Shown here: positions 1 through 64,000 of the stretch, piece by piece
How the letters are laid out: each line of letters begins with the position of its first letter
Position numbering within the stretch: the stretch's first letter is position 1
NCBI RefSeq assembly: GCF_900607235.1
Contig: NZ_LR027849.1
Location: 372,001-436,000, forward strand
Length of the DNA: 64,000 nt
Source: Olivibacter jilunii
GTDB taxonomy: Bacteria > Bacteroidota > Bacteroidia > Sphingobacteriales > Sphingobacteriaceae
Direction of reading: 5' to 3'
The notes under the pieces: model-generated
What the model saw: the letters and a program-made list of their open reading frames with translations, nothing else
What the model was told of the DNA's origin: nothing
The model's database searches: none
Made by a program: the position numbers and the translations under genes

Positions 1-1
1 C

Positions 2-442
2 AATGGCATTTTTAAAGACTTTGAAATAGAGGTTAAAGCCGCGAAGCCGGATTTCAGTGACGCCGTGATAGCATTAAGGGCTGAAATCAGCTCAATTGAT
101 ACAGAAGTAGAAGCACGCGACAAGCATCTGAAAGATAAGGACTTCTTTGATGCGGAAAGCTATCCAACTATTCAGTTTAAAAGTAAATCTATATCCAGAA
201 TCGATGAAAATAGATATTCTGTTACCGGAATGTTGACGATGCATGATGTAACCAAACAGGTTACGATGGAGATGGTACACAATGGGACAATAAACAATAC
301 AGTAACGAAAAAAAGAACGGCGGGTTTTCAGGTTACCGGTACGATTAGTCGTTCTGATTTCGAAATAGGCAGCAAGTTTCCTGAAAAATTGGTAGGTGAT
401 AGCGTTTTTATTGTCGCAGATGCTGAGTTGCAGTTACAGTAA
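2..442 (+). CDS. YceI family protein (5' end outside window)
   Basis: The reading frame is open from the first bases of the window, so the start codon and any signal peptide lie upstream; the in-frame GTG at 65 is internal. The visible 146 residues match the YceI lipid-binding-like beta-barrel. They contain the family block 'KDKDFFDAESYPTIQFKS' followed by a strand-turn-strand region around 'TGMLTMHDVTKQV' and the C-terminal 'RSDFEIG'. Members are usually periplasmic or secreted and bind isoprenoid-like ligands in a barrel. The stop TAA is at 440-442. The partner gene, if any, is not visible. The family call is firm; the ligand is unknown. Confidence 0.88.
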   Translation, partial: NGIFKDFEIEVKAAKPDFSDAVIALRAEISSIDTEVEARDKHLKDKDFFDAESYPTIQFKSKSISRIDENRYSVTGMLTMHDVTKQVTMEMVHNGTINNTVTKKRTAGFQVTGTISRSDFEIGSKFPEKLVGDSVFIVADAELQLQ

Positions 443-530
443 GATGATCTGAAATCAAAATGAATACAAACGCGATACACACTTTAAGAAATGAATACGT
501 TTAGTTATTGATTATTTGCGCTGCTCTACT

Positions 531-570
531 ACAGGCTGGAATAAACGCTGTTAAAAATTATCCAGCCTGT
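531..570. terminator. Inverted repeat between convergent YceI and GNAT genes
   Basis: ACAGGCTGGA (531-540) is repeated inverted as TCCAGCCTGT (561-570), with a 20-nt loop. The right arm lies inside the last codons of the GNAT gene. Its place between two convergent genes suggests a bidirectional terminator, but there is no strong T tract. Confidence 0.3.
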
Positions 571-1042
571 AAATAACCTCTTCTATCTCCAGTTGTCGTG
601 CATTAGCGTAGCCCCTGTCTGTACCGATTTTTACAAAGCCGCACTTCTCTAAAACTCTCCGAGAACCAAAATTATCAAACGCAACGCGTGCGAAAATAGG
701 ACGTGTAGTTTCGATGGCAAGAAAGTGCTTTAAAGCATAGGATGTAATGCCTTTTTTCCAATACTTCTTGCCTATCCAATAAGTAATTTCGGCATTTCCT
801 TCCATAACAAATTTCGCTACGCTTCCCACGATGATCCCATCCACAACAATGGTAAAGTTGTTAACAGTAGGGTCATTTAACAACTTGGTGTATTTTTCCA
901 AATATGCACTTTTATTAGTTGGATCTTTTGACGTAAATGCTGCCAGATAATTTGCATCCGGATCCAGTTGAAACCGAAATAAACTTTCCAGATCTGAAAC
1001 TTTAGTCTTTCGAAGATGAATATTAAGCTTATCATTAAACAT
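551..1042 (-). CDS. GNAT family N-acetyltransferase
   Basis: A protein of about 163 residues with the GNAT fold, of the RimJ/RimL-like class that uses acetyl-CoA to acetylate amino groups. The N-terminus reads 'NIHLRKTKVSDLESLFRFQ'. The middle has the strand and loop 'NAEITYWIGKKYWKKGITSYALKHFL', equivalent to the acetyl-CoA pyrophosphate-binding motif A. The C-terminal motif B is 'NFGSRRVLEKCGFVKIG'. I chose ATG at 1042; a GTG at 1060 would add six residues. The promoter side contains a TAGATTTG -7-like element on the minus strand within the dispersed repeat at 1048-1210. The substrate cannot be inferred. Confidence 0.85.
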   Translation of the reverse strand: MFNDKLNIHLRKTKVSDLESLFRFQLDPDANYLAAFTSKDPTNKSAYLEKYTKLLNDPTVNNFTIVVDGIIVGSVAKFVMEGNAEITYWIGKKYWKKGITSYALKHFLAIETTRPIFARVAFDNFGSRRVLEKCGFVKIGTDRGYANARQLEIEEVIYRLDNF

Positions 1043-1047
1043 AGCGT

Positions 1048-1210
1048 AAATTATTATCACGATGTAATTTTGTCAAATCTACCACCCTGAGCCAAAAGGT
1101 AGGAATAGAATAATATTACAATGATAGGGCCTTTTCTACAAATGAACGAAATATTATGGTTTTTATAAGGTCCGATGTATTTGCCATAATGATTTAAAAG
1201 TACCCCGATT
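1048..1210. repeat. Dispersed noncoding repeat, copy A (~160 bp)
   Basis: This stretch aligns end to end with 6589-6747 at roughly three quarters identity by eye. Shared blocks include ATTACAATGATAG, AAATATTATGG, TATTTGCCATAA and TTTAAAAGTA. It contains an internal inverted pair ATTATGG/CCATAAT (perfect in this copy) and a second pair tatca-cgatgtaattt / aaattacaatgata. No reading frame is shared between the copies. It may be a duplicated promoter region, a structured RNA or a decayed miniature element. Confidence 0.6.
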
Positions 1211-1268
1211 CAATAGCAAGCAATTAGCCACCTAGGTGTTCAGCTAATTGCTGTGGCTCTGTAATAGG

Positions 1269-2357
1269 TCAGATTCCATAAGGCTGGAGAATTTTTAAAA
1301 TCATGGGGCGGATCTTCTGAAGCATCCGGTCGAACCCAAGATCGTTGGGGTGAATACCGTCTGTAGTCCCTTCCTGATCACCCCCTAATAGGCCCTCCGC
1401 ATAGATAAGATACAAGTTCGGGTCGTGTTTTTGCAGCTTTTTGATCTCTGCCTCAAAATAGTTGTTTTTTAGCAGTACTTTGGTGGCAACTTCGGTGTCA
1501 AAATTTCCCTTTTCTCTTGCTATGCTTTGTATGGCGATGATGGGTATTTTAGGATGTTTTTTGCGAATGGTAGTAACGAAATCAGCTGTTCTTGTTAGCA
1601 CTTCCTCCGGCGACGGATTGGGGACGCAATCAAGGATTAAAGCGTCCATCGACAGATCAGATATTAAATTCGCAACGTCAATTTCCATTTTTGCACTCCC
1701 ACTGAAACCAAGATTAATAAAGTTTAGTCCTGTTTCCCGCGAGAGCCTTGCAGGATAAGATAAACCAGGTCGGCTTGCAGATGCTCCCTGTACAATGCTC
1801 GAACCATAAATCACAATATTTTTTTTAAATGGGTTACCGGCTGGGCTAATGGTTGCCCCGGAATCTACACCAATTTGAAGTGATATAGTCTCATCATAAG
1901 TAGGGAGGAAAAGCAGGCATGTTTTATTCCCGGCTGCCATATTCGCTACAATTTCAACCTCATTGCACTCATGGGATTTTGGGCGAGCGACACCTGCATA
2001 TTGCCATCGGTCATTTCGTTTAATATAAAGGTCCATGCCCTCAACGGCCAGTCCTGTCATATTATCTGTTGGAACTCTAGAGTCTGTACACCATTTAGCC
2101 GCTATTTTGGAACTGGTGGTCTCAAAGGTAATGGCCAGACCAGCAGAATGTGTAGCTAAAGCTTTTACCGCTTTCGGAAGATTGGGAGTTGCAACTGTGT
2201 CCAAACGATGGTAGAACGGACCTTTATGACGCACCTTGCCCACTAATGTAAGCTCACGCGCATCTATAAAGACCGTTTTGGCCTCTTGGCCAAAGCTATC
2301 AAGTGCGAAAATTAGTGATAAGAAACTTAATGTTAGAACGGAAATATAGCTCATCAT
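1269..2357 (-). CDS. Secreted SGNH/GDSL hydrolase family protein
   Basis: About 362 residues. I chose the ATG at 2357 because it opens directly onto a signal peptide, 'MMSYISVLTLSFLSLIFALD' ending at 'SFGQ'; an upstream ATG at 2423 would add 22 basic residues. The N-terminal half is a beta-sandwich typical of SGNH_hydro_N proteins. The C-terminal half is the SGNH hydrolase: block I 'YGSSIVQGAS' (Ser nucleophile), block II 'NLGFSGSAKM', block III 'DCVPNPSP' and block V 'DGIHPNDLG' (Asp and His). Such proteins are exported ester hydrolases, often acting on acetylated polysaccharides. It is monocistronic as far as visible, with no SusC/D genes nearby. The substrate is unknown. Confidence 0.87.
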   Translation of the reverse strand: MMSYISVLTLSFLSLIFALDSFGQEAKTVFIDARELTLVGKVRHKGPFYHRLDTVATPNLPKAVKALATHSAGLAITFETTSSKIAAKWCTDSRVPTDNMTGLAVEGMDLYIKRNDRWQYAGVARPKSHECNEVEIVANMAAGNKTCLLFLPTYDETISLQIGVDSGATISPAGNPFKKNIVIYGSSIVQGASASRPGLSYPARLSRETGLNFINLGFSGSAKMEIDVANLISDLSMDALILDCVPNPSPEEVLTRTADFVTTIRKKHPKIPIIAIQSIAREKGNFDTEVATKVLLKNNYFEAEIKKLQKHDPNLYLIYAEGLLGGDQEGTTDGIHPNDLGFDRMLQKIRPMILKILQPYGI

Positions 2358-2582
2358 AAACTGTTTTAACGGACAAGATAATAATTTTATTTTTTCTGCG
2401 AAGCGGTGATTTTTCCTTGCCATACGCTGGGAACGAAGGTTGTTTTTTAAAGTTCAAATTCAAACGCAAATGGTACGGAAGTAATTGTAACTATTCCATT
2501 GGCACCATCATATACCGGTAATCATTGAGCTAGAAACAATGATGCTGGTATATTCTGAGCGCTTTTTCTTGTGATCCTAGCA

Positions 2583-3176
2583 TTAAAGTTTATATGCCAA
2601 CCCGAGATTAGCAAGTCCTTTATAACCATAACCGATGTTTAAAGAGACACTGAATGCTTTTCCGTAACTAACACCTATGGCATCTATCTGGTAAGCGAAA
2701 TCGGTTGTTTTATCCTTTTCAACCCTTACATCGTCTTCAGCAGATGTACGAGCATGTGCAACACCGGCGCCAATACCAGAATGTAGCCTAAAATGCTGGT
2801 GGTTAATGTAATTATATTTAAGCTCTGCTAACACTGCATAAGTTTTAGTGGATATACTACTTGTACCCTCAGATTCCGTTAAAAGATCTTTACTGGCATT
2901 TTCATAAACAAATGTCCCACCAAACTCCAATTTCTCAATTATGTAGCTTCTATACCCTCCGAAAATTGCACCACTATATTTAGAATCAGTTACCCTGTAT
3001 GAGCCTCCTGTAGCAGTTGTGATGACTATATCCGTAATGACGTCCTCTATAGAGTTAGCAGTCGCAATCCCATATCCCAGATACAAACTGCCACCACTCT
3101 GGGCAAAGCCCTTTTGCGTAACAGATATAAATAAACATAAAGCAGCCACAAATAAGTTGACGGAAAAATTCTTCAT
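2583..3176 (-). CDS. Outer-membrane beta-barrel protein (porin-like)
   Basis: 197 residues with a clear signal peptide ('MKNFSVNLFVAALCLFISVT', then 'GFAQS'). The rest is alternating strands rich in Gly, Tyr and Ser ('GGSLYLGYGIATAN', 'SGAIFGGYRSYI', 'FSVSLNIGYGYKGLANLG') ending in 'LGLAYKL', a typical outer-membrane C-terminal strand. This matches the small 8-stranded OmpA/OprF-like barrels of Bacteroidota. The exact function is unknown. Start ATG at 3176; stop TAA at 2583. It stands alone between the SGNH gene and a broken monooxygenase fragment. Confidence 0.75.
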   Translation of the reverse strand: MKNFSVNLFVAALCLFISVTQKGFAQSGGSLYLGYGIATANSIEDVITDIVITTATGGSYRVTDSKYSGAIFGGYRSYIIEKLEFGGTFVYENASKDLLTESEGTSSISTKTYAVLAELKYNYINHQHFRLHSGIGAGVAHARTSAEDDVRVEKDKTTDFAYQIDAIGVSYGKAFSVSLNIGYGYKGLANLGLAYKL

Positions 3177-3389
3177 AATAATTGTTTTAGATGATATACT
3201 AGAGTTATAATAATATGTAAGAATCCTTTTTTTAATCGTTTTAGTAGTTTACTTTGGATACTTTAATCCGAAATGTTCCCTTTATTGTACCAAATATGTA
3301 GCAGAAAGTGCATCGTGTATTGCTAAGTAATCAATTTAGACATCAACCTTAGCGTTGCCATTGAAGGTAATAGAAAACAGATTCAAGAT

Positions 3390-3722
3390 ATGAACTTTTT
3401 ACACATATACCCCCTCAGCTTACACGGAAAATATAGTTGGTTCCTTCCAAGGACAAAAGGGAGGGTGGCGCTGGTAGGGGATGCCGGCTATTGTGCTTCT
3501 CCTGCAGCAGGTATGGGCGGTTCGTTAGCCATTATAGGTGCAACAGCATTGGCAGATGCTTTTGAAAAACACCCTGGGAATTTTCAATCAGCCTTTAACA
3601 ACTATAACAGTGAGCTTCGGCCTTTTATAGAAGAAGTGCAGGGCGCAGCAGTAGAAATGTTAGAGAAACTTTTACCGCGAACCGAAGAAGAAGTGAGATT
3701 GAGATTTCAGCATGGTCTATAG
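3390..3722 (+). pseudogene. C-terminal fragment of FAD-dependent monooxygenase
   Basis: The fragment carries the second FAD-binding motif of the p-hydroxybenzoate-hydroxylase/TetX class: 'KGRVALVGDAGYCASPAAGMGG', continuing with the helix 'SLAIIGATALADAFEKHPGN'. Full-length relatives have about 370-400 residues, with the GxGxxG nucleotide-binding fold at the N-terminus. Here only about 95 C-terminal residues remain, and upstream DNA shows no Rossmann motif in any frame. The first ~20 residues read from 3390 do not look like the family, so the apparent start is probably accidental. I read it as a 5'-truncated, nonfunctional remnant. Confidence 0.7.
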
Positions 3723-4190
3723 TTCAAGGATATTTATCCTATCGAATAATTTGGCTTTCTGTTGTAAAATTTTTCAAAAATAACCGATCGTCATAAAGGG
3801 TCCGTTATGAAAGATTTGTACACACTTTTCCGTTGTATATTCAGGTGTTTAAAGGCATCGACAAATGAAAAACATCATCCGTCGGTGATAATGATGACGC
3901 ATCAAAAGTTATTAACCCCATTCAAATTTTTATTAGCGTGAGTTCAGGATAAGAAAAACATACAAATGGGAGCGAAGGGTATGGTTTCTTCCAGCAAAAT
4001 GATTGGCAATATTGATTGACAAATACTAAATCCTGTGCTTAGAGATGAAACTACAGAAATTCTTGCAAACATTACCAAAAAAATATAAATCGGCTATAAG
4101 GCACCGAAGTAGGCGAAGTTTGTATGCTATAACCTTTTCTATCTTGCAAAGCCACCGCCACATGCGATGGTTTTGCAAAAAGACTTTCGC
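3723..4190. other. Gene-free gap with possible decayed coding traces
   Basis: No intact gene. Around 3965-4110 one forward frame gives protein-like text ('NPVLRDETTEILANITKKI') broken by several stop codons, which could be an old pseudogene that I cannot name. No promoter, terminator or repeat stands out. Confidence 0.3.
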
Positions 4191-4940
4191 TTAGGCTGAT
4201 ATACCACCATCTACTTTGAAGCTGCTGCCGGTAATATAACCTGCTTCATCCCCTGCGAGGAAGCTGACCATTGCAGCGATTTCTTCCGGTTTACCAAACC
4301 GCTTTAAAGGTATGGCATTGATATACTGTTGGCGGGCATCGTCATCAGCCTTTTGCAGCATGTCGGTATCGATTGCTCCTGGTTCAACGCTGTTCACGGT
4401 AATTTTTCGCGGCGCAAGATCCCATGCCAGCCCACGTGTATAGGCTGAAACAGCTGCTTTTGTGGAAACATAATCTGATAAACCGGAGCCGCCGATTCTG
4501 ATTCCACCAACAGAGGCGATATTGATTATACGACCGCCGTCGGGCATGTACTTTTGGACTGTTCTTACCGCTTCTGCTACAGAGCGTATGTTCACATCTA
4601 TCTGGCGGTCATATTCATCTTCCCTCGTATCGGCCGATTCAATTGGTCCCGCTACAGAAACTGCCGCATTATTGACCAATATATCTATTTTAGTAAAAGC
4701 GGAAACTGCCTGTTCAATTGCATTTTTCACCGCCCCTTTCACAGCGCCATCTGCTTTTATCGCTAAGGCTTTTCCTCCCGCTCCATTAATTTCGTTTGCT
4801 ATGAGCTGTGCTTTATCTTCTGAATTTACATAGGTAAATGCGACTGTTGCGCCTTCTCTAGCTAAACGTTTCACTATTGCTTCTCCCATGCCCCGCGTAC
4901 CGCCGGTTACGAAAGCTACTTTTTCTTTTAACGTTGACAT
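4191..4940 (-). CDS. SDR family oxidoreductase (3-oxoacyl-ACP reductase-like)
   Basis: 249 residues, a classical short-chain dehydrogenase. The cofactor motif TGGTRGMG is at residues ~13-20, 'LVNNAAVS' at ~87-94, the catalytic Ser is in 'NIASVGG', and the catalytic pair is in YVSTK. The C-terminal 'GYITGSSFKVDGG' is the usual SDR ending. The family reduces or oxidises a carbonyl or hydroxyl with NAD(P)(H); the FabG-like form alone does not give a substrate. It lies downstream of, and in the same direction as, the MDR oxidoreductase (stop 5093), with a 152-nt gap holding a palindrome and a hairpin, so it probably has its own promoter. Confidence 0.9.
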   Translation of the reverse strand: MSTLKEKVAFVTGGTRGMGEAIVKRLAREGATVAFTYVNSEDKAQLIANEINGAGGKALAIKADGAVKGAVKNAIEQAVSAFTKIDILVNNAAVSVAGPIESADTREDEYDRQIDVNIRSVAEAVRTVQKYMPDGGRIINIASVGGIRIGGSGLSDYVSTKAAVSAYTRGLAWDLAPRKITVNSVEPGAIDTDMLQKADDDARQQYINAIPLKRFGKPEEIAAMVSFLAGDEAGYITGSSFKVDGGISA

Positions 4941-5022
4941 ATTAATTTAATTAAAAATTTATTGTGCTGTGCACTTTTTTTTGTTATTTAAGTTTTCTTT
5001 TGCGATCTCCGATAAATCTGAA

Positions 5023-5036
5023 ACTGAATATTCAGT
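5023..5036. promoter_or_regulatory. Perfect palindrome upstream of SDR gene
   Basis: ACTGAATATTCAGT is a perfect 14-bp palindrome about 80 bp upstream of the SDR start at 4940. It is an operator candidate; the bound factor is unknown, although HxlR-type regulators next door bind palindromes. Confidence 0.4.
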
Positions 5037-5063
5037 AAAACCGATCGTAATTCTGTCGGTTTT
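5037..5063 (-). terminator. Hairpin after the MDR oxidoreductase
   Basis: AAAACCGA (5037-5044) pairs with TCGGTTTT (5056-5063) across an 11-nt loop. Read on the minus strand it follows the MDR stop (5093) by 30 nt and ends in TTTT, as an intrinsic terminator would. The stem is AT-rich, so it is only moderate. Confidence 0.4.
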
Positions 5064-5092
5064 GGATCGTTATGTGCTAAAAAGGAAGGCTC

Positions 5093-6052
5093 TCAGGTAG
5101 GGTTGACAATGATCTTGCCGGTCGTGTGGTTTTTTTCCATTTCAAGGTGCGCCAGCGGCATCTGTTCAAGCGTAAACTTCTTTGATACATGAGGAATAAG
5201 TCTGCGCATTTTTAAAAGCACTGCAATTTCCGATAAGTCCTTACCGCTCGACATCACTGCATTATAGAAGGCATGTATACCACCGGCCTTTGCCTGCTTC
5301 TCCCATTGTGTGCCGTCAATCTTTGACCACAGACTCAATAGATGCCCTCCCTTTTTAACAATCCGCAGTGTCTGTCCTACATGTTCATCACGCAGACCTT
5401 CTATCACATAATCTACAGGAGCAAGTACATTCACGAAATTGGTCCTTTGATAGTCGATAAACTCATCAGCACCGAGGCTGTTAACAAAATCCCGCTTAGC
5501 TCCAGAGGCGAGTGCAGTTACATGCGCACCAAAATACTTGGCTATTTGTACTGCAAAATGACCAACGCCACCGCCAGCTGCGGTGACAAATACCCGATCT
5601 CCAGGTTTAATTGGGTACTTTTTGATTGCCTGCCACGTCGTCAATGCGGCCAAAGGAACTGCCGACGCTTCATCGTGCGAAATATTATCCGGCTTTAAAG
5701 TAACGTCTTCCGGTCGCGCAAGTACATACTCAGCATACGCTTTTGCATGGCCTGGCGAAGTAAAAGTAGGGAAGTTTAATAAACCGAACACGGAGTCGCC
5801 GATGTGGAAATCTGTAACATTCTCGCCATGACCAACAACCACACCAGAGACATCCCAACCCAATATCTTGGGCTCTTCGTTATTGAAGATATAATTTAAC
5901 GCTACATTTTGTCTGGCATAAATGTCTGTCGGGTTTATACCAATGGCGTAAACTTTGATTAACAGCTCATCTTTTGACGGAACCGGGATGGGAAGCTCAG
6001 CGACTGATAGCTGATCAACACCCCCTTGTTTTTTTAAAATAACTGCTTTCAT
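5093..6052 (-). CDS. NADP-dependent MDR-type oxidoreductase (quinone reductase-like)
   Basis: 319 residues of the zinc-free medium-chain dehydrogenase/quinone oxidoreductase family. The GroES-like N-terminal domain has 'IGINPTDIYARQN' and 'PKILGWDVSGVVVGHG'. The nucleotide-binding motif is 'VFVTAAGGGVGHFAVQIAK', a GxGGVG-type NADPH site. The C-terminal 'HTTGKIIVNP' is the usual family ending. No structural-zinc cysteine cluster is present. It is divergent from the HxlR regulator at 6215, and the 162-bp gap holds mirrored promoter elements, so the pair is probably a redox-responsive repressor/target module. Likely substrates are quinones or reactive enones (inference). Confidence 0.9.
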   Translation of the reverse strand: MKAVILKKQGGVDQLSVAELPIPVPSKDELLIKVYAIGINPTDIYARQNVALNYIFNNEEPKILGWDVSGVVVGHGENVTDFHIGDSVFGLLNFPTFTSPGHAKAYAEYVLARPEDVTLKPDNISHDEASAVPLAALTTWQAIKKYPIKPGDRVFVTAAGGGVGHFAVQIAKYFGAHVTALASGAKRDFVNSLGADEFIDYQRTNFVNVLAPVDYVIEGLRDEHVGQTLRIVKKGGHLLSLWSKIDGTQWEKQAKAGGIHAFYNAVMSSGKDLSEIAVLLKMRRLIPHVSKKFTLEQMPLAHLEMEKNHTTGKIIVNPT

Positions 6053-6130
6053 ATTAAAATTAATTTTTATTAGCCTATAGAACTGCGCTATTGTTTTAAT
6101 AAGACGTCCTACCCTTTACGCTAATACTTT

Positions 6131-6162
6131 ACAAAGTTATTCGCTATTTAGTATAACTTTGT
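6131..6162. promoter_or_regulatory. Mirrored divergent promoters with 10-bp inverted repeat
   Basis: ACAAAGTTAT (6131-6140) and ATAACTTTGT (6153-6162) are perfect inverted repeats, 12 nt apart. Each arm contains a Bacteroidota -7 element TAACTTTG: plus strand at 6154-6161, minus strand at 6139-6132. The two promoters therefore fire outward to the HxlR gene and the MDR gene and overlap each other's upstream element. Confidence 0.6.
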
Positions 6163-6166
6163 AACT

Positions 6167-6184
6167 AGTATCACTGATGATACT
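6167..6184. promoter_or_regulatory. Operator candidate of the HxlR/MDR module
   Basis: AGTATCA-CTGA-TGATACT is a perfect 7+4+7 inverted repeat just after the plus-strand -7 element at 6154-6161. That is a position where a bound HxlR dimer would block transcription. Confidence 0.55.
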
Positions 6185-6214
6185 GTGCATATATCTAAAC
6201 ACGAAAGGTATTGT

Positions 6215-6562
6215 ATGGAAACTTGCGCAAAAACGGAAATCAACGAGAAGGATATAAAAGCTCTACAAGATACGATATACGTAATCGGAGGCAAATGGAA
6301 GTTACCCATAATCTACGCCATATGTAATGGGAACAAGCGGTTTAAAGCTATTAAAAACAGCATCCCAGGGATTACCACCCGAATGTTATCACGAAACCTG
6401 AAAGAACTGGAAGATAATAAGCTCATTACCCGTAAAGTATATACGGACTATCCGGTGACGGTTGAATACACTTTTACGGAGTATGCAAAAGAATACGGAA
6501 CGTTGATCAACCAAATGATAGAATGGGGCAAAAAGCACCGAAAGGTACTTGTTGAAAGATGA
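6215..6562 (+). CDS. HxlR family winged-helix transcriptional regulator
   Basis: 115 residues from the ATG at 6215, chosen because GAAAGG sits a good distance upstream; a GTG at 6185 is possible but lies against the operator. Family hallmarks: a near-N-terminal Cys ('METCAKTE'), 'YVIGGKWKLPIIYAICNGNKRFKAIKNSIPGIT', then recognition helix and wing 'TRMLSRNLKELEDNKLITRKVY' and 'PVTVEYTFTEYAKEYG'. HxlR proteins are dimeric repressors or activators that often sense electrophiles or redox state through that cysteine. It is divergent from the MDR oxidoreductase, its probable target. Confidence 0.9.
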   Translation: METCAKTEINEKDIKALQDTIYVIGGKWKLPIIYAICNGNKRFKAIKNSIPGITTRMLSRNLKELEDNKLITRKVYTDYPVTVEYTFTEYAKEYGTLINQMIEWGKKHRKVLVER

Positions 6563-6588
6563 TTTTCAATTTCATTAGTCCAACCTGT

Positions 6589-6747
6589 AAATTATTACCA
6601 CGATGTAATTTGTCAAATCCATACACTGAATCGAACCACAGGTAATGGAACAAAATTACAATGATAGAACCTTTCTATAAACGAATGAAATATTATGGTT
6701 TTTTAACTTCCGACGTATTTGCCATAACAATTTAAAAGTAATCCATT
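6589..6747. repeat. Dispersed noncoding repeat, copy B (~160 bp)
   Basis: Homologous to 1048-1210 over its whole length, same orientation, about three quarters identical by eye. It lies in the gap between the HxlR gene and the NIPSNAP gene. The 7-bp internal pair is ATTATGG / CCATAAC here, one base off from copy A. Confidence 0.6.
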
Positions 6748-6898
6748 TTAACGCTATCAACTTTCCATTGTGCTAACTTTTGTTTCTTTACATACTGCAT
6801 ATATCATATTTAAATAATGCCTTACTGGATTGAAACTTGCAAATAGATCCAAAATCGTTATTCTTGTAAAATTTATCGCTGTTAAACTGATATTTAAT

Positions 6899-7693
6899 AT
6901 GAAAAGACGCGTTTTTTTTAAGACAACAATCGTAAGTAGTGCTGCCGCCGCAATACTACCGCAGATTGGTTTTGCTCAACTTAAACCCAGCAATAAGATG
7001 CAGATGTATTATGAACTTAGAACCTATACGTTAAAGGACGCTGACCAGCTGAGCCTGGTGGAAGATTATCTTGAAAGAGCAGCAATCCCCGCATTGAACA
7101 GGTTGGGCATTGAAAACATCGGCGTATTTACCGAACTTAAGCCTTCAGCACAATCAATAGTGATTGTGTTAATCCCTTACCAATCACTACACGAGTTTGA
7201 GACAATAAATGATAGGCTTGAACAGGATAAACTTTATCTTACAAAAGGTGCCTCATACCTGAATGCTCCGGCAACAAAACCGGCATATGAGCGTATACAA
7301 AGTTCCTTACTTAAAGCCTTTAAAAACATGCCCGGCATAGAGCTCCCGTCGAAGGATAAACGTATTTTCGAACTGCGTAGATATGAGCACGCGAGTGAGG
7401 CTGCAGGGACAAAGAAGCGCGAGATGTTCAATGACGCGGGGGAGATTGAAATTTTCAAACGGCTGGGTTTTAAACCGGTTTTCTTTGGAGAAACGATCAT
7501 TGGAGAGGCCCGCCCGAACCTTATTTATATGGTTACCTTCGATGATATGGCTGCACGCGACCAACATTGGAAATCTTTTGGTGCTGATCCGGAATGGAAG
7601 AAAATCAGTGCGATTCCGGAATATGCAGACTCAAAGCTTGTATCTAAGATAACGAGCACATTTCTTCAGCCAGCGGAGTATTCACAGATTTAG
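6899..7693 (+). CDS. Exported NIPSNAP family protein
   Basis: 264 residues. The ATG at 6899 opens onto 'MKRRVFFKTTIVSSAAAAIL' and 'PQIGFAQ', a signal with an RR pair typical of Tat-like leaders in Bacteroidota; a longer frame from 6830 has no leader character. The mature part contains two NIPSNAP (dimeric alpha-beta barrel-like) repeats, the first from 'YYELRTYTLKDADQLSLVEDYL' and the second from 'FELRRYEHASEAAGTKKREMF' ending in 'FGADPEWKKISAIPEYAD'. Function in bacteria is unclear; many are predicted periplasmic. It may be a single-gene unit. Confidence 0.87.
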   Translation: MKRRVFFKTTIVSSAAAAILPQIGFAQLKPSNKMQMYYELRTYTLKDADQLSLVEDYLERAAIPALNRLGIENIGVFTELKPSAQSIVIVLIPYQSLHEFETINDRLEQDKLYLTKGASYLNAPATKPAYERIQSSLLKAFKNMPGIELPSKDKRIFELRRYEHASEAAGTKKREMFNDAGEIEIFKRLGFKPVFFGETIIGEARPNLIYMVTFDDMAARDQHWKSFGADPEWKKISAIPEYADSKLVSKITSTFLQPAEYSQI

Positions 7694-7783
7694 CTAGGAC
7701 GAAGGTATGGTAATCTATGTCTTGCGATGAAAAAGAGCAATAAACCGATCTCATGATACAGTATTTTGGCAATTGGCAATTGT

Positions 7784-7898
7784 TGATTCTGATTTTGTCC
7801 AAGAAGTCAGTGCTGATTTGGCTAAAAAGAAGAAGAATTAGGCATCCGGTATTTGCAGATATATTGAAGCCGTTTCTTGTTTTAAGAGGCGGCTTTTT
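7784..7898 (+). repeat. 3' end remnant of an Rpn-type nuclease gene plus its terminator
   Basis: In frame, 7784-7841 reads '..DSDFVQEVSADLAKKKKN' and a stop, matching the last residues of the intact nuclease at 22857-23690 ('IDFVQKVRADLAKKKKN'). The noncoding tail also matches: 'GCATCnGGTATTTG' through the hairpin AAGCCG (7867-7872) / CGGCTT with a T run to 7898, as at 23716-23745. The rest of the gene is missing, so this is a decayed copy. Confidence 0.8.
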
Positions 7899-7952
7899 TA
7901 GCGCTAATGTGCATTTAATCGGAGATTGTTATAGTATTTTAAGTTAATCATC

Positions 7953-8267
7953 CTAAACCCTTTCTTTTTTCCATGCTGCTATATAAGCTAACAACGGGCA
8001 AAGGCTTTTCCCATATTCCGTGAGCGCATACTCTACGCGAGGGGGAAACTCCCCGAACTGTTTCCTGCTAATTAAGCCATCCGCTTCAAGTTCTTTCAAT
8101 TGTTCAGTTAAAACTTTTTTTGAAATAGCAGGTATCCGAACACTGATTTCTCCAAATCGTCTGGCATGCTTAGAAAGCACACGTAAAATAATTAATTTCC
8201 ACCGTCCTCCGAACAAAGCTATAACTTCCGTAACAGGACAGTCAGCATAGTCGTTTTTATTCTTCAT
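7953..8267 (-). CDS. HxlR family transcriptional regulator
   Basis: 104 residues with the HxlR signature: N-terminal Cys in 'YADCPVTEVIALFGGRWKLIILRVLS', recognition region 'IPAISKKVLTEQLKELEADGLISRK', wing 'PPRVEYALTEYGKSLCPLL'. It is divergent from the NmrA-type SDR gene at 8376; three palindromes lie in the gap. The arrangement matches known HxlR regulators beside NAD(P)H quinone reductases (YodB/QorR type), so regulation of the neighbour by redox or quinone stress is the likely role (inference). Confidence 0.92.
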   Translation of the reverse strand: MKNKNDYADCPVTEVIALFGGRWKLIILRVLSKHARRFGEISVRIPAISKKVLTEQLKELEADGLISRKQFGEFPPRVEYALTEYGKSLCPLLAYIAAWKKERV

Positions 8268-8278
8268 TAGTCACTTTT

Positions 8279-8319
8279 AGGTTACCACCTTTTATTGTTA
8301 TTAACAACGGGCAAAGCCC
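8279..8319. promoter_or_regulatory. Cluster of palindromes between HxlR and SDR genes
   Basis: Three short palindromes follow one another: AGGT-TACC-ACCT (8279-8290), TTGTTATTAACAA (8295-8307, perfect around one base) and GGGC-AAA-GCCC (8309-8319). They sit just upstream of the HxlR start at 8267 and about 60-95 bp upstream of the SDR start. One or more may be the HxlR operator. Confidence 0.4.
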
Positions 8320-8375
8320 TTTTGCAGTATCTTAGCCTAACAAAAGTAATCATCATTTATATTAAAACAAACACC

Positions 8376-9245
8376 ATGATTTTAGTAACAGGTGCAACCG
8401 GTAATTTAGGCAAAGCCACCATTAATTCTTTATTGAACAAAGGCATATCCGCAAACAATATTGCAGCATTGGTAAGAGATGAATCCAAATCGGCAGAATT
8501 TAAATCAAAAGGCATTCAGGTGCGGATTGGCGACTATCAGAATTTTGAGTCTTTAAAAAGTGCGTTCCAAGACGTGGACAAGCTACTGCTGATATCTTCT
8601 TCATCGGAAATAGTTCACAGGTTTGAGCAGCATAAAAACGTAATTAATGCTGCCAAGGAAACTGGTGTCGGTCATATCATTTATACCAGTTTTGATATGG
8701 TAGATCTGCGTCGCAGTATAATGGGGGAAGATGTACAATCCCATGCAGACACAAGTGACTATCTAAAACAGATAGCTGTACCTTACACCTTGATGGATAA
8801 TACACTGTATGCTGACATGATTCCCCTGTTGTCCGCAACTAATATATGGGATGGAGGTGTTTCCATCCCCGCCGGAAATGGTAAAACACCTTTTTTACCG
8901 ATATCAGAAATGGCCGAAGCCCTAGCTGTTGTACTGACTACTCCCGGGCATGAAAACAAAGAATATGTCATCGCTGCAGACGCTGCTTTTTCTTTCGCTG
9001 AAATCGCTGATCTAATATCAGACATGTTGGGAAGAAGTGTGACTTATTACCAACCAGAGGTAGATTCATACATTGCGCAGCTTGTGCAGAACGGATTTTC
9101 TGAAGATGATTCAGCATATGTGGCAAGGTTCGGTGAGGCGATTGCCAGAGGAGAGTTCGACACCAATAAAAGTGATGTCAAACAATTACTAGGTAGAAGT
9201 CCGATATCGTTAAAAGATTTTTTAAGAAGCATATACGGTAAATAA
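8376..9245 (+). CDS. NmrA-like SDR, NAD(P)H:quinone oxidoreductase QorB type
   Basis: 289 residues. I chose the ATG at 8376 because the Rossmann strand starts immediately: 'MILVTGATGNLGKATINSLL' with the GATGxxG atypical-SDR motif. It continues with 'AALVRDESKSAEFKSKGIQVRIGDY', the arrangement of NmrA/QorB proteins that bind NAD(P)H and reduce quinones. The central 'HIIYTSFDMVDL' and 'DTSDYLKQIAVPYTLMDNTLYADMI' also fit. There is no YxxxK pair of classical SDRs, as expected for this subfamily. Divergent HxlR repressor at 7953-8267. The quinone substrate is inferred from the family and its neighbour. Confidence 0.87.
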   Translation: MILVTGATGNLGKATINSLLNKGISANNIAALVRDESKSAEFKSKGIQVRIGDYQNFESLKSAFQDVDKLLLISSSSEIVHRFEQHKNVINAAKETGVGHIIYTSFDMVDLRRSIMGEDVQSHADTSDYLKQIAVPYTLMDNTLYADMIPLLSATNIWDGGVSIPAGNGKTPFLPISEMAEALAVVLTTPGHENKEYVIAADAAFSFAEIADLISDMLGRSVTYYQPEVDSYIAQLVQNGFSEDDSAYVARFGEAIARGEFDTNKSDVKQLLGRSPISLKDFLRSIYGK

Positions 9246-9438
9246 TTCAAAGAAGGTTAACCTTTTCTAAGAGTTAAAAATGACATACAAGGCAAAATTT
9301 CCGAAAACGGGGGAGTCAATTCAAAAAACGAAAGTAGAAATCTTCTAAAATTTGTGGCTATAAAAAGCAGTTAAAGCAAATTCGCATAAGCGACTTCCAG
9401 CTTTTGAAACGGAACGATGGCAAGTCGTATTGACTTCA

Positions 9439-9882
9439 CTAAAAAGCGTTGATTCGGTTTTCTGTATAGGCATGCTGCTGGCTTCTTAATTTATCCTGGA
9501 GCTCCGTAATTGCTTTCTTTTTATTCTTTTTAATTCTTTCAAGCAATGATTTGGGACCACCGTCAGGGTTGTACTTGGAGCCCCAGTTAAGAAACTCCAC
9601 CATGAACGGCACCAGTTCGATACCCTTCTCAGTTAGTAGATACAGGAATTTAGAAGCGTTTTTTGGGGAGGTTACTTTAGAAACAATCCCCTCATTTAAA
9701 AGTATATTGAGCTTTTCCGTCAGTACAGCTGAAGATATTTTCTCGTCCGATGCCCGAAACTCCAGAAAGGAATTTTTTCCATTAAACATTAAATCCCGTA
9801 AGAGCAACAGCATCCATTTGTCGCCGAAAATTTCCACCGAATAATTGATCGGGCATGTTGATCTTCTTTCAATTGTTTTCAT
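9439..9882 (-). CDS. HxlR family transcriptional regulator
   Basis: 147 residues, longer than usual because of a basic C-terminal helix ('RIKKNKKKAITELQDKLRSQ'). HxlR core: 'STCPINYSVEIFGDKWMLLLLRDLMFNGKNSFLEF', recognition region 'ISSAVLTEKLNILLNEGIVSKV', wing 'KFLYLLTEKGIELVPFM'. The N-terminal Cys of 'TCPINY' is the usual sensing residue. A minus-strand TAAATTTG (9895-9888) ends only five nt before the ATG, so the mRNA may be leaderless. Divergent from the SDR at 9976, with two identical-core operators between them. Confidence 0.92.
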   Translation of the reverse strand: MKTIERRSTCPINYSVEIFGDKWMLLLLRDLMFNGKNSFLEFRASDEKISSAVLTEKLNILLNEGIVSKVTSPKNASKFLYLLTEKGIELVPFMVEFLNWGSKYNPDGGPKSLLERIKKNKKKAITELQDKLRSQQHAYTENRINAF

Positions 9883-9894
9883 TATGTCAAATTT

Positions 9895-9957
9895 AAAAGT
9901 AGTTTGTTTTTAAAACTACTTTTCTATACGTTTGTAGTTTACAAAACAAACTACAAA
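9895..9957. promoter_or_regulatory. Tandem operators with promoter between HxlR and SDR
   Basis: Two perfect inverted repeats share the core GTAGTTT-N7-AAACTAC: AAAAGTAGTTT (9895-9905) / AAACTACTTTT (9913-9923), and TTTGTAGTTT (9931-9940) / AAACTACAAA (9948-9957). The plus-strand promoter TTTG (9903-9906), 20 nt, TACGTTTG (9927-9934) is interleaved, so occupied operators would cover both elements. Confidence 0.72.
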
Positions 9958-9975
9958 AATAGCTAAAATTTAATT

Positions 9976-10719
9976 ATGGACTTTACAAATAAAAACGTCG
10001 TTATTACCGGTGGAACTTCAGGTATAGGCTTAGCAACAGCAAAAGCATTTATCGCCGCAGGGGCAAATGTTTGGATTACGGGAAGAAATGCCGAAAATCT
10101 ACAAAAAGCAAATGCAGAAATAAACAATCCGAAATTATTTACAGTGATTTCAGACACTTCAAAGCTCGAAGGCATTTCGATTCTGGAAAAAGCAGTTGCA
10201 GAAAGTGGAAACAAATTAGATGTTCTCTTCCTGAATGCGGGAATTGGAACATTTGAGCCAATAGAAAAAGTAACCGAAGCAAATTTTGATGCACAATTTA
10301 ACACCAATGTCAAGGGGCATTTCTTTACGTTGCAAAAATTACTTCCCCATCTTGCAGATGGAGCGGCAGTACTGTTCACATCTTCAACCGTTGCCACCGC
10401 GGCAAACGTGGGTGCCATCGTTTATTCTGCAACTAAAGGAGCATTGAATAAAATTGCCCAAATTGCGGCAAATGAACTGGCAGGAAGAAAAATCCGCGTC
10501 AACATTGTTAGTCCGGGACCTATAGATACGCCAGGCTTAGATACGGTATTACCTGCTGAAGCAAAAGAGTCAATAGCTGGCGCTACAGCGCTGCAAAGGC
10601 TTGGTCATCCTGATGAAATCGCGAAAACAGTGTTGTTTTTGGCTTCTGATGCCGCAAGTTTCATTACAGGAACTGAGATCGTTGCGGATGGCGGTTATCT
10701 TAATTACGCACTAAAATAA
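9976..10719 (+). CDS. Classical SDR family oxidoreductase
   Basis: 247 residues. Cofactor motif TGGTSGIG at residues ~11-18, 'LFLNAGIG' replacing NNAG, catalytic Ser in 'LFTSSTVATAAN', catalytic YSATK, then 'INIVSPGPIDTPGL'-like proline-glycine block and the C-terminal 'FITGTEIVADGG'. It is an NAD(P)(H)-dependent reductase of unknown substrate. It is under the tandem GTAGTTT-N7-AAACTAC operators shared with the divergent HxlR gene and is closed by a strong hairpin at 10793-10821. The pair is a self-contained repressor/reductase cassette. Confidence 0.92.
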   Translation: MDFTNKNVVITGGTSGIGLATAKAFIAAGANVWITGRNAENLQKANAEINNPKLFTVISDTSKLEGISILEKAVAESGNKLDVLFLNAGIGTFEPIEKVTEANFDAQFNTNVKGHFFTLQKLLPHLADGAAVLFTSSTVATAANVGAIVYSATKGALNKIAQIAANELAGRKIRVNIVSPGPIDTPGLDTVLPAEAKESIAGATALQRLGHPDEIAKTVLFLASDAASFITGTEIVADGGYLNYALK

Positions 10720-10792
10720 TCGTTGATCATATCATCACTTTATCCAGTAACTGATTTTTCATCGTATCATGCTTGTCATATGATTTGTCAGG

Positions 10793-10821
10793 AAAAGGAG
10801 TTCCGCTTTCGAACTCCTTTT
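10793..10821 (+). terminator. Intrinsic terminator after the SDR gene
   Basis: AAAAGGAGTTC (10793-10803) and GAACTCCTTTT (10811-10821) form a perfect 11-bp stem with a 7-nt loop, 74 nt after the SDR stop. The T-rich right arm favours termination on the plus strand. Confidence 0.6.
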
Positions 10822-11205
10822 CTAGTTACGAAGTAAGATATGAAGAACGAAATTATCGTGCAGTACCAGCAGATCTGATTACAGACCCGTCAAAAGAGCT
10901 GAACCGGAACAAAATCGTGGTCCTCAAGCGCAGTTTGCCTCCCAATTTACATTTATTGCGGTGTTGACCTGTATTTGTATCATCGAAGGTGCTTTGCTTA
11001 GAAAGGCATTTACAAAAAGATCATTACAGCATCTAGGATACTGCGAGACGTTACTGAAGAAAATGGCGGCGGTCTGAACACCGGCTATTTTCAGCCTTTA
11101 AGTCATGCACAAATAAAGGCCGATCGGCAGTACATGCGAGATCTTCGCGAGTTAAGCGACCAGTATGGTGGCATGATTAACCGAACGCAAGAAAAGATAA
11201 AAAAA
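10822..11205 (+). other. Unassigned debris before the ArsR operon
   Basis: No gene with a credible start. From about 11018 to 11242 one forward frame is open and protein-like ('VTEENGGGLNTGYFQPL', 'YMRDLRELSDQYGGM', ending 'KPKSCIYICN' and a stop), yet nothing upstream in frame gives a start. It may be the tail of a lost gene; I do not recognise the family. Confidence 0.3.
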
Positions 11206-11242
11206 ATTGCGAAACCGAAAAGTTGCATTTATATTTGCAACT
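11206..11242 (+). promoter_or_regulatory. Candidate promoter/operator of the ArsR-SRPBCC operon
   Basis: ATTG (11206-11209), 20 nt, TATATTTG (11230-11237) is a Bacteroidota-type promoter. Its -7 element sits inside the inverted repeat AGTTGCA (11221-11227) / TGCAACT (11236-11242). It lies 130 nt upstream of the ArsR start. Confidence 0.4.
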
Positions 11243-11373
11243 GATTGGTTTCTTAATTTAATTTGAAAATAAAAAAGTTGAGCTTACTATTTTCCAATCT
11301 ATCAAAGAAGTATTGCCGTTAACGTTAATAAAATCGCATTCAATGTGTTATTGAATTATAAATCCAACAAATA

Positions 11374-11689
11374 ATGAGGCGAGATATTTTCCAAGCCGTA
11401 GCAGATCCTACAAGACGGGCAATTATTACACTCATTCCATTGCAGGCAATGATGCCCAATGCCATTGCCGAGCATTTTGATGCCACAAGACAAGCCATTT
11501 CAAAACATTTGCGGATTTTGACGGAGTGTGAACTGTTAAAACAAAAGCACAGAGGCAGGGAAATTTATTACCAACTTGAAATTGATAAGATGAAAGAAAT
11601 AGATAAATGGCTGGGAGCAGTTCCGCAAAATTTGGGAAACCAAATTTAATCAATTGGATGATTTATTGGCTAAAATGCAACGGAAGTAA
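11374..11689 (+). pseudogene. ArsR family winged-helix regulator, frameshifted near the 3' end
   Basis: Residues 1-80 are a normal ArsR-type DNA-binding protein of the kind paired with SRPBCC genes ('RRDIFQAVADPTRRAIITLI', 'AIAEHFDATRQAISKHLRIL', 'HRGREIYYQL'). At 11613-11615 a GGG run shifts the frame, and the protein would stop early at 11649. Removing one G restores the family's C-terminus 'EQFRKIWETKFNQLDDLLAK' followed by 'MQRK' and a stop at 11689. The helix-turn-helix is intact, so a shortened product could still bind DNA. It could also be a sequencing error. Located 109 nt upstream of the SRPBCC gene. Confidence 0.82.
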
Positions 11690-11798
11690 TCATACCACAA
11701 AGGCACAGCTTGTCCCGATTATTCAGGAAAGCCACAAAAAAGAACTTATTGTCTTTGTGTCTTCGAGGCAAGAAAAATAAAACGTAAAAATCAAAAAA

Positions 11799-12305
11799 AT
11801 GAACAGTAACCTATTATTCGATTTTACAGTCAGAAAAGAAACAAAAACCATTCACATAAAACGTGAATTTAATGCAGACCGTGAATTGGTTTGGGAGGCG
11901 TGGACAAATCCCGCACTTCTCGCCCAATGGTGGGCCCCGAAACCGTATCAAATCGAGACCAAAATTTTCGATTTAAAAGTAGGCGGAATGTGGCTGTATG
12001 CAATGGTTAGTCCCGAGAATGAAAAACATTGGAACAAAGCGGATTACAAGATTATTGAAACCAACAAGTTGCTGTCTTTTTTTGATGCTTTTTGTGATGA
12101 AAACGGAATTGAAAACACCTTTAAACCGCATTCACTTTGGATAAATAATTTTACAGAAGAAAACGGTATCACAACCGTAAATATTACGATGAAGCACGAC
12201 AAATTGGAAGACATCGAAATGCTGATTGATACGGGTTTCAAAGAGGGCTTTACAATGGCAGTCGGCAATTTGGACGAATTATTATTAACTTTAAAAAACA
12301 AATAA
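11799..12305 (+). CDS. SRPBCC/AHSA1 domain protein
   Basis: 168 residues of the START-like AHSA1 family: 'IHIKREFNADRELVWEAWTNPALLAQWWAPKPYQI' at the N-terminus, 'LKVGGMWLYAMVSPE' in the middle, and a long C-terminal helix 'GFKEGFTMAVGNLDELLLTL'. These small hydrophobic-cavity proteins are commonly cotranscribed with an ArsR repressor, as here; the ligand is unknown. One nt after its stop (12303-12305) an ATG begins 'MAKQISI', which resembles the start of a VOC-family gene but hits a stop after two more residues. The operon therefore seems to have lost its third gene. Confidence 0.88.
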   Translation: MNSNLLFDFTVRKETKTIHIKREFNADRELVWEAWTNPALLAQWWAPKPYQIETKIFDLKVGGMWLYAMVSPENEKHWNKADYKIIETNKLLSFFDAFCDENGIENTFKPHSLWINNFTEENGITTVNITMKHDKLEDIEMLIDTGFKEGFTMAVGNLDELLLTLKNK

Positions 12306-12710
12306 AATGGCAAAACAAATTTCTATAATCTAGCAGTAAAACCCTTTCATCCCGCGGCGGTTCTTTTTTGGAAGCCCTTTCCTGGGCGTTAATTTGTTGC
12401 TGCGCCTCTAAAATATTCTTCTCTGTTGGGGCAATTTGAGGACTTCCTGTTTAAGAACATTCTTTTTTCCCGAATACCGAAAAAGTCTTTGACTTGGACA
12501 AGAATAAAAAATCCCTAGCACCAAAGCAACCCGAAGCTGATGCTTTTTCCCAATCCAGGTATGTCCGAATCCGCACAATAGGTGTCTGAAAACGAACGCC
12601 GTCAAATTGGCAACGGCTTGTTTTTGATAAACTGTAAGGCATTTGTCGTAGTGGCAGTTTTATTGTGCCGATGAGCAAGGAATTAATTCCCATGGACAAA
12701 ATTAGAAGTC
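12306..12710. other. Gene-free gap, probable truncated VOC-like gene start
   Basis: ATG at 12307 opens 'MAKQISI', then a stop. The remaining 380 nt shows no credible reading frame, promoter or hairpin. It looks like a scar downstream of the ArsR/SRPBCC operon and upstream of the FtsX permease. Confidence 0.35.
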
Positions 12711-15095
12711 ATGATTAAGAGCTATTTTACAATTGCTTGGCGTAATATGAAAAGGAACCAGGCGTTCGCGATCATCAATATTCTTGGACTTACCATCGGT
12801 GTGACCGTTTGTACGATGATCTTCCTTTTTGTCAGAAATGAATTTACTTTTGATAGATTCCACGAACAGGGAAAAAATATTTACCGTCTAGTCCGTAGCT
12901 TTGATGAAAATGGTTCTGAGAAACGGGTGCCCTGGTTATCTCCGCCTTTTGCTACGGCTTTGCCGATTGATTTTTCCGGCGAGGTTAAAAAAGCAACTCG
13001 GGTATGGCCGGGCAATGCATTGGTAGCTTTTGGATCGATTTCATTTAACGAAAAAAAAGTACTGAAAGCCGATAGTGATTTTTTTACTTTCTTTTCCTTT
13101 CCCCTGGTAGCCGGTAACCCTGCCACAGCCTTAAGTAATCCCGGAAGTATCGTCTTGACCGAATCGACTGCCCGAAAATATTTCGGTGATCAAGATCCAC
13201 TGGGCAAGATTATCGAATTGGATAAAAACTTGCCGCTTACCGTCACCGGAATTGCTAAAGATATACCGGCAAATTCCCACCTGGATTTTGACCTTGTTGT
13301 CCCTTTATCAAATTATACTGTTACTGACGAATCCGAAAATTGGTTTTTTAACTGCTTATTTACCTATGTGTTACTCCGTGAGGGTACTGATCCATCCTCC
13401 CTGGAAAGCAAATTTCCCAGCTTTGTCCAAAAGCATATGGGCCAGCTACTAGAACGGATCGGGCTCAAGATAAACCTTTCGCTAACGCCTCTTTCCGATA
13501 TATATTTTGAACCGGGCGGCCCTCCTGACCCAAGCAGACATGGGAATAAAACTTTAGCATACATTTTTATAGCAATTGCGCTATTGATTCTGCTTATTGC
13601 CTGTGTCAATTTTATAAATCTTTCTACCATCAAGGCTATTGAACGCTCAAAAGAAGTGGGACTGAGAAAAGTAATGGGTGCCATAAAGAGTCACCTGGCC
13701 GGACAGTTTATCAGTGAATCCGTTTTAACGGTGCTCATTTCATCTTTGGTTTCGTTAGGTCTTGTAAAGTTATTGAACCCTCTTTACGCCCGGTTGCTTG
13801 GATATCCCCTTGATATCCCTTGGAACACATGGCATTTATACGCTTTCTTTGCCGGAATCATATTGGTTGTTGGATTCTTGGCAGGTAGCTATCCTGCATT
13901 CTTTATTTCCGGTTTTTCGCCCGTTCAGACCCTCAAAGGTAAACTCCGGTTGGGTAAGGGTGGCTCCACGTTCCGGCAGGCTTTGGTAACCCTCCAATTC
14001 GGTATTTCGATTCTCCTGGTTATTGGAGTCGTGGTGATTTCCAGTCAACTGAAATATATGAAAACGAAGGAATTAGGCTACAATATGGAACATGTCGTGA
14101 GCATACGTGTGGATGGTAATAATGATATCTACAGGGGGAGGCGGCAATTTAAGGAAGACTTACAAAACAACACGGCAATAAAAGAGGTGTCGCTAATGTC
14201 GGGTGAACCGGGAGGATTCCACGACTCGCAAACATTTCAGGTTGAAGGTACTGACGATCGTATCTGGTCATTAAGAACACAGTTTGCCGATTTCGAATAT
14301 ATAGAAACTTTAGGCTTAAAGATGATCGCAGGAAGGGACTTTTCGACATCGTTTAAAACCGATACCACCAACTCGGTTCTGATTAACAGAACGGCGGCCG
14401 CCACGCTGGGATATACGCCGGATCAGGCAATCGGTAAGTGGATACAGAATACCATAAGGGATAACTCCAGACGCAGAATTATTGGAGTAGTGGAGGACTT
14501 TAACTTTCTTTCCCTCAAAGACAAAGTGGAGCCACTTGTTATTTCTCCGAATGAGGATAACCGAGTGGCATTGATTGCGCTGAAATCGGGAAATATCAAG
14601 GAGGGGATGAATGCTATCGAAAGGGAGTACCGAAAGTTGGCACCGGATTACCCTTTTGAATATAGCTTTCTTGATCAGCGTTTTGATGAGCTTTATAGGA
14701 AAGATATCCAGCAACAAACACTTATGACTATTTTTTCGGCACTCTCCATTTTTGTTGCCAGCCTTGGTCTTTACGGACTGGCGTCGTTTACGGCAGCTAA
14801 ACGTACGAAGGAAATAGGTATACGCAAAGTACTAGGGGCGTCTATCAATGGCATTTTTCAATTGTTATCTAAAGATTTCATCAAGCCTGTTTTGTTTGCT
14901 TTTTGCATCGTTTCACCAATCGGTTGGTGGGTAATGAATCGCTGGCTAGCGAACTTTGCTTACCATATTGATATTGCATGGTGGATGTTTGCACTTTCCG
15001 GCTTTATTGCGGTATGCATTGCCTTGCTTACGGTAAGCTCGCAAGCTATTCGGGCGGCAGTGGAAAATCCTATAAACTCGCTTAGGGATGACTGA
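12711..15095 (+). CDS. FtsX-like ABC transporter permease (MacB type)
   Basis: 794 residues, the standard length for the Bacteroidota two-module permease (MacB_PCD, FtsX, MacB_PCD, FtsX). The N-terminal membrane segment is ~21-42 ('FAIINILGLTIGVTVCTMIF'), followed by a periplasmic MacB domain. Membrane segments recur at ~285-305, ~340-400, ~425-447 and three near 675-785. The two FtsX signatures are 'ERSKEVGLRKVMGA' (~316-330) and 'KRTKEIGIRKVLGA' (~700-713). Such permeases need a separate ATPase; none is encoded nearby, so the partner is elsewhere. The role is probably export of a lipid, peptide or drug, or mechanotransmission. A truncated paralog is at 23912. Confidence 0.92.
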   Translation: MIKSYFTIAWRNMKRNQAFAIINILGLTIGVTVCTMIFLFVRNEFTFDRFHEQGKNIYRLVRSFDENGSEKRVPWLSPPFATALPIDFSGEVKKATRVWPGNALVAFGSISFNEKKVLKADSDFFTFFSFPLVAGNPATALSNPGSIVLTESTARKYFGDQDPLGKIIELDKNLPLTVTGIAKDIPANSHLDFDLVVPLSNYTVTDESENWFFNCLFTYVLLREGTDPSSLESKFPSFVQKHMGQLLERIGLKINLSLTPLSDIYFEPGGPPDPSRHGNKTLAYIFIAIALLILLIACVNFINLSTIKAIERSKEVGLRKVMGAIKSHLAGQFISESVLTVLISSLVSLGLVKLLNPLYARLLGYPLDIPWNTWHLYAFFAGIILVVGFLAGSYPAFFISGFSPVQTLKGKLRLGKGGSTFRQALVTLQFGISILLVIGVVVISSQLKYMKTKELGYNMEHVVSIRVDGNNDIYRGRRQFKEDLQNNTAIKEVSLMSGEPGGFHDSQTFQVEGTDDRIWSLRTQFADFEYIETLGLKMIAGRDFSTSFKTDTTNSVLINRTAAATLGYTPDQAIGKWIQNTIRDNSRRRIIGVVEDFNFLSLKDKVEPLVISPNEDNRVALIALKSGNIKEGMNAIEREYRKLAPDYPFEYSFLDQRFDELYRKDIQQQTLMTIFSALSIFVASLGLYGLASFTAAKRTKEIGIRKVLGASINGIFQLLSKDFIKPVLFAFCIVSPIGWWVMNRWLANFAYHIDIAWWMFALSGFIAVCIALLTVSSQAIRAAVENPINSLRDD

Positions 15096-15132
15096 TACCT
15101 CTTTTTGTTTTTTCGGTTAACGGGTAATGGAA

Positions 15133-15232
15133 GAGACGGCTTTTTCTATTAAGCACTATAAATTAAGTACGAAAGCTTCCTACCGTTTAGCTAACTTTTA
15201 TTTCATCTCTGCGAACAGGAACCAACTGATAA
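15133..15232. repeat. Remnant of the Rpn/coiled-coil 3' junction
   Basis: The stretch 'CGGCTTTTTCTATTAAGC' through 'CGAAAGCTTCCTAC' matches 23737-23782 nearly base for base. On the minus strand the following codons read '..AEMK*KLAKR*', a decayed version of '..SELKQKLIKK*' at 23780 onward (Gln codon changed to a stop). It is the junction between an Rpn gene terminator and a convergent coiled-coil gene, with both genes lost. Confidence 0.72.
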
Positions 15233-15460
15233 AAGAAAGGTATAAAGTTGTCATCAACGTAATCTACTTTAATGCAGATGGCGTATATTTGGTTATATAT
15301 TATGCAGTTCATCCTGGATGTGACGAAAGCAGAAAAGTGACGCAACCGTTCATATCTATGCTAATACCGTCGCTGCAAGAATAATCGGTAAACTGTGGCA
15401 CAGATGCACGGCAAATTAACTGCATACAGTGAGGCTGGATAACTAAGAATAAACAAAATT
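15233..15460. other. Intergenic stretch before the MmcQ/YjbR gene
   Basis: No credible coding region. A TATATTTG -7-like element (15284-15291) lies about 170 nt before the MmcQ/YjbR gene, without a clear TTTG at the right spacing. Otherwise I see nothing. Confidence 0.25.
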
Positions 15461-15823
15461 ATGCAAACAGATTACCCGTTTTTTCTCCACGTCATCCGCC
15501 GAGCAGTGTCCGCCCTACCGGAAGTACAGGAAAGACTCTGTCACGGGACACCGGCCTTTTACGCAGGCAACAAGATATTTGCCCGCATTCAGGATGATTA
15601 CGAATCGATAGCCGTTTATACCAAAAAAAAGGATTTTTGGCTGAAAAAGGATCCCACCATTTATTTTACAACTTCACATTTCGATGGCTATGACTATGTA
15701 CTGATTGCGCTGGCTTCCGCCGACCCCGACGAATTGAATAAGCTATTGCTGGAAGGCTGGCTTGCCCGCGCTACCAAACGAGCGGTGAATGAATATGAGC
15801 ACCTGCGGCACGGGTCTGATTGA
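15461..15823 (+). CDS. MmcQ/YjbR family protein
   Basis: 120 residues of the YjbR/MmcQ fold: 'ALPEVQERLCHGTPAFYAGNKIFARI' at the N-terminus, 'SIAVYTKKKDFWLKKDPTIYFTTSHFDGYDYVLIAL' in the centre, and a C-terminal helix 'LLEGWLARATKRAVNEYEHL'. Members are small double-wing DNA-binding-like proteins with no established biochemical role. It lies 70 nt upstream of the methyltransferase-like gene in the same direction and may be cotranscribed. Confidence 0.87.
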   Translation: MQTDYPFFLHVIRRAVSALPEVQERLCHGTPAFYAGNKIFARIQDDYESIAVYTKKKDFWLKKDPTIYFTTSHFDGYDYVLIALASADPDELNKLLLEGWLARATKRAVNEYEHLRHGSD

Positions 15824-15893
15824 AGCTTGTTTGGCGCTTCCAAACACTCCTCCGTAAAGCCGTCGGTTGCCAAGCATATCAAAATTTTTATAC

Positions 15894-16847
15894 ATGGCTA
15901 CTGTAAATACCGTATTACCAAATGGAACTTCCAATCTGTACTTAACCGACGGAGGCCTTGAAACGACATTGGTTTTCCTTCTGGGCCATGAGCTGCCTTG
16001 TTTTGCTGCTTTTGATCTCTTGAAAGATGAAAAGGGCTATCACGCACTTAGGGATTACTATAAGCGCTATTTGAACATCTCCAAGGATTTCGGAATGGGT
16101 TTTATCCTGGAAAGCCCTACTTGGCGGGCAAATCCGGATTGGATGGAAAGGGTAGGATATCCCGGATCGGCAATTGTAGACGTGAACGAAAAAGCAGTCC
16201 AGCTCCTTAACGATCTAAAAAAGGAGTTTGAAAACGACATCGACAATATTGTCCTTAGCGGATGCGTTGGCCCACGCGGTGACGGCTATGTACCGGAACA
16301 TAAAATGACCGCTGAAGAAGCCCAGAAATATCATGCCAGGCAGATAGTTGTTTTTAGCCAAACCCCAGTCGATATGGTTTCTGCAATTACCATGAATTAT
16401 GTGGAAGAAGCTATCGGCATTGCCCGCGCATCGGCCGCTGTTGGTCTTCCGACGGTAGTTTCCTTCACGGTGGAAACGGACGGTAAACTGCCAACCGGAA
16501 TGAGCCTGAAGGAGGCTATTAATCAAGTTGATAAAAATGTATCCCAGCCTCCGCTTTACTTCATGATCAACTGTGCGCACCCGAGTCATTTTTTCAACGA
16601 ATTGGAATCGGGTAGAAACGAATACTGGACAAAGCGTATCAGGGGCCTGCGGGCAAATGCTTCCTGCAAAAGCCATGCAGAATTGGATGAAGCGACGGAA
16701 TTGGATAGAGGGAGTCCGCAAAACCTCGCCATCGAACATAAAAAGCTGAAAGCAGCTTTCAGTCAGCTAAACGTATTCGGCGGGTGCTGTGGCACCGACG
16801 AAGAGCATATTATAGCCATTGCGCGTGAGGTCAAAGCGTCCTCCTGA
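15894..16847 (+). CDS. Homocysteine S-methyltransferase family protein
   Basis: 317 residues from the ATG at 15894; a TTG at 15867 is unlikely. The (beta/alpha)8 barrel begins with 'NLYLTDGGLETTLVFLLG'. The zinc-binding cysteines are visible as 'NCAHPSHF' in the middle and 'NVFGGCCGTDEEH' near the end, the pattern of Pfam S-methyl_trans. Family members transfer a methyl group from S-methylmethionine or a related donor to homocysteine in the cytoplasm. 'LESPTWRANPDW' fits the MmuM-like branch, but the donor cannot be assigned. The gene is separate from any methionine operon here. Confidence 0.88.
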   Translation: MATVNTVLPNGTSNLYLTDGGLETTLVFLLGHELPCFAAFDLLKDEKGYHALRDYYKRYLNISKDFGMGFILESPTWRANPDWMERVGYPGSAIVDVNEKAVQLLNDLKKEFENDIDNIVLSGCVGPRGDGYVPEHKMTAEEAQKYHARQIVVFSQTPVDMVSAITMNYVEEAIGIARASAAVGLPTVVSFTVETDGKLPTGMSLKEAINQVDKNVSQPPLYFMINCAHPSHFFNELESGRNEYWTKRIRGLRANASCKSHAELDEATELDRGSPQNLAIEHKKLKAAFSQLNVFGGCCGTDEEHIIAIAREVKASS

Positions 16848-16890
16848 ACGATCAAGTTCGATTATTTTATTGTATAGTGTATGTTATATT

Positions 16891-17817
16891 CTAGTTTAAC
16901 ATGCTGTAAGCCTTTGGTTTCATGCCAATATATCGCTCAAACATGCGTGTAAAATGGCTAAGATTTTCAAAACCTAACAAATAGCCGACTTCTGAGACAG
17001 AAATTTTTTGATTTTTCAGCATTTTTGCTGCTTCCAGCATTCGATTTTTCTGGAAATAGTCATAGATTCCCATACCAAATATCTGGATAAATAATTTTCT
17101 CATTTTGTTAATATTCATTCCTGCGATTTTGGACAGTTCCTCTATAGTAACTGGTTGTGATAAATCGTGAATCAATCTTTCTTTGACTTTATAAATAGAA
17201 ATTATATCCCCTTCATTTAACTTTTGGAATTTAATTTGGTCACGTTTGCTAAGACTTTTGAATAAGCTAAAAATCAATTGCAAAGAAACAATACGGTAGT
17301 TGAAATCTGTTAATACTTCTTGTCGTTTGGAGTAGATGATTTCTGTAACAAGACGTACAATATCATCTGTCAGAATTTCTTCAATAAGAAAATGATGATA
17401 GTTGTTCAAAAGAAAATTAAAGTTTTCGGCTTCTGTTCCTAATAACGCCTGTAAATATGGAATACGGATAATCACGCAAAGCACCTGTACCTTTTCTCCT
17501 TTCTTAAAGTTGCTTATTCGTGTTGCCGAATAGGGAAAAATATGTACAACAGGTTTTTCCGTCTGGGTATTGGAAATCGTATCTGGTTCCTGTACAACAT
17601 TTTTGAAATAAAAGCAGATTGCATTATCAAAGTAGCTCGGGGTAGTCGAGTTTCTTCGGAATGTTTTATGTACTATATATGACAGTGAAAACATTGCCAT
17701 TTCAGGGAAAAAATCAAAAGTTTTATAATCTAGAACTTCTAAGTAATGAACAGTATCCGTACCATAATTGTATTGGATTTTTTTGAAAAAATTCAACAAA
17801 CCTGAGGTATCTTTCAT
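16891..17817 (-). CDS. AraC family transcriptional regulator
   Basis: 308 residues with an N-terminal region resembling no named cupin closely and a C-terminal AraC double helix-turn-helix: 'PVTIEELSKIAGMNINKMRKLF' and 'ISVSEVGYLLGFENLSHFTRMF', ending 'IGMKPKAYSMLN'. It is divergent from the alpha/beta hydrolase at 17924 (106-bp gap), which is its likely target. Both genes look more AT-rich than their left-hand neighbours, suggesting they arrived together. The inducer is unknown. Confidence 0.9.
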   Translation of the reverse strand: MKDTSGLLNFFKKIQYNYGTDTVHYLEVLDYKTFDFFPEMAMFSLSYIVHKTFRRNSTTPSYFDNAICFYFKNVVQEPDTISNTQTEKPVVHIFPYSATRISNFKKGEKVQVLCVIIRIPYLQALLGTEAENFNFLLNNYHHFLIEEILTDDIVRLVTEIIYSKRQEVLTDFNYRIVSLQLIFSLFKSLSKRDQIKFQKLNEGDIISIYKVKERLIHDLSQPVTIEELSKIAGMNINKMRKLFIQIFGMGIYDYFQKNRMLEAAKMLKNQKISVSEVGYLLGFENLSHFTRMFERYIGMKPKAYSMLN

Positions 17818-17923
17818 TTTACAATGACTTTTTTCGACTATTTTTAATGGTTATTGAGTTATTTTAATGATAAAGATAGTGATAATTTAGCAATATGATT
17901 TTTAATAAAAAAAACAAGATAGT

Positions 17924-19129
17924 ATGAAATCGCAAAATGAGAGTTTAACAAATCAATCAGACAGAGGTGCCGATTATTCAACTCAAAGATTGACCCAACG
18001 TTACCGTTTTAATGACCCAAATATGGACCTTTTTTTTCTTGGAGCACTCAGCTGGGGCGCAGCAGGCGGTTTGTCGGTAGGTGAGGCTTTTTATGTTGCA
18101 TCCCAGATAGAAGATGGCCATCCTGATTCGTGGGCTGATGCCTTTGAAAATCAAGCCGAAATATTGATAGAGCAAGGGAAGGGTTGGCTGGAAGAAGGAA
18201 ATGTTAGAGCAGCCGGTGAAGTTCATTTGAAGACTTTTGCAGCCTATCGCTCTGCATGGCAATTTGTAGTTCCCGGGGAACGATTTGACTATTTGTTTCA
18301 AAGTAGCCAAGAATATTTTGATTTAGCAATGAAAGGACTTCAGCTGCCGGCTACCAAGTTTTCTGTTTATTATGGAGGAGGGGAATTGCCGGGACACTTT
18401 TATCAATCAGCAGATAGCAGTGCTCCTACAATTTTAATCATTGGGGGAGCGGATACGTGTCATGAAGACCGCTTTTTATCTCAAGGTCGTTATTATTTGG
18501 ATAGAGGCTATTCTGTAGCTTTGGTAGATTTGCCTGGACAAGGTTTAGTTCCCAATCAGGGACTTTATTGGGAACAACAAACCGAAAATTCAATACATAA
18601 GGTAGTTGATACGCTCATTGAAAAATTTAATGTAAACACAAAAAAGCTGGTGCTTTTGGGAATGAGTTTGGGAGGCTATTTCGCTTGTCGTTCCGCTGCT
18701 TATGAACCGAGACTGGCAGCGGTTGTTGCTACACCGGCTCTTTATAACCCAGGGGAATTGTTTACAGGTGTTCGTGAACAATTGTCTTCGGGAATACCGG
18801 AATCTGCTGCCGGAGCTAACAACCTTCAAGTACTTTTATGGAAGGCCGGTGTTAAAGGCGTAACAGAACTGGTAGAAAAATGGGATAATAATGCTGTAGA
18901 TCCGAAACGGGTGAAAATACCATTTATGTCTGTACTGGGAATGCAGGAAGGCGCTGTATGGAAAAAACAAACCAAAGAATGGTACGAAGCGATAGAAAAC
19001 GATCAAAAAAAGCTAATCACTCTTGATGCTGAGACGGGTGCTGATGCACACTGTCAGGGAAATAACGCTTTGAGATTGGTACAAGAAGTGGAAACTTGGT
19101 TAAAAGTTGTATTGTCAAAATCAGCGTAA
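17924..19129 (+). CDS. Alpha/beta hydrolase (FrsA/DUF1100-like)
   Basis: 401 residues. The N-terminal ~150 residues are helical ('GALSWGAAGGLSVGEAFYVA', 'AGEVHLKTFAAYRSAWQF'), as in the lid region of FrsA/pseudooxynicotine-hydrolase-like proteins. The hydrolase core starts with 'TILIIGGADTCHEDRF'. The nucleophile elbow is 'LLGMSLGGYFACR' (GxSxG). A late acidic/His region, 'ETGADAHCQGNNALRL', supplies the catalytic His. No signal peptide, so cytoplasmic. Possible activities are C-C or ester hydrolysis; the substrate is unknown. Paired with the divergent AraC regulator. Confidence 0.88.
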   Translation: MKSQNESLTNQSDRGADYSTQRLTQRYRFNDPNMDLFFLGALSWGAAGGLSVGEAFYVASQIEDGHPDSWADAFENQAEILIEQGKGWLEEGNVRAAGEVHLKTFAAYRSAWQFVVPGERFDYLFQSSQEYFDLAMKGLQLPATKFSVYYGGGELPGHFYQSADSSAPTILIIGGADTCHEDRFLSQGRYYLDRGYSVALVDLPGQGLVPNQGLYWEQQTENSIHKVVDTLIEKFNVNTKKLVLLGMSLGGYFACRSAAYEPRLAAVVATPALYNPGELFTGVREQLSSGIPESAAGANNLQVLLWKAGVKGVTELVEKWDNNAVDPKRVKIPFMSVLGMQEGAVWKKQTKEWYEAIENDQKKLITLDAETGADAHCQGNNALRLVQEVETWLKVVLSKSA

Positions 19130-19442
19130 ATCAGTACACTTCAATGTAGTATGGACATTTGTTCAACTTACATGAGGCTTGCTTCATAAAGCGCCATATC
19201 TAAAGAAACTCAAGCGATTTAAATGGGGCTCATTATGCTCAAGAATAATCTTCACGGGTGGCATGCTGTTTTTTTTCTTTTACGGATTGGATGTGGCTAT
19301 ATAAATCAGTTTACTTATGTTCATATGACATTGGTTTTGGGCAAAGGTAGGCCAATTGCTTTATGTGGGCACCAATATTTTCAGGTTTAGAATCTTCGTT
19401 CATAAGTGGAAACATCTTAGAACATTTTCGTTAAATTTGCAT
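19130..19442. other. Gap before the stop-interrupted Rpn gene
   Basis: No gene. The only signal is TAAATTTG (19432-19439), a -7 element ending three nt before the ATG at 19443. No TTTG at the right spacing upstream is evident. Confidence 0.35.
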
Positions 19443-20447
19443 ATGACCAATTATAAAAATCAAACCGAGAGAAAACCTAGAAAGAAAAACGATGAGCTTC
19501 TGAAAGGCGCGTTTGAAGAATGGTTTTCCGAGTTCTTACGGTTTCTTTATCCAAATGCAGATGATCTGTTTGATTTTAACCATAAGCTGGTATTAATGGA
19601 TAAGGAATTATTGTCGATCATTCCCAACAGGGAGCGCAATAGTGATAAACGCATTGCCGATCTATTGGTGAAAATACACATGAAGAATGGAACAGAAAGC
19701 CATATTCTGATTAATACCGAATTGGAAGGGGGTAATGATCACGAATTTGCTAAACGGATCTATCAATATCATTACAGAATATGGGACCGATACAATATCT
19801 CGGTGGCAACAATAGCGATATTTACCGGAGATAAGAACCAAAAAAGACCGAGCGAATATTGGCGTCAGACACTCGATACTACAATGAGTTTCCGATATAG
19901 GACGTACCATATATTTGACAATGACGAAGAGGAACTACTGCTTATGGACAATCCGTTTTCACTTGTGGTGCTTGCTTGTCAAAAGTCACTCTTAGAGGGA
20001 AAAATACCTGATGAAGAACTGGGAAGTGAACGACTTACTATAGCCAAGGCATTGATAACTCATAATTATGATCGAGATCGTATATTGAGCTTTTTGGTAT
20101 TCCTAAAGAATTTTCTTTACATTGAAAATGAAGAACCCGACGTGATTAAAATAATCGGTAAATATATTGCCACTGATTATTTTAACCATCAAAGGCTCCG
20201 TCCGGCAATTTAAGATCAAAGACAATTGGACGAAATTAATCGTATCTTTGATACAGAGGTTGAAAAGTTATCCAGAGGAACAATTGATATGGGAATAATA
20301 GAAACAGTAAAGCAGCAGGAAAGAAACAAGGGAAAACGTGAAGAAGCGGTTGCTATAGCGCGCGAGATGAAAAAGGATGGTTTGCCTAACAGCCAAATTG
20401 CCAAATTCACTAAACTTTCCCTTAAGGAAATTGAGAAATTGAAATAG
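19443..20447 (+). pseudogene. Rpn-type recombination-promoting nuclease, in-frame stop
   Basis: Starting at ATG 19443 ('MTNYKNQTERKPRKKNDELL'), the frame has the PD-(D/E)XK core of Rpn/putative transposase proteins: 'KRIADLLVKIHMKNGTESHI' and 'INTELEGGNDHEFAKRIYQY', then 'VATIAIFTGD' and the helical 'NPFSLVVLACQKSLLEGK'. A TAA at 20211-20213 interrupts it. The same frame continues without any shift into 'DQRQLDEINRIFDTEVEKL' and ends with a helix-turn-helix-like tail 'EMKKDGLPNSQIAKFTKLS'. Total 334 codons, the usual length. A single base change would explain the stop. The family acts on DNA in the cytoplasm and promotes recA-independent recombination (Rpn proteins). Confidence 0.82.
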
Positions 20448-20690
20448 TGGAGATATGCTAGCCCTAAAACTCCTTAGCTATTACAAAGATAGGTGATTAA
20501 TTGATCAATGCAAAGTCTTTGTATATGATAACAATCTTTGAGACCTATTATTTATTCTAATGCTAACTCTTTTAAAGAGCGCTTGCAAGCGCTACATGCA
20601 TGATCGGACCAATTATGATTGAAGCGTAATAAATGGTTGTTTTACTTTAAAGTAACTTGTAAAGTTCTCTTAATATAAATGCATAAATAT
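20448..20690. other. Intergenic, contains a 16-bp perfect palindrome
   Basis: No coding signal. AGCGCTTGCAAGCGCT at 20578-20593 is a perfect 16-bp palindrome, more GC-rich than its surroundings. It is not near a start codon, so its role is unclear. Confidence 0.45.
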
Positions 20691-20825
20691 TCACTTGCTT
20701 GATTTACTCCTTGCAATAGTTTTTATTAGCTTATAGTATTCTTCGGGTCTATCGCGTTTGCCCTCTATTTTATTAATTTCTCCAGGCTTCTCAATGATAC
20801 CCAGAAGATCCTTTTTGAAACACGA
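20691..20825 (-). pseudogene. C-terminal remnant of an unidentified gene
   Basis: On the minus strand, 44 codons read cleanly to a TGA at 20691-20693: 'FKKDLLGIIEKPGEINKIEG' then 'KRDRPEEYYKLIKTIARSKS'. Charge pattern and codon use look like real protein. Upstream a stop at 20826 and a likely frameshift ('SVEELL..' in another frame) break it. No start codon fits. I do not recognise the family. Confidence 0.4.
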
Positions 20826-20860
20826 TCAGCAACTCTTCAACGCTTATAATAGTTAGTTAT

Positions 20861-21331
20861 TTATGGCGATTTAATTAATTGAAATGTTCCTGTTGCCTGA
20901 TTTGGAGAAGAAACAAGCCCGTTATAATACACCGTATCAAGTTTCATTCCTGGGCACTCTGATGGTAAGTCCGGCGACGCAACATAAATTAACGTGTCAA
21001 TATCGGCTTCGGAAATTCGGAAATAGCAGGTGTCCCTATCCGTTCCGTGTGCATTAAAACTAAAATATTTGTGATCTTCTCCTTCTATACTTACTGGATA
21101 AGGTAAGGTGATTCCCCGCAATTGATAAATCTGCAAACTATCAGACTGGAAGGGTGCATCGGGAGAGAAAAATAGATCTGTCCCATTCTTGCTTACAATA
21201 TTGAAATTGATTTTGATCGGAGGTATCATATTTGTACACTCTAGGGAATAAGGGTCGTTTTCAGAACATGAAACCAAGATACAGGAAAGGAATGAGAAGA
21301 CTGATAAACTTTTTATGAATGCTTTATTCAT
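20861..21331 (-). CDS. Hypothetical lipoprotein
   Basis: 156 residues with a lipoprotein signal: 'MNKAFIKSLSVFSFLSCILV' then 'SC', giving a lipobox LVSC with the modified Cys at about residue 22. The mature part is small and beta-rich with five further cysteines ('LECTNM', 'RDTCYF', 'PSECPG'), suggesting a disulfide-stabilised periplasmic domain. No family is recognised. It is probably anchored to the outer membrane; an SE/EN after the Cys gives no clear surface-export signal. Isolated gene. Confidence 0.65.
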   Translation of the reverse strand: MNKAFIKSLSVFSFLSCILVSCSENDPYSLECTNMIPPIKINFNIVSKNGTDLFFSPDAPFQSDSLQIYQLRGITLPYPVSIEGEDHKYFSFNAHGTDRDTCYFRISEADIDTLIYVASPDLPSECPGMKLDTVYYNGLVSSPNQATGTFQLIKSP

Positions 21332-21512
21332 GGCTTTATTGGTGAGTTAAATATTGAACGATTTAAGTTGCAGCTTTGCTACATAACATGAAATCTGCTA
21401 TAATTGCCCTGACAGAGTCCCCCTCTACGAAAAATATGATAAAACTACAAATTCGTGTGACGAAACGGGTCGATTCCGTGACGAAAGCATAAGAAATAAT
21501 GATATTTGTCCA

Positions 21513-22052
21513 ATGATAAGACATAACGAAAAGTACCTGGATACTATTTACAAATATTATCCCAAGGATCTTGATCCGGGTGATCAGGAATATCAGGAAA
21601 GTGCCGAATACATCGCTTTTCTCAAACTGAAAGAACGTTGCGCTTCTGACAACAGCCTATTTGGCAACCTATGTAAGGTTATTGCAGAAGAGCGAAAGGT
21701 AAATGTTGCCGAGCGGATTAATTTCAGCTATATTGCTCAATTCTACTTGCCCGAAAGAATCGGTTACGCTAAATTGGATTCCTGTACCTTTATTATAAGC
21801 GGAATGGAAAAGGTGTATTCTGTTTATTTGCGTTCTGACCTAACAAAAGTAACGACCCTGGAGGGAATCCGATCCCAGGGTGAGCTTGATCTGATCAATG
21901 ACATAATTAAACACATTAATCGCATCTATCCCGATTACGTGCCTTTTGATATGGACTTTTACCATACCCGGGTTCCGGGAATTATGTCATCCGGCCGTTA
22001 TAATGATCAGTCTACATATTTTGAATGTCTGCTATCAAACACCATATACTAA
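21513..22052 (+). CDS. Hypothetical protein
   Basis: 179 residues, cytoplasmic, no signal or membrane segment. The N-terminus 'EKYLDTIYKYYPKDLDPGDQ' is helical and acidic, and a central region, 'ERINFSYIAQFYLPERIGYA', leads to beta-strands 'CTFIISGMEKVYSVYLRSDL'. The family is not recognised. Convergent with AlkB (55-nt gap). Codon use is normal, so it is likely a real gene; an immunity-like small protein is possible but there is no toxin gene nearby. Confidence 0.6.
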   Translation: MIRHNEKYLDTIYKYYPKDLDPGDQEYQESAEYIAFLKLKERCASDNSLFGNLCKVIAEERKVNVAERINFSYIAQFYLPERIGYAKLDSCTFIISGMEKVYSVYLRSDLTKVTTLEGIRSQGELDLINDIIKHINRIYPDYVPFDMDFYHTRVPGIMSSGRYNDQSTYFECLLSNTIY

Positions 22053-22106
22053 CTCTTCACTGAAGTTGGCGAAATTAACGCCGGTCGTTCAGTCGTTTTT
22101 CCTATC

Positions 22107-22709
22107 CTATAAAATAACCTTTCGGAACGTCAGGTTTATTCTCGGCCCTATGATCGCGTTCGATTTGGCTATCCTATGTTCCCAGTAAAGTTGCAGATCG
22201 CCTTTCATGAGCAGAAGGGAGCCGTGCTGGAGCTTGATGGAATAGCGACTGGCATGGTCGTCCTTCCTGCGGAAATCAAAGTTCCGTTCGGCTCCCAGGC
22301 TCAGGGAAGCTATTTCGGTTTTGCGGCCGGGCACCGTGTCCTTGTCGGCATGCCAAGCCACCGAATCATTTCCATCGCGGTAGAGGTTCAGCAGCACGCC
22401 CTGAAAGGCCATGCCGGTAAATGCCTCCACACGCTGCCTTATCACCTGCAGTTCCGGCAGCCAGGGTATCGGTTCACGCCGGTCATCCGCCCGTAGGGGG
22501 CGGTCTCCGTACCATGCCGTCAATCTAGGCGTTGGCACCTCCTTATCGTACATCTTAACCTTGGTCTGCTGCCAGGGCACATTGTGCAATAAAAAAGCGA
22601 GCAGCGTATCCGCTTCCGGCCGTTCCAGAAAGTCGGGCGTATAATCCATCAGTTCCCGTGGCAGTACCAATTGCCGGTTATCATCAAACAATTTCCCCTG
22701 CATCTCCAA
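22107..22709 (-). CDS. AlkB-like 2-oxoglutarate/Fe(II) dioxygenase
   Basis: 200 residues. Metal and cosubstrate residues are all visible: HxD in 'SVAWHADKDTVPGRKTEIAS', the distal His in 'LYWEHRIAKS', and the 2-oxoglutarate-binding Arg in 'GPRINLTFRKV'. The strand 'IASLSLGAERNFDFRRKDD' is the AlkB substrate-side sheet, and 'GVLLNLYRDGNDS' is the characteristic AlkB block. The enzyme oxidatively removes N-alkyl lesions from DNA or RNA bases in the cytoplasm. This form (ALKBH2/3-like, ~200 aa) is common in Bacteroidota. The gene is GC-richer than its neighbours. Start ATG 22709, or the in-frame Met two codons later. Confidence 0.93.
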   Translation of the reverse strand: MEMQGKLFDDNRQLVLPRELMDYTPDFLERPEADTLLAFLLHNVPWQQTKVKMYDKEVPTPRLTAWYGDRPLRADDRREPIPWLPELQVIRQRVEAFTGMAFQGVLLNLYRDGNDSVAWHADKDTVPGRKTEIASLSLGAERNFDFRRKDDHASRYSIKLQHGSLLLMKGDLQLYWEHRIAKSNAIIGPRINLTFRKVIL

Positions 22710-22800
22710 TCAATTAAAATTTACCTGAAATTCCGTCCTTTCGGAAACAGCTCCAGTTGAGCATCAAATATATATAAAAGAAAAACCTGAAATGTTTTTT

Positions 22801-22832
22801 TTTGCTAAAAAAATTAGATTTTTTTATATTTG
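22801..22832 (+). promoter_or_regulatory. Bacteroidota promoter of the intact Rpn gene
   Basis: TTTG (22801-22804), 20 nt, TATATTTG (22825-22832) matches the consensus exactly. The start codon at 22857 gives a leader of about 20 nt. Confidence 0.7.
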
Positions 22833-22856
22833 TGTTATACCTGAATCGTAATCTAA

Positions 22857-23690
22857 ATGAGCCAAAGTAAATCGCAAGCGAATCAATATGATAAGATTAT
22901 AAAGGAGAACCTGGAGTTGACCTTGCCTGTTATTGTTCGGGAGGTGCTTGGATTGGACATTGTCGAAAGCGAGGAGCTTCCGGATGATATACAGCATACA
23001 AAGGAACGGAAGCCTGACGCATTGAAAAAGGTTACCGACTCAAAAGGGAATACTTATGTACTTCATGTTGAGTTTCAGGTGAAAAGCGAAAGGGACATTG
23101 TGTTTCGTATGATAGAATACTGCGCTATGCTGATGCGTAAATATAGAATCCCTGTAAGGCAATATGTCATTTACCTGGGAGATACACGGCCAAGAATGCC
23201 AACTGTCGTAGAAACTGAAACCTTGACATTTCGCTATGCCCTGATCTCGCTCTATGAAGCCAATTATAAGCTATTCTTAAAATCTGACAATCCAGAGGTG
23301 AAAATGTTAGGAATATTAGGTAACTTTGAACATAACGATAGTTATACCGTTGTTAAAGAAATCATTGAGGATATAAAATTTCAGACAAGGGGGGATTTCG
23401 CTGAAAGTCGATATTTCAAACAATTGCGTATATTTGTGCAATTGCGTAGTAATTTAGAAACACAATTTGAAAAAGCTATGGAAGCAGTAAGCAAATTTTT
23501 TAAAGAAGAAAGAGACTTTCTTTATCGCAAAGGTGAAGCGAAGGGTGAGGCTAGGAAAAGCTATGATGTGGTAGAGAACTTGCTTATAAAACTTGGTCTA
23601 TCTGACGAAAAGGCTGCGGAAATTGCTGAAGTATCAATAGACTTCGTCCAAAAAGTCCGTGCCGATTTGGCTAAAAAGAAGAAGAATTAA
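22857..23690 (+). CDS. Rpn/PD-(D/E)XK nuclease family putative transposase
   Basis: 277 residues, intact. The nuclease core has 'RKPDALKKVTDSKGNTYVLH' followed by 'VEFQVKSERDIVFRMIEY', the D...ExQ variant of the PD-(D/E)XK site. It continues with 'RQYVIYLGDTRPRMPT' and a helical C-terminal part ending in a helix-turn-helix-like tail 'LIKLGLSDEKAAEIAEVSID' then 'FVQKVRADLAKKKKN'. These genes occur in many decaying copies per genome. It has a consensus promoter and a hairpin terminator. Its 3' end is duplicated at 7784 and partly at 15133. DNA cleavage is the family activity; transposition by the protein alone is unproven. Confidence 0.85.
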   Translation: MSQSKSQANQYDKIIKENLELTLPVIVREVLGLDIVESEELPDDIQHTKERKPDALKKVTDSKGNTYVLHVEFQVKSERDIVFRMIEYCAMLMRKYRIPVRQYVIYLGDTRPRMPTVVETETLTFRYALISLYEANYKLFLKSDNPEVKMLGILGNFEHNDSYTVVKEIIEDIKFQTRGDFAESRYFKQLRIFVQLRSNLETQFEKAMEAVSKFFKEERDFLYRKGEAKGEARKSYDVVENLLIKLGLSDEKAAEIAEVSIDFVQKVRADLAKKKKN

Positions 23691-23715
23691 GCATCAGGTA
23701 TTTGTAGATATATTG

Positions 23716-23745
23716 AAGCCGTTTCTTGTTTAGAGGCGGCTTTTT
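23716..23745. terminator. Bidirectional terminator of the Rpn gene
   Basis: AAGCCG (23716-23721) pairs with CGGCTT (23737-23742), followed by a T run on the plus strand and preceded by an A run that serves the minus strand. It sits between the Rpn gene and the convergent coiled-coil remnant. The same hairpin recurs at 7867-7898. Confidence 0.65.
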
Positions 23746-23779
23746 CTATTAAGCACTATAAATTAAGTTCGAAAGCTTC

Positions 23780-23917
23780 CTACTTCTTAATCAACTTTTG
23801 CTTTAACTCCGATAACCGATATTTGAGCTCATTGTTTTCTTCTAGAAGCATATTGTGTTTTTCTAACAGCCCCGTGTATTTTTCCTGGATAATCTGAAGT
23901 TGTTTTTCTATTTTGCC
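23780..23917 (-). pseudogene. Coiled-coil C-terminal remnant, convergent to the Rpn gene
   Basis: On the minus strand the frame reads 'IEKQLQIIQEKYTGLLEKHN' then 'MLLEENNELKYRLSELKQKL' and 'IKK' stop at 23780. The heptad pattern resembles the coiled-coil tail of small helix-turn-helix regulators in Bacteroidota. It is cut off at about 23912, where the DNA switches to a plus-strand FtsX permease fragment. The same tail, with a stop in it, recurs at 15133-15232. Confidence 0.6.
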
Positions 23918-24175
23918 TTATTGACTATTTTCATTTCCTGCATGGGGTTATCGGCACTTGCTGCTTATAGCACGCTCCAGCGTCAAAAGGAAATCGGCGT
24001 ACGCAAGGTGCTGGGGGCAAGTGTAATGGGCATTGTCAAGCTAATATCGACCGACTTTATCAAGCTTGTTATGTTATCCTGTACCGTCGTTACACCTATC
24101 GCATGGTGGACGATGGATCGTTCATTTAAAGCCATCCTACAAGGAAAGATTGAGCATCGCTTATTTCTGCAATAG
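23912..24175 (+). pseudogene. C-terminal fragment of an FtsX-like permease
   Basis: The fragment begins mid-helix ('FALLTIFISCMGLSALAAYS') and carries the FtsX signature 'QRQKEIGVRKVLGASVMGIV' and 'LISTDFIKLVMLSCTVVTPI' followed by 'AWWTMDR'. Homology stops at about 24148, and the last residues overlap the end of the Crp gene on the other strand. A full protein would have nearly 800 residues; only the final module without its last helix is left. Both ends look like rearrangement junctions. Confidence 0.78.
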
Positions 24176-24763
24176 TTTTTTTCTAACCCGACTAAGTGTT
24201 TCGGCTGATATCCCCAGATAAGAGGCAACCATTGCCTGCGGGAATCGGCGTACTATTTCGGGATAAGTTTCTTCAAGACGTAGATAGCGCTGTTCGGCTT
24301 CTAAGCTGATGGTATCCTGTAGACGCTTTTGGGTGGCGATAGCACGTTTTTGATCGATTTTGCGAGTCATATGGGTAATAGCGGGAACTTGATCGTAGAG
24401 TTGGTCAAGATTGTCTTTTGTTACCAACAGCACTTCAGCGTCTTCGGTCAGCTCAATAGTATAGATTGACGGCGTCCCCAGCCTAAAGCTCTCTTCATCT
24501 CCAAGCCACCAGGATTCTATAGCAAAACGAATCGTGTGCTCCTGCCCATTTTTATTAATTGTATACATCCTACCTGCGCCTTTCACTACAAATGCCATGT
24601 ACTTGCAAATATCACCTTCCTGCAAAAGATATTGTCGTTTTCTTAGGTTCTTTTGTTTAAATGCCTGTTTTATAAGCGCTCGATCATTATCATCGAGTAA
24701 TAGAGACGATCTCGATTCAATATACGAAAAAAGCACTTCAAATGATGGTTCGTGTAAACTCAT
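24161..24763 (-). CDS. Crp/Fnr family transcriptional regulator
   Basis: 200 residues: cyclic-nucleotide-binding-like jelly roll ('LRKRQYLLQEGDICKYMAFV' through 'GDEESFRLGTPSIYTIELTE') and a C-terminal helix-turn-helix 'QAMVASYLGISAETLSRVRK'. The recognition helix has the E-x-x-S-R pattern found in FNR (Glu209, Ser212, Arg213). There is no N-terminal Cys cluster, so it is not an iron-sulfur oxygen sensor. It is divergent from the quinone oxidoreductase gene at 24941. A TTGAC-N4-GTCAA box lies in the gap, the geometry expected for this recognition helix. Confidence 0.9.
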   Translation of the reverse strand: MSLHEPSFEVLFSYIESRSSLLLDDNDRALIKQAFKQKNLRKRQYLLQEGDICKYMAFVVKGAGRMYTINKNGQEHTIRFAIESWWLGDEESFRLGTPSIYTIELTEDAEVLLVTKDNLDQLYDQVPAITHMTRKIDQKRAIATQKRLQDTISLEAEQRYLRLEETYPEIVRRFPQAMVASYLGISAETLSRVRKKLLQK

Positions 24764-24839
24764 ATACGCAGATGATTATTTAAGAGCAATCAAAAATAAG
24801 GAATTAACGGGCGGGATGCTAATCGTGAACCATGATATT

Positions 24840-24855
24840 CTTGACATATGTCAAG
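24840..24855. promoter_or_regulatory. Crp/Fnr-type operator, perfect 16-bp palindrome
   Basis: CTTGACATATGTCAAG is perfectly palindromic and has the 5-4-5 geometry of FNR boxes (TTGAC-N4-GTCAA). A further half site ATATGTCA follows at about 24869-24876. It sits in the gap between the Crp gene (start 24763) and the oxidoreductase gene (start 24941). Confidence 0.6.
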
Positions 24856-24940
24856 GATAATTTACTGCATATGTCATTTTCATACCACTTATAAAGTCTC
24901 AATTTTGAATAAACTAATGCTGAGCAATCAGCCTTACAAT

Positions 24941-25924
24941 ATGAAGAAAATATATAAAAGCGGTGTAGTCCGCATCGAATCACAGGGCCCTCCCGCGGTT
25001 TTACAATATTCCATCCAAGAGGTACAAGAACCTGGAGCGCACGAGATCTTGATCAGTCAGAAAGCAATTGCTATCAATTTCGTTGATATCATGTATAGAA
25101 ACGGGACTTTCCCGATCATGTCTTTTCCGGCAACGATCGGCGGGGAAGCCGCAGGAATAGTAGAACATGTCGGTAGCGGTGTCACGTCTATTAAAGAAGG
25201 CGATCGGGTTGCTTATTACAATTCATTAGGTTCGTATGCCGAAAAGCGGCTGGTGAAGGTGGAAGACCTGGTCAAGTTACCCGACGACATCTCCTATGAT
25301 CAAGCCGCATCGATCTTGGCCAAGGGACTTACTGCCCGTATGCTGATCAGGCAGATCTATGCCGTAAAACCGGGAGACATTATTCTCGTGCATGCCGCCG
25401 CAGGAGGTGTTGGTTCATTGTTGAGTAAATGGGCAAAAGCGCTTGGGGCCACCGTAATCGGTACAGTAGGAACCGAGGCAAAGAGAGCAATCGCGTCCGA
25501 TAACGGGGTCGATCATGTGATTGTGATGGAAACACAGGATTTGGGGGCTAAAGTAAAGGAGCTGATTGGAAATCAGCGGATCGATGCGGTATTTGATGGT
25601 GTCGGCAAAGCGACCTTTGAAATCTCAGTTAAGTTATTAAAGAATGGTGGTACCGCGGTTCTTTTTGGTATGGCTTCCGGTAATCCGCATTTGGATATGA
25701 ACTATTTATCGAAAAGACAAATTCGGCTAGTGCGGCCTGCTCTGCAACAGTATCTGCCGGATATGTATAGTAGGGAATTGGCCACTCGTGAACTATTTGA
25801 TGCTTGGCGCGATGGATCATTAGGTACGATAACGCCAACTGTTTATGCACTGAAAGATGCTGCCGTTGCTCATCGTGATTTGGAAGAGGGTAAGACAACC
25901 GGATCTATCATTCTTCATCCTTGA
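24941..25924 (+). CDS. Quinone oxidoreductase (zinc-free MDR family)
   Basis: 327 residues from the ATG at 24941; in-frame starts further upstream run into the operator. 'IAINFVDIMYRNGTFPIMSFPATIGGEAAGIVEHVG' is the QOR N-terminal signature. The NADPH motif is 'ILVHAAAGGVGSLLSKWAKA' (AxGGVG). The C-terminus is 'DLEEGKTTGSIILHP'. The enzyme reduces quinones with NADPH in the cytoplasm, by one-electron or enone chemistry depending on subtype. Controlled, in all likelihood, by the divergent Crp/Fnr protein through the palindrome at 24840. A weak inverted repeat, ACCGAT-N7-ATCGGT (25940-25958), follows the stop. Confidence 0.92.
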   Translation: MKKIYKSGVVRIESQGPPAVLQYSIQEVQEPGAHEILISQKAIAINFVDIMYRNGTFPIMSFPATIGGEAAGIVEHVGSGVTSIKEGDRVAYYNSLGSYAEKRLVKVEDLVKLPDDISYDQAASILAKGLTARMLIRQIYAVKPGDIILVHAAAGGVGSLLSKWAKALGATVIGTVGTEAKRAIASDNGVDHVIVMETQDLGAKVKELIGNQRIDAVFDGVGKATFEISVKLLKNGGTAVLFGMASGNPHLDMNYLSKRQIRLVRPALQQYLPDMYSRELATRELFDAWRDGSLGTITPTVYALKDAAVAHRDLEEGKTTGSIILHP

Positions 25925-26105
25925 TGGAAAGGGGTAATCACCGATTGGTTTGATCGGTAAATAAATGGCATATCCGGATGATCCTCTTTAAAGGGTGGTC
26001 AACCGGACGACCATTTACAAATGGATTTGAAGGAAAGGGCGTTGGCTATGTAGGGTAAAAGAAAATAAAACCGTGAGCATAAAGCCAAGACGTTTTACCA
26101 ACGGC

Positions 26106-26969
26106 TCAGCCATGGTAAACGACCTGACTTTCTGGAAGGTTTTTTAAATGAGGTATTCTACCCGCTTTAAAATCCTGAAAGAGCGGCTTAATTTCTTCTT
26201 CCCTGTCGACGACAAATGGGCCATAGCTGATAATGGGTACTCTTTGCGGTTCTCCGGCATACAGCACAAAGCTTCCACCCTCGGCGCCACCGATAAAATC
26301 AATCTTACTATCCCCTTCTTCCGTAGACCTGTCCAACCAGACAACCTGCTGTTTCTCTATAGGTGTCGCTTCTCCACCCGCTAGCATACTTCCCTCAAGC
26401 ATATAAATAAAACCATTGAAGTTTGTTGGAAGCTGTTGCGTAACCTTATCATTTTTATCCAATTTGAACAGAACGATCGTGATAGGGGTTTCAGAGGTAA
26501 TGGGAGATGTTAAACCAAATGCGCTTCCACTGTAAACGTAGATTTCAGACCGACCTGTTTTTTTGGATGGCACATTTTTGAAGGGAAGTTTTTGCCATTT
26601 GGGGGCTGTCCACCTTTTGGTTTTCGGCAGCACCAGCCACAATTGTAAAATCCTTAATTTTACTTTGGTTTTAATTTCTTCCGTATGTACGATGCCGCTT
26701 CCGGTCGTCAGCCATTCCAAGCTACCTGTTTCAAAATCAGTCTCCGGGCTTCCTTCCAGCACAAGTGTGGCAATTTCAAATCCGGCGTGAGGATGTGGCC
26801 CTCCAACAACACCATGCCCCGGTAAATCGAGCTGATCATCCATCATTACGATAAAGGGATCCGTTTGCTGAAAGTCACTGCCTTCAACAACCTGAATAGC
26901 CGTATGGCCCACGCCTAAAAAGCCCTGGTTTGCTTTTGGCTGTACTATTCTTACAATTTTGCGATTCAT
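26106..26969 (-). CDS. Pirin family protein
   Basis: 287 residues, bicupin. The metal site is in 'GGPHPHAGFEIATLVLEG' (two His) and 'TTGSGIVHTEEIKTKVKLRI' (His and Glu). The second cupin contains 'GFIYMLEGSMLAGGEATPIE'. Ending 'HLKNLPESQVVYHG'. Bacterial pirins such as YhhW show quercetin 2,3-dioxygenase activity; others act as redox-sensitive regulators. It follows the MBL hydrolase gene by 111 nt in the same direction and may be the last gene of the catabolic operon or a separate unit. Confidence 0.9.
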   Translation of the reverse strand: MNRKIVRIVQPKANQGFLGVGHTAIQVVEGSDFQQTDPFIVMMDDQLDLPGHGVVGGPHPHAGFEIATLVLEGSPETDFETGSLEWLTTGSGIVHTEEIKTKVKLRILQLWLVLPKTKRWTAPKWQKLPFKNVPSKKTGRSEIYVYSGSAFGLTSPITSETPITIVLFKLDKNDKVTQQLPTNFNGFIYMLEGSMLAGGEATPIEKQQVVWLDRSTEEGDSKIDFIGGAEGGSFVLYAGEPQRVPIISYGPFVVDREEEIKPLFQDFKAGRIPHLKNLPESQVVYHG

Positions 26970-27080
26970 CTTTTGATCTGTTTATGTTTTAATAAAAACC
27001 CCTTTAATGGCTTTTCTTCTTCAGTATTTGGGAGCAGAGTTTCTCCCATTATCACAAGACAGGACACGTGTCTGAGAAAA

Positions 27081-28160
27081 TTAAACAAAATAGTTAGTTC
27101 CTCCTGTACCCCTTTTCTGATAGCCCCAATGACTCCTTTCCGTTCTTGTAGATTCCACAATGGTGTATGCGTGATATTTGGTGTTAGTGGTTACACCTGC
27201 AAGGCGCTCCTCCCACTTTTGGCCATTCGAGGTAATCTTTGACAGCATTTTGTCCGTAACATAATTGACCATCGAGTTGATCCAGTTTTCCGTGCCCACG
27301 GAATATTGGTCAGCGGGAGAAGTTGAGAAGAAAACAGCTGCTCCAACGGGCGTGCAAAACTCTTTCAGTGCCTCTTGCGCAAAACCGAGCATATCTTGAA
27401 AGTATTCCAGTGATGTACGCACATCTTCGCGGGTTCCCCAGCGTGTGATATGTCCTCCCACTAAAAAATCAAAATCAAATTCCAAAATTTGCTCGTGCGC
27501 CTCAATCCAACCACTGATGTTCTCCGAGGCATCACAATGCATGAAAGTACAGGAGCCCGGACTCACAATGTCAATCTTGGTAAGCGCCTTTTGTTTCGGT
27601 GCATAAATAAAGATGTTACCGGGGCAATGGTTAGCACCTTTATAGCTAAGCTCGAGTTTTTCACCGCCAAGTTCCACCACATAACTGTCGCCAAATATCG
27701 TAGTTGGAATAGGTCGCAAGGGATCAGGAAAACGCGTAAGCAATTCTTTGGTGATTTCATGGGCTATGATCTCAACATCGGGGCCGTACATGGCTGCCGC
27801 ACCAATATGATCGGAGTGCCAATGGCTGTAAATCACCTTTGTGATAGGTTTGTCCGTTGCAGCTTCTATAGCGGCCAGCATATTTTCACCGAGAATGGGC
27901 GGTGCGTCTATTGCAATGACGCCTTCATCCGTTACAAGAAAAGCAGCATCATAACCACCACTGGTTACCCAATAAAAGCCGTCCTTTAGCTCTTCACAGT
28001 GATAGCCATTTTTGATAAATTCAGGACTGCTCAGGTATGCTGGCTGGAACTGTTGAGGTGAGGGGGCATGCTGATGCCAATCTGCCTTTTCGAAACCATG
28101 CTTCGTGTGAAAAAAATCTCCATGTTTACCGTGTTTTTCTTCGATTTGTGAATGCTTCAT
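27081..28160 (-). CDS. MBL fold metallo-hydrolase
   Basis: 359 residues. The metallo-beta-lactamase motif is 'VIYSHWHSDHIGAAAMYG' (HxHxDH), the third ligand region is 'SYKGANHCPGNIFIYAP', and 'FLVGGHITRWGTREDV' supplies the last His. The N-terminal ~35 residues are His-rich ('HSQIEEKHGKHGDFFHTKHG'). A long C-terminal helical part follows the fold. There is no signal peptide, so it is probably cytoplasmic. The subfamily is often found beside oxidoreductases; a lactone or ester substrate is plausible. Third downstream gene of the GMC/aldehyde dehydrogenase operon. Confidence 0.87.
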   Translation of the reverse strand: MKHSQIEEKHGKHGDFFHTKHGFEKADWHQHAPSPQQFQPAYLSSPEFIKNGYHCEELKDGFYWVTSGGYDAAFLVTDEGVIAIDAPPILGENMLAAIEAATDKPITKVIYSHWHSDHIGAAAMYGPDVEIIAHEITKELLTRFPDPLRPIPTTIFGDSYVVELGGEKLELSYKGANHCPGNIFIYAPKQKALTKIDIVSPGSCTFMHCDASENISGWIEAHEQILEFDFDFLVGGHITRWGTREDVRTSLEYFQDMLGFAQEALKEFCTPVGAAVFFSTSPADQYSVGTENWINSMVNYVTDKMLSKITSNGQKWEERLAGVTTNTKYHAYTIVESTRTERSHWGYQKRGTGGTNYFV

Positions 28161-28203
28161 AATAATTGAATGTATAATATAAGTGTTTAAAAAATTACCG
28201 TGT

Positions 28204-28773
28204 TTATCCTTTGGATTTGAATAACCATTTACTGAAGATCCTGGTAATAAAAGGCATCACCACATAAGTCATGAGCGTAACCATCATGATAATCCCGACC
28301 AAGGTGTTTATCATTTGAGGCATTCCAATTGGCCTCAATAATTGTCTAATAAAGGGCATAAGCGTATGTAAAAGTGTAAATATGATACAGACGGTGATAA
28401 TCAGCATCTTCCATTTAGTGGGTTGCATTACTCCCTCTTGTTGTTTGTTTTCAAACCAGAATTCCAGACCGGTGAGTTTAACTTCCGGTGTCACCTCTGT
28501 AAATAAGTTTTTACTTAAAGCGATCTGCCGCGCTTTTTGCTCCGAATCATTCCAGGAGGTCAGATTGGCATAAGTGTCAAATCGTAGAATAATGGCAAAT
28601 ACAATGGATCCGCCAGCCGTCACCTTTTCAAAAATGTCCGCGGATTGATATCCATGGAAGCCTGCAGCGGCCAGGCTGATTGTCTGAATCGCTTCAAGGG
28701 CTTCTTCTTTGTAAGGAGCTTTGGGCGTTAGCTCTATGATCGTGATTACCGGTAAATCAGATGCCCGCATCAT
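28204..28773 (-). CDS. ABM-domain protein with C-terminal membrane helices
   Basis: About 189 residues. Start chosen at 28773 ('MMRASDLPVITIIELTPKAP'), overlapping the end of the aldehyde dehydrogenase gene by 17 nt; a Met at 28803 would overlap more. Residues ~5-100 form a dimeric alpha-beta barrel (antibiotic biosynthesis monooxygenase family: 'FAIILRFDTYANLTSWNDSE'). Two hydrophobic helices follow: 'KMLIITVCIIFTLLHTLMPF' and 'MINTLVGIIMMVTLMTYVVM'. The small barrel is probably held on the inner membrane. Translational overlap implies tight coupling to the aldehyde dehydrogenase. Confidence 0.78.
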   Translation of the reverse strand: MMRASDLPVITIIELTPKAPYKEEALEAIQTISLAAAGFHGYQSADIFEKVTAGGSIVFAIILRFDTYANLTSWNDSEQKARQIALSKNLFTEVTPEVKLTGLEFWFENKQQEGVMQPTKWKMLIITVCIIFTLLHTLMPFIRQLLRPIGMPQMINTLVGIIMMVTLMTYVVMPFITRIFSKWLFKSKG

Positions 28774-30241
28774 GGTAGATGTGTTTGAATTGAATAAATT
28801 CATGCATCGCCGCCAGGCCGTTTAAACGTCCCAGACCGCTCATTTTAAAGCCGCCTTCCTCTATCTCATCGTTGATCTTTGCCCAATCGTTTATCCACAC
28901 CGTGCCCACATCCAGTTTTCGGCTTACCTTTAAAGGCAGATCCACATGGCTGCTCCAGACCGATGCCGCCAAACCATATGGATTATCGTTTGCTAACTTA
29001 ATTGCCTCTTCGGCCGTATCAAAAATCTGTACAGTAGCTACCGGGCCAAAGGTTTCTTCCTGTACAATAGCCATTTTGTTATCGGTAACACGTAATAAAA
29101 CAGGGCGATAAAAGGAGCCTGCTGCCAAGCTTCCGTCTAACACTTTACCGCCGCGAAGCAGCACTTCGGCACCTTCATTAATCGCCTGTTCCACACGATC
29201 ATTCACACGCTTTAAACTGCCTTCATCAATCAATGGCCCCATATCACTTTCAGGATCAGCAGCCGGACCTACTTTAACACGCAGAAGTCTTTCGGTGAAA
29301 TCTGTGATAAACCGCTCTGCAATGTTTTTCTGAACCAAAATTCTGCTGCCGGTCATGCAGAACTGTCCTGCAAAAATGGTAATGGCCTTTTCCAAGATGG
29401 GCAATGCCTTATCCAGATTGGCATCATCGAAAACAATCATCGGTGTTTTGCCTCCCAGTTCAAAGCCAAAACGTTTGAGGTGTGCTGCACCGTTTGCCAT
29501 CATAATCTTCGCGGTTGCCGTACTGCCTGTATAGCTAATGGTAGGAACATCTGGAGAACTGATAATCAATGCTGCTCCTGTATGCCCACTTTCTGTAAAC
29601 TGGTTAATGACCCCTTTCGGCAAGCTCTTTACCGATGCAAAAACTTCACATATCAGGGCATTGACCTGGGCTGTTTGCCCGGGCATTTTAATAATCGCTG
29701 TGCAGCCCGCGGCCAATGCCGGTGCCAGCGACCGGATCATGAGAATCACCGGTGAATTCCAGGGTGCTATAATTCCGGCCACGCCCATCGGTTCTTCCAG
29801 AACCATACTGAAAGCACCCGGACGAGATTCCAGTGCGCGTCCGCTATGGGTCAGAACCACTGCAGCATAGTACCGTAATTTTGATGGGACACCCGAAATC
29901 TCCATGGCAGCTTCCTTCGCTATTTTTCCATTTTCAAGAGAGAGCATCCTGATTAAACGTTCGGCATAAATCTCAAAGGCATGGGCAAGCTCGTTCAATA
30001 CGCGGGATCGTAGATGGCGGTTTTCTTTCCATTCGCTTTTTTCGAAGGCAGATTTTGCGGCCCGGATACCTTGCGCGGCAATCGATTGGTTGCCATCGGC
30101 ATAGCGACCGATTATTTCTCCGCTTGCCGGATTAACGCTGTTTCTATAAATTTTACTGTCCAGCCATTCTCCGTTAATCCAGTTCAGTTTTACCTGTTTC
30201 TCTTTGGTAGATACCATTTCTTTTGTTGAATTTTCCATCAC
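28757..30241 (-). CDS. Aldehyde dehydrogenase family protein
   Basis: 494 residues, standard ALDH length. Substrate channel 'GVAGIIAPWNSPVILMIRSL', NAD(P) site 'SYTGSTATAKIMM', catalytic Glu in 'FGFELGGKTPMIV', catalytic Cys in 'IFAGQFCMTGSRILVQ'. C-terminal 'ETFGPVATVQIFDTAEEAIK' and 'VGTVWINDWAKINDEIEEGG' are family blocks. The enzyme oxidises an aldehyde to an acid with NAD(P)+ in the cytoplasm. It starts two nt after the GMC oxidoreductase stop, so the two act in sequence: alcohol to aldehyde to acid. A betaine-aldehyde or aromatic substrate is possible, but nothing here decides it. Confidence 0.94.
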   Translation of the reverse strand: MMENSTKEMVSTKEKQVKLNWINGEWLDSKIYRNSVNPASGEIIGRYADGNQSIAAQGIRAAKSAFEKSEWKENRHLRSRVLNELAHAFEIYAERLIRMLSLENGKIAKEAAMEISGVPSKLRYYAAVVLTHSGRALESRPGAFSMVLEEPMGVAGIIAPWNSPVILMIRSLAPALAAGCTAIIKMPGQTAQVNALICEVFASVKSLPKGVINQFTESGHTGAALIISSPDVPTISYTGSTATAKIMMANGAAHLKRFGFELGGKTPMIVFDDANLDKALPILEKAITIFAGQFCMTGSRILVQKNIAERFITDFTERLLRVKVGPAADPESDMGPLIDEGSLKRVNDRVEQAINEGAEVLLRGGKVLDGSLAAGSFYRPVLLRVTDNKMAIVQEETFGPVATVQIFDTAEEAIKLANDNPYGLAASVWSSHVDLPLKVSRKLDVGTVWINDWAKINDEIEEGGFKMSGLGRLNGLAAMHEFIQFKHIYHDAGI

Positions 30242-30243
30242 TG

Positions 30244-31839
30244 TTAATACTTGTTTTTTGACACTACCTTTGCATTTGCTCCTGTTTCTTTCATCTCATC
30301 GGCAATTTTCTCAGCCATCATGATCACCGTTACGTTGGGCCCCGTAGATATAAAACCTGGTAAAATGGACGCATCCACCACCCGTAGGCCTTCGATACCA
30401 TGAACTTTTCCGGAAAAATCCACAACAGCTTCAGCACTCCCTAACGGCCCCATGGGTGCCGAGCCCATGGGGTGATTATACGTTTGGAGCGTTGCTTTTA
30501 TCGATGCCAAAAGAAGGTCATCATTATATGCTTCAGGGCCGGGATTCAGCTCGCCGACCGAAAGATTTTTCAGTGGTTCTGTTTGACCGATCTTTTGCGC
30601 AAGCCTGATTCCTTCAATGAGCCTTTTACGGTCTTCTTCTTCCGCCAGGAAATTCAGGTCTATGATCGGTGCATCTTCCGGGTTGTTGCCGACAATCTTT
30701 ATAGTACCCCTTGATTTGGGATTGGTCAAGGCCACGCCGAAGACATAACCTGCTTTCGTGGGGCTCGTATCGGGATTAAATAAATGGCCTGCAGTGATGT
30801 GGATATCGAGCTCGTCCTTTGATGCATAAGAACTTCTTGTCCATAGATTGACACCTGTAACCGGAGAAAGGCGGCCAATCGTCTTCGGATCTGCTGCGTA
30901 GGTATTGAAGTAAAAGGGGTGATCTAAGATTTGCCTGCCTACAGGGAGATCGGCGACAACCGATATGTCTAAATCTTTCAGAACGGAAGCGGGACCAATG
31001 CCCGAACGCATCAGTATTCCTGCTGAGCCGTAGGTGCCACCGGATACGATGATCTCGCCGCCATGAAATACGCGTCCATCCGCAAGTTGTACAGCAACAG
31101 CCTTGTTATTTTCGAACAATACCCTGTCCACCAGCACATCACCTTCAATGCTTAGGTTACTCCGTTCTCTCACGGAAATATCCAGGTAGGTCATCCCTGT
31201 GTTCATCCGCACACCATTGATAATATTTACGGGGTAGGGGCCTATGCCGTATTGCTTTTCGCCGTTAAAATCGCTTACTTCTGGATAGTTGTTTGCTTTG
31301 GCCGCCTCTATGAAGGCCTGCTGCATCGGGGACAGATCGGACTTGCGTAGTTGATTGATTGGGAAGTAACCCGAATGCCCATGCCATTGGCTATCCTCAA
31401 GATTGGATTTTTCCAGTTTCTTAAAATAGGGTAGCACTTCCTCCCACGACCAATGGTCTATACCCATATCCGCCCAGCGGTTAAAATCGTTGGGAATACC
31501 CCTGACCGCTACGGCCCCGTTTACCGCGGAGCTGCCTCCCAGGATTTTACCGCGCGGTACGCCAATTTTATCGCCGCCCTTCTGACTATTGGCTGTGTAA
31601 GCCCAGTCGTACCGGGCATCACCACCAGCTCCGAGTATCTGGCTATTGGCGACCGATTCGGGATAAGAAAATTCGTCATAGATGGAGCCTGCCTCTAACA
31701 GTAAAATGTTAAATGAACTTTCTTCGCTCAGTCTGTTAGCTAAGACGGCGCCCGCCGATCCGGCACCTAAAATAATATGGCTATAGATCTGCTGACTATT
31801 CCTTTTTTTTGGCGATGTAAATGATTTGTTTTTAGTCAT
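30244..31839 (-). CDS. GMC family oxidoreductase (choline dehydrogenase-like)
   Basis: 531 residues. FAD site 'SHIILGAGSAGAVLANRLSE' at the N-terminus, GMC signature 1 'GKILGGSSAVNGAVAVRG', signature 2 'GGTYGSAGILMRSGIGPA', and C-terminal catalytic block 'YNHPMGSAPMGPLGSAEAVV' followed by 'STGPNVTVIMMAEKIAD'. GMC enzymes oxidise primary alcohols with FAD. The first gene of a minus-strand operon followed by aldehyde dehydrogenase, ABM protein, MBL hydrolase and perhaps pirin; divergent from the AraC regulator at 31971. No choline transporter or BetI is nearby, so a BetA name is not justified. Confidence 0.94.
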   Translation of the reverse strand: MTKNKSFTSPKKRNSQQIYSHIILGAGSAGAVLANRLSEESSFNILLLEAGSIYDEFSYPESVANSQILGAGGDARYDWAYTANSQKGGDKIGVPRGKILGGSSAVNGAVAVRGIPNDFNRWADMGIDHWSWEEVLPYFKKLEKSNLEDSQWHGHSGYFPINQLRKSDLSPMQQAFIEAAKANNYPEVSDFNGEKQYGIGPYPVNIINGVRMNTGMTYLDISVRERSNLSIEGDVLVDRVLFENNKAVAVQLADGRVFHGGEIIVSGGTYGSAGILMRSGIGPASVLKDLDISVVADLPVGRQILDHPFYFNTYAADPKTIGRLSPVTGVNLWTRSSYASKDELDIHITAGHLFNPDTSPTKAGYVFGVALTNPKSRGTIKIVGNNPEDAPIIDLNFLAEEEDRKRLIEGIRLAQKIGQTEPLKNLSVGELNPGPEAYNDDLLLASIKATLQTYNHPMGSAPMGPLGSAEAVVDFSGKVHGIEGLRVVDASILPGFISTGPNVTVIMMAEKIADEMKETGANAKVVSKNKY

Positions 31840-31863
31840 TTAGTTTAATTTTTTCTAAGAGAA

Positions 31864-31896
31864 TTTTGACTTTACAAATCTTTACATTTGTCAAAA
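31864..31896. promoter_or_regulatory. Inverted repeat in the AraC/GMC divergent promoter
   Basis: TTTTGAC (31864-31870) and GTCAAAA (31890-31896) are perfect inverted arms. Between them is TACATTTG, a -7-like element read on the plus strand (toward AraC). A mutual control site for the activator is a reasonable reading. Confidence 0.4.
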
Positions 31897-31970
31897 CAGA
31901 TGACATGTACAAACGGCGCTTTTATATATCCTTTTTACGTTTTATATACAAAATGTCTTAATTTTACATA

Positions 31971-32879
31971 ATGAAAGATTCTCATGTCTCAACGCGAATA
32001 GTCTCGATCGGCGAAATTAATTCGGCTTCGGGACAGGAATCTTTGGGAGATCAATTCCATGTTACGCGTACGAATGAGATTATCGGGCAGCCGAGCTATG
32101 AAAGGCCTGTAAGGGGTGATCACTTTACTTTCTTGCTTGTTCTCGCTGGCACTACTTCTTTGAAATACAATCTGTTGGATTACAAACTTGAACCGAATGA
32201 CCTGTTCATCATCGCCCCCGGGATTATTCACGAATATCATCCCGGCATTGACGGCCTCATAATTGGTACAGGATTTACAAAGACATTTTATGCAGAGTCT
32301 TTGATCCATAAAAAGGATATCAATGTATTTGAATATCTATCTTCCAATACCGATCCGCACTTTCGGTTAAGCACTAAAGAAGCTGGCGTTTTACACGACT
32401 TGATGTTGATGCTTAAGACCAACCATGCCAATCAGGAACATGCCTTCCAATTTGATCTTATGTTCCATAGCTTCAATCTTTTTATGTTAGAGCTGGCTGC
32501 CATCATTAAACACCATCGGCCGAACAACGGTGCGACGTCAACACGTAGAATGGATTTACTAAATAGCTTTTTGAAGTTGTTGGCAATACATTTTAAGGTA
32601 GAGAGAAGCGTACAGTTTTATGCAGAGAAAATCTTTATATCCCCAAAGCACTTAACAAAAGTTGTTAAAGAAGAGACCGGCAAGTCGGTTGGTCAGCTGG
32701 TAAACGAAATGGTAATCGCAGAGGCAAAAATATTGCTGGATACTTCATCGTTGACCGTTGGAAACGTGGCAACCGAGTTAAACTTCAGTAGCCAGTTTTT
32801 TTTCAGTAAATTTTTCAAAAAACATAGCGGATTAACACCCTCGCAATTTCGAACAAATACATCAAAAACAGTGAGATAG
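31971..32879 (+). CDS. AraC family transcriptional regulator
   Basis: 302 residues. N-terminal cupin: 'GDHFTFLLVLAGTTSLKYNL' and 'LEPNDLFIIAPGIIHEYHPG', the sugar/effector-binding AraC_binding fold. C-terminal double HTH: 'VQFYAEKIFISPKHLTKVVK', 'LTVGNVATELNFSSQFFFSK' and the end signature 'FFKKHSGLTPSQFRTNT'. Divergent from the GMC operon, with a 131-bp gap. As an activator it would switch on alcohol/aldehyde oxidation in response to an effector bound in the cupin; the effector is unknown. Confidence 0.92.
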   Translation: MKDSHVSTRIVSIGEINSASGQESLGDQFHVTRTNEIIGQPSYERPVRGDHFTFLLVLAGTTSLKYNLLDYKLEPNDLFIIAPGIIHEYHPGIDGLIIGTGFTKTFYAESLIHKKDINVFEYLSSNTDPHFRLSTKEAGVLHDLMLMLKTNHANQEHAFQFDLMFHSFNLFMLELAAIIKHHRPNNGATSTRRMDLLNSFLKLLAIHFKVERSVQFYAEKIFISPKHLTKVVKEETGKSVGQLVNEMVIAEAKILLDTSSLTVGNVATELNFSSQFFFSKFFKKHSGLTPSQFRTNTSKTVR

Positions 32880-32944
32880 GAACAACCACAACTACCTGTG
32901 GGGTACAAAATAATCTTGGTCAAGACATCTTTTTATGAAATTAT

Positions 32945-32975
32945 TTTGAAACGATCGGTTTAATACATACTTTTG
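32945..32975 (+). promoter_or_regulatory. Promoter and operator of the first TetR gene
   Basis: TTTG (32945-32948), 19 nt, TACTTTTG (32968-32975) fits the Bacteroidota consensus. The spacer holds AAACGATCGGTTT (32949-32961), a near-palindrome that is repeated upstream of the aldo/keto reductase. The -7 element ends four nt before the ATG (32980), so the transcript is probably leaderless. Confidence 0.65.
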
Positions 32976-32979
32976 TCAT

Positions 32980-33555
32980 ATGCCAAGGAACAAGGAATTC
33001 GATTACGATGAAAAGCTGGTAACAGCTAGAGATCTTTTCTGGAAGAAAGGTTATAATGCGACGACTATGAACGATCTGGTGGATACAATGCAAATTAACC
33101 GGAGTAGTTTATACTTGGCTTATGGTAACAAACACGACCTGTTTTTAAAATCCCTTACGAACTATATCCAAAACAAGGATAAACAATACAGCCAGGCAGC
33201 GAAGAACAGTGAAAAGCCGTTAGAGGCGATCCGTAACGTTATTTATTCTGTCATGGAATCTGCTTTGCGAGACACTAACTGCCTGTTCACCAACTCGGTA
33301 TTTGAGCTGGCAACAACGGATCAGGAGGTGAGCGAAATGTTGAAAAAGCAAACCCTGAAAGCGGTTGACCTTTTCGAGAAATTGTTGACGCAAGCAAAAG
33401 AAGACGGCTCCCTTTTATCAGCTAAAGAGCCGCGCGCATTGGCACACTTTTTAACATCGGGCCTTGTATCGATCTATAACACGCACATATTATTTGCGGA
33501 TGCCAAACTCACTAAACAAACAACAGAATTTTTGATCGGGTCGATCAACCAATAA
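32980..33555 (+). CDS. TetR/AcrR family regulator
   Basis: 191 residues. DNA-binding region: 'EKLVTARDLFWKKGYNATTM' and 'NDLVDTMQINRSSLYLAYGN' then 'KHDLFLKSL', typical TetR. The C-terminal ligand domain contains a Cys ('TNCLFTNSVFELATTD'). It is closely related to the TetR at 34881 across the whole N-terminal half. Its promoter-embedded palindrome recurs at 33573-33592, just before the aldo/keto reductase 147 nt downstream, so it likely represses both itself and the reductase. Confidence 0.92.
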   Translation: MPRNKEFDYDEKLVTARDLFWKKGYNATTMNDLVDTMQINRSSLYLAYGNKHDLFLKSLTNYIQNKDKQYSQAAKNSEKPLEAIRNVIYSVMESALRDTNCLFTNSVFELATTDQEVSEMLKKQTLKAVDLFEKLLTQAKEDGSLLSAKEPRALAHFLTSGLVSIYNTHILFADAKLTKQTTEFLIGSINQ

Positions 33556-33572
33556 TTTTTTTATCTTATTGT

Positions 33573-33592
33573 GGAACGATAGGTTTAATATA
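33573..33592 (+). promoter_or_regulatory. Second copy of the TetR-1 operator
   Basis: GGAACGATAGGTTTAATATA matches GAAACGATCGGTTTAATACA at 32948-32967 in 17 of 20 positions. It lies 110 nt upstream of the aldo/keto reductase start at 33703. Confidence 0.55.
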
Positions 33593-33681
33593 AAGGTATG
33601 TATATATGATAAAAATCAATCTTCGGTACACATGGTGGCGCTTGTATAGGAAAACTTATTGGACCACTTTCTCTAAAATAA

Positions 33682-34548
<867 letters not shown>

Positions 34549-34579
34549 TTAACAGATCAACAAATAATTGTAATGTCAA

Positions 34580-34607
34580 GATCCATGGCCTGCTCAGGCT
34601 ATGGATC
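34580..34607 (+). terminator. Terminator after the aldo/keto reductase
   Basis: GATCCATGGCCT (34580-34591) and AGGCTATGGATC (34596-34607) form a 12-bp stem with one G-T pair and a 4-nt loop, 32 nt after the stop codon. Confidence 0.5.
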
Positions 34608-34833
34608 CTATTTGATCAAGAAGTATTCTGAAGATTATAGCTAGGGTTCCTACGTAAATTCACATGGAACCGGTTGCACCTACATTTGGACGATTAGATT
34701 GGCCGACGACTCCGACCGTATAATTGGCGACTGTGCATTCGGAAAATATACTCGGGTTTCATGGGCTCATCTTTTTTCAAAGCCGATATCCTGTAGTAGA
34801 TATATAGATAAAAAAAAAATGCGCAAAAAGAAT

Positions 34834-34861
34834 TTATTTTTGAACGTTCATTCAAAAATAA
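34834..34861. promoter_or_regulatory. TetR-2 operator, copy 1 (promoter of the regulator)
   Basis: TTATTTTTGAA-N6-TTCAAAAATAA is a perfect 11-bp inverted repeat; the core TTGAAC..ATTCAA recurs at 35478 and 37100. A -7 element TACCTTTG (34866-34873) follows directly and ends seven nt before the TetR ATG. Confidence 0.72.
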
Positions 34862-34880
34862 TTCCTACCTTTGTATCATT

Positions 34881-35459
34881 ATGCCAAGAGTGATAGAATT
34901 TAACGAGCAAAAGATCATCTCCAAAGCGCTACAGGTATTTTGGAAGAAGGGCTATCACGCCACTTCGATGAAAGATTTGGTAGAAGCTACCGGGCTAAAT
35001 CCCGGAAGTATCTATAATACTTTTGGAAACAAGCATGACTTATTTTTGGCTTGTCTCAAGGATTATCTGAACCCCATTTATGCATACGATTTGAAGCAAA
35101 AGGAAACGCAGAAAAATCCGCTGGAATTACTTCGTGAATTTTATATGGAGGTTGCTACCAATTCCGTACTAAGCCAAGACTCCTGCCTTTCAGTTAAAAG
35201 CTCTTTCGAACTCGCGGCGACAGATGATGAAACGCATCAGTTATTGAAGAACAGCATGGATAAACTGTTCGAGATCTTCGAACAAATGGTCATCAATGCA
35301 CAAAAAGCCGGGTCTATCAGTGATAAGCAGGATACTTTCTTATTGGCCCAACTCATCGTAGCCACTTTGCCGGGCTTGGGGCAGAATTTCATTCTTTATA
35401 AGGATAAAAACCGCATAGCCAAAATCATTGATGATCTTTTGGATATGATAACACGATAA
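34881..35459 (+). CDS. TetR/AcrR family regulator
   Basis: 192 residues. HTH: 'EQKIISKALQVFWKKGYHAT' and 'SMKDLVEATGLNPGSIYNTF' then 'GNKHDLFLACL'. It aligns with the TetR at 32980 over the whole DNA-binding domain, so the two are paralogs that diverged in operator choice. The C-terminal domain also keeps a Cys ('QDSCLSVKSSFELAATDDE'). Its probable regulon is local: three copies of the TTGAAC-N4-ATTCAA palindrome lie before this gene, before the SDR at 35528, and before an oxidoreductase remnant at 37141. Confidence 0.92.
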   Translation: MPRVIEFNEQKIISKALQVFWKKGYHATSMKDLVEATGLNPGSIYNTFGNKHDLFLACLKDYLNPIYAYDLKQKETQKNPLELLREFYMEVATNSVLSQDSCLSVKSSFELAATDDETHQLLKNSMDKLFEIFEQMVINAQKAGSISDKQDTFLLAQLIVATLPGLGQNFILYKDKNRIAKIIDDLLDMITR

Positions 35460-35477
35460 ATTTTTTTTACCCTATTT

Positions 35478-35493
35478 TTGAACAATCATTCAA
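35478..35493. promoter_or_regulatory. TetR-2 operator, copy 2 (before the SDR gene)
   Basis: TTGAACAATCATTCAA shares the arms and the ATTCAA half with the copy upstream of the TetR gene. It lies 35 nt upstream of the SDR start at 35528. Confidence 0.65.
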
Positions 35494-35527
35494 GTATAAA
35501 TTATATTAACATTTAAATTTTAAGACA

Positions 35528-36310
35528 ATGTCAAATTCAGAGCGCACGAATTCAGTGCAAAAAACAGAAAAAAAAGTAGCGTTGATCACAGGAGCTAACC
35601 GAGGTATCGGCCAACAGGTAGCAAAAGAGTTGGCAGGCCACGGTTTCATTGTACTGGTCGGGTCTCGCAAATTAGAAAATTCAAAAAAGGCTGTATCGGA
35701 AATAGGTGAAAATGCATATCCGATCGCCATTGATGTAACCAATAAGGAATCCATTTTGAAGGCAGCCAATCAGGTAAATACAGAATTTGGCAGACTTGAC
35801 GTATTGGTCAACAACGCCGGGATCTCGCATGCAGGTTCATCAGAAAGGTCATTGGAAGAAATACTGGCCTCTGGCAAAGCCAGTGTAGCAGATATTGACG
35901 AGATGCGAGCCGTTTGGGAAACAAATGTTTTCGGCCTACTGGCTGTTACCCAGGCCTTTCTGCCATTGCTTCACAAGGCTCCTTCTGCCCGCATCGTTAA
36001 TCTGTCCAGTGGTATGGCATCTTTAAATCTTAATGCAGACCCGGAATATCCGTACCGTGGAGGCTTCAATGTTGTTTACGGTGCCGGCAAGACAGCCGTC
36101 AACGCAATTACCCTAGCCTTGTCCATTGAGTTGGAATCTAGCAATATCCGTGTAGAGGCCGCAAGTCCTGGTTTTGCAGCGACCGCCATGAATAATTTTG
36201 AGGGAACGGAAACCGTCGAAGAGGCTTCCCGCAATATTGTTCGTGCAGCTCTTGGAGAGAATGACCCTTCAGTACTGTTCTCTGCACCGGAAGGATCGTT
36301 TCCTTGGTAA
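35528..36310 (+). CDS. SDR family oxidoreductase
   Basis: 260 residues. Cofactor motif TGANRGIG in 'VALITGANRGIGQQVAKELA', 'VLVNNAGISHAG', catalytic Ser in 'RIVNLSSGMASLN', and a Tyr and Lys spaced as YGAGK in 'NVVYGAGKTAVNAITLALS', the YxxxK pair. The C-terminus 'NDPSVLFSAPEGSFPW' is short, as in the subfamily close to carbonyl reductases. It follows a TetR operator and is probably repressed by the TetR at 34881. The next gene begins 49 nt downstream and is likely cotranscribed. Confidence 0.9.
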   Translation: MSNSERTNSVQKTEKKVALITGANRGIGQQVAKELAGHGFIVLVGSRKLENSKKAVSEIGENAYPIAIDVTNKESILKAANQVNTEFGRLDVLVNNAGISHAGSSERSLEEILASGKASVADIDEMRAVWETNVFGLLAVTQAFLPLLHKAPSARIVNLSSGMASLNLNADPEYPYRGGFNVVYGAGKTAVNAITLALSIELESSNIRVEAASPGFAATAMNNFEGTETVEEASRNIVRAALGENDPSVLFSAPEGSFPW

Positions 36311-36359
36311 ATTATCCCGGTTTTGGACAAGCAATATTTTAGAACTAAAAAATTTCGAG

Positions 36360-36998
36360 ATGGAAAATGGAATATCAAACAAGGTGAATCCTCAAGAAAC
36401 TACTAAGACCATTGGAATAGTGGGAGCAGGACACATAGCGCAAGCTGTTGCAAGGCATGCAGCAAAAGCAGGCTATAAAGTAATCATCAGCAGTAGGAAA
36501 AAACCTGACGAATTGGCTGATTTGGCCTTCTCTTTAGGGAACGGAGTAACTGCAGGAACCCCAACTGAAGCAGCACAGGCAGACCTTGTACTGATCGCCG
36601 TTCATTTTGATCAGATACCGGATGCTGTAAAAGATATAGATTGGAAAGGACGTACCGTTATAGATACGAGCAATGCCATTGTTTTTCCAGAGTTTAAACC
36701 TAAAGATTTTGGCGGAAAAACATCCAGCAGGGTTAATACCAGTTTATTTCCCGGTGCTTCACTTGTGAAAGCATTCAATACATTACCGGCCGCAATTTTG
36801 GCTTCAGATCCTAATGTGGATAAAGGTAGACGTGTCATCTTTGTCTCAGGGGATGATGATGAGTCGAAAAAAAAGGTTCTAACCTTTGCAAAAAACTTGG
36901 GCTTTTATCCGATAGATTTAGGAGGTTTGGATGAAGGCGGTAGATTACAGGAATTCGGAGGCGCCCTTATCACTCATAACCTTATCAAATTGAAATAA
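36360..36998 (+). CDS. F420-type NADP oxidoreductase family protein
   Basis: 212 residues from the ATG at 36360; an earlier in-frame start would overlap the SDR gene. The Rossmann motif is 'TIGIVGAGHIAQAVARHAAK' followed by 'VIISSRKKPDELADLAFSLG'. The helix 'SLVKAFNTLPAAILASDP' is the signature of NADPH-dependent F420 reductase-like proteins (NADP_F420_BIND). Most bacteria with this family lack F420, and the real partner is unknown, with dinucleotide or quinone reduction proposed. Cotranscribed with the SDR gene under TetR control. Confidence 0.85.
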   Translation: MENGISNKVNPQETTKTIGIVGAGHIAQAVARHAAKAGYKVIISSRKKPDELADLAFSLGNGVTAGTPTEAAQADLVLIAVHFDQIPDAVKDIDWKGRTVIDTSNAIVFPEFKPKDFGGKTSSRVNTSLFPGASLVKAFNTLPAAILASDPNVDKGRRVIFVSGDDDESKKKVLTFAKNLGFYPIDLGGLDEGGRLQEFGGALITHNLIKLK

Positions 36999-37091
36999 AG
37001 ATAGTGAATGAGCTTTATAAAGCCCGTTGGGTTATGATATTAAAGAAAGTACCATTCTTGATGCCGTAATTACGAAGGAATAGTTTTTTTG

Positions 37092-37123
37092 CCCCGATCT
37101 TGAACGATTATTCAAGATTGGGG
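37092..37123. promoter_or_regulatory. TetR-2 operator, copy 3 (before an oxidoreductase remnant)
   Basis: CCCCGATCTTGAA-N6-TTCAAGATTGGGG is a 13-bp inverted repeat with one mismatch, containing the TetR-2 core TTGAACGATTATTCAA (37100-37115). It lies 18 nt upstream of the ATG at 37141. It could also act as a terminator, but the shared core favours an operator. Confidence 0.6.
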
Positions 37124-37140
37124 TTAAATAAAACGAAAAT

Positions 37141-37212
37141 ATGAAACGAATAAATGAGAACAGTACCTCAGGTGTAATCAAAATGTACAGCCAGGGAGGT
37201 CCGGAAGTATTG
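37141..37212 (+). pseudogene. N-terminal stub of an MDR oxidoreductase
   Basis: The first codons read 'MKRINENSTSGVIKMYSQGG' then 'PEVL', the classic start of a zinc-free MDR/alcohol-dehydrogenase protein. After about 24 codons the reading switches to unrelated sequence, an Rpn fragment from 37269. A TetR-2 operator precedes it, so the intact gene was once a third regulon member. Confidence 0.6.
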
Positions 37213-37268
37213 GTATTTCTTGTTTGCGTATTATCTTCGTCTAATATGGTGATCGTATCTCCATCGGC

Positions 37269-37492
37269 AACTCTTATGAGTTTACCTTTGATGATGTTCT
37301 GGCAAAAGACAATGGGACCGAGCTGACATATAAATTCAACTATTACAAATACTGAATCAGGACGAGCACTTTCTAAGAAACAATCTGAACCCTTTTGCAG
37401 TAGTGGTACTTACTTCGCTTATGGCCATCAAGCATAAAGACATAAGTGATGAAGAAATAAAAGGCATCAAGCATGATCTGTATGATGAATAG
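37269..37492 (+). pseudogene. Frameshifted Rpn-type nuclease fragment
   Basis: One frame reads 'NSYEFTFDDVLAKDNGTELT' and 'YKFNYYKY' to a stop at about 37350; a second frame picks up as 'QDEHFLRNNLNPFAVVVLTS' and 'LMAIKHKDISDEEIKGIKHD' to a TAG at 37490-37492. Together they match the middle of Rpn-type proteins ('NPFxxVVL' followed by a charged helix). It lies inside the MDR stub and apparently replaced the rest of that gene. Confidence 0.6.
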
Positions 37493-37581
37493 GCCGAATG
37501 GAGCTTACCATGCCAAAAATTTACATTACTGTATGTGAATGGAAATGAAATTTTTGACAAGGACGGTATGTTTTTACTAAA

Positions 37582-38022
37582 TTATCTTGTAAAAGTTCTG
37601 GGAATTAATTGCATTGAGAACCCCATATCCGAATTCGATAGTGGATTCCGTTTACTTATGCAAGTTGTAATACCATAACAGAATTTGCCCAGTTCACTCA
37701 TTTGTTCATGAACCTGCGATATAATAGCGGGGCGATAAAAATCAGATAAAATACAAAGGCTGCGAAAGAAGGCAACGTTTAGCCGATAAAATAGGGTATA
37801 GCCAACAATTTTTTTAGGATCGTAGTCCAAGCGAATCGTATAAAGGCCTTTACTAAGCCACAACAATCTTTGGGTAAATTCGATCGGGCTGTTTTCATTT
37901 AATTGAAGATCTTGTAAAAAATTACCAGTTACAATGCCTTCTCTAGAAATGCAAAATATCTCATTGCAATCCTTCATGCTCAACGTCTTCAAAAGTACAT
38001 TTGTTTTATTCGCTGTGTTCAT
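37582..38022 (-). CDS. Hypothetical protein
   Basis: 146 residues, not recognised. The middle has alternating strands and helices ('ENSPIEFTQRLLWLSKGLYT', 'YDPKKIVGYTLFYRLNVAFF', 'RPAIISQVHEQMSELGKFCY') reminiscent of small acyltransferase-like folds, but no GNAT motif can be defended. No signal peptide. It is the last minus-strand gene after DUF1003 (58-nt gap) and may belong to that operon. Confidence 0.5.
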   Translation of the reverse strand: MNTANKTNVLLKTLSMKDCNEIFCISREGIVTGNFLQDLQLNENSPIEFTQRLLWLSKGLYTIRLDYDPKKIVGYTLFYRLNVAFFRSLCILSDFYRPAIISQVHEQMSELGKFCYGITTCISKRNPLSNSDMGFSMQLIPRTFTR

Positions 38023-38080
38023 ATTATAACCATTTAATGTGAATTGTCTGTTGTATCGATCCCATATCTCACTTTACAAA

Positions 38081-38635
38081 TCAAAGCTTTGATGTATGAT
38101 CCGCTAACTTTGCACTTATATGTTTAAGTAAATCAAACTGTTGTTTTTGGGCTTCAAAGAGTGTTTTTAGTTCCCCTTCCAACAACAGATCCATTTTCTT
38201 GTGTAAACTGCGAATTTGCAGTTCGGCTTTCAGGTTTATCAGGTAATCATTCTCACTTCTTTTCCTGTCTTTCTCCTCCTGTCTATTTTGGCTCATCATA
38301 ATAATTGGGGCTTGTAAGGCCGCCACACATGAGAGGATTAGATTCATAAGAATATAAGGGTACGGGTCAAAGATATATAATGAGGAAGCAAGGGTATTAA
38401 TGAGTATCCAGCCGGTAAGCATTAAAATAAAGACAATAATAAACCACCAGCTGCCACCGAAGCGAGCCACTTTATCGGACAATTTCTGACCTCTGCTGAG
38501 GGTTTCCAGTGGTGGGTTCGATAAATTTTGAATGATGAGCTGCTCGTCAACGATTGTTTCCTTAACAATCTGATGTAATTTGGACAGTTGTTCGTTCTGA
38601 TGTTTTAATAATTGGTCAATATCTTGCGTGTCCAT
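38081..38635 (-). CDS. DUF1003 membrane protein
   Basis: 184 residues. The DUF1003 core is 'LSDKVARFGGSWWFIIVFIL' with two membrane helices ('WWFIIVFILMLTGWILINTL' and 'YPYILMNLILSCVAALQAPI') and the typical 'IIMMSQNRQEEKDRKRSEND' that follows. A coiled C-terminal tail 'LKAELQIRSLHKKMDLLLEG' points to the cytoplasm. The function is unknown. It starts seven nt after the deacetylase stop, so it is cotranscribed with the alcohol dehydrogenase and the deacetylase. Confidence 0.88.
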   Translation of the reverse strand: MDTQDIDQLLKHQNEQLSKLHQIVKETIVDEQLIIQNLSNPPLETLSRGQKLSDKVARFGGSWWFIIVFILMLTGWILINTLASSLYIFDPYPYILMNLILSCVAALQAPIIMMSQNRQEEKDRKRSENDYLINLKAELQIRSLHKKMDLLLEGELKTLFEAQKQQFDLLKHISAKLADHTSKL

Positions 38636-38642
38636 GGTCTGA

Positions 38643-39377
38643 TTATTTGTTAATTAAAGGATAGCTGTCTAGGTAGGCGAATCTTAATTTTTTCCTGTTC
38701 ATCTCTTCAATCAGTTTTTTTAATTCATTTACCATGATCGCCGAACAAAACATTTCGTCATGTAAGAGGAGTACTAAATGATCTTTGGTAAAAGTGTTGC
38801 GTCTCTTTAGTCTATGTTCAATTACTTCCATTAAACCTAGTGCATCTATGCTTGGCTCTTTCGTTATGCTGTCCTGCAGCCATGCTATATCCCAGCCGAT
38901 AATGGTATATCCGTTTGCTGCCAAATGATCGGCCGCTTCAATTCCGTTTGTTATGTCATTTTTACTTCGACCGTTTATTCGCCACATATTTCTGCCCGGC
39001 ATCCGGATAATGGAGGAAAAAGGATTAAGAAGCGAATCATTTTTCTGAAAGTCCTTTAGCACAGCCGCTGTATCTCGATAGTATTTTCGATAATGACCAT
39101 TTGCATGGCTGTAACTGTGATTAAAGATTTTGATATGGGGATTACTTTTATAACGAGCGTAATTTATACGTCCTTCCTTGCTGGATAAGTTTGCTCCTAC
39201 GGCAAATATATTGACGGCTATTCGTTCTACTCTAACTAAACTGTCGATGCATTTACTTTCAGGAAGTGGGCCATCGTCTAGCGTTAAGTAGATGGTTTGT
39301 TGTATCGCAATCGTTTTTGCGGTGAGCCCTATTATTAAAAACAGGGCGAGCAGCATGGTTTTCATAGGGCTTATCAT
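38643..39377 (-). CDS. Polysaccharide deacetylase family protein
   Basis: 244 residues with a signal peptide ('MLLALFLIIGLTAKTIAIQQ'). NodB-homology motifs: 'TIYLTLDDGPLPES' (catalytic Asp and metal Asp) and the metal His pair in 'KIFNHSYSHANGHYR', then 'SIIRMPGRNMWRINGR' and a late 'KDHLVLLLHDEMF' with the catalytic His. It removes N- or O-acetyl groups from a cell-wall or capsular polysaccharide in the periplasm. The start codon touches the stop of the alcohol dehydrogenase gene with no gap, a sign of translational coupling. A Met five codons further in (39365) is the alternative start. Confidence 0.85.
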   Translation of the reverse strand: MISPMKTMLLALFLIIGLTAKTIAIQQTIYLTLDDGPLPESKCIDSLVRVERIAVNIFAVGANLSSKEGRINYARYKSNPHIKIFNHSYSHANGHYRKYYRDTAAVLKDFQKNDSLLNPFSSIIRMPGRNMWRINGRSKNDITNGIEAADHLAANGYTIIGWDIAWLQDSITKEPSIDALGLMEVIEHRLKRRNTFTKDHLVLLLHDEMFCSAIMVNELKKLIEEMNRKKLRFAYLDSYPLINK

Positions 39378-40418
39378 TTATAAGGTAGGGCTTCCGATCT
39401 GAAGCACCACTCGACCTTCGATGCTACCTTTTCTCATATCGTCAAAGATCTGGTTGATATCTTCCAGTTTGCCGGCATGTACAGAAGCTTTTACTTTCCC
39501 TTCCACGGCAAAGCCAATCGCTTCTTGCATGTCTTTTCTAGTACCTACAATTGAGCCTCGTACTGTATACCGATTAAGAACGGTGTCAAAAATGGGCAGA
39601 TCAAAACTGCCCGGAGGAAGCCCATTCAAGGAGATTGTACCTTTTCGCCGTAATGCTTCAATTCCTTGTTTGAAGGCGATGGGCGAAACGGCAGTTACAA
39701 GAACACCGTGCATTCCTCCCGTTGCCCGTTTCAGAAAGGAACCTGGGTTTGTTTCTGTCGCATTGACGGTAATATCTGCGCCCAATGATTTTGCTAATGC
39801 CAACTTATCATCGGCAACATCAATAGCCGCTACATGTAAACCCATTGCCTTAGCGTATTGAACAGCAAGGTGACCAAGGCCTCCTATTCCGGAAATGGCT
39901 ACCCACTCACCGGGTTTGGTATCTGTCTCTTTTAAACCTTTGTATACTGTAACGCCTGCGCAGGTTATCGGTGCAATTTCTAGAAAATTAATATTTGGCG
40001 GGAAATGGGCTACATATCTTGCATCCGCCACTACATATTCTGCGTATCCGCCGTCTACGCTATACCCGCCGTTCTGTTGGCTTTCACAAAGTGTTTCCCA
40101 GCCGCTAATGCAGTACTCGCAATAACCACAGGCACTAAATAACCATGGAACGCCTACGATATCGCCTTCTTTGACATTTGATACCAGTGGGCCCAATGCG
40201 ACAACATAACCCACAGCTTCGTGTCCTGGAATTAGAGGCAATTTCGGTTTTACCGGCCAGTCACCTTCACAGGCGTGTAAATCGGTATGGCATACGCCAC
40301 AAGTAACAACCTTTACGAGAATTTGGTTTTCTTTGGGCTGCTTTACAGGAACTTGCTCAATTTGGAGTGGCTTGCCGAACTCATGTAGAACGGCCGCCTT
40401 CATTGTCTTTGGTATCAT
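39378..40418 (-). CDS. adhP: Zinc-dependent alcohol dehydrogenase, AdhP type
   Basis: About 346 residues from the ATG at 40418; a Met at 40403 and an upstream one at 40508 are alternatives. Catalytic zinc: '[20 protein letters not shown]' (Cys) and '[15 protein letters not shown]' (His, Glu). Structural zinc: '[20 protein letters not shown]' with 'TLCESQQ', four Cys. NAD site: '[20 protein letters not shown]'. It interconverts ethanol-like alcohols and aldehydes with NAD(H). First gene of the adhP, deacetylase, DUF1003 operon. The divergent promoter gap with the universal stress protein at 40639 holds an FNR-like box. Confidence 0.92.
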
Positions 40419-40553
40419 AGTTTTGCTGTTTAATCTTGATATCAAAGGTACTCCGCTGTCTTCAACACGTGGATGATTTACCTCAACCTTACAAATGATT
40501 ATCGTCACATTGATAAAAGGGGCGTTTTGCTTGAAAAGAGAAGAAAGCTATTA

Positions 40554-40565
40554 TGATTAAAATCA
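40554..40565. promoter_or_regulatory. FNR-like box 1
   Basis: TGATTAAAATCA is an exact TGAT-N4-ATCA, extended to the palindrome TATGATTAAAATCATA (40552-40567). It lies between adhP (40418) and the universal stress protein (40639). A -7 element TAGCTTTG is at 40611-40618 on the plus strand. Confidence 0.65.
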
Positions 40566-40638
40566 TAGTCTATTATGTCGTTCATCATCCGGGATACCTG
40601 ACAACTTACATAGCTTTGCTTGAAATAAAATGATCATT

Positions 40639-41469
40639 ATGGAAACTTTATTAATCGCAACAGACTTCTCAAAAGCTGCCAATCACGCGGCTATTTATGC
40701 GGCACATTTAAGTAACCAGTTGGAAGCTAAACACCTAATATTATACCACTCTTATGAACTGCTTCCTACTACTGCTGATATCCCAGAGAGCATTGCACTG
40801 TCTGATGGCCGACTGCATGAACGTAGTTTGGATCTGCTCGACGAATTAAAACGCGAATTTATACAGACCTTGGATCCGCATACGAAAATTACCCTAGTAG
40901 CGAACTCGCTAAACATGGAACAGGGAATCAATAACCTAGCAGTAGAACACGGCGTCAATTTGGTTGTGATTGGGTTGTCTGGTAAAAATACCTGGGAGAA
41001 ACTGCTGGTGGGTAGCAGTACAAAGTCCCTATTAAAAAATTGCCACTTACCTTTATTAGTCGTACCGGTCAACGCTGCCTTTCAACCAATTGATAAAATT
41101 GTTCTCGGTTGTGATCTGGAAGACGTCGCTGAGACCATACCGATTGAAAAACTTAAGTATCTAATAGGGAAGTTGAACGCCCAGCTGCTGGTAGTGCATG
41201 TAGACCATAAAGAGGAAGAGCATTTTGATGCCGATATGATCCGCGAACAATATGACTTTTATGATTTGTTCGAAGATTTTAATGCATCTATTCATTATAT
41301 AGATAATAGAAATATTGATAAAGGAATTCTTAGCTATACTGAAAATCATCAAGCGCAGATGATTATCGTAATAGCGAAGAAACATTCGTTTATAGAAAGA
41401 ATTACCAAGGAAAGTATTTCTAAGAAATTAGCTGCAAAAACGCGGGTTCCCCTGCTGATTATCCGTTAA
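40639..41469 (+). CDS. Universal stress protein, two-domain (UspA family)
   Basis: 276 residues; the ATG at 40639 was chosen because the paralog at 53879 starts the same way ('METxLxATDFS'). Two Usp domains: residues ~1-145 and ~150-276. Domain 1 has the full ATP-binding motif G-2X-G-9X-G-S in 'GLSGKNTWEKLLVGSST'. The second domain ends 'KLAAKTRVPLLIIR'. Usp proteins bind nucleotides and help cells survive starvation, low oxygen and other stress in the cytoplasm. A P-type ATPase gene follows by 93 nt. Close paralogs: 53879 and 58357. Confidence 0.93.
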   Translation: METLLIATDFSKAANHAAIYAAHLSNQLEAKHLILYHSYELLPTTADIPESIALSDGRLHERSLDLLDELKREFIQTLDPHTKITLVANSLNMEQGINNLAVEHGVNLVVIGLSGKNTWEKLLVGSSTKSLLKNCHLPLLVVPVNAAFQPIDKIVLGCDLEDVAETIPIEKLKYLIGKLNAQLLVVHVDHKEEEHFDADMIREQYDFYDLFEDFNASIHYIDNRNIDKGILSYTENHQAQMIIVIAKKHSFIERITKESISKKLAAKTRVPLLIIR

Positions 41470-41562
41470 TGAACTTATCGAGTCTATATTTGTTTTTTGT
41501 AAGATTGATCGTTACTACCGGAGTGATGGTTGAAAACACAGACTCGATTCAATAGTTAATTT

Positions 41563-44088
41563 ATGAATGCTACAAATTCTGAAATAGAAACAAATGCTAA
41601 CCAATACGGTTTTCGTGGTTTGACAGCAACTGAAGTTGTTGAGCAACGACAGCGTGGGGGAGAAAATAGTATTGAACAACAAAAGGAGCGTGGCTTGATT
41701 CATATAGTAATTCAACTGTTGAAAGAACCGATGGTACTCCTTTTATTGTTAGCTTCTGCCGTATATTTTGTGAGTGGAGAGAAGGCAGATGCGATATTCC
41801 TGTCAGTTTCTATTGTGCTTATCAGTGTCATTTCCATATTTCAGGATTCGAGAAGTAGAAAGGCAATCGCGAAATTGAAACAGATCACAGCTCCCAAAAG
41901 CAAAGTCATTCGTTCCGATGGAGTTGTCATAATTGACAGTAAAGAACTTGTTCTGGGCGATTACCTGATAGTTGAAGAAGGGAATACCATTGCTGCAGAT
42001 GGTAAAGTACTCCGTGCACATGATTTTTCTGTAAACGAATCCATTCTTACCGGTGAATCTTTAGCGGTTTATAAGGACGGAGCTGCAGATGATGCCTATG
42101 TTTTTCAGGGAACAAACGTGGTAAGCGGTTCTGCAGTTGCCTTAGTAACAGCAGTTGGGGAACAAACTACACTTGCCAAAATAGGAAAAAGTATCGACCA
42201 TATAGCGGTTGAAAAAACACCACTAGAGAAGCAAGTCGAATCATTTGTAAGAAAAATGGCTTATGTAGGCGTTTCGGTATTTTTGCTTGTTTGGTTTATA
42301 AATTATTTAAAATCGCTCACCATTCTGGATAGTCTACTTAAGGCTTTGACTTTAGCCATGAGTATTTTACCAGAAGAAATTCCGGTTGCATTTACTACAT
42401 TTATGGCCCTGGGTGCATGGCGATTGATGAAGAACGGCGTGTTAGTTAAGCAGATGAAGACTGTGGAAGCTTTGGGAAGTGCAACTGTGATATGTACGGA
42501 TAAAACAGGAACACTCACGGAAAATAAAATGAGCTTGATAGACCTGTATACTTGGGATGAAGACAAATACTATGGTATAGAGGACCAAAAGCTAGGTGAA
42601 TCCGCAAAGAAACTGTTAACCGCGGCTATGTGGGCCAGTGAAATTGTTCCGTTTGATCCCATGGAAAAAGCAGTGCATGAGCAGTATGCGAAGGCGATTG
42701 ATTTGGATGAACGCCCGTTATTTCATATGGTATATGAATATCCAATAGAGGGTGTGCCACCAATGATGACGCATGTGTTTGAAAACGAACAAGGCCAGCG
42801 TATTATAGCAGCCAAAGGTGCACCCGAGGCCTTTTATGCGATCGCCAATTTTACTAATGAAGACAAATTGAGACTCGAAGGTGCCATAGAGCGTCTGGCG
42901 TCTAAAGGTTATCGCTTATTAGGTGTTGGCGTTTCTCATTTTCCGGGAAATGAATTCCCGGAAAAGCAACAATCATTGCTATTTGAATTTGTTGGATTAA
43001 TTGCCTTTTATGATCCGCCAAAAAGAAATAGCAAGGAGGTGCTTAAACAGTTCTACAATGCAGGAATTAAGGTTAAACTTATTACAGGCGATAATGCGAT
43101 AACCACTTTGGCAATTGCGGAGAAGATAAACTTCAATGGTCGAGAACGGCATATCACAGGTGCCGATTTATTACAATTACAGGAACCGGCGTTAACAAAG
43201 GCCGTAATGGACAATCAGATCTTTACACGCATGTTTCCTGAAGCGAAACTAAAAGTAATGGAAATTCTAAAGAATAACCGGGAGGTTGTTGGTATGGTAG
43301 GTGATGGGGTAAACGATGGACCGGCCTTACGAGCGGCTCATATCGGTATTGCCATGGGCAGAAAGGGTTCCGAAATTGCAAAGGAAGCTGCCTCGTTGAT
43401 ATTACTGGAAGATGACTTATCCAAAATGGTCACAGCAATCGCCATGGGAAGGAAGATTTATACTAACTTGAAAAAAGCAATACAGTATATTATTTCCATC
43501 CACATTCCTATTATACTGGTTGTGCTTGTCCCGTTGGTGCTTGGGTGGGTATATCCGACTATTTTTTCTCCTGTACATGTTATCTTTTTAGAATTAATTA
43601 TGGGGCCAACTTGCTCCATTGCTTATGAAAATGAACCCATGGAGCCGAATACTATGCAGCGGAAACCTCGCCCGTTAACACAAACCTTTTTTACGTGGAA
43701 AGAGTTGGGCACCAGTATTATCCAAGGTTTGGCGATTACCCTTGGCATACTGGGGATTTATTTGTTTGGTGTCCATGCCGGGTTGGGAGAGACAGGCGTT
43801 CGTACCATCGTTTTTCTTACACTTATAACGGCGAATATCACATTAACTTTGGTGAACCGTTCTTTTTATTACTCATTTATTGCGGTTTTGAAGTACAGGA
43901 ATGTGCTAATTCCCTGGATTATATTGGTTACTGCCCTTGTGGTTTTATTGCTTTTAACGATACCGCCCCTGCGCTCCTTTTTTGGCTTTCAAAACCTATC
44001 CATAGCGCAACTCTTATTGAGTGCAATCGTAGGTTTTTTTAGCGTATTGTGGTACGAATTAATCAAGTGGTATAAACGAACCTATTAG
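41563..44088 (+). CDS. P-type cation-translocating ATPase (PEEIP type)
   Basis: 841 residues. Phosphorylation site 'VICTDKTGTLTENKMSLID', TGES in 'SILTGESLAVYKD', hinge 'MVGDGVNDGPALRAAHIGIA'. Membrane helices ~55-80, ~85-105, ~235-255, ~265-290, ~650-690 and four near the C-terminus. The M4 motif is 'MSILPEEIPVAFTTFMALGA', not the PEGL of typical Ca2+ pumps; M6 contains 'IFLELIMGPTCSIAYENEP'. It is a type II-like pump whose ion (Ca2+, Mg2+ or other) cannot be fixed from this. Likely cotranscribed with the preceding universal stress protein under FNR-like box 1. The DosR regulon also pairs Usp genes with an ATPase (CtpF). Confidence 0.93.
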   Translation: MNATNSEIETNANQYGFRGLTATEVVEQRQRGGENSIEQQKERGLIHIVIQLLKEPMVLLLLLASAVYFVSGEKADAIFLSVSIVLISVISIFQDSRSRKAIAKLKQITAPKSKVIRSDGVVIIDSKELVLGDYLIVEEGNTIAADGKVLRAHDFSVNESILTGESLAVYKDGAADDAYVFQGTNVVSGSAVALVTAVGEQTTLAKIGKSIDHIAVEKTPLEKQVESFVRKMAYVGVSVFLLVWFINYLKSLTILDSLLKALTLAMSILPEEIPVAFTTFMALGAWRLMKNGVLVKQMKTVEALGSATVICTDKTGTLTENKMSLIDLYTWDEDKYYGIEDQKLGESAKKLLTAAMWASEIVPFDPMEKAVHEQYAKAIDLDERPLFHMVYEYPIEGVPPMMTHVFENEQGQRIIAAKGAPEAFYAIANFTNEDKLRLEGAIERLASKGYRLLGVGVSHFPGNEFPEKQQSLLFEFVGLIAFYDPPKRNSKEVLKQFYNAGIKVKLITGDNAITTLAIAEKINFNGRERHITGADLLQLQEPALTKAVMDNQIFTRMFPEAKLKVMEILKNNREVVGMVGDGVNDGPALRAAHIGIAMGRKGSEIAKEAASLILLEDDLSKMVTAIAMGRKIYTNLKKAIQYIISIHIPIILVVLVPLVLGWVYPTIFSPVHVIFLELIMGPTCSIAYENEPMEPNTMQRKPRPLTQTFFTWKELGTSIIQGLAITLGILGIYLFGVHAGLGETGVRTIVFLTLITANITLTLVNRSFYYSFIAVLKYRNVLIPWIILVTALVVLLLLTIPPLRSFFGFQNLSIAQLLLSAIVGFFSVLWYELIKWYKRTY

Positions 44089-44107
44089 AAACTGTTTTGG
44101 TAGAAAA

Positions 44108-45166
44108 TTAATTGTGCATTTTTCTTAATTTATCATAATTCAAAATGGAAATCCGATTGTCCTCGATCGTGATTAGCTTTTCTTGTTTGAAATCGCCCAA
44201 TGTGCGGATCAATGATTCTTTAGCGACACCGGCGATGGAAGCAAGGTTTTCCCTTGATAAATCAATATAAAAGGGGGAAGCCCTTTCCGCGTTGTATTTA
44301 TCATATAAGGTTATTAGGGAGTCGGCCACCTTTTTACGTAGGGAATTGTACGCTACCGCCAGTAATTGATTTTCGCTCATGTCCAGGTTTTCAGCTAAAA
44401 TATTGATAAACTTCCTCATCACCGCAAAATTACTGTTCAACAGTTCCTCAAAATCAGACTTAGGTATAAGTGCTAGTTCTGTATCTTCAAGTGCTTCAGC
44501 AGATTCTCGATACTCGCAGTTTTCAAGTAAGGCACGGTAACCTAAAAAATCACCCGCTTTATATAGGTTTATAATAAGCTCCTTTCCGTCTGTATTTCGC
44601 TTGAAAGTTTTTACTTTGCCTTTCAAAACATAGAATAAACGTGCGGGCTGATTCCCCTCTGAATAAATCAACTGTTTCTTTTTATACCTATTGATATTAC
44701 GACCTTCTTTAAGATCTTCCATGTAATCTCGTTCACCTAAGCTGCGCATCAATTGACTTACGCCATTTAAGTTAGGCTGCAATTTTTCTTTTAAAAACTC
44801 ACTTTTTTTTAGCCGGGCTTCTACCACGTTTAAAAGCTCTGTTCCATCAAAAGGTTTGGTTAAGTAATCATCGGCTCCCAGATCCATACCTTTTCGTACA
44901 TCCATTCGTTCGGTCTTCGCAGAAATGAAAATAAATGGAATATGATGCATAGGCATATGCTTGTGCAATAAATGGATAACACCATAGCCATCCAAAACAG
45001 GCATCATAATATCGCATATAATCAAATCTGGTTGATATTCTAAAGCTAGGGAAGCCCCTAATTTTCCATTTTCCGCAGTGTAAACTTTATAACCGGCAAG
45101 ATCCAAGATTTCAGCCATACTTTCTCTAATCTCTTGATTATCTTCGATGAGAACAATTTTTTTCAT
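44108..45166 (-). CDS. Response regulator fused to a Crp/Fnr module
   Basis: 352 residues with unusual domain order: CheY-like receiver (residues ~1-120; acidic pair 'IEDNQ', phospho-Asp in 'LIICDIMMPVLDGYG', Lys in 'DDYLTKPFDGTE'), then a cyclic-nucleotide-binding fold (~155-270; 'KKKQLIYSEGNQPARLFYVL', 'GDFLGYRALLENCEY'), then a Crp-type HTH (~290-345; 'ENLASIAGVAKESLIRTLGD'). The recognition helix keeps the Glu and Arg (E-x-x-x-R) used to read TGA. There is no FeS cysteine cluster. No histidine kinase is adjacent, so input could come from an orphan kinase. It sits in the middle of the stress island and is the best candidate to bind the TGAT-N4-ATCA boxes (inference). Convergent with the ATPase. 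Confidence 0.92.
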   Translation of the reverse strand: MKKIVLIEDNQEIRESMAEILDLAGYKVYTAENGKLGASLALEYQPDLIICDIMMPVLDGYGVIHLLHKHMPMHHIPFIFISAKTERMDVRKGMDLGADDYLTKPFDGTELLNVVEARLKKSEFLKEKLQPNLNGVSQLMRSLGERDYMEDLKEGRNINRYKKKQLIYSEGNQPARLFYVLKGKVKTFKRNTDGKELIINLYKAGDFLGYRALLENCEYRESAEALEDTELALIPKSDFEELLNSNFAVMRKFINILAENLDMSENQLLAVAYNSLRKKVADSLITLYDKYNAERASPFYIDLSRENLASIAGVAKESLIRTLGDFKQEKLITIEDNRISILNYDKLRKMHN

Positions 45167-45311
45167 GAGCGTATAGTTTGACCAATCATAAAAGCCATTA
45201 ACACTTACATGAATAGAGCGTTATTTTTAGAAAGTGTGTTTCAAGGGCTGTCAGTGGCTTTCGTAAATATAGATATTTTTGAAGACAATTAAGGTTACGA
45301 ATTGTTTTTGC

Positions 45312-46706
45312 TTAAACTGCATATAATACTTCTAATTGATCTTGTTTTAGGATCGTCACATCCCATCGCAATTTATCCTTAACCTTTACACGTAAGGCCT
45401 CTAAAGCACAGGGTTCACCATGATTCAGATATAATTTTATCGGTGCTTTATTGTTGCTGTATAGCCAGTCCATTAGTTCCTGTTGATCTGCATGGGCCGA
45501 CAGACCGGTAATTTCGTGAACCTTTGCAATTACCGGATAATATCCGCCGTGGATCTTTATTTCGTAAGCGCCATTCAATAATGCTCTCCCCCGGGTGCCG
45601 GCCGCTTGGAAGCCAATTAGCAGCACAATATTCCGGTCGTCGCCAAGATAATGTTTAAGGTACTCGAGTGCCCGACCTCCTGTAAGCATACCACTTCCGG
45701 CAAGAACGATTTTACTGCCCTTTTGTTTGATTATTCTCTCGGTACCACTGAAATCCTTATTGATGGTTATGCTGCTTAATACTTTTTGCCAATGCCGATT
45801 GGCAAGTGTCGTCCACTCCGGATAGTGCAGTAATACTTTGTTGGCTAAGGAGGCCATAGGGCTATCTAGAAAGATAGGAATTTCTTTAGGTATTTTTCGT
45901 TCTTGTTTCAATTGATATAGCAAAAGGAGGAGCTCTTGGGCCCGGCCTACTGCGAAGCAGGGGATTAATAAGTTGCCCCCTTGGGAGATTACTTCCCGAA
46001 CCATCGCGGTGAGCTGTTCTCCCGCATCTGAGTTTTCATGAAGCCGATCACCATAAGTGGCTTCCATAACAAGATAATCTGCCTCTCCAGGTGCTTGCGG
46101 AGAGGGAAGATAAGGTGTATGCCGGCGACCTAGATCACCCGAAAATACAATGTGTTTACCATAGCAGTTGAGCTTAATTGAACAAGCACCCGGTATATGT
46201 CCAGCCGGAAAGAACTGAAAATTTATGTAGTTATTTAGTTGGTACAGTTTGTTGAGTTCTACTGTTACAAATTGTTTTAGCGCCACTTCCACATCGGCAA
46301 TTGTATACAAAGGTTCAGCAAGTTTGTGCTTCGTATAGCCATGCACATTTGCTTTGTAAGCATCTTCTTCCTGTAATTTAGCACTATCACGTAAGATGAT
46401 TTCACATAGCTCCCGTGTAGGAGCACTCATGTAAATTTTGCCCTTATATCCATATTTTACAAGTAGTGGAATATAGCCCGTGTGGTCAAGATGAGCATGG
46501 GTGATAAGTAAATCATCAATTTTACTGGGATTAATAGGTGGATACTGCCAGTTTTTAGCTCGTAGTGATTTCAATCCTTGAAACAAACCGCAATCAATCA
46601 TAATGTTGAGTGACGGCGTACGCACGAGTAGTTTCGAACCTGTAACTGTTTCTGCTGCTCCAAAAGCCTGAAGCAATACAGCCTTTTTATTATCAATCGT
46701 AAGCAT
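45312..46706 (-). CDS. MBL-fold, beta-CASP metallo-RNase (YSH1/CPSF-like)
   Basis: About 464 residues from the Met at 46706; a Met at 46736 adds ten. MBL motif 'LLITHAHLDHTGYIPLLVKY' (HxHxDH), third ligand 'FPAGHIPGACSIKL', 'IVFSGDLGRR', beta-CASP blocks 'DYLVMEATYGDR' and 'IVLAGSGMLTGGRALEYL', and the terminal 'ITGLSAHADQQELMDWL' with the RMMBL part. These bacterial enzymes are exo- or endoribonucleases in the cytoplasm. An FNR-like box (46757-46768) is in the divergent gap with the HdeD gene, which implies that RNA turnover is adjusted in the stress state. Confidence 0.9.
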   Translation of the reverse strand: MLTIDNKKAVLLQAFGAAETVTGSKLLVRTPSLNIMIDCGLFQGLKSLRAKNWQYPPINPSKIDDLLITHAHLDHTGYIPLLVKYGYKGKIYMSAPTRELCEIILRDSAKLQEEDAYKANVHGYTKHKLAEPLYTIADVEVALKQFVTVELNKLYQLNNYINFQFFPAGHIPGACSIKLNCYGKHIVFSGDLGRRHTPYLPSPQAPGEADYLVMEATYGDRLHENSDAGEQLTAMVREVISQGGNLLIPCFAVGRAQELLLLLYQLKQERKIPKEIPIFLDSPMASLANKVLLHYPEWTTLANRHWQKVLSSITINKDFSGTERIIKQKGSKIVLAGSGMLTGGRALEYLKHYLGDDRNIVLLIGFQAAGTRGRALLNGAYEIKIHGGYYPVIAKVHEITGLSAHADQQELMDWLYSNNKAPIKLYLNHGEPCALEALRVKVKDKLRWDVTILKQDQLEVLYAV

Positions 46707-46756
46707 TAGCTCTATGTTTTTAATACAAAATTCCATAATAGCTTATAACTCCCTTA

Positions 46757-46768
46757 TGATAACGATCA
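46757..46768. promoter_or_regulatory. FNR-like box 2
   Basis: TGATAACGATCA is an exact TGAT-N4-ATCA; with its flank it reads TTATGATAACGATCAATA, which is a full TTGAT-N4-ATCAT on the other strand. It lies between the metallo-RNase (46706) and the HdeD gene (46840). Confidence 0.65.
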
Positions 46769-46839
46769 ATAGAATCCCTAATACCAGTCATATATATTGG
46801 CCACGATAAAGGCTAATTTTATTGCATAAAAGTCAAATT

Positions 46840-47433
46840 ATGGAACGCGATATCAAAAAATCTACACAGCTTAACAAGCGGATCTTAATCACCGGTATTT
46901 TATTGGTAATAATAGGGTTTTTAACTTTATGGCGCCCTTTTCAATCCTATTTGTTTATTAGCCTTAGCTTCTCCGTTTTGATCATTGTCAGTGGTGTCCT
47001 TGAGATACTATTCATCATACAACATCAAAAAATAATAAAGATGTGGTTGACCATGTTGGTGGGTGGAATCATCGATGTTACTATGGGGATATATTTGTTG
47101 CTATCACCATTGATTATGATGATTATACTTACACCTTTAATCAGCATTTGGGTATTTTACAAGGGCTTTACAGCATTGCGTTTCGCCCTGTTGCTTCGAG
47201 CGTACGCTTATCAAAGATGGTGGTTACAGCTTGCAATGGGTGTAGCAATTATGCTGATTTCCTTAATAATTGTTTCAAGTGCTACTGCGAGTTTTTTGCA
47301 GGTAATCGGTTTTCTCAATACCATCTCTTGGACCGGTCTGGGTATCGTTCTAATCGGTATCACCGCTATTTCTTTGTCCGTTGTTTATCGGAATACTGGT
47401 AGGCTTTTTCGGAGAGGATCGGATCAATCCTAA
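46840..47433 (+). CDS. HdeD/DUF308 family membrane protein
   Basis: 197 residues from the ATG at 46840 ('MERDIKKSTQLNKRILITGI'); a TTG at 46822 is less likely. Six hydrophobic helices arranged as DUF308 pairs: 'ILITGILLVIIGFLTLWRPF', 'LFISLSFSVLIIVSGVLEIL', 'WLTMLVGGIIDVTMGIYLLL', 'IMMIILTPLISIWVFYKGFT', 'LQLAMGVAIMLISLIIVSSA' and 'TGLGIVLIGITAISLSVVYR'. HdeD in enterobacteria supports acid resistance at high cell density; function here is inferred only as a membrane stress protein. A shorter paralog is at 57785. FNR-like box 2 is 72 nt upstream. Confidence 0.88.
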   Translation: MERDIKKSTQLNKRILITGILLVIIGFLTLWRPFQSYLFISLSFSVLIIVSGVLEILFIIQHQKIIKMWLTMLVGGIIDVTMGIYLLLSPLIMMIILTPLISIWVFYKGFTALRFALLLRAYAYQRWWLQLAMGVAIMLISLIIVSSATASFLQVIGFLNTISWTGLGIVLIGITAISLSVVYRNTGRLFRRGSDQS

Positions 47434-47444
47434 ATAGAAATGAG

Positions 47445-47762
47445 CTAGACCAATCGGTTCAAAAGCAGGATCATCAAAAATAACAGGAGATTCCCAATCG
47501 TACCATATTTTGCTTCTTTCCAAGCGCTTATTATCAAAAGTTGAGAGGTGAACATTGCAATAAAACACAGAATTTGCCAGCTACTTTGATGAATGTACAG
47601 AAGGATTGCGCTTGTGAGGAATAAGAGACAGCTCAACAGCCATCCGAGTCGGTGTAGGTTCGATTGAAAGGCCCGATGGGATAGAACAATCAGTACTTTT
47701 GAATAACCGAAGAGATGGATGGTGCCGTGAACCAACATCAGAATGATTAGTGTTGTTTTCAT
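47445..47762 (-). CDS. Small hydrophobic membrane protein
   Basis: 105 residues from the Met at 47762. Three to four membrane helices: 'LIILMLVHGTIHLFGYSKVL', 'LGWLLSCLLFLTSAILLYIH', 'QILCFIAMFTSQLLIISAWK' and 'TIGNLLLFLMILLLNRLV'. No family that I can name. The shape is like small DoxX- or DUF-type membrane proteins. Convergent with the HdeD gene and divergent from the universal stress protein at 48157, with FNR-like box 3 between. Confidence 0.7.
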   Translation of the reverse strand: MKTTLIILMLVHGTIHLFGYSKVLIVLSHRAFQSNLHRLGWLLSCLLFLTSAILLYIHQSSWQILCFIAMFTSQLLIISAWKEAKYGTIGNLLLFLMILLLNRLV

Positions 47763-48156
47763 TTCATTATTTTTTAGATGGTTTTCTTGTAGCAATCTTT
47801 AGCATTTATTGGTTAAAATCTTATTCAAAATCTTGAACCGTTGCAGCCTGGGCTGCTTGCTAATTTTATCGGAAAGATAGCGCTTGTGTTAAAAGATAGA
47901 TATGATTCCAATCAACTGCGATATTGATACGTATCATCTAGCATAAGCAGACCAACTGATACCTTTACACCTTCATATAAACGCACAGTATTGAACGATA
48001 TAAACTAACTTATCGTAACAAAGTACGGCCGTTTAAATGGCTTTTTGAACGCAGTTTCTTTCTTTGAGATCCATACTGTTGACAATCATGGGTAAGCATG
48101 ATTGATTTCACTGACAGAGCAAGATACCTTTACGAACTTTACCCTAAAAATATGTT
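47763..48156. other. Divergent promoter region with hairpins and FNR-like box 3
   Basis: No gene. Visible elements are a GCAGCCTGGGCTGC hairpin (47843-47856), FNR-like box 3 (47925-47936), an inverted repeat CAATCATG-N6-CATGATTG (48083-48104), and two GATACCTTTAC blocks (47959-47969 and 48124-48134) that are -7-like (TACCTTTA). Confidence 0.5.
47925..47936. promoter_or_regulatory. FNR-like box 3
   Basis: TGATACGTATCA is an exact TGAT-N4-ATCA and perfectly palindromic; with flanks TTGATACGTATCAT. A TACCTTTA element starts 24 nt after it on the plus strand (47960-47967), placing the box near -41 of a plus-strand start, as in class II Crp/Fnr promoters (inference). Confidence 0.68.
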
Positions 48157-49023
48157 ATGAGAACAGTGTTAGTACCTACCGATTTTTCTGCACCTGCTTA
48201 TAACGCTGCGTTGTACGCCGTAGAAATGGCGATAACGCTGCAGGCCTCTTTACATCTGGTACACGTAATGGAAGTCGCAGATAAAACACTTTTAGACACC
48301 CAGATTCTATGGCCCGTGCTTGATTATCAAGATGTAAAAGAAAAAGCCAATCAGCAGATGAACCTTTTGAAGCAACAGTTGAGGCTTCAAATTATAGAAA
48401 ACAATGCTGGGGAAAAGGTTTCTGTCACGTCTTCTTTAGTAGAAGGCGTGGTTTACCAAGAAATTGCCGAAGAAATAGTACGCAATGCAGCGATATTACT
48501 TGTGGCCGCAATGCATGGAGCGGGTAACGCCGAACGGTTTATTTTTGGAAGTAAAAGTAGGGACTTTATCAGGCACATTTCTTGTCCTGTTTTATTAATT
48601 CCACATAACTTTAAATACCGGAAAATTAATAAAATTGCTTTTGCAACCGACCTAAGTCCAAACGACATAGCCTTAATAGAATTATTGGCTAAATATGCCG
48701 AGCCATTTCATGCCGAAATAGTGATCAGTCACGTAACTACTGACGCTAATGATGGTCAGCATCAGCAACAGACTGAATCTTTCTTGCGGGAGGTCGCCGG
48801 TAAGAATAACTATGATAGAATTTATTATCGCTATTTATCGGGCCAAACCATTGAGGACGGCATTTTACGGCTATCAGAAAATGGCGAAGTGGATGTTTTA
48901 ACCATGGTTCATAGACCGGAAAGCGGCTTGGCTAAACTATGGCAGAGAAGTCATACAAAACAAATCGCGAAGCAAATAAAAATTCCGTTGTTGGTGCTAA
49001 AAGGCGCATCTATTAATTACTGA
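48157..49023 (+). CDS. Universal stress protein, two-domain
   Basis: 288 residues: 'MRTVLVPTDFSAPAYNAALY' opens domain 1 and 'INKIAFATDLSPNDIALIEL' opens domain 2. The nucleotide loop is 'AAMHGAGNAERFIFGSKSRD', with the first Gly of the ATP motif replaced by Ala. Ends 'IAKQIKIPLLVLKGASINY'. Distinct subgroup from the METxLxATDFS paralogs. Its promoter region holds FNR-like box 3. Convergent with the universal stress protein at 49027; the stop codons are 3 nt apart. Confidence 0.92.
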   Translation: MRTVLVPTDFSAPAYNAALYAVEMAITLQASLHLVHVMEVADKTLLDTQILWPVLDYQDVKEKANQQMNLLKQQLRLQIIENNAGEKVSVTSSLVEGVVYQEIAEEIVRNAAILLVAAMHGAGNAERFIFGSKSRDFIRHISCPVLLIPHNFKYRKINKIAFATDLSPNDIALIELLAKYAEPFHAEIVISHVTTDANDGQHQQQTESFLREVAGKNNYDRIYYRYLSGQTIEDGILRLSENGEVDVLTMVHRPESGLAKLWQRSHTKQIAKQIKIPLLVLKGASINY

Positions 49024-49026
49024 AAA

Positions 49027-49869
49027 TTACGAAATAGGTTCACCTGCTGTTTCCTTTATCTTGCTAAAGATTAGCATAGGGACCTTTGGATGAAAGGCCA
49101 ACTCCTCTGCTAAAATTGACGGGAACAACTTTTCTAAGAAAGACCGATTTTGCCGGGTAAATAATACCAGCACGGAAGGCTTAAGGCGATCTACTTCTTT
49201 CAATAATTGTGTAATGAAAGATTGAAGTATATCTTTTTTTGTAATGTGAAAATCAACCGGATAAGCTGTTGATTTGGTATACGGGGCAGTAGATACGTCT
49301 TCAGGTGTGCTCGTCAAATGTAGCACATCTAAGTTTGCTTTGAACCGCTCAACAAATGTTAAAACCTCTTGTATTTCTCTTTTATAGTCTTGCAGATCTG
49401 AAGCATAGAGTACGCTCTTTAACGGTGTCGGCCGGTAATTTGTGGGGACTACAAAGACCGGAATACAGGATTTGGTAACAAGGTTGCCGGTATTTGTGCC
49501 CAAGCGTCTGCTTAGTCCGCTAGCGCCCCGTGTACTGATTGAAATGTGAGTGATGTCTGTACTCTTAGTGCAAAACCGTAGAAGGGCGAGATCTGCTCGT
49601 AGCCCACTGATAACAGTACAGTCGTATAATTTGGGCTTAACTCCCATTTCTTGGTAACAAGCCTCAACAAAGTTTTTTAAGGATAGCGACTGCTCATCTT
49701 TATTGATACCGAAATGTTCGTATGACATGTTCGGGTCGGTTTTATATACAATCGGTGCCACATAGATAAATAGCAGACGAGTATCTGTATAAGCTGCTAC
49801 GTTAATGGCAAAACGGATTCCTCCTTTGGAGTTTTCCGAAAAGTCGGTCGGAACTAAAATGGTGTCCAT
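49027..49869 (-). CDS. Universal stress protein, two-domain
   Basis: 280 residues from the ATG at 49869 ('MDTILVPTDFSENSKGGIRF'); an in-frame Met 27 codons upstream would add an unlikely hydrophobic leader. Subgroup shared with 60977: both have 'FSENSKGGIRFA'/'LSSNSKGGIRFA' starts, a 'VLYASDL' domain-2 start, and an 'LFTRQNRSFLEKLFPS' block near the C-terminus. The nucleotide motif is degenerate ('STRGASGLSRRLGTNTGN'). Divergent from the universal stress protein at 50129; the gap holds a one-mismatch FNR-like box. Confidence 0.9.
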   Translation of the reverse strand: MDTILVPTDFSENSKGGIRFAINVAAYTDTRLLFIYVAPIVYKTDPNMSYEHFGINKDEQSLSLKNFVEACYQEMGVKPKLYDCTVISGLRADLALLRFCTKSTDITHISISTRGASGLSRRLGTNTGNLVTKSCIPVFVVPTNYRPTPLKSVLYASDLQDYKREIQEVLTFVERFKANLDVLHLTSTPEDVSTAPYTKSTAYPVDFHITKKDILQSFITQLLKEVDRLKPSVLVLFTRQNRSFLEKLFPSILAEELAFHPKVPMLIFSKIKETAGEPIS

Positions 49870-50006
49870 AAGAATATTTTTAAGAGTTATTTGAATAAAC
49901 TGTATAACGCGAAGTAAGTACATAAAAGGCGAGGAAACTATGATCTTCATAAGTACAATAAATGATTGTAGACATTAGTTGGTGTTCCAAACATATCACA
50001 ATATAA

Positions 50007-50018
50007 TGAGCGCAATCA
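50007..50018. promoter_or_regulatory. FNR-like box 7, one mismatch
   Basis: TGAGCGCAATCA differs at one position from TGAT-N4-ATCA. It lies in the 259-bp gap between the divergent universal stress protein genes at 49869 and 50129. Weaker than the others on its own, but placed as they are. Confidence 0.4.
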
Positions 50019-50128
50019 TCTTTGGCGGTTATCCAAATCATTCAAAAAGCGGAAGAAGTAAAGGAAATTTGAATTCGGTATGCTCCATTGTACAAATGGA
50101 AAAATTAACGAGGTAAAATGAATTAAAC

Positions 50129-50932
50129 ATGAAGAATATTCTCTTGATGATTGATGTTGCGAACAAAAAAGACAATGTTTTGCAATACGCGTTAAAACTA
50201 GCGCAAAGCTTGAAATCCAATATGATCTTATCCTGTATAATTGACGACAGAACGGCTAATTATGCACAGGCTTTTTCCGAATTGGAAAAAATTAAGGAGG
50301 ATCTGAAAGGTCATTGGGTGGCTACGGATTTCAAACCGGTAATTACAAGCTTGGTTGAGCGGGGTGTTTTTGCAGAGACCATGTTTAACTTGGTTAAGGA
50401 TCTGCATATTGAACTCATTTTAATGGGAGCGGCAGACGGTAAAAACACAACAGGGTTTTTATTTGGTAAAAAGGTAAGAGAAATTGTCGATAAGATAAAT
50501 TGTCCCATCCTGATCATTCCAGAGCAGGTCGTTTTTGAGGGTTTAAAAAATATACTCTATGTAACTGATCTCAGGTACACGGATTTTAAAATCGTAATGG
50601 AGTTAGCTAAGCTCTCGGAACCGCTACATGTAAAACTATCTATGTTACATGTATGTGCAGAAGGTTTGCCGGATCTGACCGAAGATGTCATTGAATCTTT
50701 GTTTACGGAAACCATATCTTCGCGGGTTAAACAACGTATACGTATATTCAACGCTGGTAAGCATGGCCACGCGGAAACGATCATCAACCGATTGATGACT
50801 TCGGAGGACCAGGGAATGTTGGCAATTGCACATCGTAAGCATCATTTCTTCGCTCATCTATTTTCTGATAAACCGGCTGAGGGTGCAGAAGTTTATAAGC
50901 GCGTGCCTATTTTACTAATGCCGGTGGCCTAA
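50129..50932 (+). CDS. Universal stress protein, two-domain
   Basis: 267 residues. Domain 1 starts 'MKNILLMIDVANKKDNVLQY' and domain 2 'LKNILYVTDLRYTDFKIVME'. The loop that would bind ATP reads 'GAADGKNTTGFLFGKKVREI', lacking the final Ser/Thr, so nucleotide binding is uncertain. Ends 'YKRVPILLMPVA'. Not a close paralog of the other six. It is convergent with the frameshifted Ca2+-type ATPase (25-nt gap). Confidence 0.88.
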   Translation: MKNILLMIDVANKKDNVLQYALKLAQSLKSNMILSCIIDDRTANYAQAFSELEKIKEDLKGHWVATDFKPVITSLVERGVFAETMFNLVKDLHIELILMGAADGKNTTGFLFGKKVREIVDKINCPILIIPEQVVFEGLKNILYVTDLRYTDFKIVMELAKLSEPLHVKLSMLHVCAEGLPDLTEDVIESLFTETISSRVKQRIRIFNAGKHGHAETIINRLMTSEDQGMLAIAHRKHHFFAHLFSDKPAEGAEVYKRVPILLMPVA

Positions 50933-50957
50933 AGTAGGCCATCAAATCTCTCTTTGG

Positions 50958-53595
50958 CTAGCTTTTCTCTTGCTGAACCCGTAGCATCTTAACGAGTTCG
51001 GTAATCAACAGCGGAAAAAAAGAGAATAGTAAGGCAACTGCCCAATCTGTCCAACTGAGTAGTTCTAGATGAAATGCTTCTCGTAGAAAAGGTATCATGA
51101 TAGCAGTCAATTGTAGAATAAAACCTGTTATAATTGCATATACAAGGTATTTATTAAAAAGAAGGCTAAGTCTGAAAAGATGTTTTCGTTTACTTCTAAG
51201 GGATAAGGCATAAAGCAATTGACTTCCAACAAGTACGATAAATGCCATGGTTTGGGCATAAGATAAAATTTCGTCGTCTTCAACGTTGTTAAATGGGCTT
51301 GCTTCATTAATGTAAAAGCCATAGTAAAAGGCAAATAAGGCGTTCAGGCCAATAAGCAACCCGCCCCAAAAAACTTGAGTCGTCGCACCACCGGAAAAGA
51401 AACTTTCCCGAAGCCGTCTTGGTTTAGCTTTCATGACTTCGGGATTGGAAGGGTTCATCCCCAAAGTAACTGCAGGCAACGAGTCTGTAATTAAATTAAC
51501 CCACAATAGCTGCGTTGCTAATAATGGGGTTGGCCAACCAAGTAGTAAGCTAAAGACTAATGTGAAAACTTCGCCCAGATTGCAAGAAAGCAAAAAAGAT
51601 AACCGATTTCTTAATGTTGTTATAAATGTTTCGGCCTTGCTCAACAGCTGTGATGATAGTAGCATAGTTGTCATCTGTTAACACCATGTCGGCGGCACTT
51701 TTAGCCACATCTGTTCCGGTTATACCCATCGCTACTCCAATGTCCGCCGCCCTCAACGAAGGGGCATCATTGACTCCGTCGCCCGTCATTGAGACAATGT
51801 TTTTACAACGTTTCAGCGCATTGACTATTTTAACTTTATGTTCCGGCGAAACGCGAGCAAACACACGGTATTGCATAACCTGTTTGATAAATTCTTCCTC
51901 AGAAAGCCTGTCAATTTCTTGTCCGGTAATAACCTCTTCCATTTTATTAGCTATCCGTAGCTGGTGAGCAATGGCGAAAGCTGTTTTTTTATGATCGCCG
52001 GTAATCATGACCGTTATGATACCCGCACTTTTTGCTTTTTGTACTGACAATACCGCCTCTTCTCTTAGCGGGTCAATCATGCCTACAAAACCCAATAAGA
52101 TTAAGTTTTGTTCTAGATCTTCGGGTTTAACTTTATTCGAATCTATTGATTTATAGGCGGCGCTCAACACCCGCAATGATTGATTAGACATGTTTTCCGC
52201 GAATTCGCGATAAAACTGTTTTTTTTCATCATCCAAAAGTTCTTTCTCCCCTCGTTCTGCTACAAAACGACATTTCTCCATAAGCTCATCTAGTGCCCCT
52301 TTTGTATATACAGTATAGGACCCGTTTTCTTCAACCACGGTTGACATCAATTTCCTGTCCGAATCAAAGGGTAACTCTGCAATACGTTTGTTGCTTTCGT
52401 ATAACGATTTGCGATTTATCTGAAGCTCATCTCCCCATTGCAGTAGGGCGATCTCGGTTGGGTCGCCTGTAACCTGTCCATCACCAACCGTGGCGTCCGA
52501 ACAGAGAATCATGGCTTTGGCCAAGGAAAGAGGATCGCCTTCTTTACCGTTGGAAAGACAATAATCAGTTACCTTCATACGGTTTTGAGTGAGTGTTCCC
52601 GTCTTATCTGAACAGATGATAGTTACCGATCCCAACGTCTCAACAGCTGACAGCTTGCGTATAATAGCGTTTTGTTTTGACATCCTGGTAACGCCTATGG
52701 AAAGCACAATTGCCACAATAGCTGCTAAGCCTTCCGGAATTGACGCTACTGCCAACGATACAGAAAGAAGAAACATATCCAGTAAGTTTCTCCCCTGAAC
52801 CATCGCAATCACAAATATCAACAAGCATACGCAGATAGCAATTCTTCCAAGAGTTTTTCCGAGATGTTCAAGGCGCTTTTCGAGCGGTGTTTTATGAGTT
52901 TCTTGACCTGTTATCAGATTGGCGATTTTTCCGATCTCCGTTTTCATACCAGTGGCCGTAACGATGCCTAATCCTCGCCCCGTACTTACTAAGGTTGACA
53001 TATATGCCATATTATAGCGATCCCCAAGTGGTGTTTGATGGTCATCTGTAATAAAGGAAGCGTCTTTTAAGCTAAGCACCGATTCGCCGGTAATAGCCGA
53101 TTCATCGATTTTGAGGTCAATCGTTTCCAATAAGCGAATGTCAGCAGGGACGCTTCGCCCTACTTCCAGAATCACAACATCCCCGGGAACAAGATCCTTT
53201 GCGTCTATTTCCGTTGTTGTATTTTCCCTTTTAACAATTGCCCTCGGTCGACTAATCTTCTGAAGTTCTTCAATGGCATTACTTGCTTTAATCTCTTGGA
53301 ATACGCCTAATAGTGCGTTTAATATAATGACGCATAGAATAATAACGGCATCAACATACGCTCCAACAAAAACAGTTATTAAGGTGGCGGCAAACAGGAT
53401 ATAAATTAACCAATCTTGGAGTTGCGTAAAGAAGAGTCTTAAAACGGTCTTTCTTTTTTCTTTTTGAAGCTCATTGACGCCGGTTTTGTTCCGTCTTAAT
53501 AAAACTTCTGCATTCGAGAGACCGGTTTGTTCGTCAACGTCAAGCGTTTTAAGAACCTCAGCCCTTTCTTTGAAAAACCACGTTGCTTCTTTCAT
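50958..53595 (-). pseudogene. PMR1/SERCA-like Ca2+ P-type ATPase with a frameshift
   Basis: Start at the Met at 53595 ('MKEATWFFKERAEVLKTLDV'). All catalytic motifs are before the break: 'SAITGESVLSL', 'IICSDKTGTLTQNRMKVTD', 'SIPEGLAAIVAIVLS' (M4 PEGL), 'MTGDGVNDAPSLRAADIGVA'. After 'NNIKKSVIF' an A6 run on the plus strand (51592-51597) carries one base too many, and the first frame stops about 15 codons later. Taking out one base gives 'NNIKKSVIFLLSCNLGEVFT', then 'LLWVNLITDSLPAVTLGMNP', the M5/M6 Ca2+-ligand helices, and a normal C-terminus. About 879 codons in total. It could be a real mutation, slippage-based switching, or a sequencing error. Confidence 0.88.
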
Positions 53596-53678
53596 TTTAT
53601 ATTTAAGAAAGTATTCCCCTTTTGTTGATTTATTACGCCTCTCAGTAACACTTGTTTGTTTGCGCATATAATGTAGAT

Positions 53679-53690
53679 TGATAACAATCA
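53679..53690. promoter_or_regulatory. FNR-like box 4
   Basis: TGATAACAATCA is an exact TGAT-N4-ATCA, extended TTGATAACAATCAT. It is 84 nt upstream of the Ca2+-type ATPase start at 53595, on its promoter side. Confidence 0.65.
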
Positions 53691-53796
53691 TCGTTAGCGG
53701 CTGTTTTAATCACCCTCATAAATAGACTTATAGGGAACCTCCCTACGATCTATAATTCGCGACAGACAAAATGCACAATACTCGGAGGCTAATTAA

Positions 53797-53808
53797 TGAT
53801 CAACATCA
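53797..53808. promoter_or_regulatory. FNR-like box 5
   Basis: TGATCAACATCA is an exact TGAT-N4-ATCA, 71 nt upstream of the universal stress protein start at 53879. Together with box 4 it gives each divergent gene its own site. Confidence 0.65.
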
Positions 53809-53878
53809 TATGAAGAACTGTTTTCGATTATCGTCCTTCCGATGGGCGGTAACTAAATTTAACTAAAATAATTAGATT

Positions 53879-54709
53879 ATGGAAACAATATTAGCTGCAA
53901 CGGATTTTTCACAACCGGCGACAAATGCTGCGCAATATGCCGCCCAGTTGTGTAAGCAACTTAAGGCGCGTTACTTGGTTCTCTATCATGCTTATAAATT
54001 ATTACCAATTTCGAGGGAAAATCCGGAAAGCATGATGTTATCTCAAGAAAAAATGCAAGAATGTATGGAGGTGTTTTTGAGTGAGTTACGAGAAAGCCTA
54101 TTGCCACTAGCACCCGAAAATACCTTGATTTTAACGAAAGCCGATTCCCGACCTTTAGAAACAGGGCTTGCAAATCTTGTTGAAACATGCGAGGCCAAAC
54201 TTATAATAATCGGTTCTGAAAGAGATGTATTGAAGAAATTGCTGGTAGGAAGCAGTACGAAGAAGCTCATGAAAACGACCCATTCGCCCATACTGGTGGT
54301 TCCACCGCAAGCAAAATTTAAAGCGATTAGGAAGATTGTAATGGGCTGCGATCTGAAAAACGTGGCAGACACTGTACCGATCGCCAAACTAATTCAACTG
54401 ATAAAGAGCTTTCAGGCACAACTGATGGTCGTTAACGTGGGGAAAAATGCGAAAGTACCTTTGGATGATCGCGAAGCATACGAACAACATACATTTTATG
54501 ATTTGTTTGAAGAGTTAGATCCATCCATTCAATATATAGAAGGGAATGACGTTAGCAAAGGACTTTTGGATTATGCCGATCAGTTTGATGCGCAGATGAT
54601 TGTTGTGGTAGCCAAACAGCACTCCTTGCTAGAGCGTATTACCAGCTCAAGTGTCTCAAAAGAGTTGGCCGCATCCGCTGAATTGCCTGTTTTAATAATT
54701 CGAAAATAA
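53879..54709 (+). CDS. Universal stress protein, two-domain
   Basis: 276 residues, close paralog of 40639: identical layout from 'METILAATDFSQPATNAAQY' to the end 'SKELAASAELPVLIIRK'. The nucleotide loop has changed to 'GSERDVLKKLLVGSST': the second Gly is replaced and the loop is one residue shorter, so ATP binding may be lost while the fold is kept. Box 5 is upstream and box 6 is downstream, before the PEP synthase gene. Confidence 0.92.
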   Translation: METILAATDFSQPATNAAQYAAQLCKQLKARYLVLYHAYKLLPISRENPESMMLSQEKMQECMEVFLSELRESLLPLAPENTLILTKADSRPLETGLANLVETCEAKLIIIGSERDVLKKLLVGSSTKKLMKTTHSPILVVPPQAKFKAIRKIVMGCDLKNVADTVPIAKLIQLIKSFQAQLMVVNVGKNAKVPLDDREAYEQHTFYDLFEELDPSIQYIEGNDVSKGLLDYADQFDAQMIVVVAKQHSLLERITSSSVSKELAASAELPVLIIRK

Positions 54710-54737
54710 TAGCGAGGGATATCTTTTGAAAGAGCCA

Positions 54738-54749
54738 TGATCATCATCA
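54738..54749. promoter_or_regulatory. FNR-like box 6
   Basis: TGATCATCATCA is an exact TGAT-N4-ATCA in the 120-nt gap before PEP synthase (54830). That gene begins a run of eight closely spaced plus-strand genes, so this box could control them all. Confidence 0.6.
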
Positions 54750-54829
54750 AAAATGAATCGATCATCAGTTTTTAGCAAACTATCATCGGGTAATGCGAAG
54801 AAAATTATCGGAAAACTAATTAAATAACC

Positions 54830-57268
54830 ATGGAAACCAATCAATATATTATTCCATTTTTTAAACTCCGTGCAAGTGATGTAGCCTTAGTAGGTGGTAA
54901 AAACGCGTCGTTAGGAGAAATGATTAATCAATTACAAAATCTCGGCGTGCAAGTTCCTGCGGGTTTTGCGATTGTTGCTAACGCCTATCGGTATTTTCTG
55001 AAATTCAATCAGCTGGAGGAAAAGCTGAAAATGGTATTGAAAAGTCTTGATTCGAAAGAGCTTACGAACCTGGAAAAGATAGGGAAGGAGTGTCGGAATT
55101 TGATAAAACATGCGGTATTACCAGATGATTGGAAACAAATGGTACTGGCTTCATATCGGGAACTCGCTAAGGGGACTAAAGATCCTGTAACAGTTGTTGT
55201 GAGAAGCAGTGCAACTTCAGAAGATCTTCCGGAAGCCAGTTTTGCAGGTCAACACGATTCTTTTTTGAATGTGAAGGGAGAGCAGGAACTTTTAATAGCC
55301 TGTCATCGTTGCTATATCTCTTTGTTTAATGATCGTGCTATTAAATATCGCTTGGATCATGGTTTCGACCATATGCAGGTTTTGTTAAGTATTGGTGTCC
55401 AAATAATGGTAAGAAGCGATCGTGGAGCCGCGGGGGTTGCTTTTACCGTAGATCCAGAAACGGGGCACGAAAATATCATTTACCTAACCGGATCCTGGGG
55501 TTTAGGTGAAAATGTAGTACAAGGAGCTGTAAGCCCAGATGAGTTTTATCTTTTTAAACCGGCTGTCATCCGCCAACAATATAGTCTCATTCAAACCAAG
55601 TTGGGCAGGAAAGAGAATACCTTGATATTGCGAGAAGAAGTATCAATGAGCAAATCAACGGTAAATGTCAAAACACCAATAGATTTAAGAGAGCGATTTG
55701 TTTTAGATGAAGACGAAGCCATGAAACTTGCCTATTGGTGTTATCTGATTGAGCAGCACTATGGCATGCCTATGGATATTGAATGGGCTAAAGATGGCGA
55801 AACCAATGAGCTGTTTATCGTACAGGCACGCCCCGAAACCGTTCACGGGCGTAAGAAAGAAGTGACGCTTACTACCTATAAGTTACAGGACAGAGCGGTT
55901 CCTCTTTGTTCGGGAAGGGCAGTAGGGAAGGCGATTGTCAGCGGCCGTGTTTGTTTGGTACATTCGTTGGCGGATGCAGACAAAGTTAAGCAAGGCGATA
56001 TCATCGTGTCAGATATAACTAACCCGGACTGGAATGTGCTCTTAAAAAAAGCGATTAGCATTGTTACGAATAAAGGAGGTCGAACCAGTCATGCTTCCAT
56101 TGTGGCAAGGGAATTAGGTATTACAGCCGTAGTGGGAACGCACAATGCAACTGAAATACTAAAGGATGGACAATTGATAACGGTAGACTGTGCGCAAGGT
56201 GATAGCGGATATATTTACGACGGTCGTCTCCGTTGGGAAGTTAAGGAAACCAGCTTGGAACACTTAACTAAAACTCGAACGGCTCCCATGTTGATACTGG
56301 CCGATCCAGACAGAGCGCTTGACCTTAGCCGATATCCCAACGAAGGGGTTGGTCTCTTACGGATGGAATTTATCATCAATAACAGCATCCAAATCCATCC
56401 AATGGCACTAATAAAATATGATGAACTTGCAGATAAGAACGTGAAACATAAAATCGATTCGCTAACAAAGCACTTTCCCGACAAGCGAAAATATTTTATT
56501 AATAAACTTTCAGGGGCCATTGCCATGGTTGCAGCTGCTTTTTATCCGAAAGATGTTATTGTAAGAATGAGTGATTTTAAAAGTAACGAGTATGCTAAAT
56601 TGATCGGTGGAGAAGAATTTGAGCCAAAGGAAGAGAACCCGATGCTTGGCTTTCGTGGAGCTTCCCGCTATTATCATCCAAAATATAAGGAGGCGTTTGG
56701 CCTTGAATGTCAAGCCGTAAAACGCGTACGAGTAGAAATGGGGCTCGATAACGTAAAAGTGATGATCCCATTTTGCCGGACGGTAGATGAAGGTAAAAAA
56801 GTGCTAGAGATAATGAGAGGTTATGGACTTGTGCAGGGCGAAAAGCAACTCGAAATTTATGTGATGGCTGAGATTCCTTCTAATATCATTTTGGCCGAAG
56901 GATTCGCTTCCGTATTCGATGGCTTTTCGATCGGTTCTAATGATTTAACGCAGCTAACTTTGGGTGTTGATCGCGATTCCGCAGATGTAAGTAATCTATT
57001 TAACGAAAAGGACATGGCAGTGCTAAGCCTGCTAGAGCAATTGATTAAAACTGCGCGAGCCCATAACCATAAGGTGGGGCTTTGCGGTCAGGCACCGAGT
57101 GACTATCCTGAATTTTCAGATTTTTTAGTCCGAAAGGGCATCAACAGTATCTCTTTCACAGCAGACGCCTTGTTGCAAGGAATCGAATACATAGCGAAAG
57201 CGGAAGCAAAATGGTATGGGCAAAATGAGGATGATTCCTATCATGACCAGACCTGTTTTCGATCATAG
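54830..57268 (+). CDS. ppsA: Phosphoenolpyruvate synthase
   Basis: 812 residues, usual PPS length. ATP-grasp N-terminal domain (PPDK_N): 'VALVGGKNASLGEMINQLQN', 'VVVRSSATSEDLPEASFAGQ' and 'GSWGLGENVVQGAVSPDEFY'. Swivelling domain with the phospho-His: 'TNKGGRTSHASIVARELGIT'. C-terminal PEP barrel: 'GVGLLRMEFIINNSIQIHP', 'MLGFRGASRYYHP', 'FSIGSNDLTQLTLGVDRDS' and the catalytic Cys in 'KVGLCGQAPSDYPEF'. The enzyme makes PEP from pyruvate and ATP, the entry to gluconeogenesis. It heads the operon carrying the second HdeD, universal stress proteins, BON protein and PfkB. PEP synthase genes sit in similar low-oxygen stress clusters elsewhere. Confidence 0.96.
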   Translation: METNQYIIPFFKLRASDVALVGGKNASLGEMINQLQNLGVQVPAGFAIVANAYRYFLKFNQLEEKLKMVLKSLDSKELTNLEKIGKECRNLIKHAVLPDDWKQMVLASYRELAKGTKDPVTVVVRSSATSEDLPEASFAGQHDSFLNVKGEQELLIACHRCYISLFNDRAIKYRLDHGFDHMQVLLSIGVQIMVRSDRGAAGVAFTVDPETGHENIIYLTGSWGLGENVVQGAVSPDEFYLFKPAVIRQQYSLIQTKLGRKENTLILREEVSMSKSTVNVKTPIDLRERFVLDEDEAMKLAYWCYLIEQHYGMPMDIEWAKDGETNELFIVQARPETVHGRKKEVTLTTYKLQDRAVPLCSGRAVGKAIVSGRVCLVHSLADADKVKQGDIIVSDITNPDWNVLLKKAISIVTNKGGRTSHASIVARELGITAVVGTHNATEILKDGQLITVDCAQGDSGYIYDGRLRWEVKETSLEHLTKTRTAPMLILADPDRALDLSRYPNEGVGLLRMEFIINNSIQIHPMALIKYDELADKNVKHKIDSLTKHFPDKRKYFINKLSGAIAMVAAAFYPKDVIVRMSDFKSNEYAKLIGGEEFEPKEENPMLGFRGASRYYHPKYKEAFGLECQAVKRVRVEMGLDNVKVMIPFCRTVDEGKKVLEIMRGYGLVQGEKQLEIYVMAEIPSNIILAEGFASVFDGFSIGSNDLTQLTLGVDRDSADVSNLFNEKDMAVLSLLEQLIKTARAHNHKVGLCGQAPSDYPEFSDFLVRKGINSISFTADALLQGIEYIAKAEAKWYGQNEDDSYHDQTCFRS

Positions 57269-57314
57269 TAAGATTTCTTTCCTATAAATAACTTTATACT
57301 AAACAATAGAAAAC

Positions 57315-57761
57315 ATGATACGCACACCTCAACTTTGGACAAAATTTTATGAGAACCTGGCCTTTCTCTTTTATAGCCTTACCTACTGTGACCGCGATAT
57401 AACGGATAAGGAGGTAGAGGCCGTTAAAGGCCTGGTACAGGAAGCGTGGCTCGATTTTGAACCCTCTTTGGACGAGTACGGTTATGATGCCGCTTATCAG
57501 ATTCAGGCGGTGTTTGATTGGCTATTCGATAGCAGGCCAACAGCTTCATCCGCCTTCAAACGGTTTAGTAGTTTTGTAGACGATCACCCATCGTTCATTG
57601 ATCAAAAGTTAGCTGAAGCAATTTTCAGTTCTGCCAATAAAATAGTCTCGGCCTACGGTCATCGGAATAAAATTGAACTGGGTTACCTATACTTGCTTCA
57701 AGATGTATTGAAAGAATCATATAAGAGCAATAAAAAACCTTCTAATGGAAAAGTCTCTTAA
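57315..57761 (+). CDS. Hypothetical helical protein, TerB-like
   Basis: 148 residues, all helical. The block 'LAFLFYSLTYCDRDITDKEV' then 'EAVKGLVQEAWLDFEPSLDE' resembles the acidic, metal-binding-type helices of TerB-like proteins, with the D-x-x-I-T-x-x-E arrangement. The resemblance is by eye only. No signal or membrane segment. It sits 46 nt after PEP synthase and 23 nt before the HdeD gene, so it is part of that operon. Confidence 0.7.
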   Translation: MIRTPQLWTKFYENLAFLFYSLTYCDRDITDKEVEAVKGLVQEAWLDFEPSLDEYGYDAAYQIQAVFDWLFDSRPTASSAFKRFSSFVDDHPSFIDQKLAEAIFSSANKIVSAYGHRNKIELGYLYLLQDVLKESYKSNKKPSNGKVS

Positions 57762-57784
57762 GAAATACGCTAATCCTTAAGATC

Positions 57785-58345
57785 ATGTCAATCCGTACAA
57801 CATTAACAAATAAACGATATTACGCCTGGCTATTACTGGCAGCCGGCTTAGTACTTATCGGGCTTGGCGTATGGGTCTTTTTGAGTCCGATAATCTCCTA
57901 TAGATATATTTCTATCGTTTTTATCATCCTGGCTTTAACAGCCGGCGTTTTTGAGATATCTTTTTCACTGTTCAGTCGTAAGATGATTCCCGACTGGCCT
58001 TCGTTCGTATTGGGCGGTGTTCTGGACATTGCAATTGCCGGTTATGTGTTCTTTAATCCCTGGCTATTGATGGTTCTTTTACCACCTTTTATGGGCGGTA
58101 TGTTATTGGTTAAACTGATTATAATCATTCAGAATACAGTTAGCATATGGAGAAGGAAACCCGTTAACTGGTGGCTCGTGATGGTAGCAATTATATCAAT
58201 TGGTTTCGTGTTGCAACTACTGTTGAGGAACAATTCGATAGAAATGACGGATTTGATGGCATTAACAGGTGTTGGCTTTATATTGGCGGGTGTTTTTCGT
58301 ATTTATCTTTTTGCAAAAGCCCGAAACATAATTGCCGAACGTTAA
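57785..58345 (+). CDS. HdeD/DUF308 family membrane protein
   Basis: 186 residues, six hydrophobic helices: 'YAWLLLAAGLVLIGLGVWVF', 'ISIVFIILALTAGVFEISFS', 'WPSFVLGGVLDIAIAGYVFF', 'LLMVLLPPFMGGMLLVKLII', 'WLVMVAIISIGFVLQLLLRN' and 'MALTGVGFILAGVFRIYLFA'. Paralog of 46840. An inner membrane stress protein by family; the biochemical role is unknown. Operon position: 11 nt before the next universal stress protein. Confidence 0.88.
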   Translation: MSIRTTLTNKRYYAWLLLAAGLVLIGLGVWVFLSPIISYRYISIVFIILALTAGVFEISFSLFSRKMIPDWPSFVLGGVLDIAIAGYVFFNPWLLMVLLPPFMGGMLLVKLIIIIQNTVSIWRRKPVNWWLVMVAIISIGFVLQLLLRNNSIEMTDLMALTGVGFILAGVFRIYLFAKARNIIAER

Positions 58346-58356
58346 AAATTGGCTTT

Positions 58357-59202
58357 ATGAGAACTTTTCTTGTAGCGATCGACTTTTCCGAGTCGGCGCT
58401 GAATGCAGCTAAATACGCTACCGCTTTTGCTTCACGGGTAGAAGCTTCCAGGATAATTCTTTATCATAGTTTGGATGCATTGCATGGCTATTTCGATATC
58501 GCGCAACTACCTGAAGCCATTAATGAATCCACTGTAGATGAGGCTGCACATAAATTAGCGGAAATCAAATTATGTTTACTGGCTATTGATCCATCTATTG
58601 AGATTGTTTGCGAAATTGATCACTGGAACTTAATCGAAGGGATCAATCGGATCCAGGCCCGGGAAGCCATTGATCTGATCGTGGTGGGACGGACCGGTAA
58701 ATCAAGGTTAAGCAGACTTTTATTAGGTAGTAATACCGCCAGACTTTGTGCTACATGCGATACTCCCCTTTTAGTAATCCCTGCTTCGATTTCGTTTAAA
58801 CCCATAAAGCGAATGGCATTAGCTTGCGATTTTAAGGAAGTTACCGCAACCATACCGGTTAATATAATTAAAGGACTCACAAACAAATTGGGAGCCGAAT
58901 TGCTCGTTGTGAATGTTGATTATCGAGAAGAAGAGTATTATGATCCGCATATGATAACACAGCAGTATGCTCTACACGCGTTACTGGATAATCTCAAGGC
59001 AACGTATTTCTATGTGGATAATAAATCTGAAAGACAAGGAATTCTAAAATTCGCAAGAGAACAGGAGGTACAACTGATCTTGTTGATTAAAAAACAACAT
59101 GCTCTGGGTGAAAGCTTCCTACATAGAAGTGTATCAAAAGAAATGGCTCTGTATACTACCATTCCTGTTCTTTTAATAAAACCGACTGAAACAAAACAAT
59201 AA
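58357..59202 (+). CDS. Universal stress protein, two-domain
   Basis: 281 residues from the ATG at 58357; an earlier in-frame start overlaps the HdeD gene in another frame. 'MRTFLVAIDFSESALNAAKY' opens domain 1. The ATP motif is intact, G-2X-G-9X-G-S in 'GRTGKSRLSRLLLGSNT'. Domain 2 runs 'KRMALACDFKEVTATIPVNI' to 'KEMALYTTIPVLLIKPTETK'. Closest to 40639 and 53879. Part of the PEP synthase operon. Confidence 0.92.
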   Translation: MRTFLVAIDFSESALNAAKYATAFASRVEASRIILYHSLDALHGYFDIAQLPEAINESTVDEAAHKLAEIKLCLLAIDPSIEIVCEIDHWNLIEGINRIQAREAIDLIVVGRTGKSRLSRLLLGSNTARLCATCDTPLLVIPASISFKPIKRMALACDFKEVTATIPVNIIKGLTNKLGAELLVVNVDYREEEYYDPHMITQQYALHALLDNLKATYFYVDNKSERQGILKFAREQEVQLILLIKKQHALGESFLHRSVSKEMALYTTIPVLLIKPTETKQ

Positions 59203-59250
59203 TTTTTAACAAAGCCACCTGTATAGCAGGTCGCTATTAATCTGTTTACT

Positions 59251-59928
59251 ATGAAAAGTGATGTAGAAATTCAACAAGATGTAATCGATGAGTTAAAATG
59301 GGAACCCATACTCGATGCGTCAGAAATTGGTGTAACTGTGAAAGGTGGGGTTGTTACCTTGTCAGGCACGGTAAGTACCTATTCAAAAAAAATGGCTGCG
59401 GAACGGGCAGCCCGCAGAGTTCAGGGGGTAACAGCCTTAGCTGAGGATATTGAGGTCGTGTTTTTTGCCGGAACAATGCATACGGATACAGAAATAGCTC
59501 AAGCGGCGGTGGAGGCCATTAAATCACAAGCCAGCCTTGCTGATCAGCACATTCAAATTAAAGTAGAGGAAGGAGTGGTCAAACTAGAAGGACAGGTAGA
59601 ATGGGAGTATCAACGCAATGAAGCAAAAAAGGCGATGGAGAACTTAAAGGGTGTCCGATCGGTTATCAATTTAATCAACATCAAACCAAGAGCTACAGCT
59701 AAGGATGTTGAACAACAAATTGCGGCGGCTTTTCAGCGACATGCAAATATTGATGCACGTAATATTCAAATCGAAATCGATAAAGATCGGGCGATCTTGC
59801 GAGGCACCGTACGTTCATTGGCTGAAATGGGAGATGCAGTAGATGCTGCATGGGCCGCACCCGGTATCTCCAAAGTGGAGAATGAGCTGACGGTTAAATT
59901 AGCCGATTATCCACGCTATGATGATTAA
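59251..59928 (+). CDS. Triple BON domain protein
   Basis: 225 residues with three BON domains at about 3-70, 75-145 and 150-220. The repeated pattern is 'VKGGVVTLSGTVSTYSKKMA', 'VEEGVVKLEGQVEWEYQRNE' and 'IDKDRAILRGTVRSLAEMGD', each followed by a helix and a 'GVxxVxNxI/L' strand. BON domains bind phospholipid or periplasmic partners (OsmY, Kbp/YgaU). Here no signal peptide is seen, so it may be cytoplasmic like Kbp. Part of the island operon. Confidence 0.9.
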   Translation: MKSDVEIQQDVIDELKWEPILDASEIGVTVKGGVVTLSGTVSTYSKKMAAERAARRVQGVTALAEDIEVVFFAGTMHTDTEIAQAAVEAIKSQASLADQHIQIKVEEGVVKLEGQVEWEYQRNEAKKAMENLKGVRSVINLINIKPRATAKDVEQQIAAAFQRHANIDARNIQIEIDKDRAILRGTVRSLAEMGDAVDAAWAAPGISKVENELTVKLADYPRYDD

Positions 59929-60041
59929 TGACATTTGATTGAAAGCCTATGAGGCATATACTGTGATTCATTTCACTGCTGTTTGTTTATATAGTTATTA
60001 ACTATAGTTGCAGGATTAGTCGACTATAAAATTTTAAAACG

Positions 60042-60980
60042 GTGATTATTACAATAACAATGAATCCGGCAATTGATCGGGGTGTTTCTGTCGAGAAGAT
60101 GACACCGGAAAAAAAGATGCGTTGCGTTCAGGAGAGCCTTGAAGTAGGAGGCGGAGGAATTAACGTTAGTAAAGCCATCAAAGAACTGGGAGGTTTAAGT
60201 TATGCTATTTTTCCTTCCGGCGGAGAGAACGGTCGATATTTCGAAGAGATTTTAGCCGATAAAGATATACCACATACAGCCATTAAAGTGGCCAGCAATA
60301 CACGCGAGAACCTAACGGTCGTTGAAACTGCCTCTAATTTCGAGTACCGATTCGTGATGCCCGGACATGAACTCAGCTCCACCGAATTCGACCGTTGTTT
60401 TTCAGCAATTGTTATGCTAAGCCCACTGGCAGACATTATGGTAGTAAGTGGAAGCTCACCTAAGGGCGTGCCGGACGACTTCTATTTACGTCTTGCAGAA
60501 GTTGCCAGAAAGAGCAATGCCTTATTGGTGATTGATGCATCAGGCAAATCCTTAAAGCTTGCGTTAGAAGCCGGAACTTATTTGCTCAAGCCCAATTTGT
60601 CCGAACTTGCCAGTTTGGTAAATAAGGAAAGTGTTGACGAAGAAGAGGTTAAAGCCATCGGTCAGGATATTATTGGTAAAGGACAGTGTAAGATGTTGGT
60701 GGTTTCTCTGGGTAAACGTGGTGCTATCTTATTGGCGGATGGTGTATACGAAGAAATCGAAGCACCACCCGTGCAGCGAGTGAGTACAGTGGGAGCCGGA
60801 GATAGTATGGTGGCCGGAATGGTATGGATGCTTCAGCAAAAGAAGAGTTTTTCGGAGGTAGCCAGATTTGGCGTGGCTTGTGGTACGGCGGCAACGTTAA
60901 ATAGCGGTACACAGCTCTTTCATAAGAGGGATGTTTATAAGCTATATAAATTAGTTAAAACAAAGGAGCTGAAATTATGA
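60042..60980 (+). CDS. PfkB family hexose-phosphate kinase
   Basis: 312 residues, GTG start at 60042 just before the strand 'IITITMNPAIDRGVSVEKM'. It has the family's substrate block 'LEVGGGGINVSKAIKELGG', 'LLKPNLSELASLVN', and the second PfkB signature 'VSTVGAGDSMVAGMVWMLQQ' with the catalytic Asp. Members phosphorylate fructose-6-P or fructose-1-P or tagatose-6-P with ATP. PfkB is a known DosR-regulon member. The last codons overlap the next gene by four nt (ATGA), so translation is coupled. Confidence 0.9.
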   Translation: MIITITMNPAIDRGVSVEKMTPEKKMRCVQESLEVGGGGINVSKAIKELGGLSYAIFPSGGENGRYFEEILADKDIPHTAIKVASNTRENLTVVETASNFEYRFVMPGHELSSTEFDRCFSAIVMLSPLADIMVVSGSSPKGVPDDFYLRLAEVARKSNALLVIDASGKSLKLALEAGTYLLKPNLSELASLVNKESVDEEEVKAIGQDIIGKGQCKMLVVSLGKRGAILLADGVYEEIEAPPVQRVSTVGAGDSMVAGMVWMLQQKKSFSEVARFGVACGTAATLNSGTQLFHKRDVYKLYKLVKTKELKL

Positions 60981-61813
60981 AAATCTTGGTTACAACGGAT
61001 TTATCATCTAATTCTAAAGGAGGAATACGCTTTGCTTTGCAACTTGCCGAGCACTATCAATATGAATTAACATTTTTTTATACCTATCACAACGAGAGAC
61101 CTACTTGGAATGACCTATCTTATAAAGGATTTCAAAACACTGAACTGCAAAATGAACGTATAAAATTGATAAGGTTTATTCGCAAAGTTGCCGGAAGCAT
61201 AGATCTTCAGCAGCTACAGCTTTATTATCACGTTCAAGAATCGCTGTTCGTTGCGCAGCACATTCTCCAGTATGCGCAGCTCCATCAATTTACATTTATT
61301 TGTATAGGTCGAAGCGCGGCCGGATGGCATCGAAAACTGTTTGGAAGTGTGGCTAATATATTAATAAAACAATCACATGTTCCTATCATCATTGTACCTC
61401 CTGATTATAGAAGAAGAAAACTCCGAAACGTATTATATGCTTCCGACTTAACGAATTTCGAAAGCGAGTTAAACATGGTGTTGGTTTGTATGGAAACCCT
61501 TAAGCTAAAAGTAGACATCCTTCACTTTTCGCTTCCCTCAGATCAGCTCAATAACAAAGTAGCCTCTGCAACAGAAATTATTTCTAAGCTGCCCCCCAAT
61601 ACTGTCCAATTTTTTCAAGAGAAGTACAATTTTGAGGAGCCTCTCGTAAAGCATTTAGCTGTACAGTTAGCCAAATTTAACCCCTCTATACTTGTTATGT
61701 TTACAGATCAGCAGCGCACCTTCTTTGAGAAATTGTTTCTCGGTAGTGACACTGTTTCATTTTCTTCGTTGGCCAAATGGCCAATGCTGGTTTTTCCGAA
61801 ACCGCTTACCTGA
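60977..61813 (+). CDS. Universal stress protein, two-domain
   Basis: 278 residues, same subgroup as 49027 ('MKILVTTDLSSNSKGGIRFA'). The nucleotide loop reads 'GRSAAGWHRKLFGSVANILI', lacking the second Gly. The C-terminal block 'MFTDQQRTFFEKLFLGSD' corresponds to 'LFTRQNRSFLEKLFPS' of the paralog. It overlaps the PfkB gene by four nt. Last gene of the tight operon; Hsp20 follows after 82 nt. Confidence 0.9.
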   Translation: MKILVTTDLSSNSKGGIRFALQLAEHYQYELTFFYTYHNERPTWNDLSYKGFQNTELQNERIKLIRFIRKVAGSIDLQQLQLYYHVQESLFVAQHILQYAQLHQFTFICIGRSAAGWHRKLFGSVANILIKQSHVPIIIVPPDYRRRKLRNVLYASDLTNFESELNMVLVCMETLKLKVDILHFSLPSDQLNNKVASATEIISKLPPNTVQFFQEKYNFEEPLVKHLAVQLAKFNPSILVMFTDQQRTFFEKLFLGSDTVSFSSLAKWPMLVFPKPLT

Positions 61814-61895
61814 TCAATCTCATTATGTCAAATAACCTAAATCATTAAGAATTATTTATTTAAGGAACTTAGTTATTATTTCTAAATTCAATATT

Positions 61896-62327
61896 ATGTC
61901 AAACTTAGTTAAAGCTACTGACTTCCCATCATTTAGGTCAATGATGGAAGATTTCTGGAACACCGATGGCTTCTTTAGCAAACCGATCTTTAGCAAAACT
62001 TCTCTACCGCCGGTTAATATCCGCGATACGAAGGACTATTATGAATTAACATTAGCTGCGCCCGGGTATAAAAAAGATGATTTCAAGATTGCCATTGAAG
62101 ACGGTATGATCAGCATTAGTGCCGAACATAAGTCAGAAAAGAAAGAAGAGAAGGAAAATTACACGCGGCATGAATTTCATCAGGAAGAATTTACGCGCGT
62201 ATTTAGTTTGCCTGAAAATGTGACAGAAGATGCTATTAAAGCAAAGTATCAGGACGGTATTTTACAAATTGAACTAAAAAAAACAGCGAAATCCCCGTCT
62301 AATAAAAAAACGGTGCAAGTTTCTTAA
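61896..62327 (+). CDS. Hsp20/alpha-crystallin small heat shock protein
   Basis: 143 residues. Alpha-crystallin domain at ~38-135: 'LPPVNIRDTKDYYELTLAAP', 'GYKKDDFKIAIEDGMISISA', 'RVFSLPENVTEDAIKAKYQD' and the 'GILQIELKK' GIL strand. Its N-terminal arm is short and the C-terminal tail lacks a clear I-x-I motif. It is an ATP-independent holdase in the cytoplasm. It plays the part of HspX in the DosR comparison. A hairpin at 62338-62365 follows. Confidence 0.95.
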   Translation: MSNLVKATDFPSFRSMMEDFWNTDGFFSKPIFSKTSLPPVNIRDTKDYYELTLAAPGYKKDDFKIAIEDGMISISAEHKSEKKEEKENYTRHEFHQEEFTRVFSLPENVTEDAIKAKYQDGILQIELKKTAKSPSNKKTVQVS

Positions 62328-62337
62328 GCGGAATCAA

Positions 62338-62365
62338 TTTTGGGGGCAATTATATGCCCCTAAAA
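62338..62365. terminator. Hairpin between Hsp20 and Crp genes
   Basis: TTTTGGGGGCA (62338-62348) and TGCCCCTAAAA (62355-62365) form an 11-bp stem with one G-T pair and a 6-nt loop. There is no T tract on the plus-strand 3' side. It may end the Hsp20 transcript, or act as a structured site just before the Crp promoter. Confidence 0.45.
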
Positions 62366-62367
62366 TG

Positions 62368-62375
62368 TAAATTTG
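62368..62375 (+). promoter_or_regulatory. -7 element of the Crp gene, possibly leaderless
   Basis: TAAATTTG (62368-62375) matches TAnnTTTG and ends four nt before the ATG at 62380. The TTTG at 62339-62342 is 25 nt away, a little too far for a strong match. Confidence 0.45.
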
Positions 62376-62379
62376 CGAT

Positions 62380-63003
62380 ATGGACGTTCTGGATCAAATT
62401 GAAGAATTTAGGTATTCGCCGCAATTAAGAGAGATGTTGTATGCAAATAGCATACAGAAGACCTATAATGCAGGACATGTTATTTTAAGCGAACATGCGT
62501 ACATCCGTTCAATCCCTATTGTTACAAAGGGTACATTAAAGGTTATCCGTACAGAAGAAGACGGACGAGAGATTTTACTATATTACATCAAGGCCGGCGA
62601 AAGTTGCATCATGTCATTTTTAGGAGGACTTCACAACGAAACGAGTAAGGTTAGGGCCGAAGTGGAGGAAGACGCCGAAATTCGCTTCCTGCCCATGGAA
62701 AAGGTCTCATTGTTCATTAGAGAATACCCACAGTGGCTCGATTACATTTTTCGCCTCTATCACAAACGTTTTGAAGAATTACTGGATATGGTGAACGCAA
62801 TTGCGTTTAAGAAAGTTGACGAACGATTGCTAACGCTATTACGGAAAAAAAAAGAACTTTCGGGAAACAATATGCTGAGCATTACGCACGAGCAATTGGC
62901 GAACGAACTTGGTACCGCACGTGTGGTTGTTTCCAGACTTTTAAAACAGCTCGAAGACGATGGTACGGTAAAGCTCGGTAGAAATAAAATCGTTCTTGTG
63001 TAA
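62380..63003 (+). CDS. Crp/Fnr family transcriptional regulator
   Basis: 207 residues: jelly roll ('AGHVILSEHAYIRSIPIVTK', 'REILLYYIKAGESCIMSFLG') and a C-terminal HTH 'HEQLANELGTARVVVSRLLK'. There is only one Cys ('GESCIMSF'), so no FNR iron-sulfur cluster. The recognition helix has V where FNR has the Glu before S-R, so its DNA site probably differs from the TGAT-N4-ATCA boxes. It begins an operon with TauE and the MBL gene at the right edge; persulfide or sulfide sensing through that Cys is plausible (inference). Confidence 0.9.
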   Translation: MDVLDQIEEFRYSPQLREMLYANSIQKTYNAGHVILSEHAYIRSIPIVTKGTLKVIRTEEDGREILLYYIKAGESCIMSFLGGLHNETSKVRAEVEEDAEIRFLPMEKVSLFIREYPQWLDYIFRLYHKRFEELLDMVNAIAFKKVDERLLTLLRKKKELSGNNMLSITHEQLANELGTARVVVSRLLKQLEDDGTVKLGRNKIVLV

Positions 63004-63063
63004 CAAAAGTAGCTGTACAGATCTTTGAATTGACGGACCTTTGATCCATCTAATAAAAAAGAA

Positions 63064-63864
63064 ATGGACTTCATCGGTTATTTTGCGTCAATTTTAATAG
63101 GTATCTCGCTGGGACTGATCGGAAGCGGCGGTAGTATCCTTACCGTACCGGTATTAGTTTATCTGTTTCATATTGACGTTATAACCGCTACGACCTATTC
63201 GTTGTTTATCGTTGGCTTAAGCAGTGCCGCAGGTACATTTCCCTATTTTAGGGGAAATATGGTGGATATTAAAACTGCATTAATTTTCGGTATACCTTCC
63301 GTCTTGGCAGTTTTCTTTAGCAGACGGGTCATTGTACCGGCGATACCGGAATCTGTATTTGAAATTGGCAATTTAGCCGTCACGAGAAGCACCCTTCTCC
63401 TTTCCATCTTTGCCGTGTTAATGGTAATAGCCTCCTATAGCATGATCGCAAAATCGGAAGAAGCTGACCAACCAAAAGTAAACAGGCAAAAGCCATTTAG
63501 TAATTTACGTATCCTATCGTTGGGTGCGCTCGTAGGACTTGTTACAGGATTGGTTGGAGCAGGAGGTGGTTTCCTTATAGTTCCGGCACTTATAGGTTTC
63601 CTTAAAACGCCTATAAAGACAGCTATAGGGACATCGCTGTTAATCGTTGCTATCAACTCCTTAACAGGATTTCTATTCTCAGTAACATTTATTGCCATCA
63701 ATTGGTGCTTCCTCCTATCGGTCACCTTGATGGCCTTTCTAGGCATTTTTGTTGGTAGTAAGTTGGTAAAAAAAATTGAAGGAAGAAGACTACGGTTTGC
63801 CTTTGGCTGGTTTGTTTTGATTATGGGTATTTATATCCTTTTAAGAGAATTGTTGTTCAAGTAG
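63064..63864 (+). CDS. TauE/SafE family membrane transporter
   Basis: 266 residues, seven to eight membrane helices in two repeats: 'SILIGISLGLIGSGGSILTV' and 'LGALVGLVTGLVGAGGGFLI' are the paired TauE signature segments (G-x-x-G-S/A-G-G). The second half ends 'LRFAFGWFVLIMGIYILLRE'. Family members export sulfite, sulfoacetate or related organosulfur anions. It is 60 nt after the Crp gene and 86 nt before the MBL gene, as in bacterial sulfide-handling operons. Confidence 0.92.
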   Translation: MDFIGYFASILIGISLGLIGSGGSILTVPVLVYLFHIDVITATTYSLFIVGLSSAAGTFPYFRGNMVDIKTALIFGIPSVLAVFFSRRVIVPAIPESVFEIGNLAVTRSTLLLSIFAVLMVIASYSMIAKSEEADQPKVNRQKPFSNLRILSLGALVGLVTGLVGAGGGFLIVPALIGFLKTPIKTAIGTSLLIVAINSLTGFLFSVTFIAINWCFLLSVTLMAFLGIFVGSKLVKKIEGRRLRFAFGWFVLIMGIYILLRELLFK

Positions 63865-63950
63865 CGCACTGACTTGCGTCGTGTAACCAAAGTAACTGTA
63901 CGATAAAAAATTAGTTTACAACTTTAACAGATCATTAAATATTACATATC

Positions 63951-64000
63951 ATGTTTTTTCAACACATTTATGATAAGAGTTTATCACAGAGCAGCTATCT
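63951..64000 (+). CDS. MBL-fold (persulfide dioxygenase-like) protein, 3' end outside
   Basis: Only the first 16 codons are in the window: 'MFFQHIYDKSLSQSSY'. This start is characteristic of MBL-fold/rhodanese proteins (persulfide dioxygenase or thiol-dependent hydrolase) that sit next to TauE in Bacteroidota. The call rests on a short match and on context. Confidence 0.55.
   Translation, partial: MFFQHIYDKSLSQSSY

Follow-up and report, generated by a model that had tools for sequence, protein, structure and literature searches.

A directional two-dyad FNR-type operator precedes stress genes of Olivibacter jilunii and is likely read by a receiver-Crp regulator

Introduction

What kind of promoter, and which regulator, might lie behind the FNR-like palindromes that recur between the stress genes of Olivibacter jilunii? 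The stretch of DNA analysed here (the window) comprises 64,000 nt of this bacterium (contig NZ_LR027849.1, positions 372,001-436,000). A preliminary description of it had listed six exact TGATN4ATCA boxes and one near match, had assigned all of them to promoter gaps, one to each main divergent gap, and had taken them as the mark of a coherent regulon of universal stress proteins (Usp), ATPases and other proteins. FNR of E. coli has the Crp fold and a recognition helix with Glu and Arg (E..SR), which reads a dyad with a TGA core, and the dyad from which it activates lies near -41. Crp/Fnr activators with sites in tandem are also known. In the rhizobial FixL-FixJ-FixK system, FixJ has a DNA-binding domain of the LuxR type, and FixK is of the Crp type and has no receiver.

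Results

The bare box is too frequent to mark a regulon

All six exact boxes (40554, 46757, 47925, 53679, 53797 and 54738) and the near match (50007) were found where the preliminary description had placed them, and the near match is also part of an operator according to the composite matrix described below. The list of six was correct but incomplete: scanning the window returned 10 exact matches, the additional four being located at 33607, 47903, 57232 and 58116. For comparison, 100 shuffles gave a mean of 1.70 matches and at most 5. The genome contains 282 matches in 6.70 Mb, hence 2.69 are expected per 64 kb, and the probability of at least 10 is 5e-4. Nine matches lie within 40.4-58.2 kb (probability of at least nine, 1e-7, for a stretch picked after the fact). 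The claim that all boxes lie in promoter gaps holds for the original six only if the Ca-ATPase gene starts downstream of its ORF start at 53691 (we read the start as 53667 or 53595), and it does not hold for box 57232, which is within the end of ppsA, or for box 58116, which is inside the HdeD-type ORF 57785-58345.

Promoter enrichment of the bare motif was analysed in a 400-kb sample of the same genome (20 stretches of 20 kb). Since 19 of the 23 matches were in ORFs, at an ORF coverage of 82%, bare TGATN4ATCA is no promoter mark in this sample. Such a frequency in coding DNA had been named beforehand as an argument against the regulon; it does speak against the bare motif, which we discarded as a regulon mark for its abundance and its lack of promoter enrichment in the sample, but it leaves the composite operator untouched. 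The extended form TTGATN4ATCAA, with one mismatch allowed, was also discarded (9 found versus 5.5 expected).

The boxes belong to a composite operator with fixed spacing

In the 65-bp composite operator, the dyad TGAnnnnnnTCA is followed after 22 bp by another dyad of this kind and, 23 bp further downstream, by the element TAnnTTTR. In the window, TAnnTTTR begins exactly 45 bp after the boxes 40554, 46757, 47903, 53797 and 57232, and the near match 50007 is followed, at the same distance of 45 bp, by GAAATTTG. In the whole genome, the pattern TGATN4ATCA-N30-60-TAnnTTTR has 24 matches, distributed over 31 possible gaps; the gap of 45 accounts for eight of them, five of which are in the window. 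In 80 named loci around relatives of the receiver-Crp gene (1.36 Mb), the histogram of gaps has spikes at 45 (28 matches) and 23 (9 matches), and no other gap occurs more than 3 times. The variant TGACN4GTCA showed the same two spikes in these loci (45, 10 times; 23, 12 times), and six other palindromes showed none.

The two spike gaps differ by 22 bp, the distance between the dyads. In 94 seeds picked by the distal dyad and the -7 element only, with the proximal TGA not required, the proximal TGA was present with T in 86, G in 84 and A in 89 sequences, and the proximal TCA with T in 89, C in 68 and A in 76. Pairs of TGAN6TCA at the 22-bp spacing numbered 162, versus 2.85 on average for the remaining spacings between 12 and 59. 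Because they are 22 bp apart, the two dyads lie on one face of the helix.

For the Bacteroidota -7 element, PMC7366714 quotes the consensus TAnnTTTG, and the -7 element of the operators fits the primary promoter consensus of the phylum by both sequence and spacing. With a transcription start assumed 11-12 nt downstream of the first T, the dyads would be centred at about -63 and -41. The proximal dyad lies directly upstream of the expected position of the -33 element. The boxes are real but make up half of a larger unit, and those in the window would belong to roughly twelve copies of a single promoter type of the Bacteroidota.

Operators of the stress island

A matrix was trained on 80 loci of other genomes, to which the genome under study contributed nothing, and was scanned on the window, the loci named below and the 400-kb sample; exact patterns were run genome-wide. 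The window contains 12 matrix matches scoring at least 17.7, all of them within 40.4-61.9 kb and none elsewhere (Table 1). Six Markov-shuffled windows (384 kb) gave one match of at least 16 and none of at least 18, the reversed window gave none of at least 12, the 400-kb sample none of at least 14, and 17 further loci of the same genome (85 kb) none of at least 18. In the training loci, 221 matches of at least 18 were found, in 69 of the 80 loci, versus one in the reversed control; these 221 matches come from the same loci that trained the matrix. Two matches to a wide pattern, C1:1142721 and C8:51138, were rejected with matrix scores below 16 (none of at least 16 in L212 and L209). These controls bear on the reading that the boxes are a chance product of AT-rich intergenic DNA and a common palindrome. 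The bare motif is indeed frequent, with 282 copies, and outside the island it lies mostly in ORFs of the sampled DNA; however, the fixed spacings of 22, 23 and 45 bp recur in independent loci, the 400-kb sample is free of matches, and the shuffled and reversed controls are near zero, which makes the contribution of chance practically negligible.

Table 1. Composite operators and Crp-type regulator genes in the window
Feature	Coordinates	Strand	Matrix score	Remarks
Operator and -7 element before adhP (likely start 40419)	40443..40507	-	33.4	Exact pattern
Operator and -7 element before Usp gene 40639	40554..40618	+	33.7	Exact pattern
Operator before MBL/beta-CASP RNase gene (likely start 46706)	46726..46790	-	25.0	Dyad common with 46757..46821
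Operator before HdeD-type (DUF308) gene 46840	46757..46821	+	30.2	Exact pattern
Operator before ORF 47445-47795	47872..47936	-	26.7	Both dyads of 47903..47967 read oppositely
Operator 190 bp before Usp gene 48157	47903..47967	+	30.3	Exact pattern
Nearer second operator before Usp gene 48157	48077..48141	+	22.9	
Operator before Usp gene 49027 (likely start 49869)	49910..49974	-	22.7	
Operator before Usp gene 50129	50007..50071	+	24.8	
Weak candidate operator before Ca-ATPase gene, using the 53797 dyad	53766..53830	-	14.9	Below the set of twelve
Operator before Usp gene 53879 (then ppsA)	53797..53861	+	25.6	
Operator within the end of ppsA, before gene 57315	57232..57296	+	28.4	Exact pattern
Operator before Hsp20 gene 61896	61811..61875	+	17.7	Weakest of twelve
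Receiver-Crp regulator	44108..45166	-		Pfam Response_reg, cNMP_binding, HTH_Crp_2
Small Crp-type regulator	62380..63003	+		Pfam; recognition helix without FNR-type Glu (alignment)

The targets of the operators in the window are adhP, the MBL RNase gene, an HdeD-type gene, five Usp genes, the Hsp20 gene and two small genes. The adhP operator had been missed earlier because its distal box is TGAC. In eight of the 12 operators, the -7 element ends 16-24 bp upstream of the likely start codon, and this distance suggests starts other than that of the longest ORF for adhP (40419), the MBL RNase (46706) and one Usp protein (49869). Because the unit is directional and stands at a fixed distance from its -7 element, divergent genes carry operators of their own, and the notion of one box per divergent gap has to be given up. 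The composite matrix assigns four of the six original boxes (40554, 46757, 47925 and 53797) to operators and leaves out the other two (53679 and 54738). The matrix detected no operator before ppsA, the P-ATPase gene at 41563 or the receiver-Crp gene; ppsA and the P-ATPase gene could be reached solely as second genes of operons. The idea of a coherent regulon is retained for a set of FNR-type sites over the island, for which the receiver-Crp protein is the likely binder.

Boxes 33607, 53679, 54738 and 58116 were rejected, as TAnnTTTR is absent 23 and 45 bp downstream on either strand. The top matrix score was -3.9 before gene 33703 for box 33607 and -10.4 before ppsA for box 54738. Two of the four, 53679-53690 and 54738-54749, are exact and lie in promoter regions of the island, yet do not fit the operator; at 53679 a half-like ATCA occurs 22 bp on, but the -7 element is absent. 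Seven genes with Usp domains were counted in the island (40.6-61.8 kb), four of which contain two Usp stretches that each pass alone. The Ca-type P-ATPase (50958-53691, - strand) is divided between the ORFs 51550-53691 and 50958-51674, which overlap in different frames, and is either a broken gene or a sequencing error.

A receiver-Crp protein is the likely binder

Judged by its sequence, the receiver-Crp protein of the window (44108-45166) is likely to bind the operators. It contains PF00027 followed by PF13545, which places it in the Crp/Fnr superfamily, and its N-terminus carries, in place of the FNR-type Cys cluster, which is absent, a receiver domain (PF00072) with the phospho-acceptor Asp kept. 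This residue, Asp52, is shared by all 80 of the 80 relatives and by the C8 paralog; the C9 paralog has Asn instead. Residue 105 of the alignment is the Pro that follows the receiver Lys, the Lys column itself being uncounted. The recognition helix has Glu and Arg in 80 of 80 relatives and Ile for Ser likewise in 80 of 80, and reads ETISR in the C8 paralog. Altogether, the genome encodes three receiver-Crp paralogs (window, C8 and C9). Seven copies of the exact tandem pattern are present in the genome (reversed control, 0), five of them in the window and one each on C8 and C9, in both cases less than 10 kb from the receiver-Crp paralog located there.

Two other Crp-type proteins were considered. 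The small regulator at 62380 is unlikely to be the binder, as its recognition helix is without Glu. No close relative of a Cys-cluster FNR was found in this genome, the best match (5e-34) being the C8 receiver-Crp protein. The protein encoded at C8:307 kb (L253:429-1211) is more distant but also of the Crp/Fnr type; it has Cys residues at its N-terminus and an E..FR helix, and could possibly act as a second binder.

The operator and the receiver-Crp gene co-occur

In the family (151 genomes), the exact tandem pattern was found in 100 of 109 genomes with receiver-Crp versus 13 of 42 without it (Fisher 1.5e-13, ignoring kinship and genome size). For the class (109 genomes, three of which are also in the family set), the corresponding numbers are 48 of 58 versus 14 of 51 (7e-9, again ignoring kinship and genome size). 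The reversed controls gave four matches in the 151 genomes and three in the 109. Receiver-Crp was scored as present at a best E below 1e-80 in the family and below 1e-58 in the class, where it is in two pieces in genome G206; the exact pattern is missing from 9 of the 109 and 10 of the 58 receiver-Crp genomes, respectively. Distances were counted for 150 listed family places, transcribed by hand, of which 135 belong to 43 receiver-Crp genomes. Seventy-five of these 135 are at most 25 kb from the receiver-Crp gene (about 1.3% expected), in 41 of the 43 genomes, and 60 are more distant. Among the places listed, 27 of the 43 genomes have an operator whose first base directly follows the matched receiver-Crp codons, and the first TGA of that operator is therefore the receiver-Crp stop codon.

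Receiver-Crp is absent from 42 family genomes, 11 of which encode a close relative (E <1e-60) of a stand-alone FNR that bears a Cys cluster at its N-terminus; the cluster itself was seen in seven of the 11. The exact pattern is present in 7 of these 11 genomes versus 6 of the 31 with neither regulator, and in genome G024 it stands directly behind the Cys-cluster FNR gene. Genome G029 has both regulators, so they are not strict alternatives. The presence of the pattern in lineages whose stand-alone FNR has a similar helix would agree with real operators that are worked in O. jilunii by another Crp/Fnr-type protein, for instance the Cys-bearing one at C8:307458-308072, whose helix has Glu and Arg, the receiver-Crp genes being mere neighbours or sharers of the sites. 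However, that protein aligns with Cys-cluster FNR over residues 22-226 only, at 30% identity, and the small Crp protein at 62380 lacks the Glu. Each of the three receiver-Crp paralogs here has the exact pattern nearby, and across relatives the pattern clusters with the receiver-Crp gene. We consider another binder improbable and retain the receiver-Crp protein as the likely one.

The kinase and the paralogous loci point to oxygen limitation

In 79 of the 80 named loci, a PAS kinase gene is located immediately upstream of the receiver-Crp gene. The receiver-Crp gene of the window has neither a kinase gene beside it nor an operator of its own (best matrix score -9.7), and the only close homologue of such a kinase in this genome is encoded on C8 (2e-85; next 6e-33). 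The C8 kinase has PAS, HisKA and HATPase_c domains, its top PDB match is FixL (6.9e-35), with LMPEPDRSRHDSYI common to both, and it appears to be of the FixL type. The order of the C8 locus is kinase, receiver-Crp, a short ORF of the 2-hydroxyacid dehydrogenase type, a HemN-like radical-SAM gene, CcoI-type ATPase and CcoNO. Operators precede the short ORF (matrix 18.0) and CcoNO (28.2). The short dehydrogenase-type protein (~141-143 aa) behind receiver-Crp was seen in L208:16222-16653, L160, L165, L172, L173 and L181; the gene in the same place in other genomes encodes about 325-346 aa. The neighbours of the C9 paralog (L210:10180-11235) are glycogen phosphorylase, amylase and GlgC genes. The receiver of this paralog is degenerate (Asn for Asp52; Response_reg 9e-4), and a strong operator (matrix 38.2) lies 240 bp upstream of the GlgC start.

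Behind the operators of named relatives, 142 of 185 downstream proteins were scanned, near-duplicate loci, short ORFs and others dropped by hand, among them one out of range, being omitted. The commonest enzyme was ccoNO (19 of 142), alongside PAS kinases (18-19), Hsp20 (9), Usp (6), metal ATPases (5), DoxX (4) and hemerythrin/ScdA (3). Low oxygen as the signal of the island is favoured indirectly by the FixL-like kinase, the cbb3 oxidase and the HemN-like genes of the C8 locus. With the same operators and the same binder, the island could nevertheless respond to a different signal, through another kinase (redox, envelope or energy stress) or through unphosphorylated action. This would suit a regulator without an adjoining kinase gene, and the Asn that replaces the receiver Asp in the C9 paralog makes unphosphorylated action thinkable in the family. 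But the receiver-Crp protein of the window retains its Asp, the sole close homologue of the cognate-type kinase in the genome is FixL-like, and the same operators also precede ccoNO; we regard a signal other than oxygen as possible, if rather doubtful.

Discussion

From the operator, its spacing and clustering, its co-occurrence with receiver-Crp and the domains of the proteins, all of which were observed directly, we infer binding, phosphorylation, activation and oxygen as the signal. The best explanation, to which we give a probability of roughly 0.7, is an oxygen-limitation regulon in which FixL-type kinases act via an FNR-type DNA-binding protein whose Fe-S sensor is replaced by a receiver. 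Low oxygen would activate the FixL-type kinase, which would phosphorylate the receiver of the receiver-Crp protein; two dimers of the phosphorylated protein would then bind, one at each dyad, and the one at the proximal dyad would bring RNA polymerase to TAnnTTTR promoters without a clear -33 element. Respiration and glycogen genes would be switched on, together with, in the window, the island of Usp, AdhP, Hsp20 and HdeD genes. The weakest step is the assumption that a distant kinase serves the receiver-Crp protein of the window and that the island is run by this protein and not by another paralog. Since the regulator of the window has no adjoining kinase gene, the choice among the three is the least certain point.

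The proposed system would work like FixL-FixJ-FixK combined with FNR promoters, but it lacks what defines each of them, the Cys cluster on the one hand and separate FixJ and FixK proteins on the other. With E. coli FNR it shares the Crp fold, the TGA-core dyad, the Glu..Arg helix and a dyad near -41; it differs in the receiver that stands instead of the Cys cluster, in the two dyads at a fixed 22 bp and in the phylum-specific -7 element, and the outer T of the FNR site TTGATN4ATCAA is no feature of the operators described here. The rhizobial system resembles it in the kinase, which is by sequence a FixL-like heme-PAS kinase, in FNR-like boxes and in the targets (cbb3 oxidase, FixI-type ATPase and HemN-like enzyme), whereas FixJ and FixK are replaced here by one receiver-Crp protein, the DNA-binding domain of which is Crp-type and not LuxR-type as in FixJ. 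The stress regulons of Anr, FixK and DosR likewise place Usp and respiratory or stress genes under a regulator of oxygen limitation, but they belong to other phyla and have another promoter geometry, and DosR is a LuxR-type regulator.

We found nothing on a receiver-Crp/FixL regulon or on the present operator in Bacteroidota in the open-access literature, a search that leaves subscription journals mostly outside and does not establish absence from print. The operator offers a promoter code that is exact to the base and can be scanned for, in a group where little is known about promoters under activator control, and an oxygen-limitation regulon predicted from sequence alone. It also presents a case where a transcription factor seems to have changed its sensor and kept its DNA code. 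The odds appear even to us that the operator outlived a change of sensor, with lineages without receiver-Crp seeming to use Cys-cluster FNR on the same operator, and much of the class sensing oxygen limitation via a FixL-type kinase and receiver-Crp on a rigid two-dyad operator. Among the contigs analysed, one titled Azovibrio restrictus (a MAG; L061) contains a receiver-Crp locus nearly identical to that of a contig titled Bacteroides sp. (L064), and is probably a mislabelled bin.
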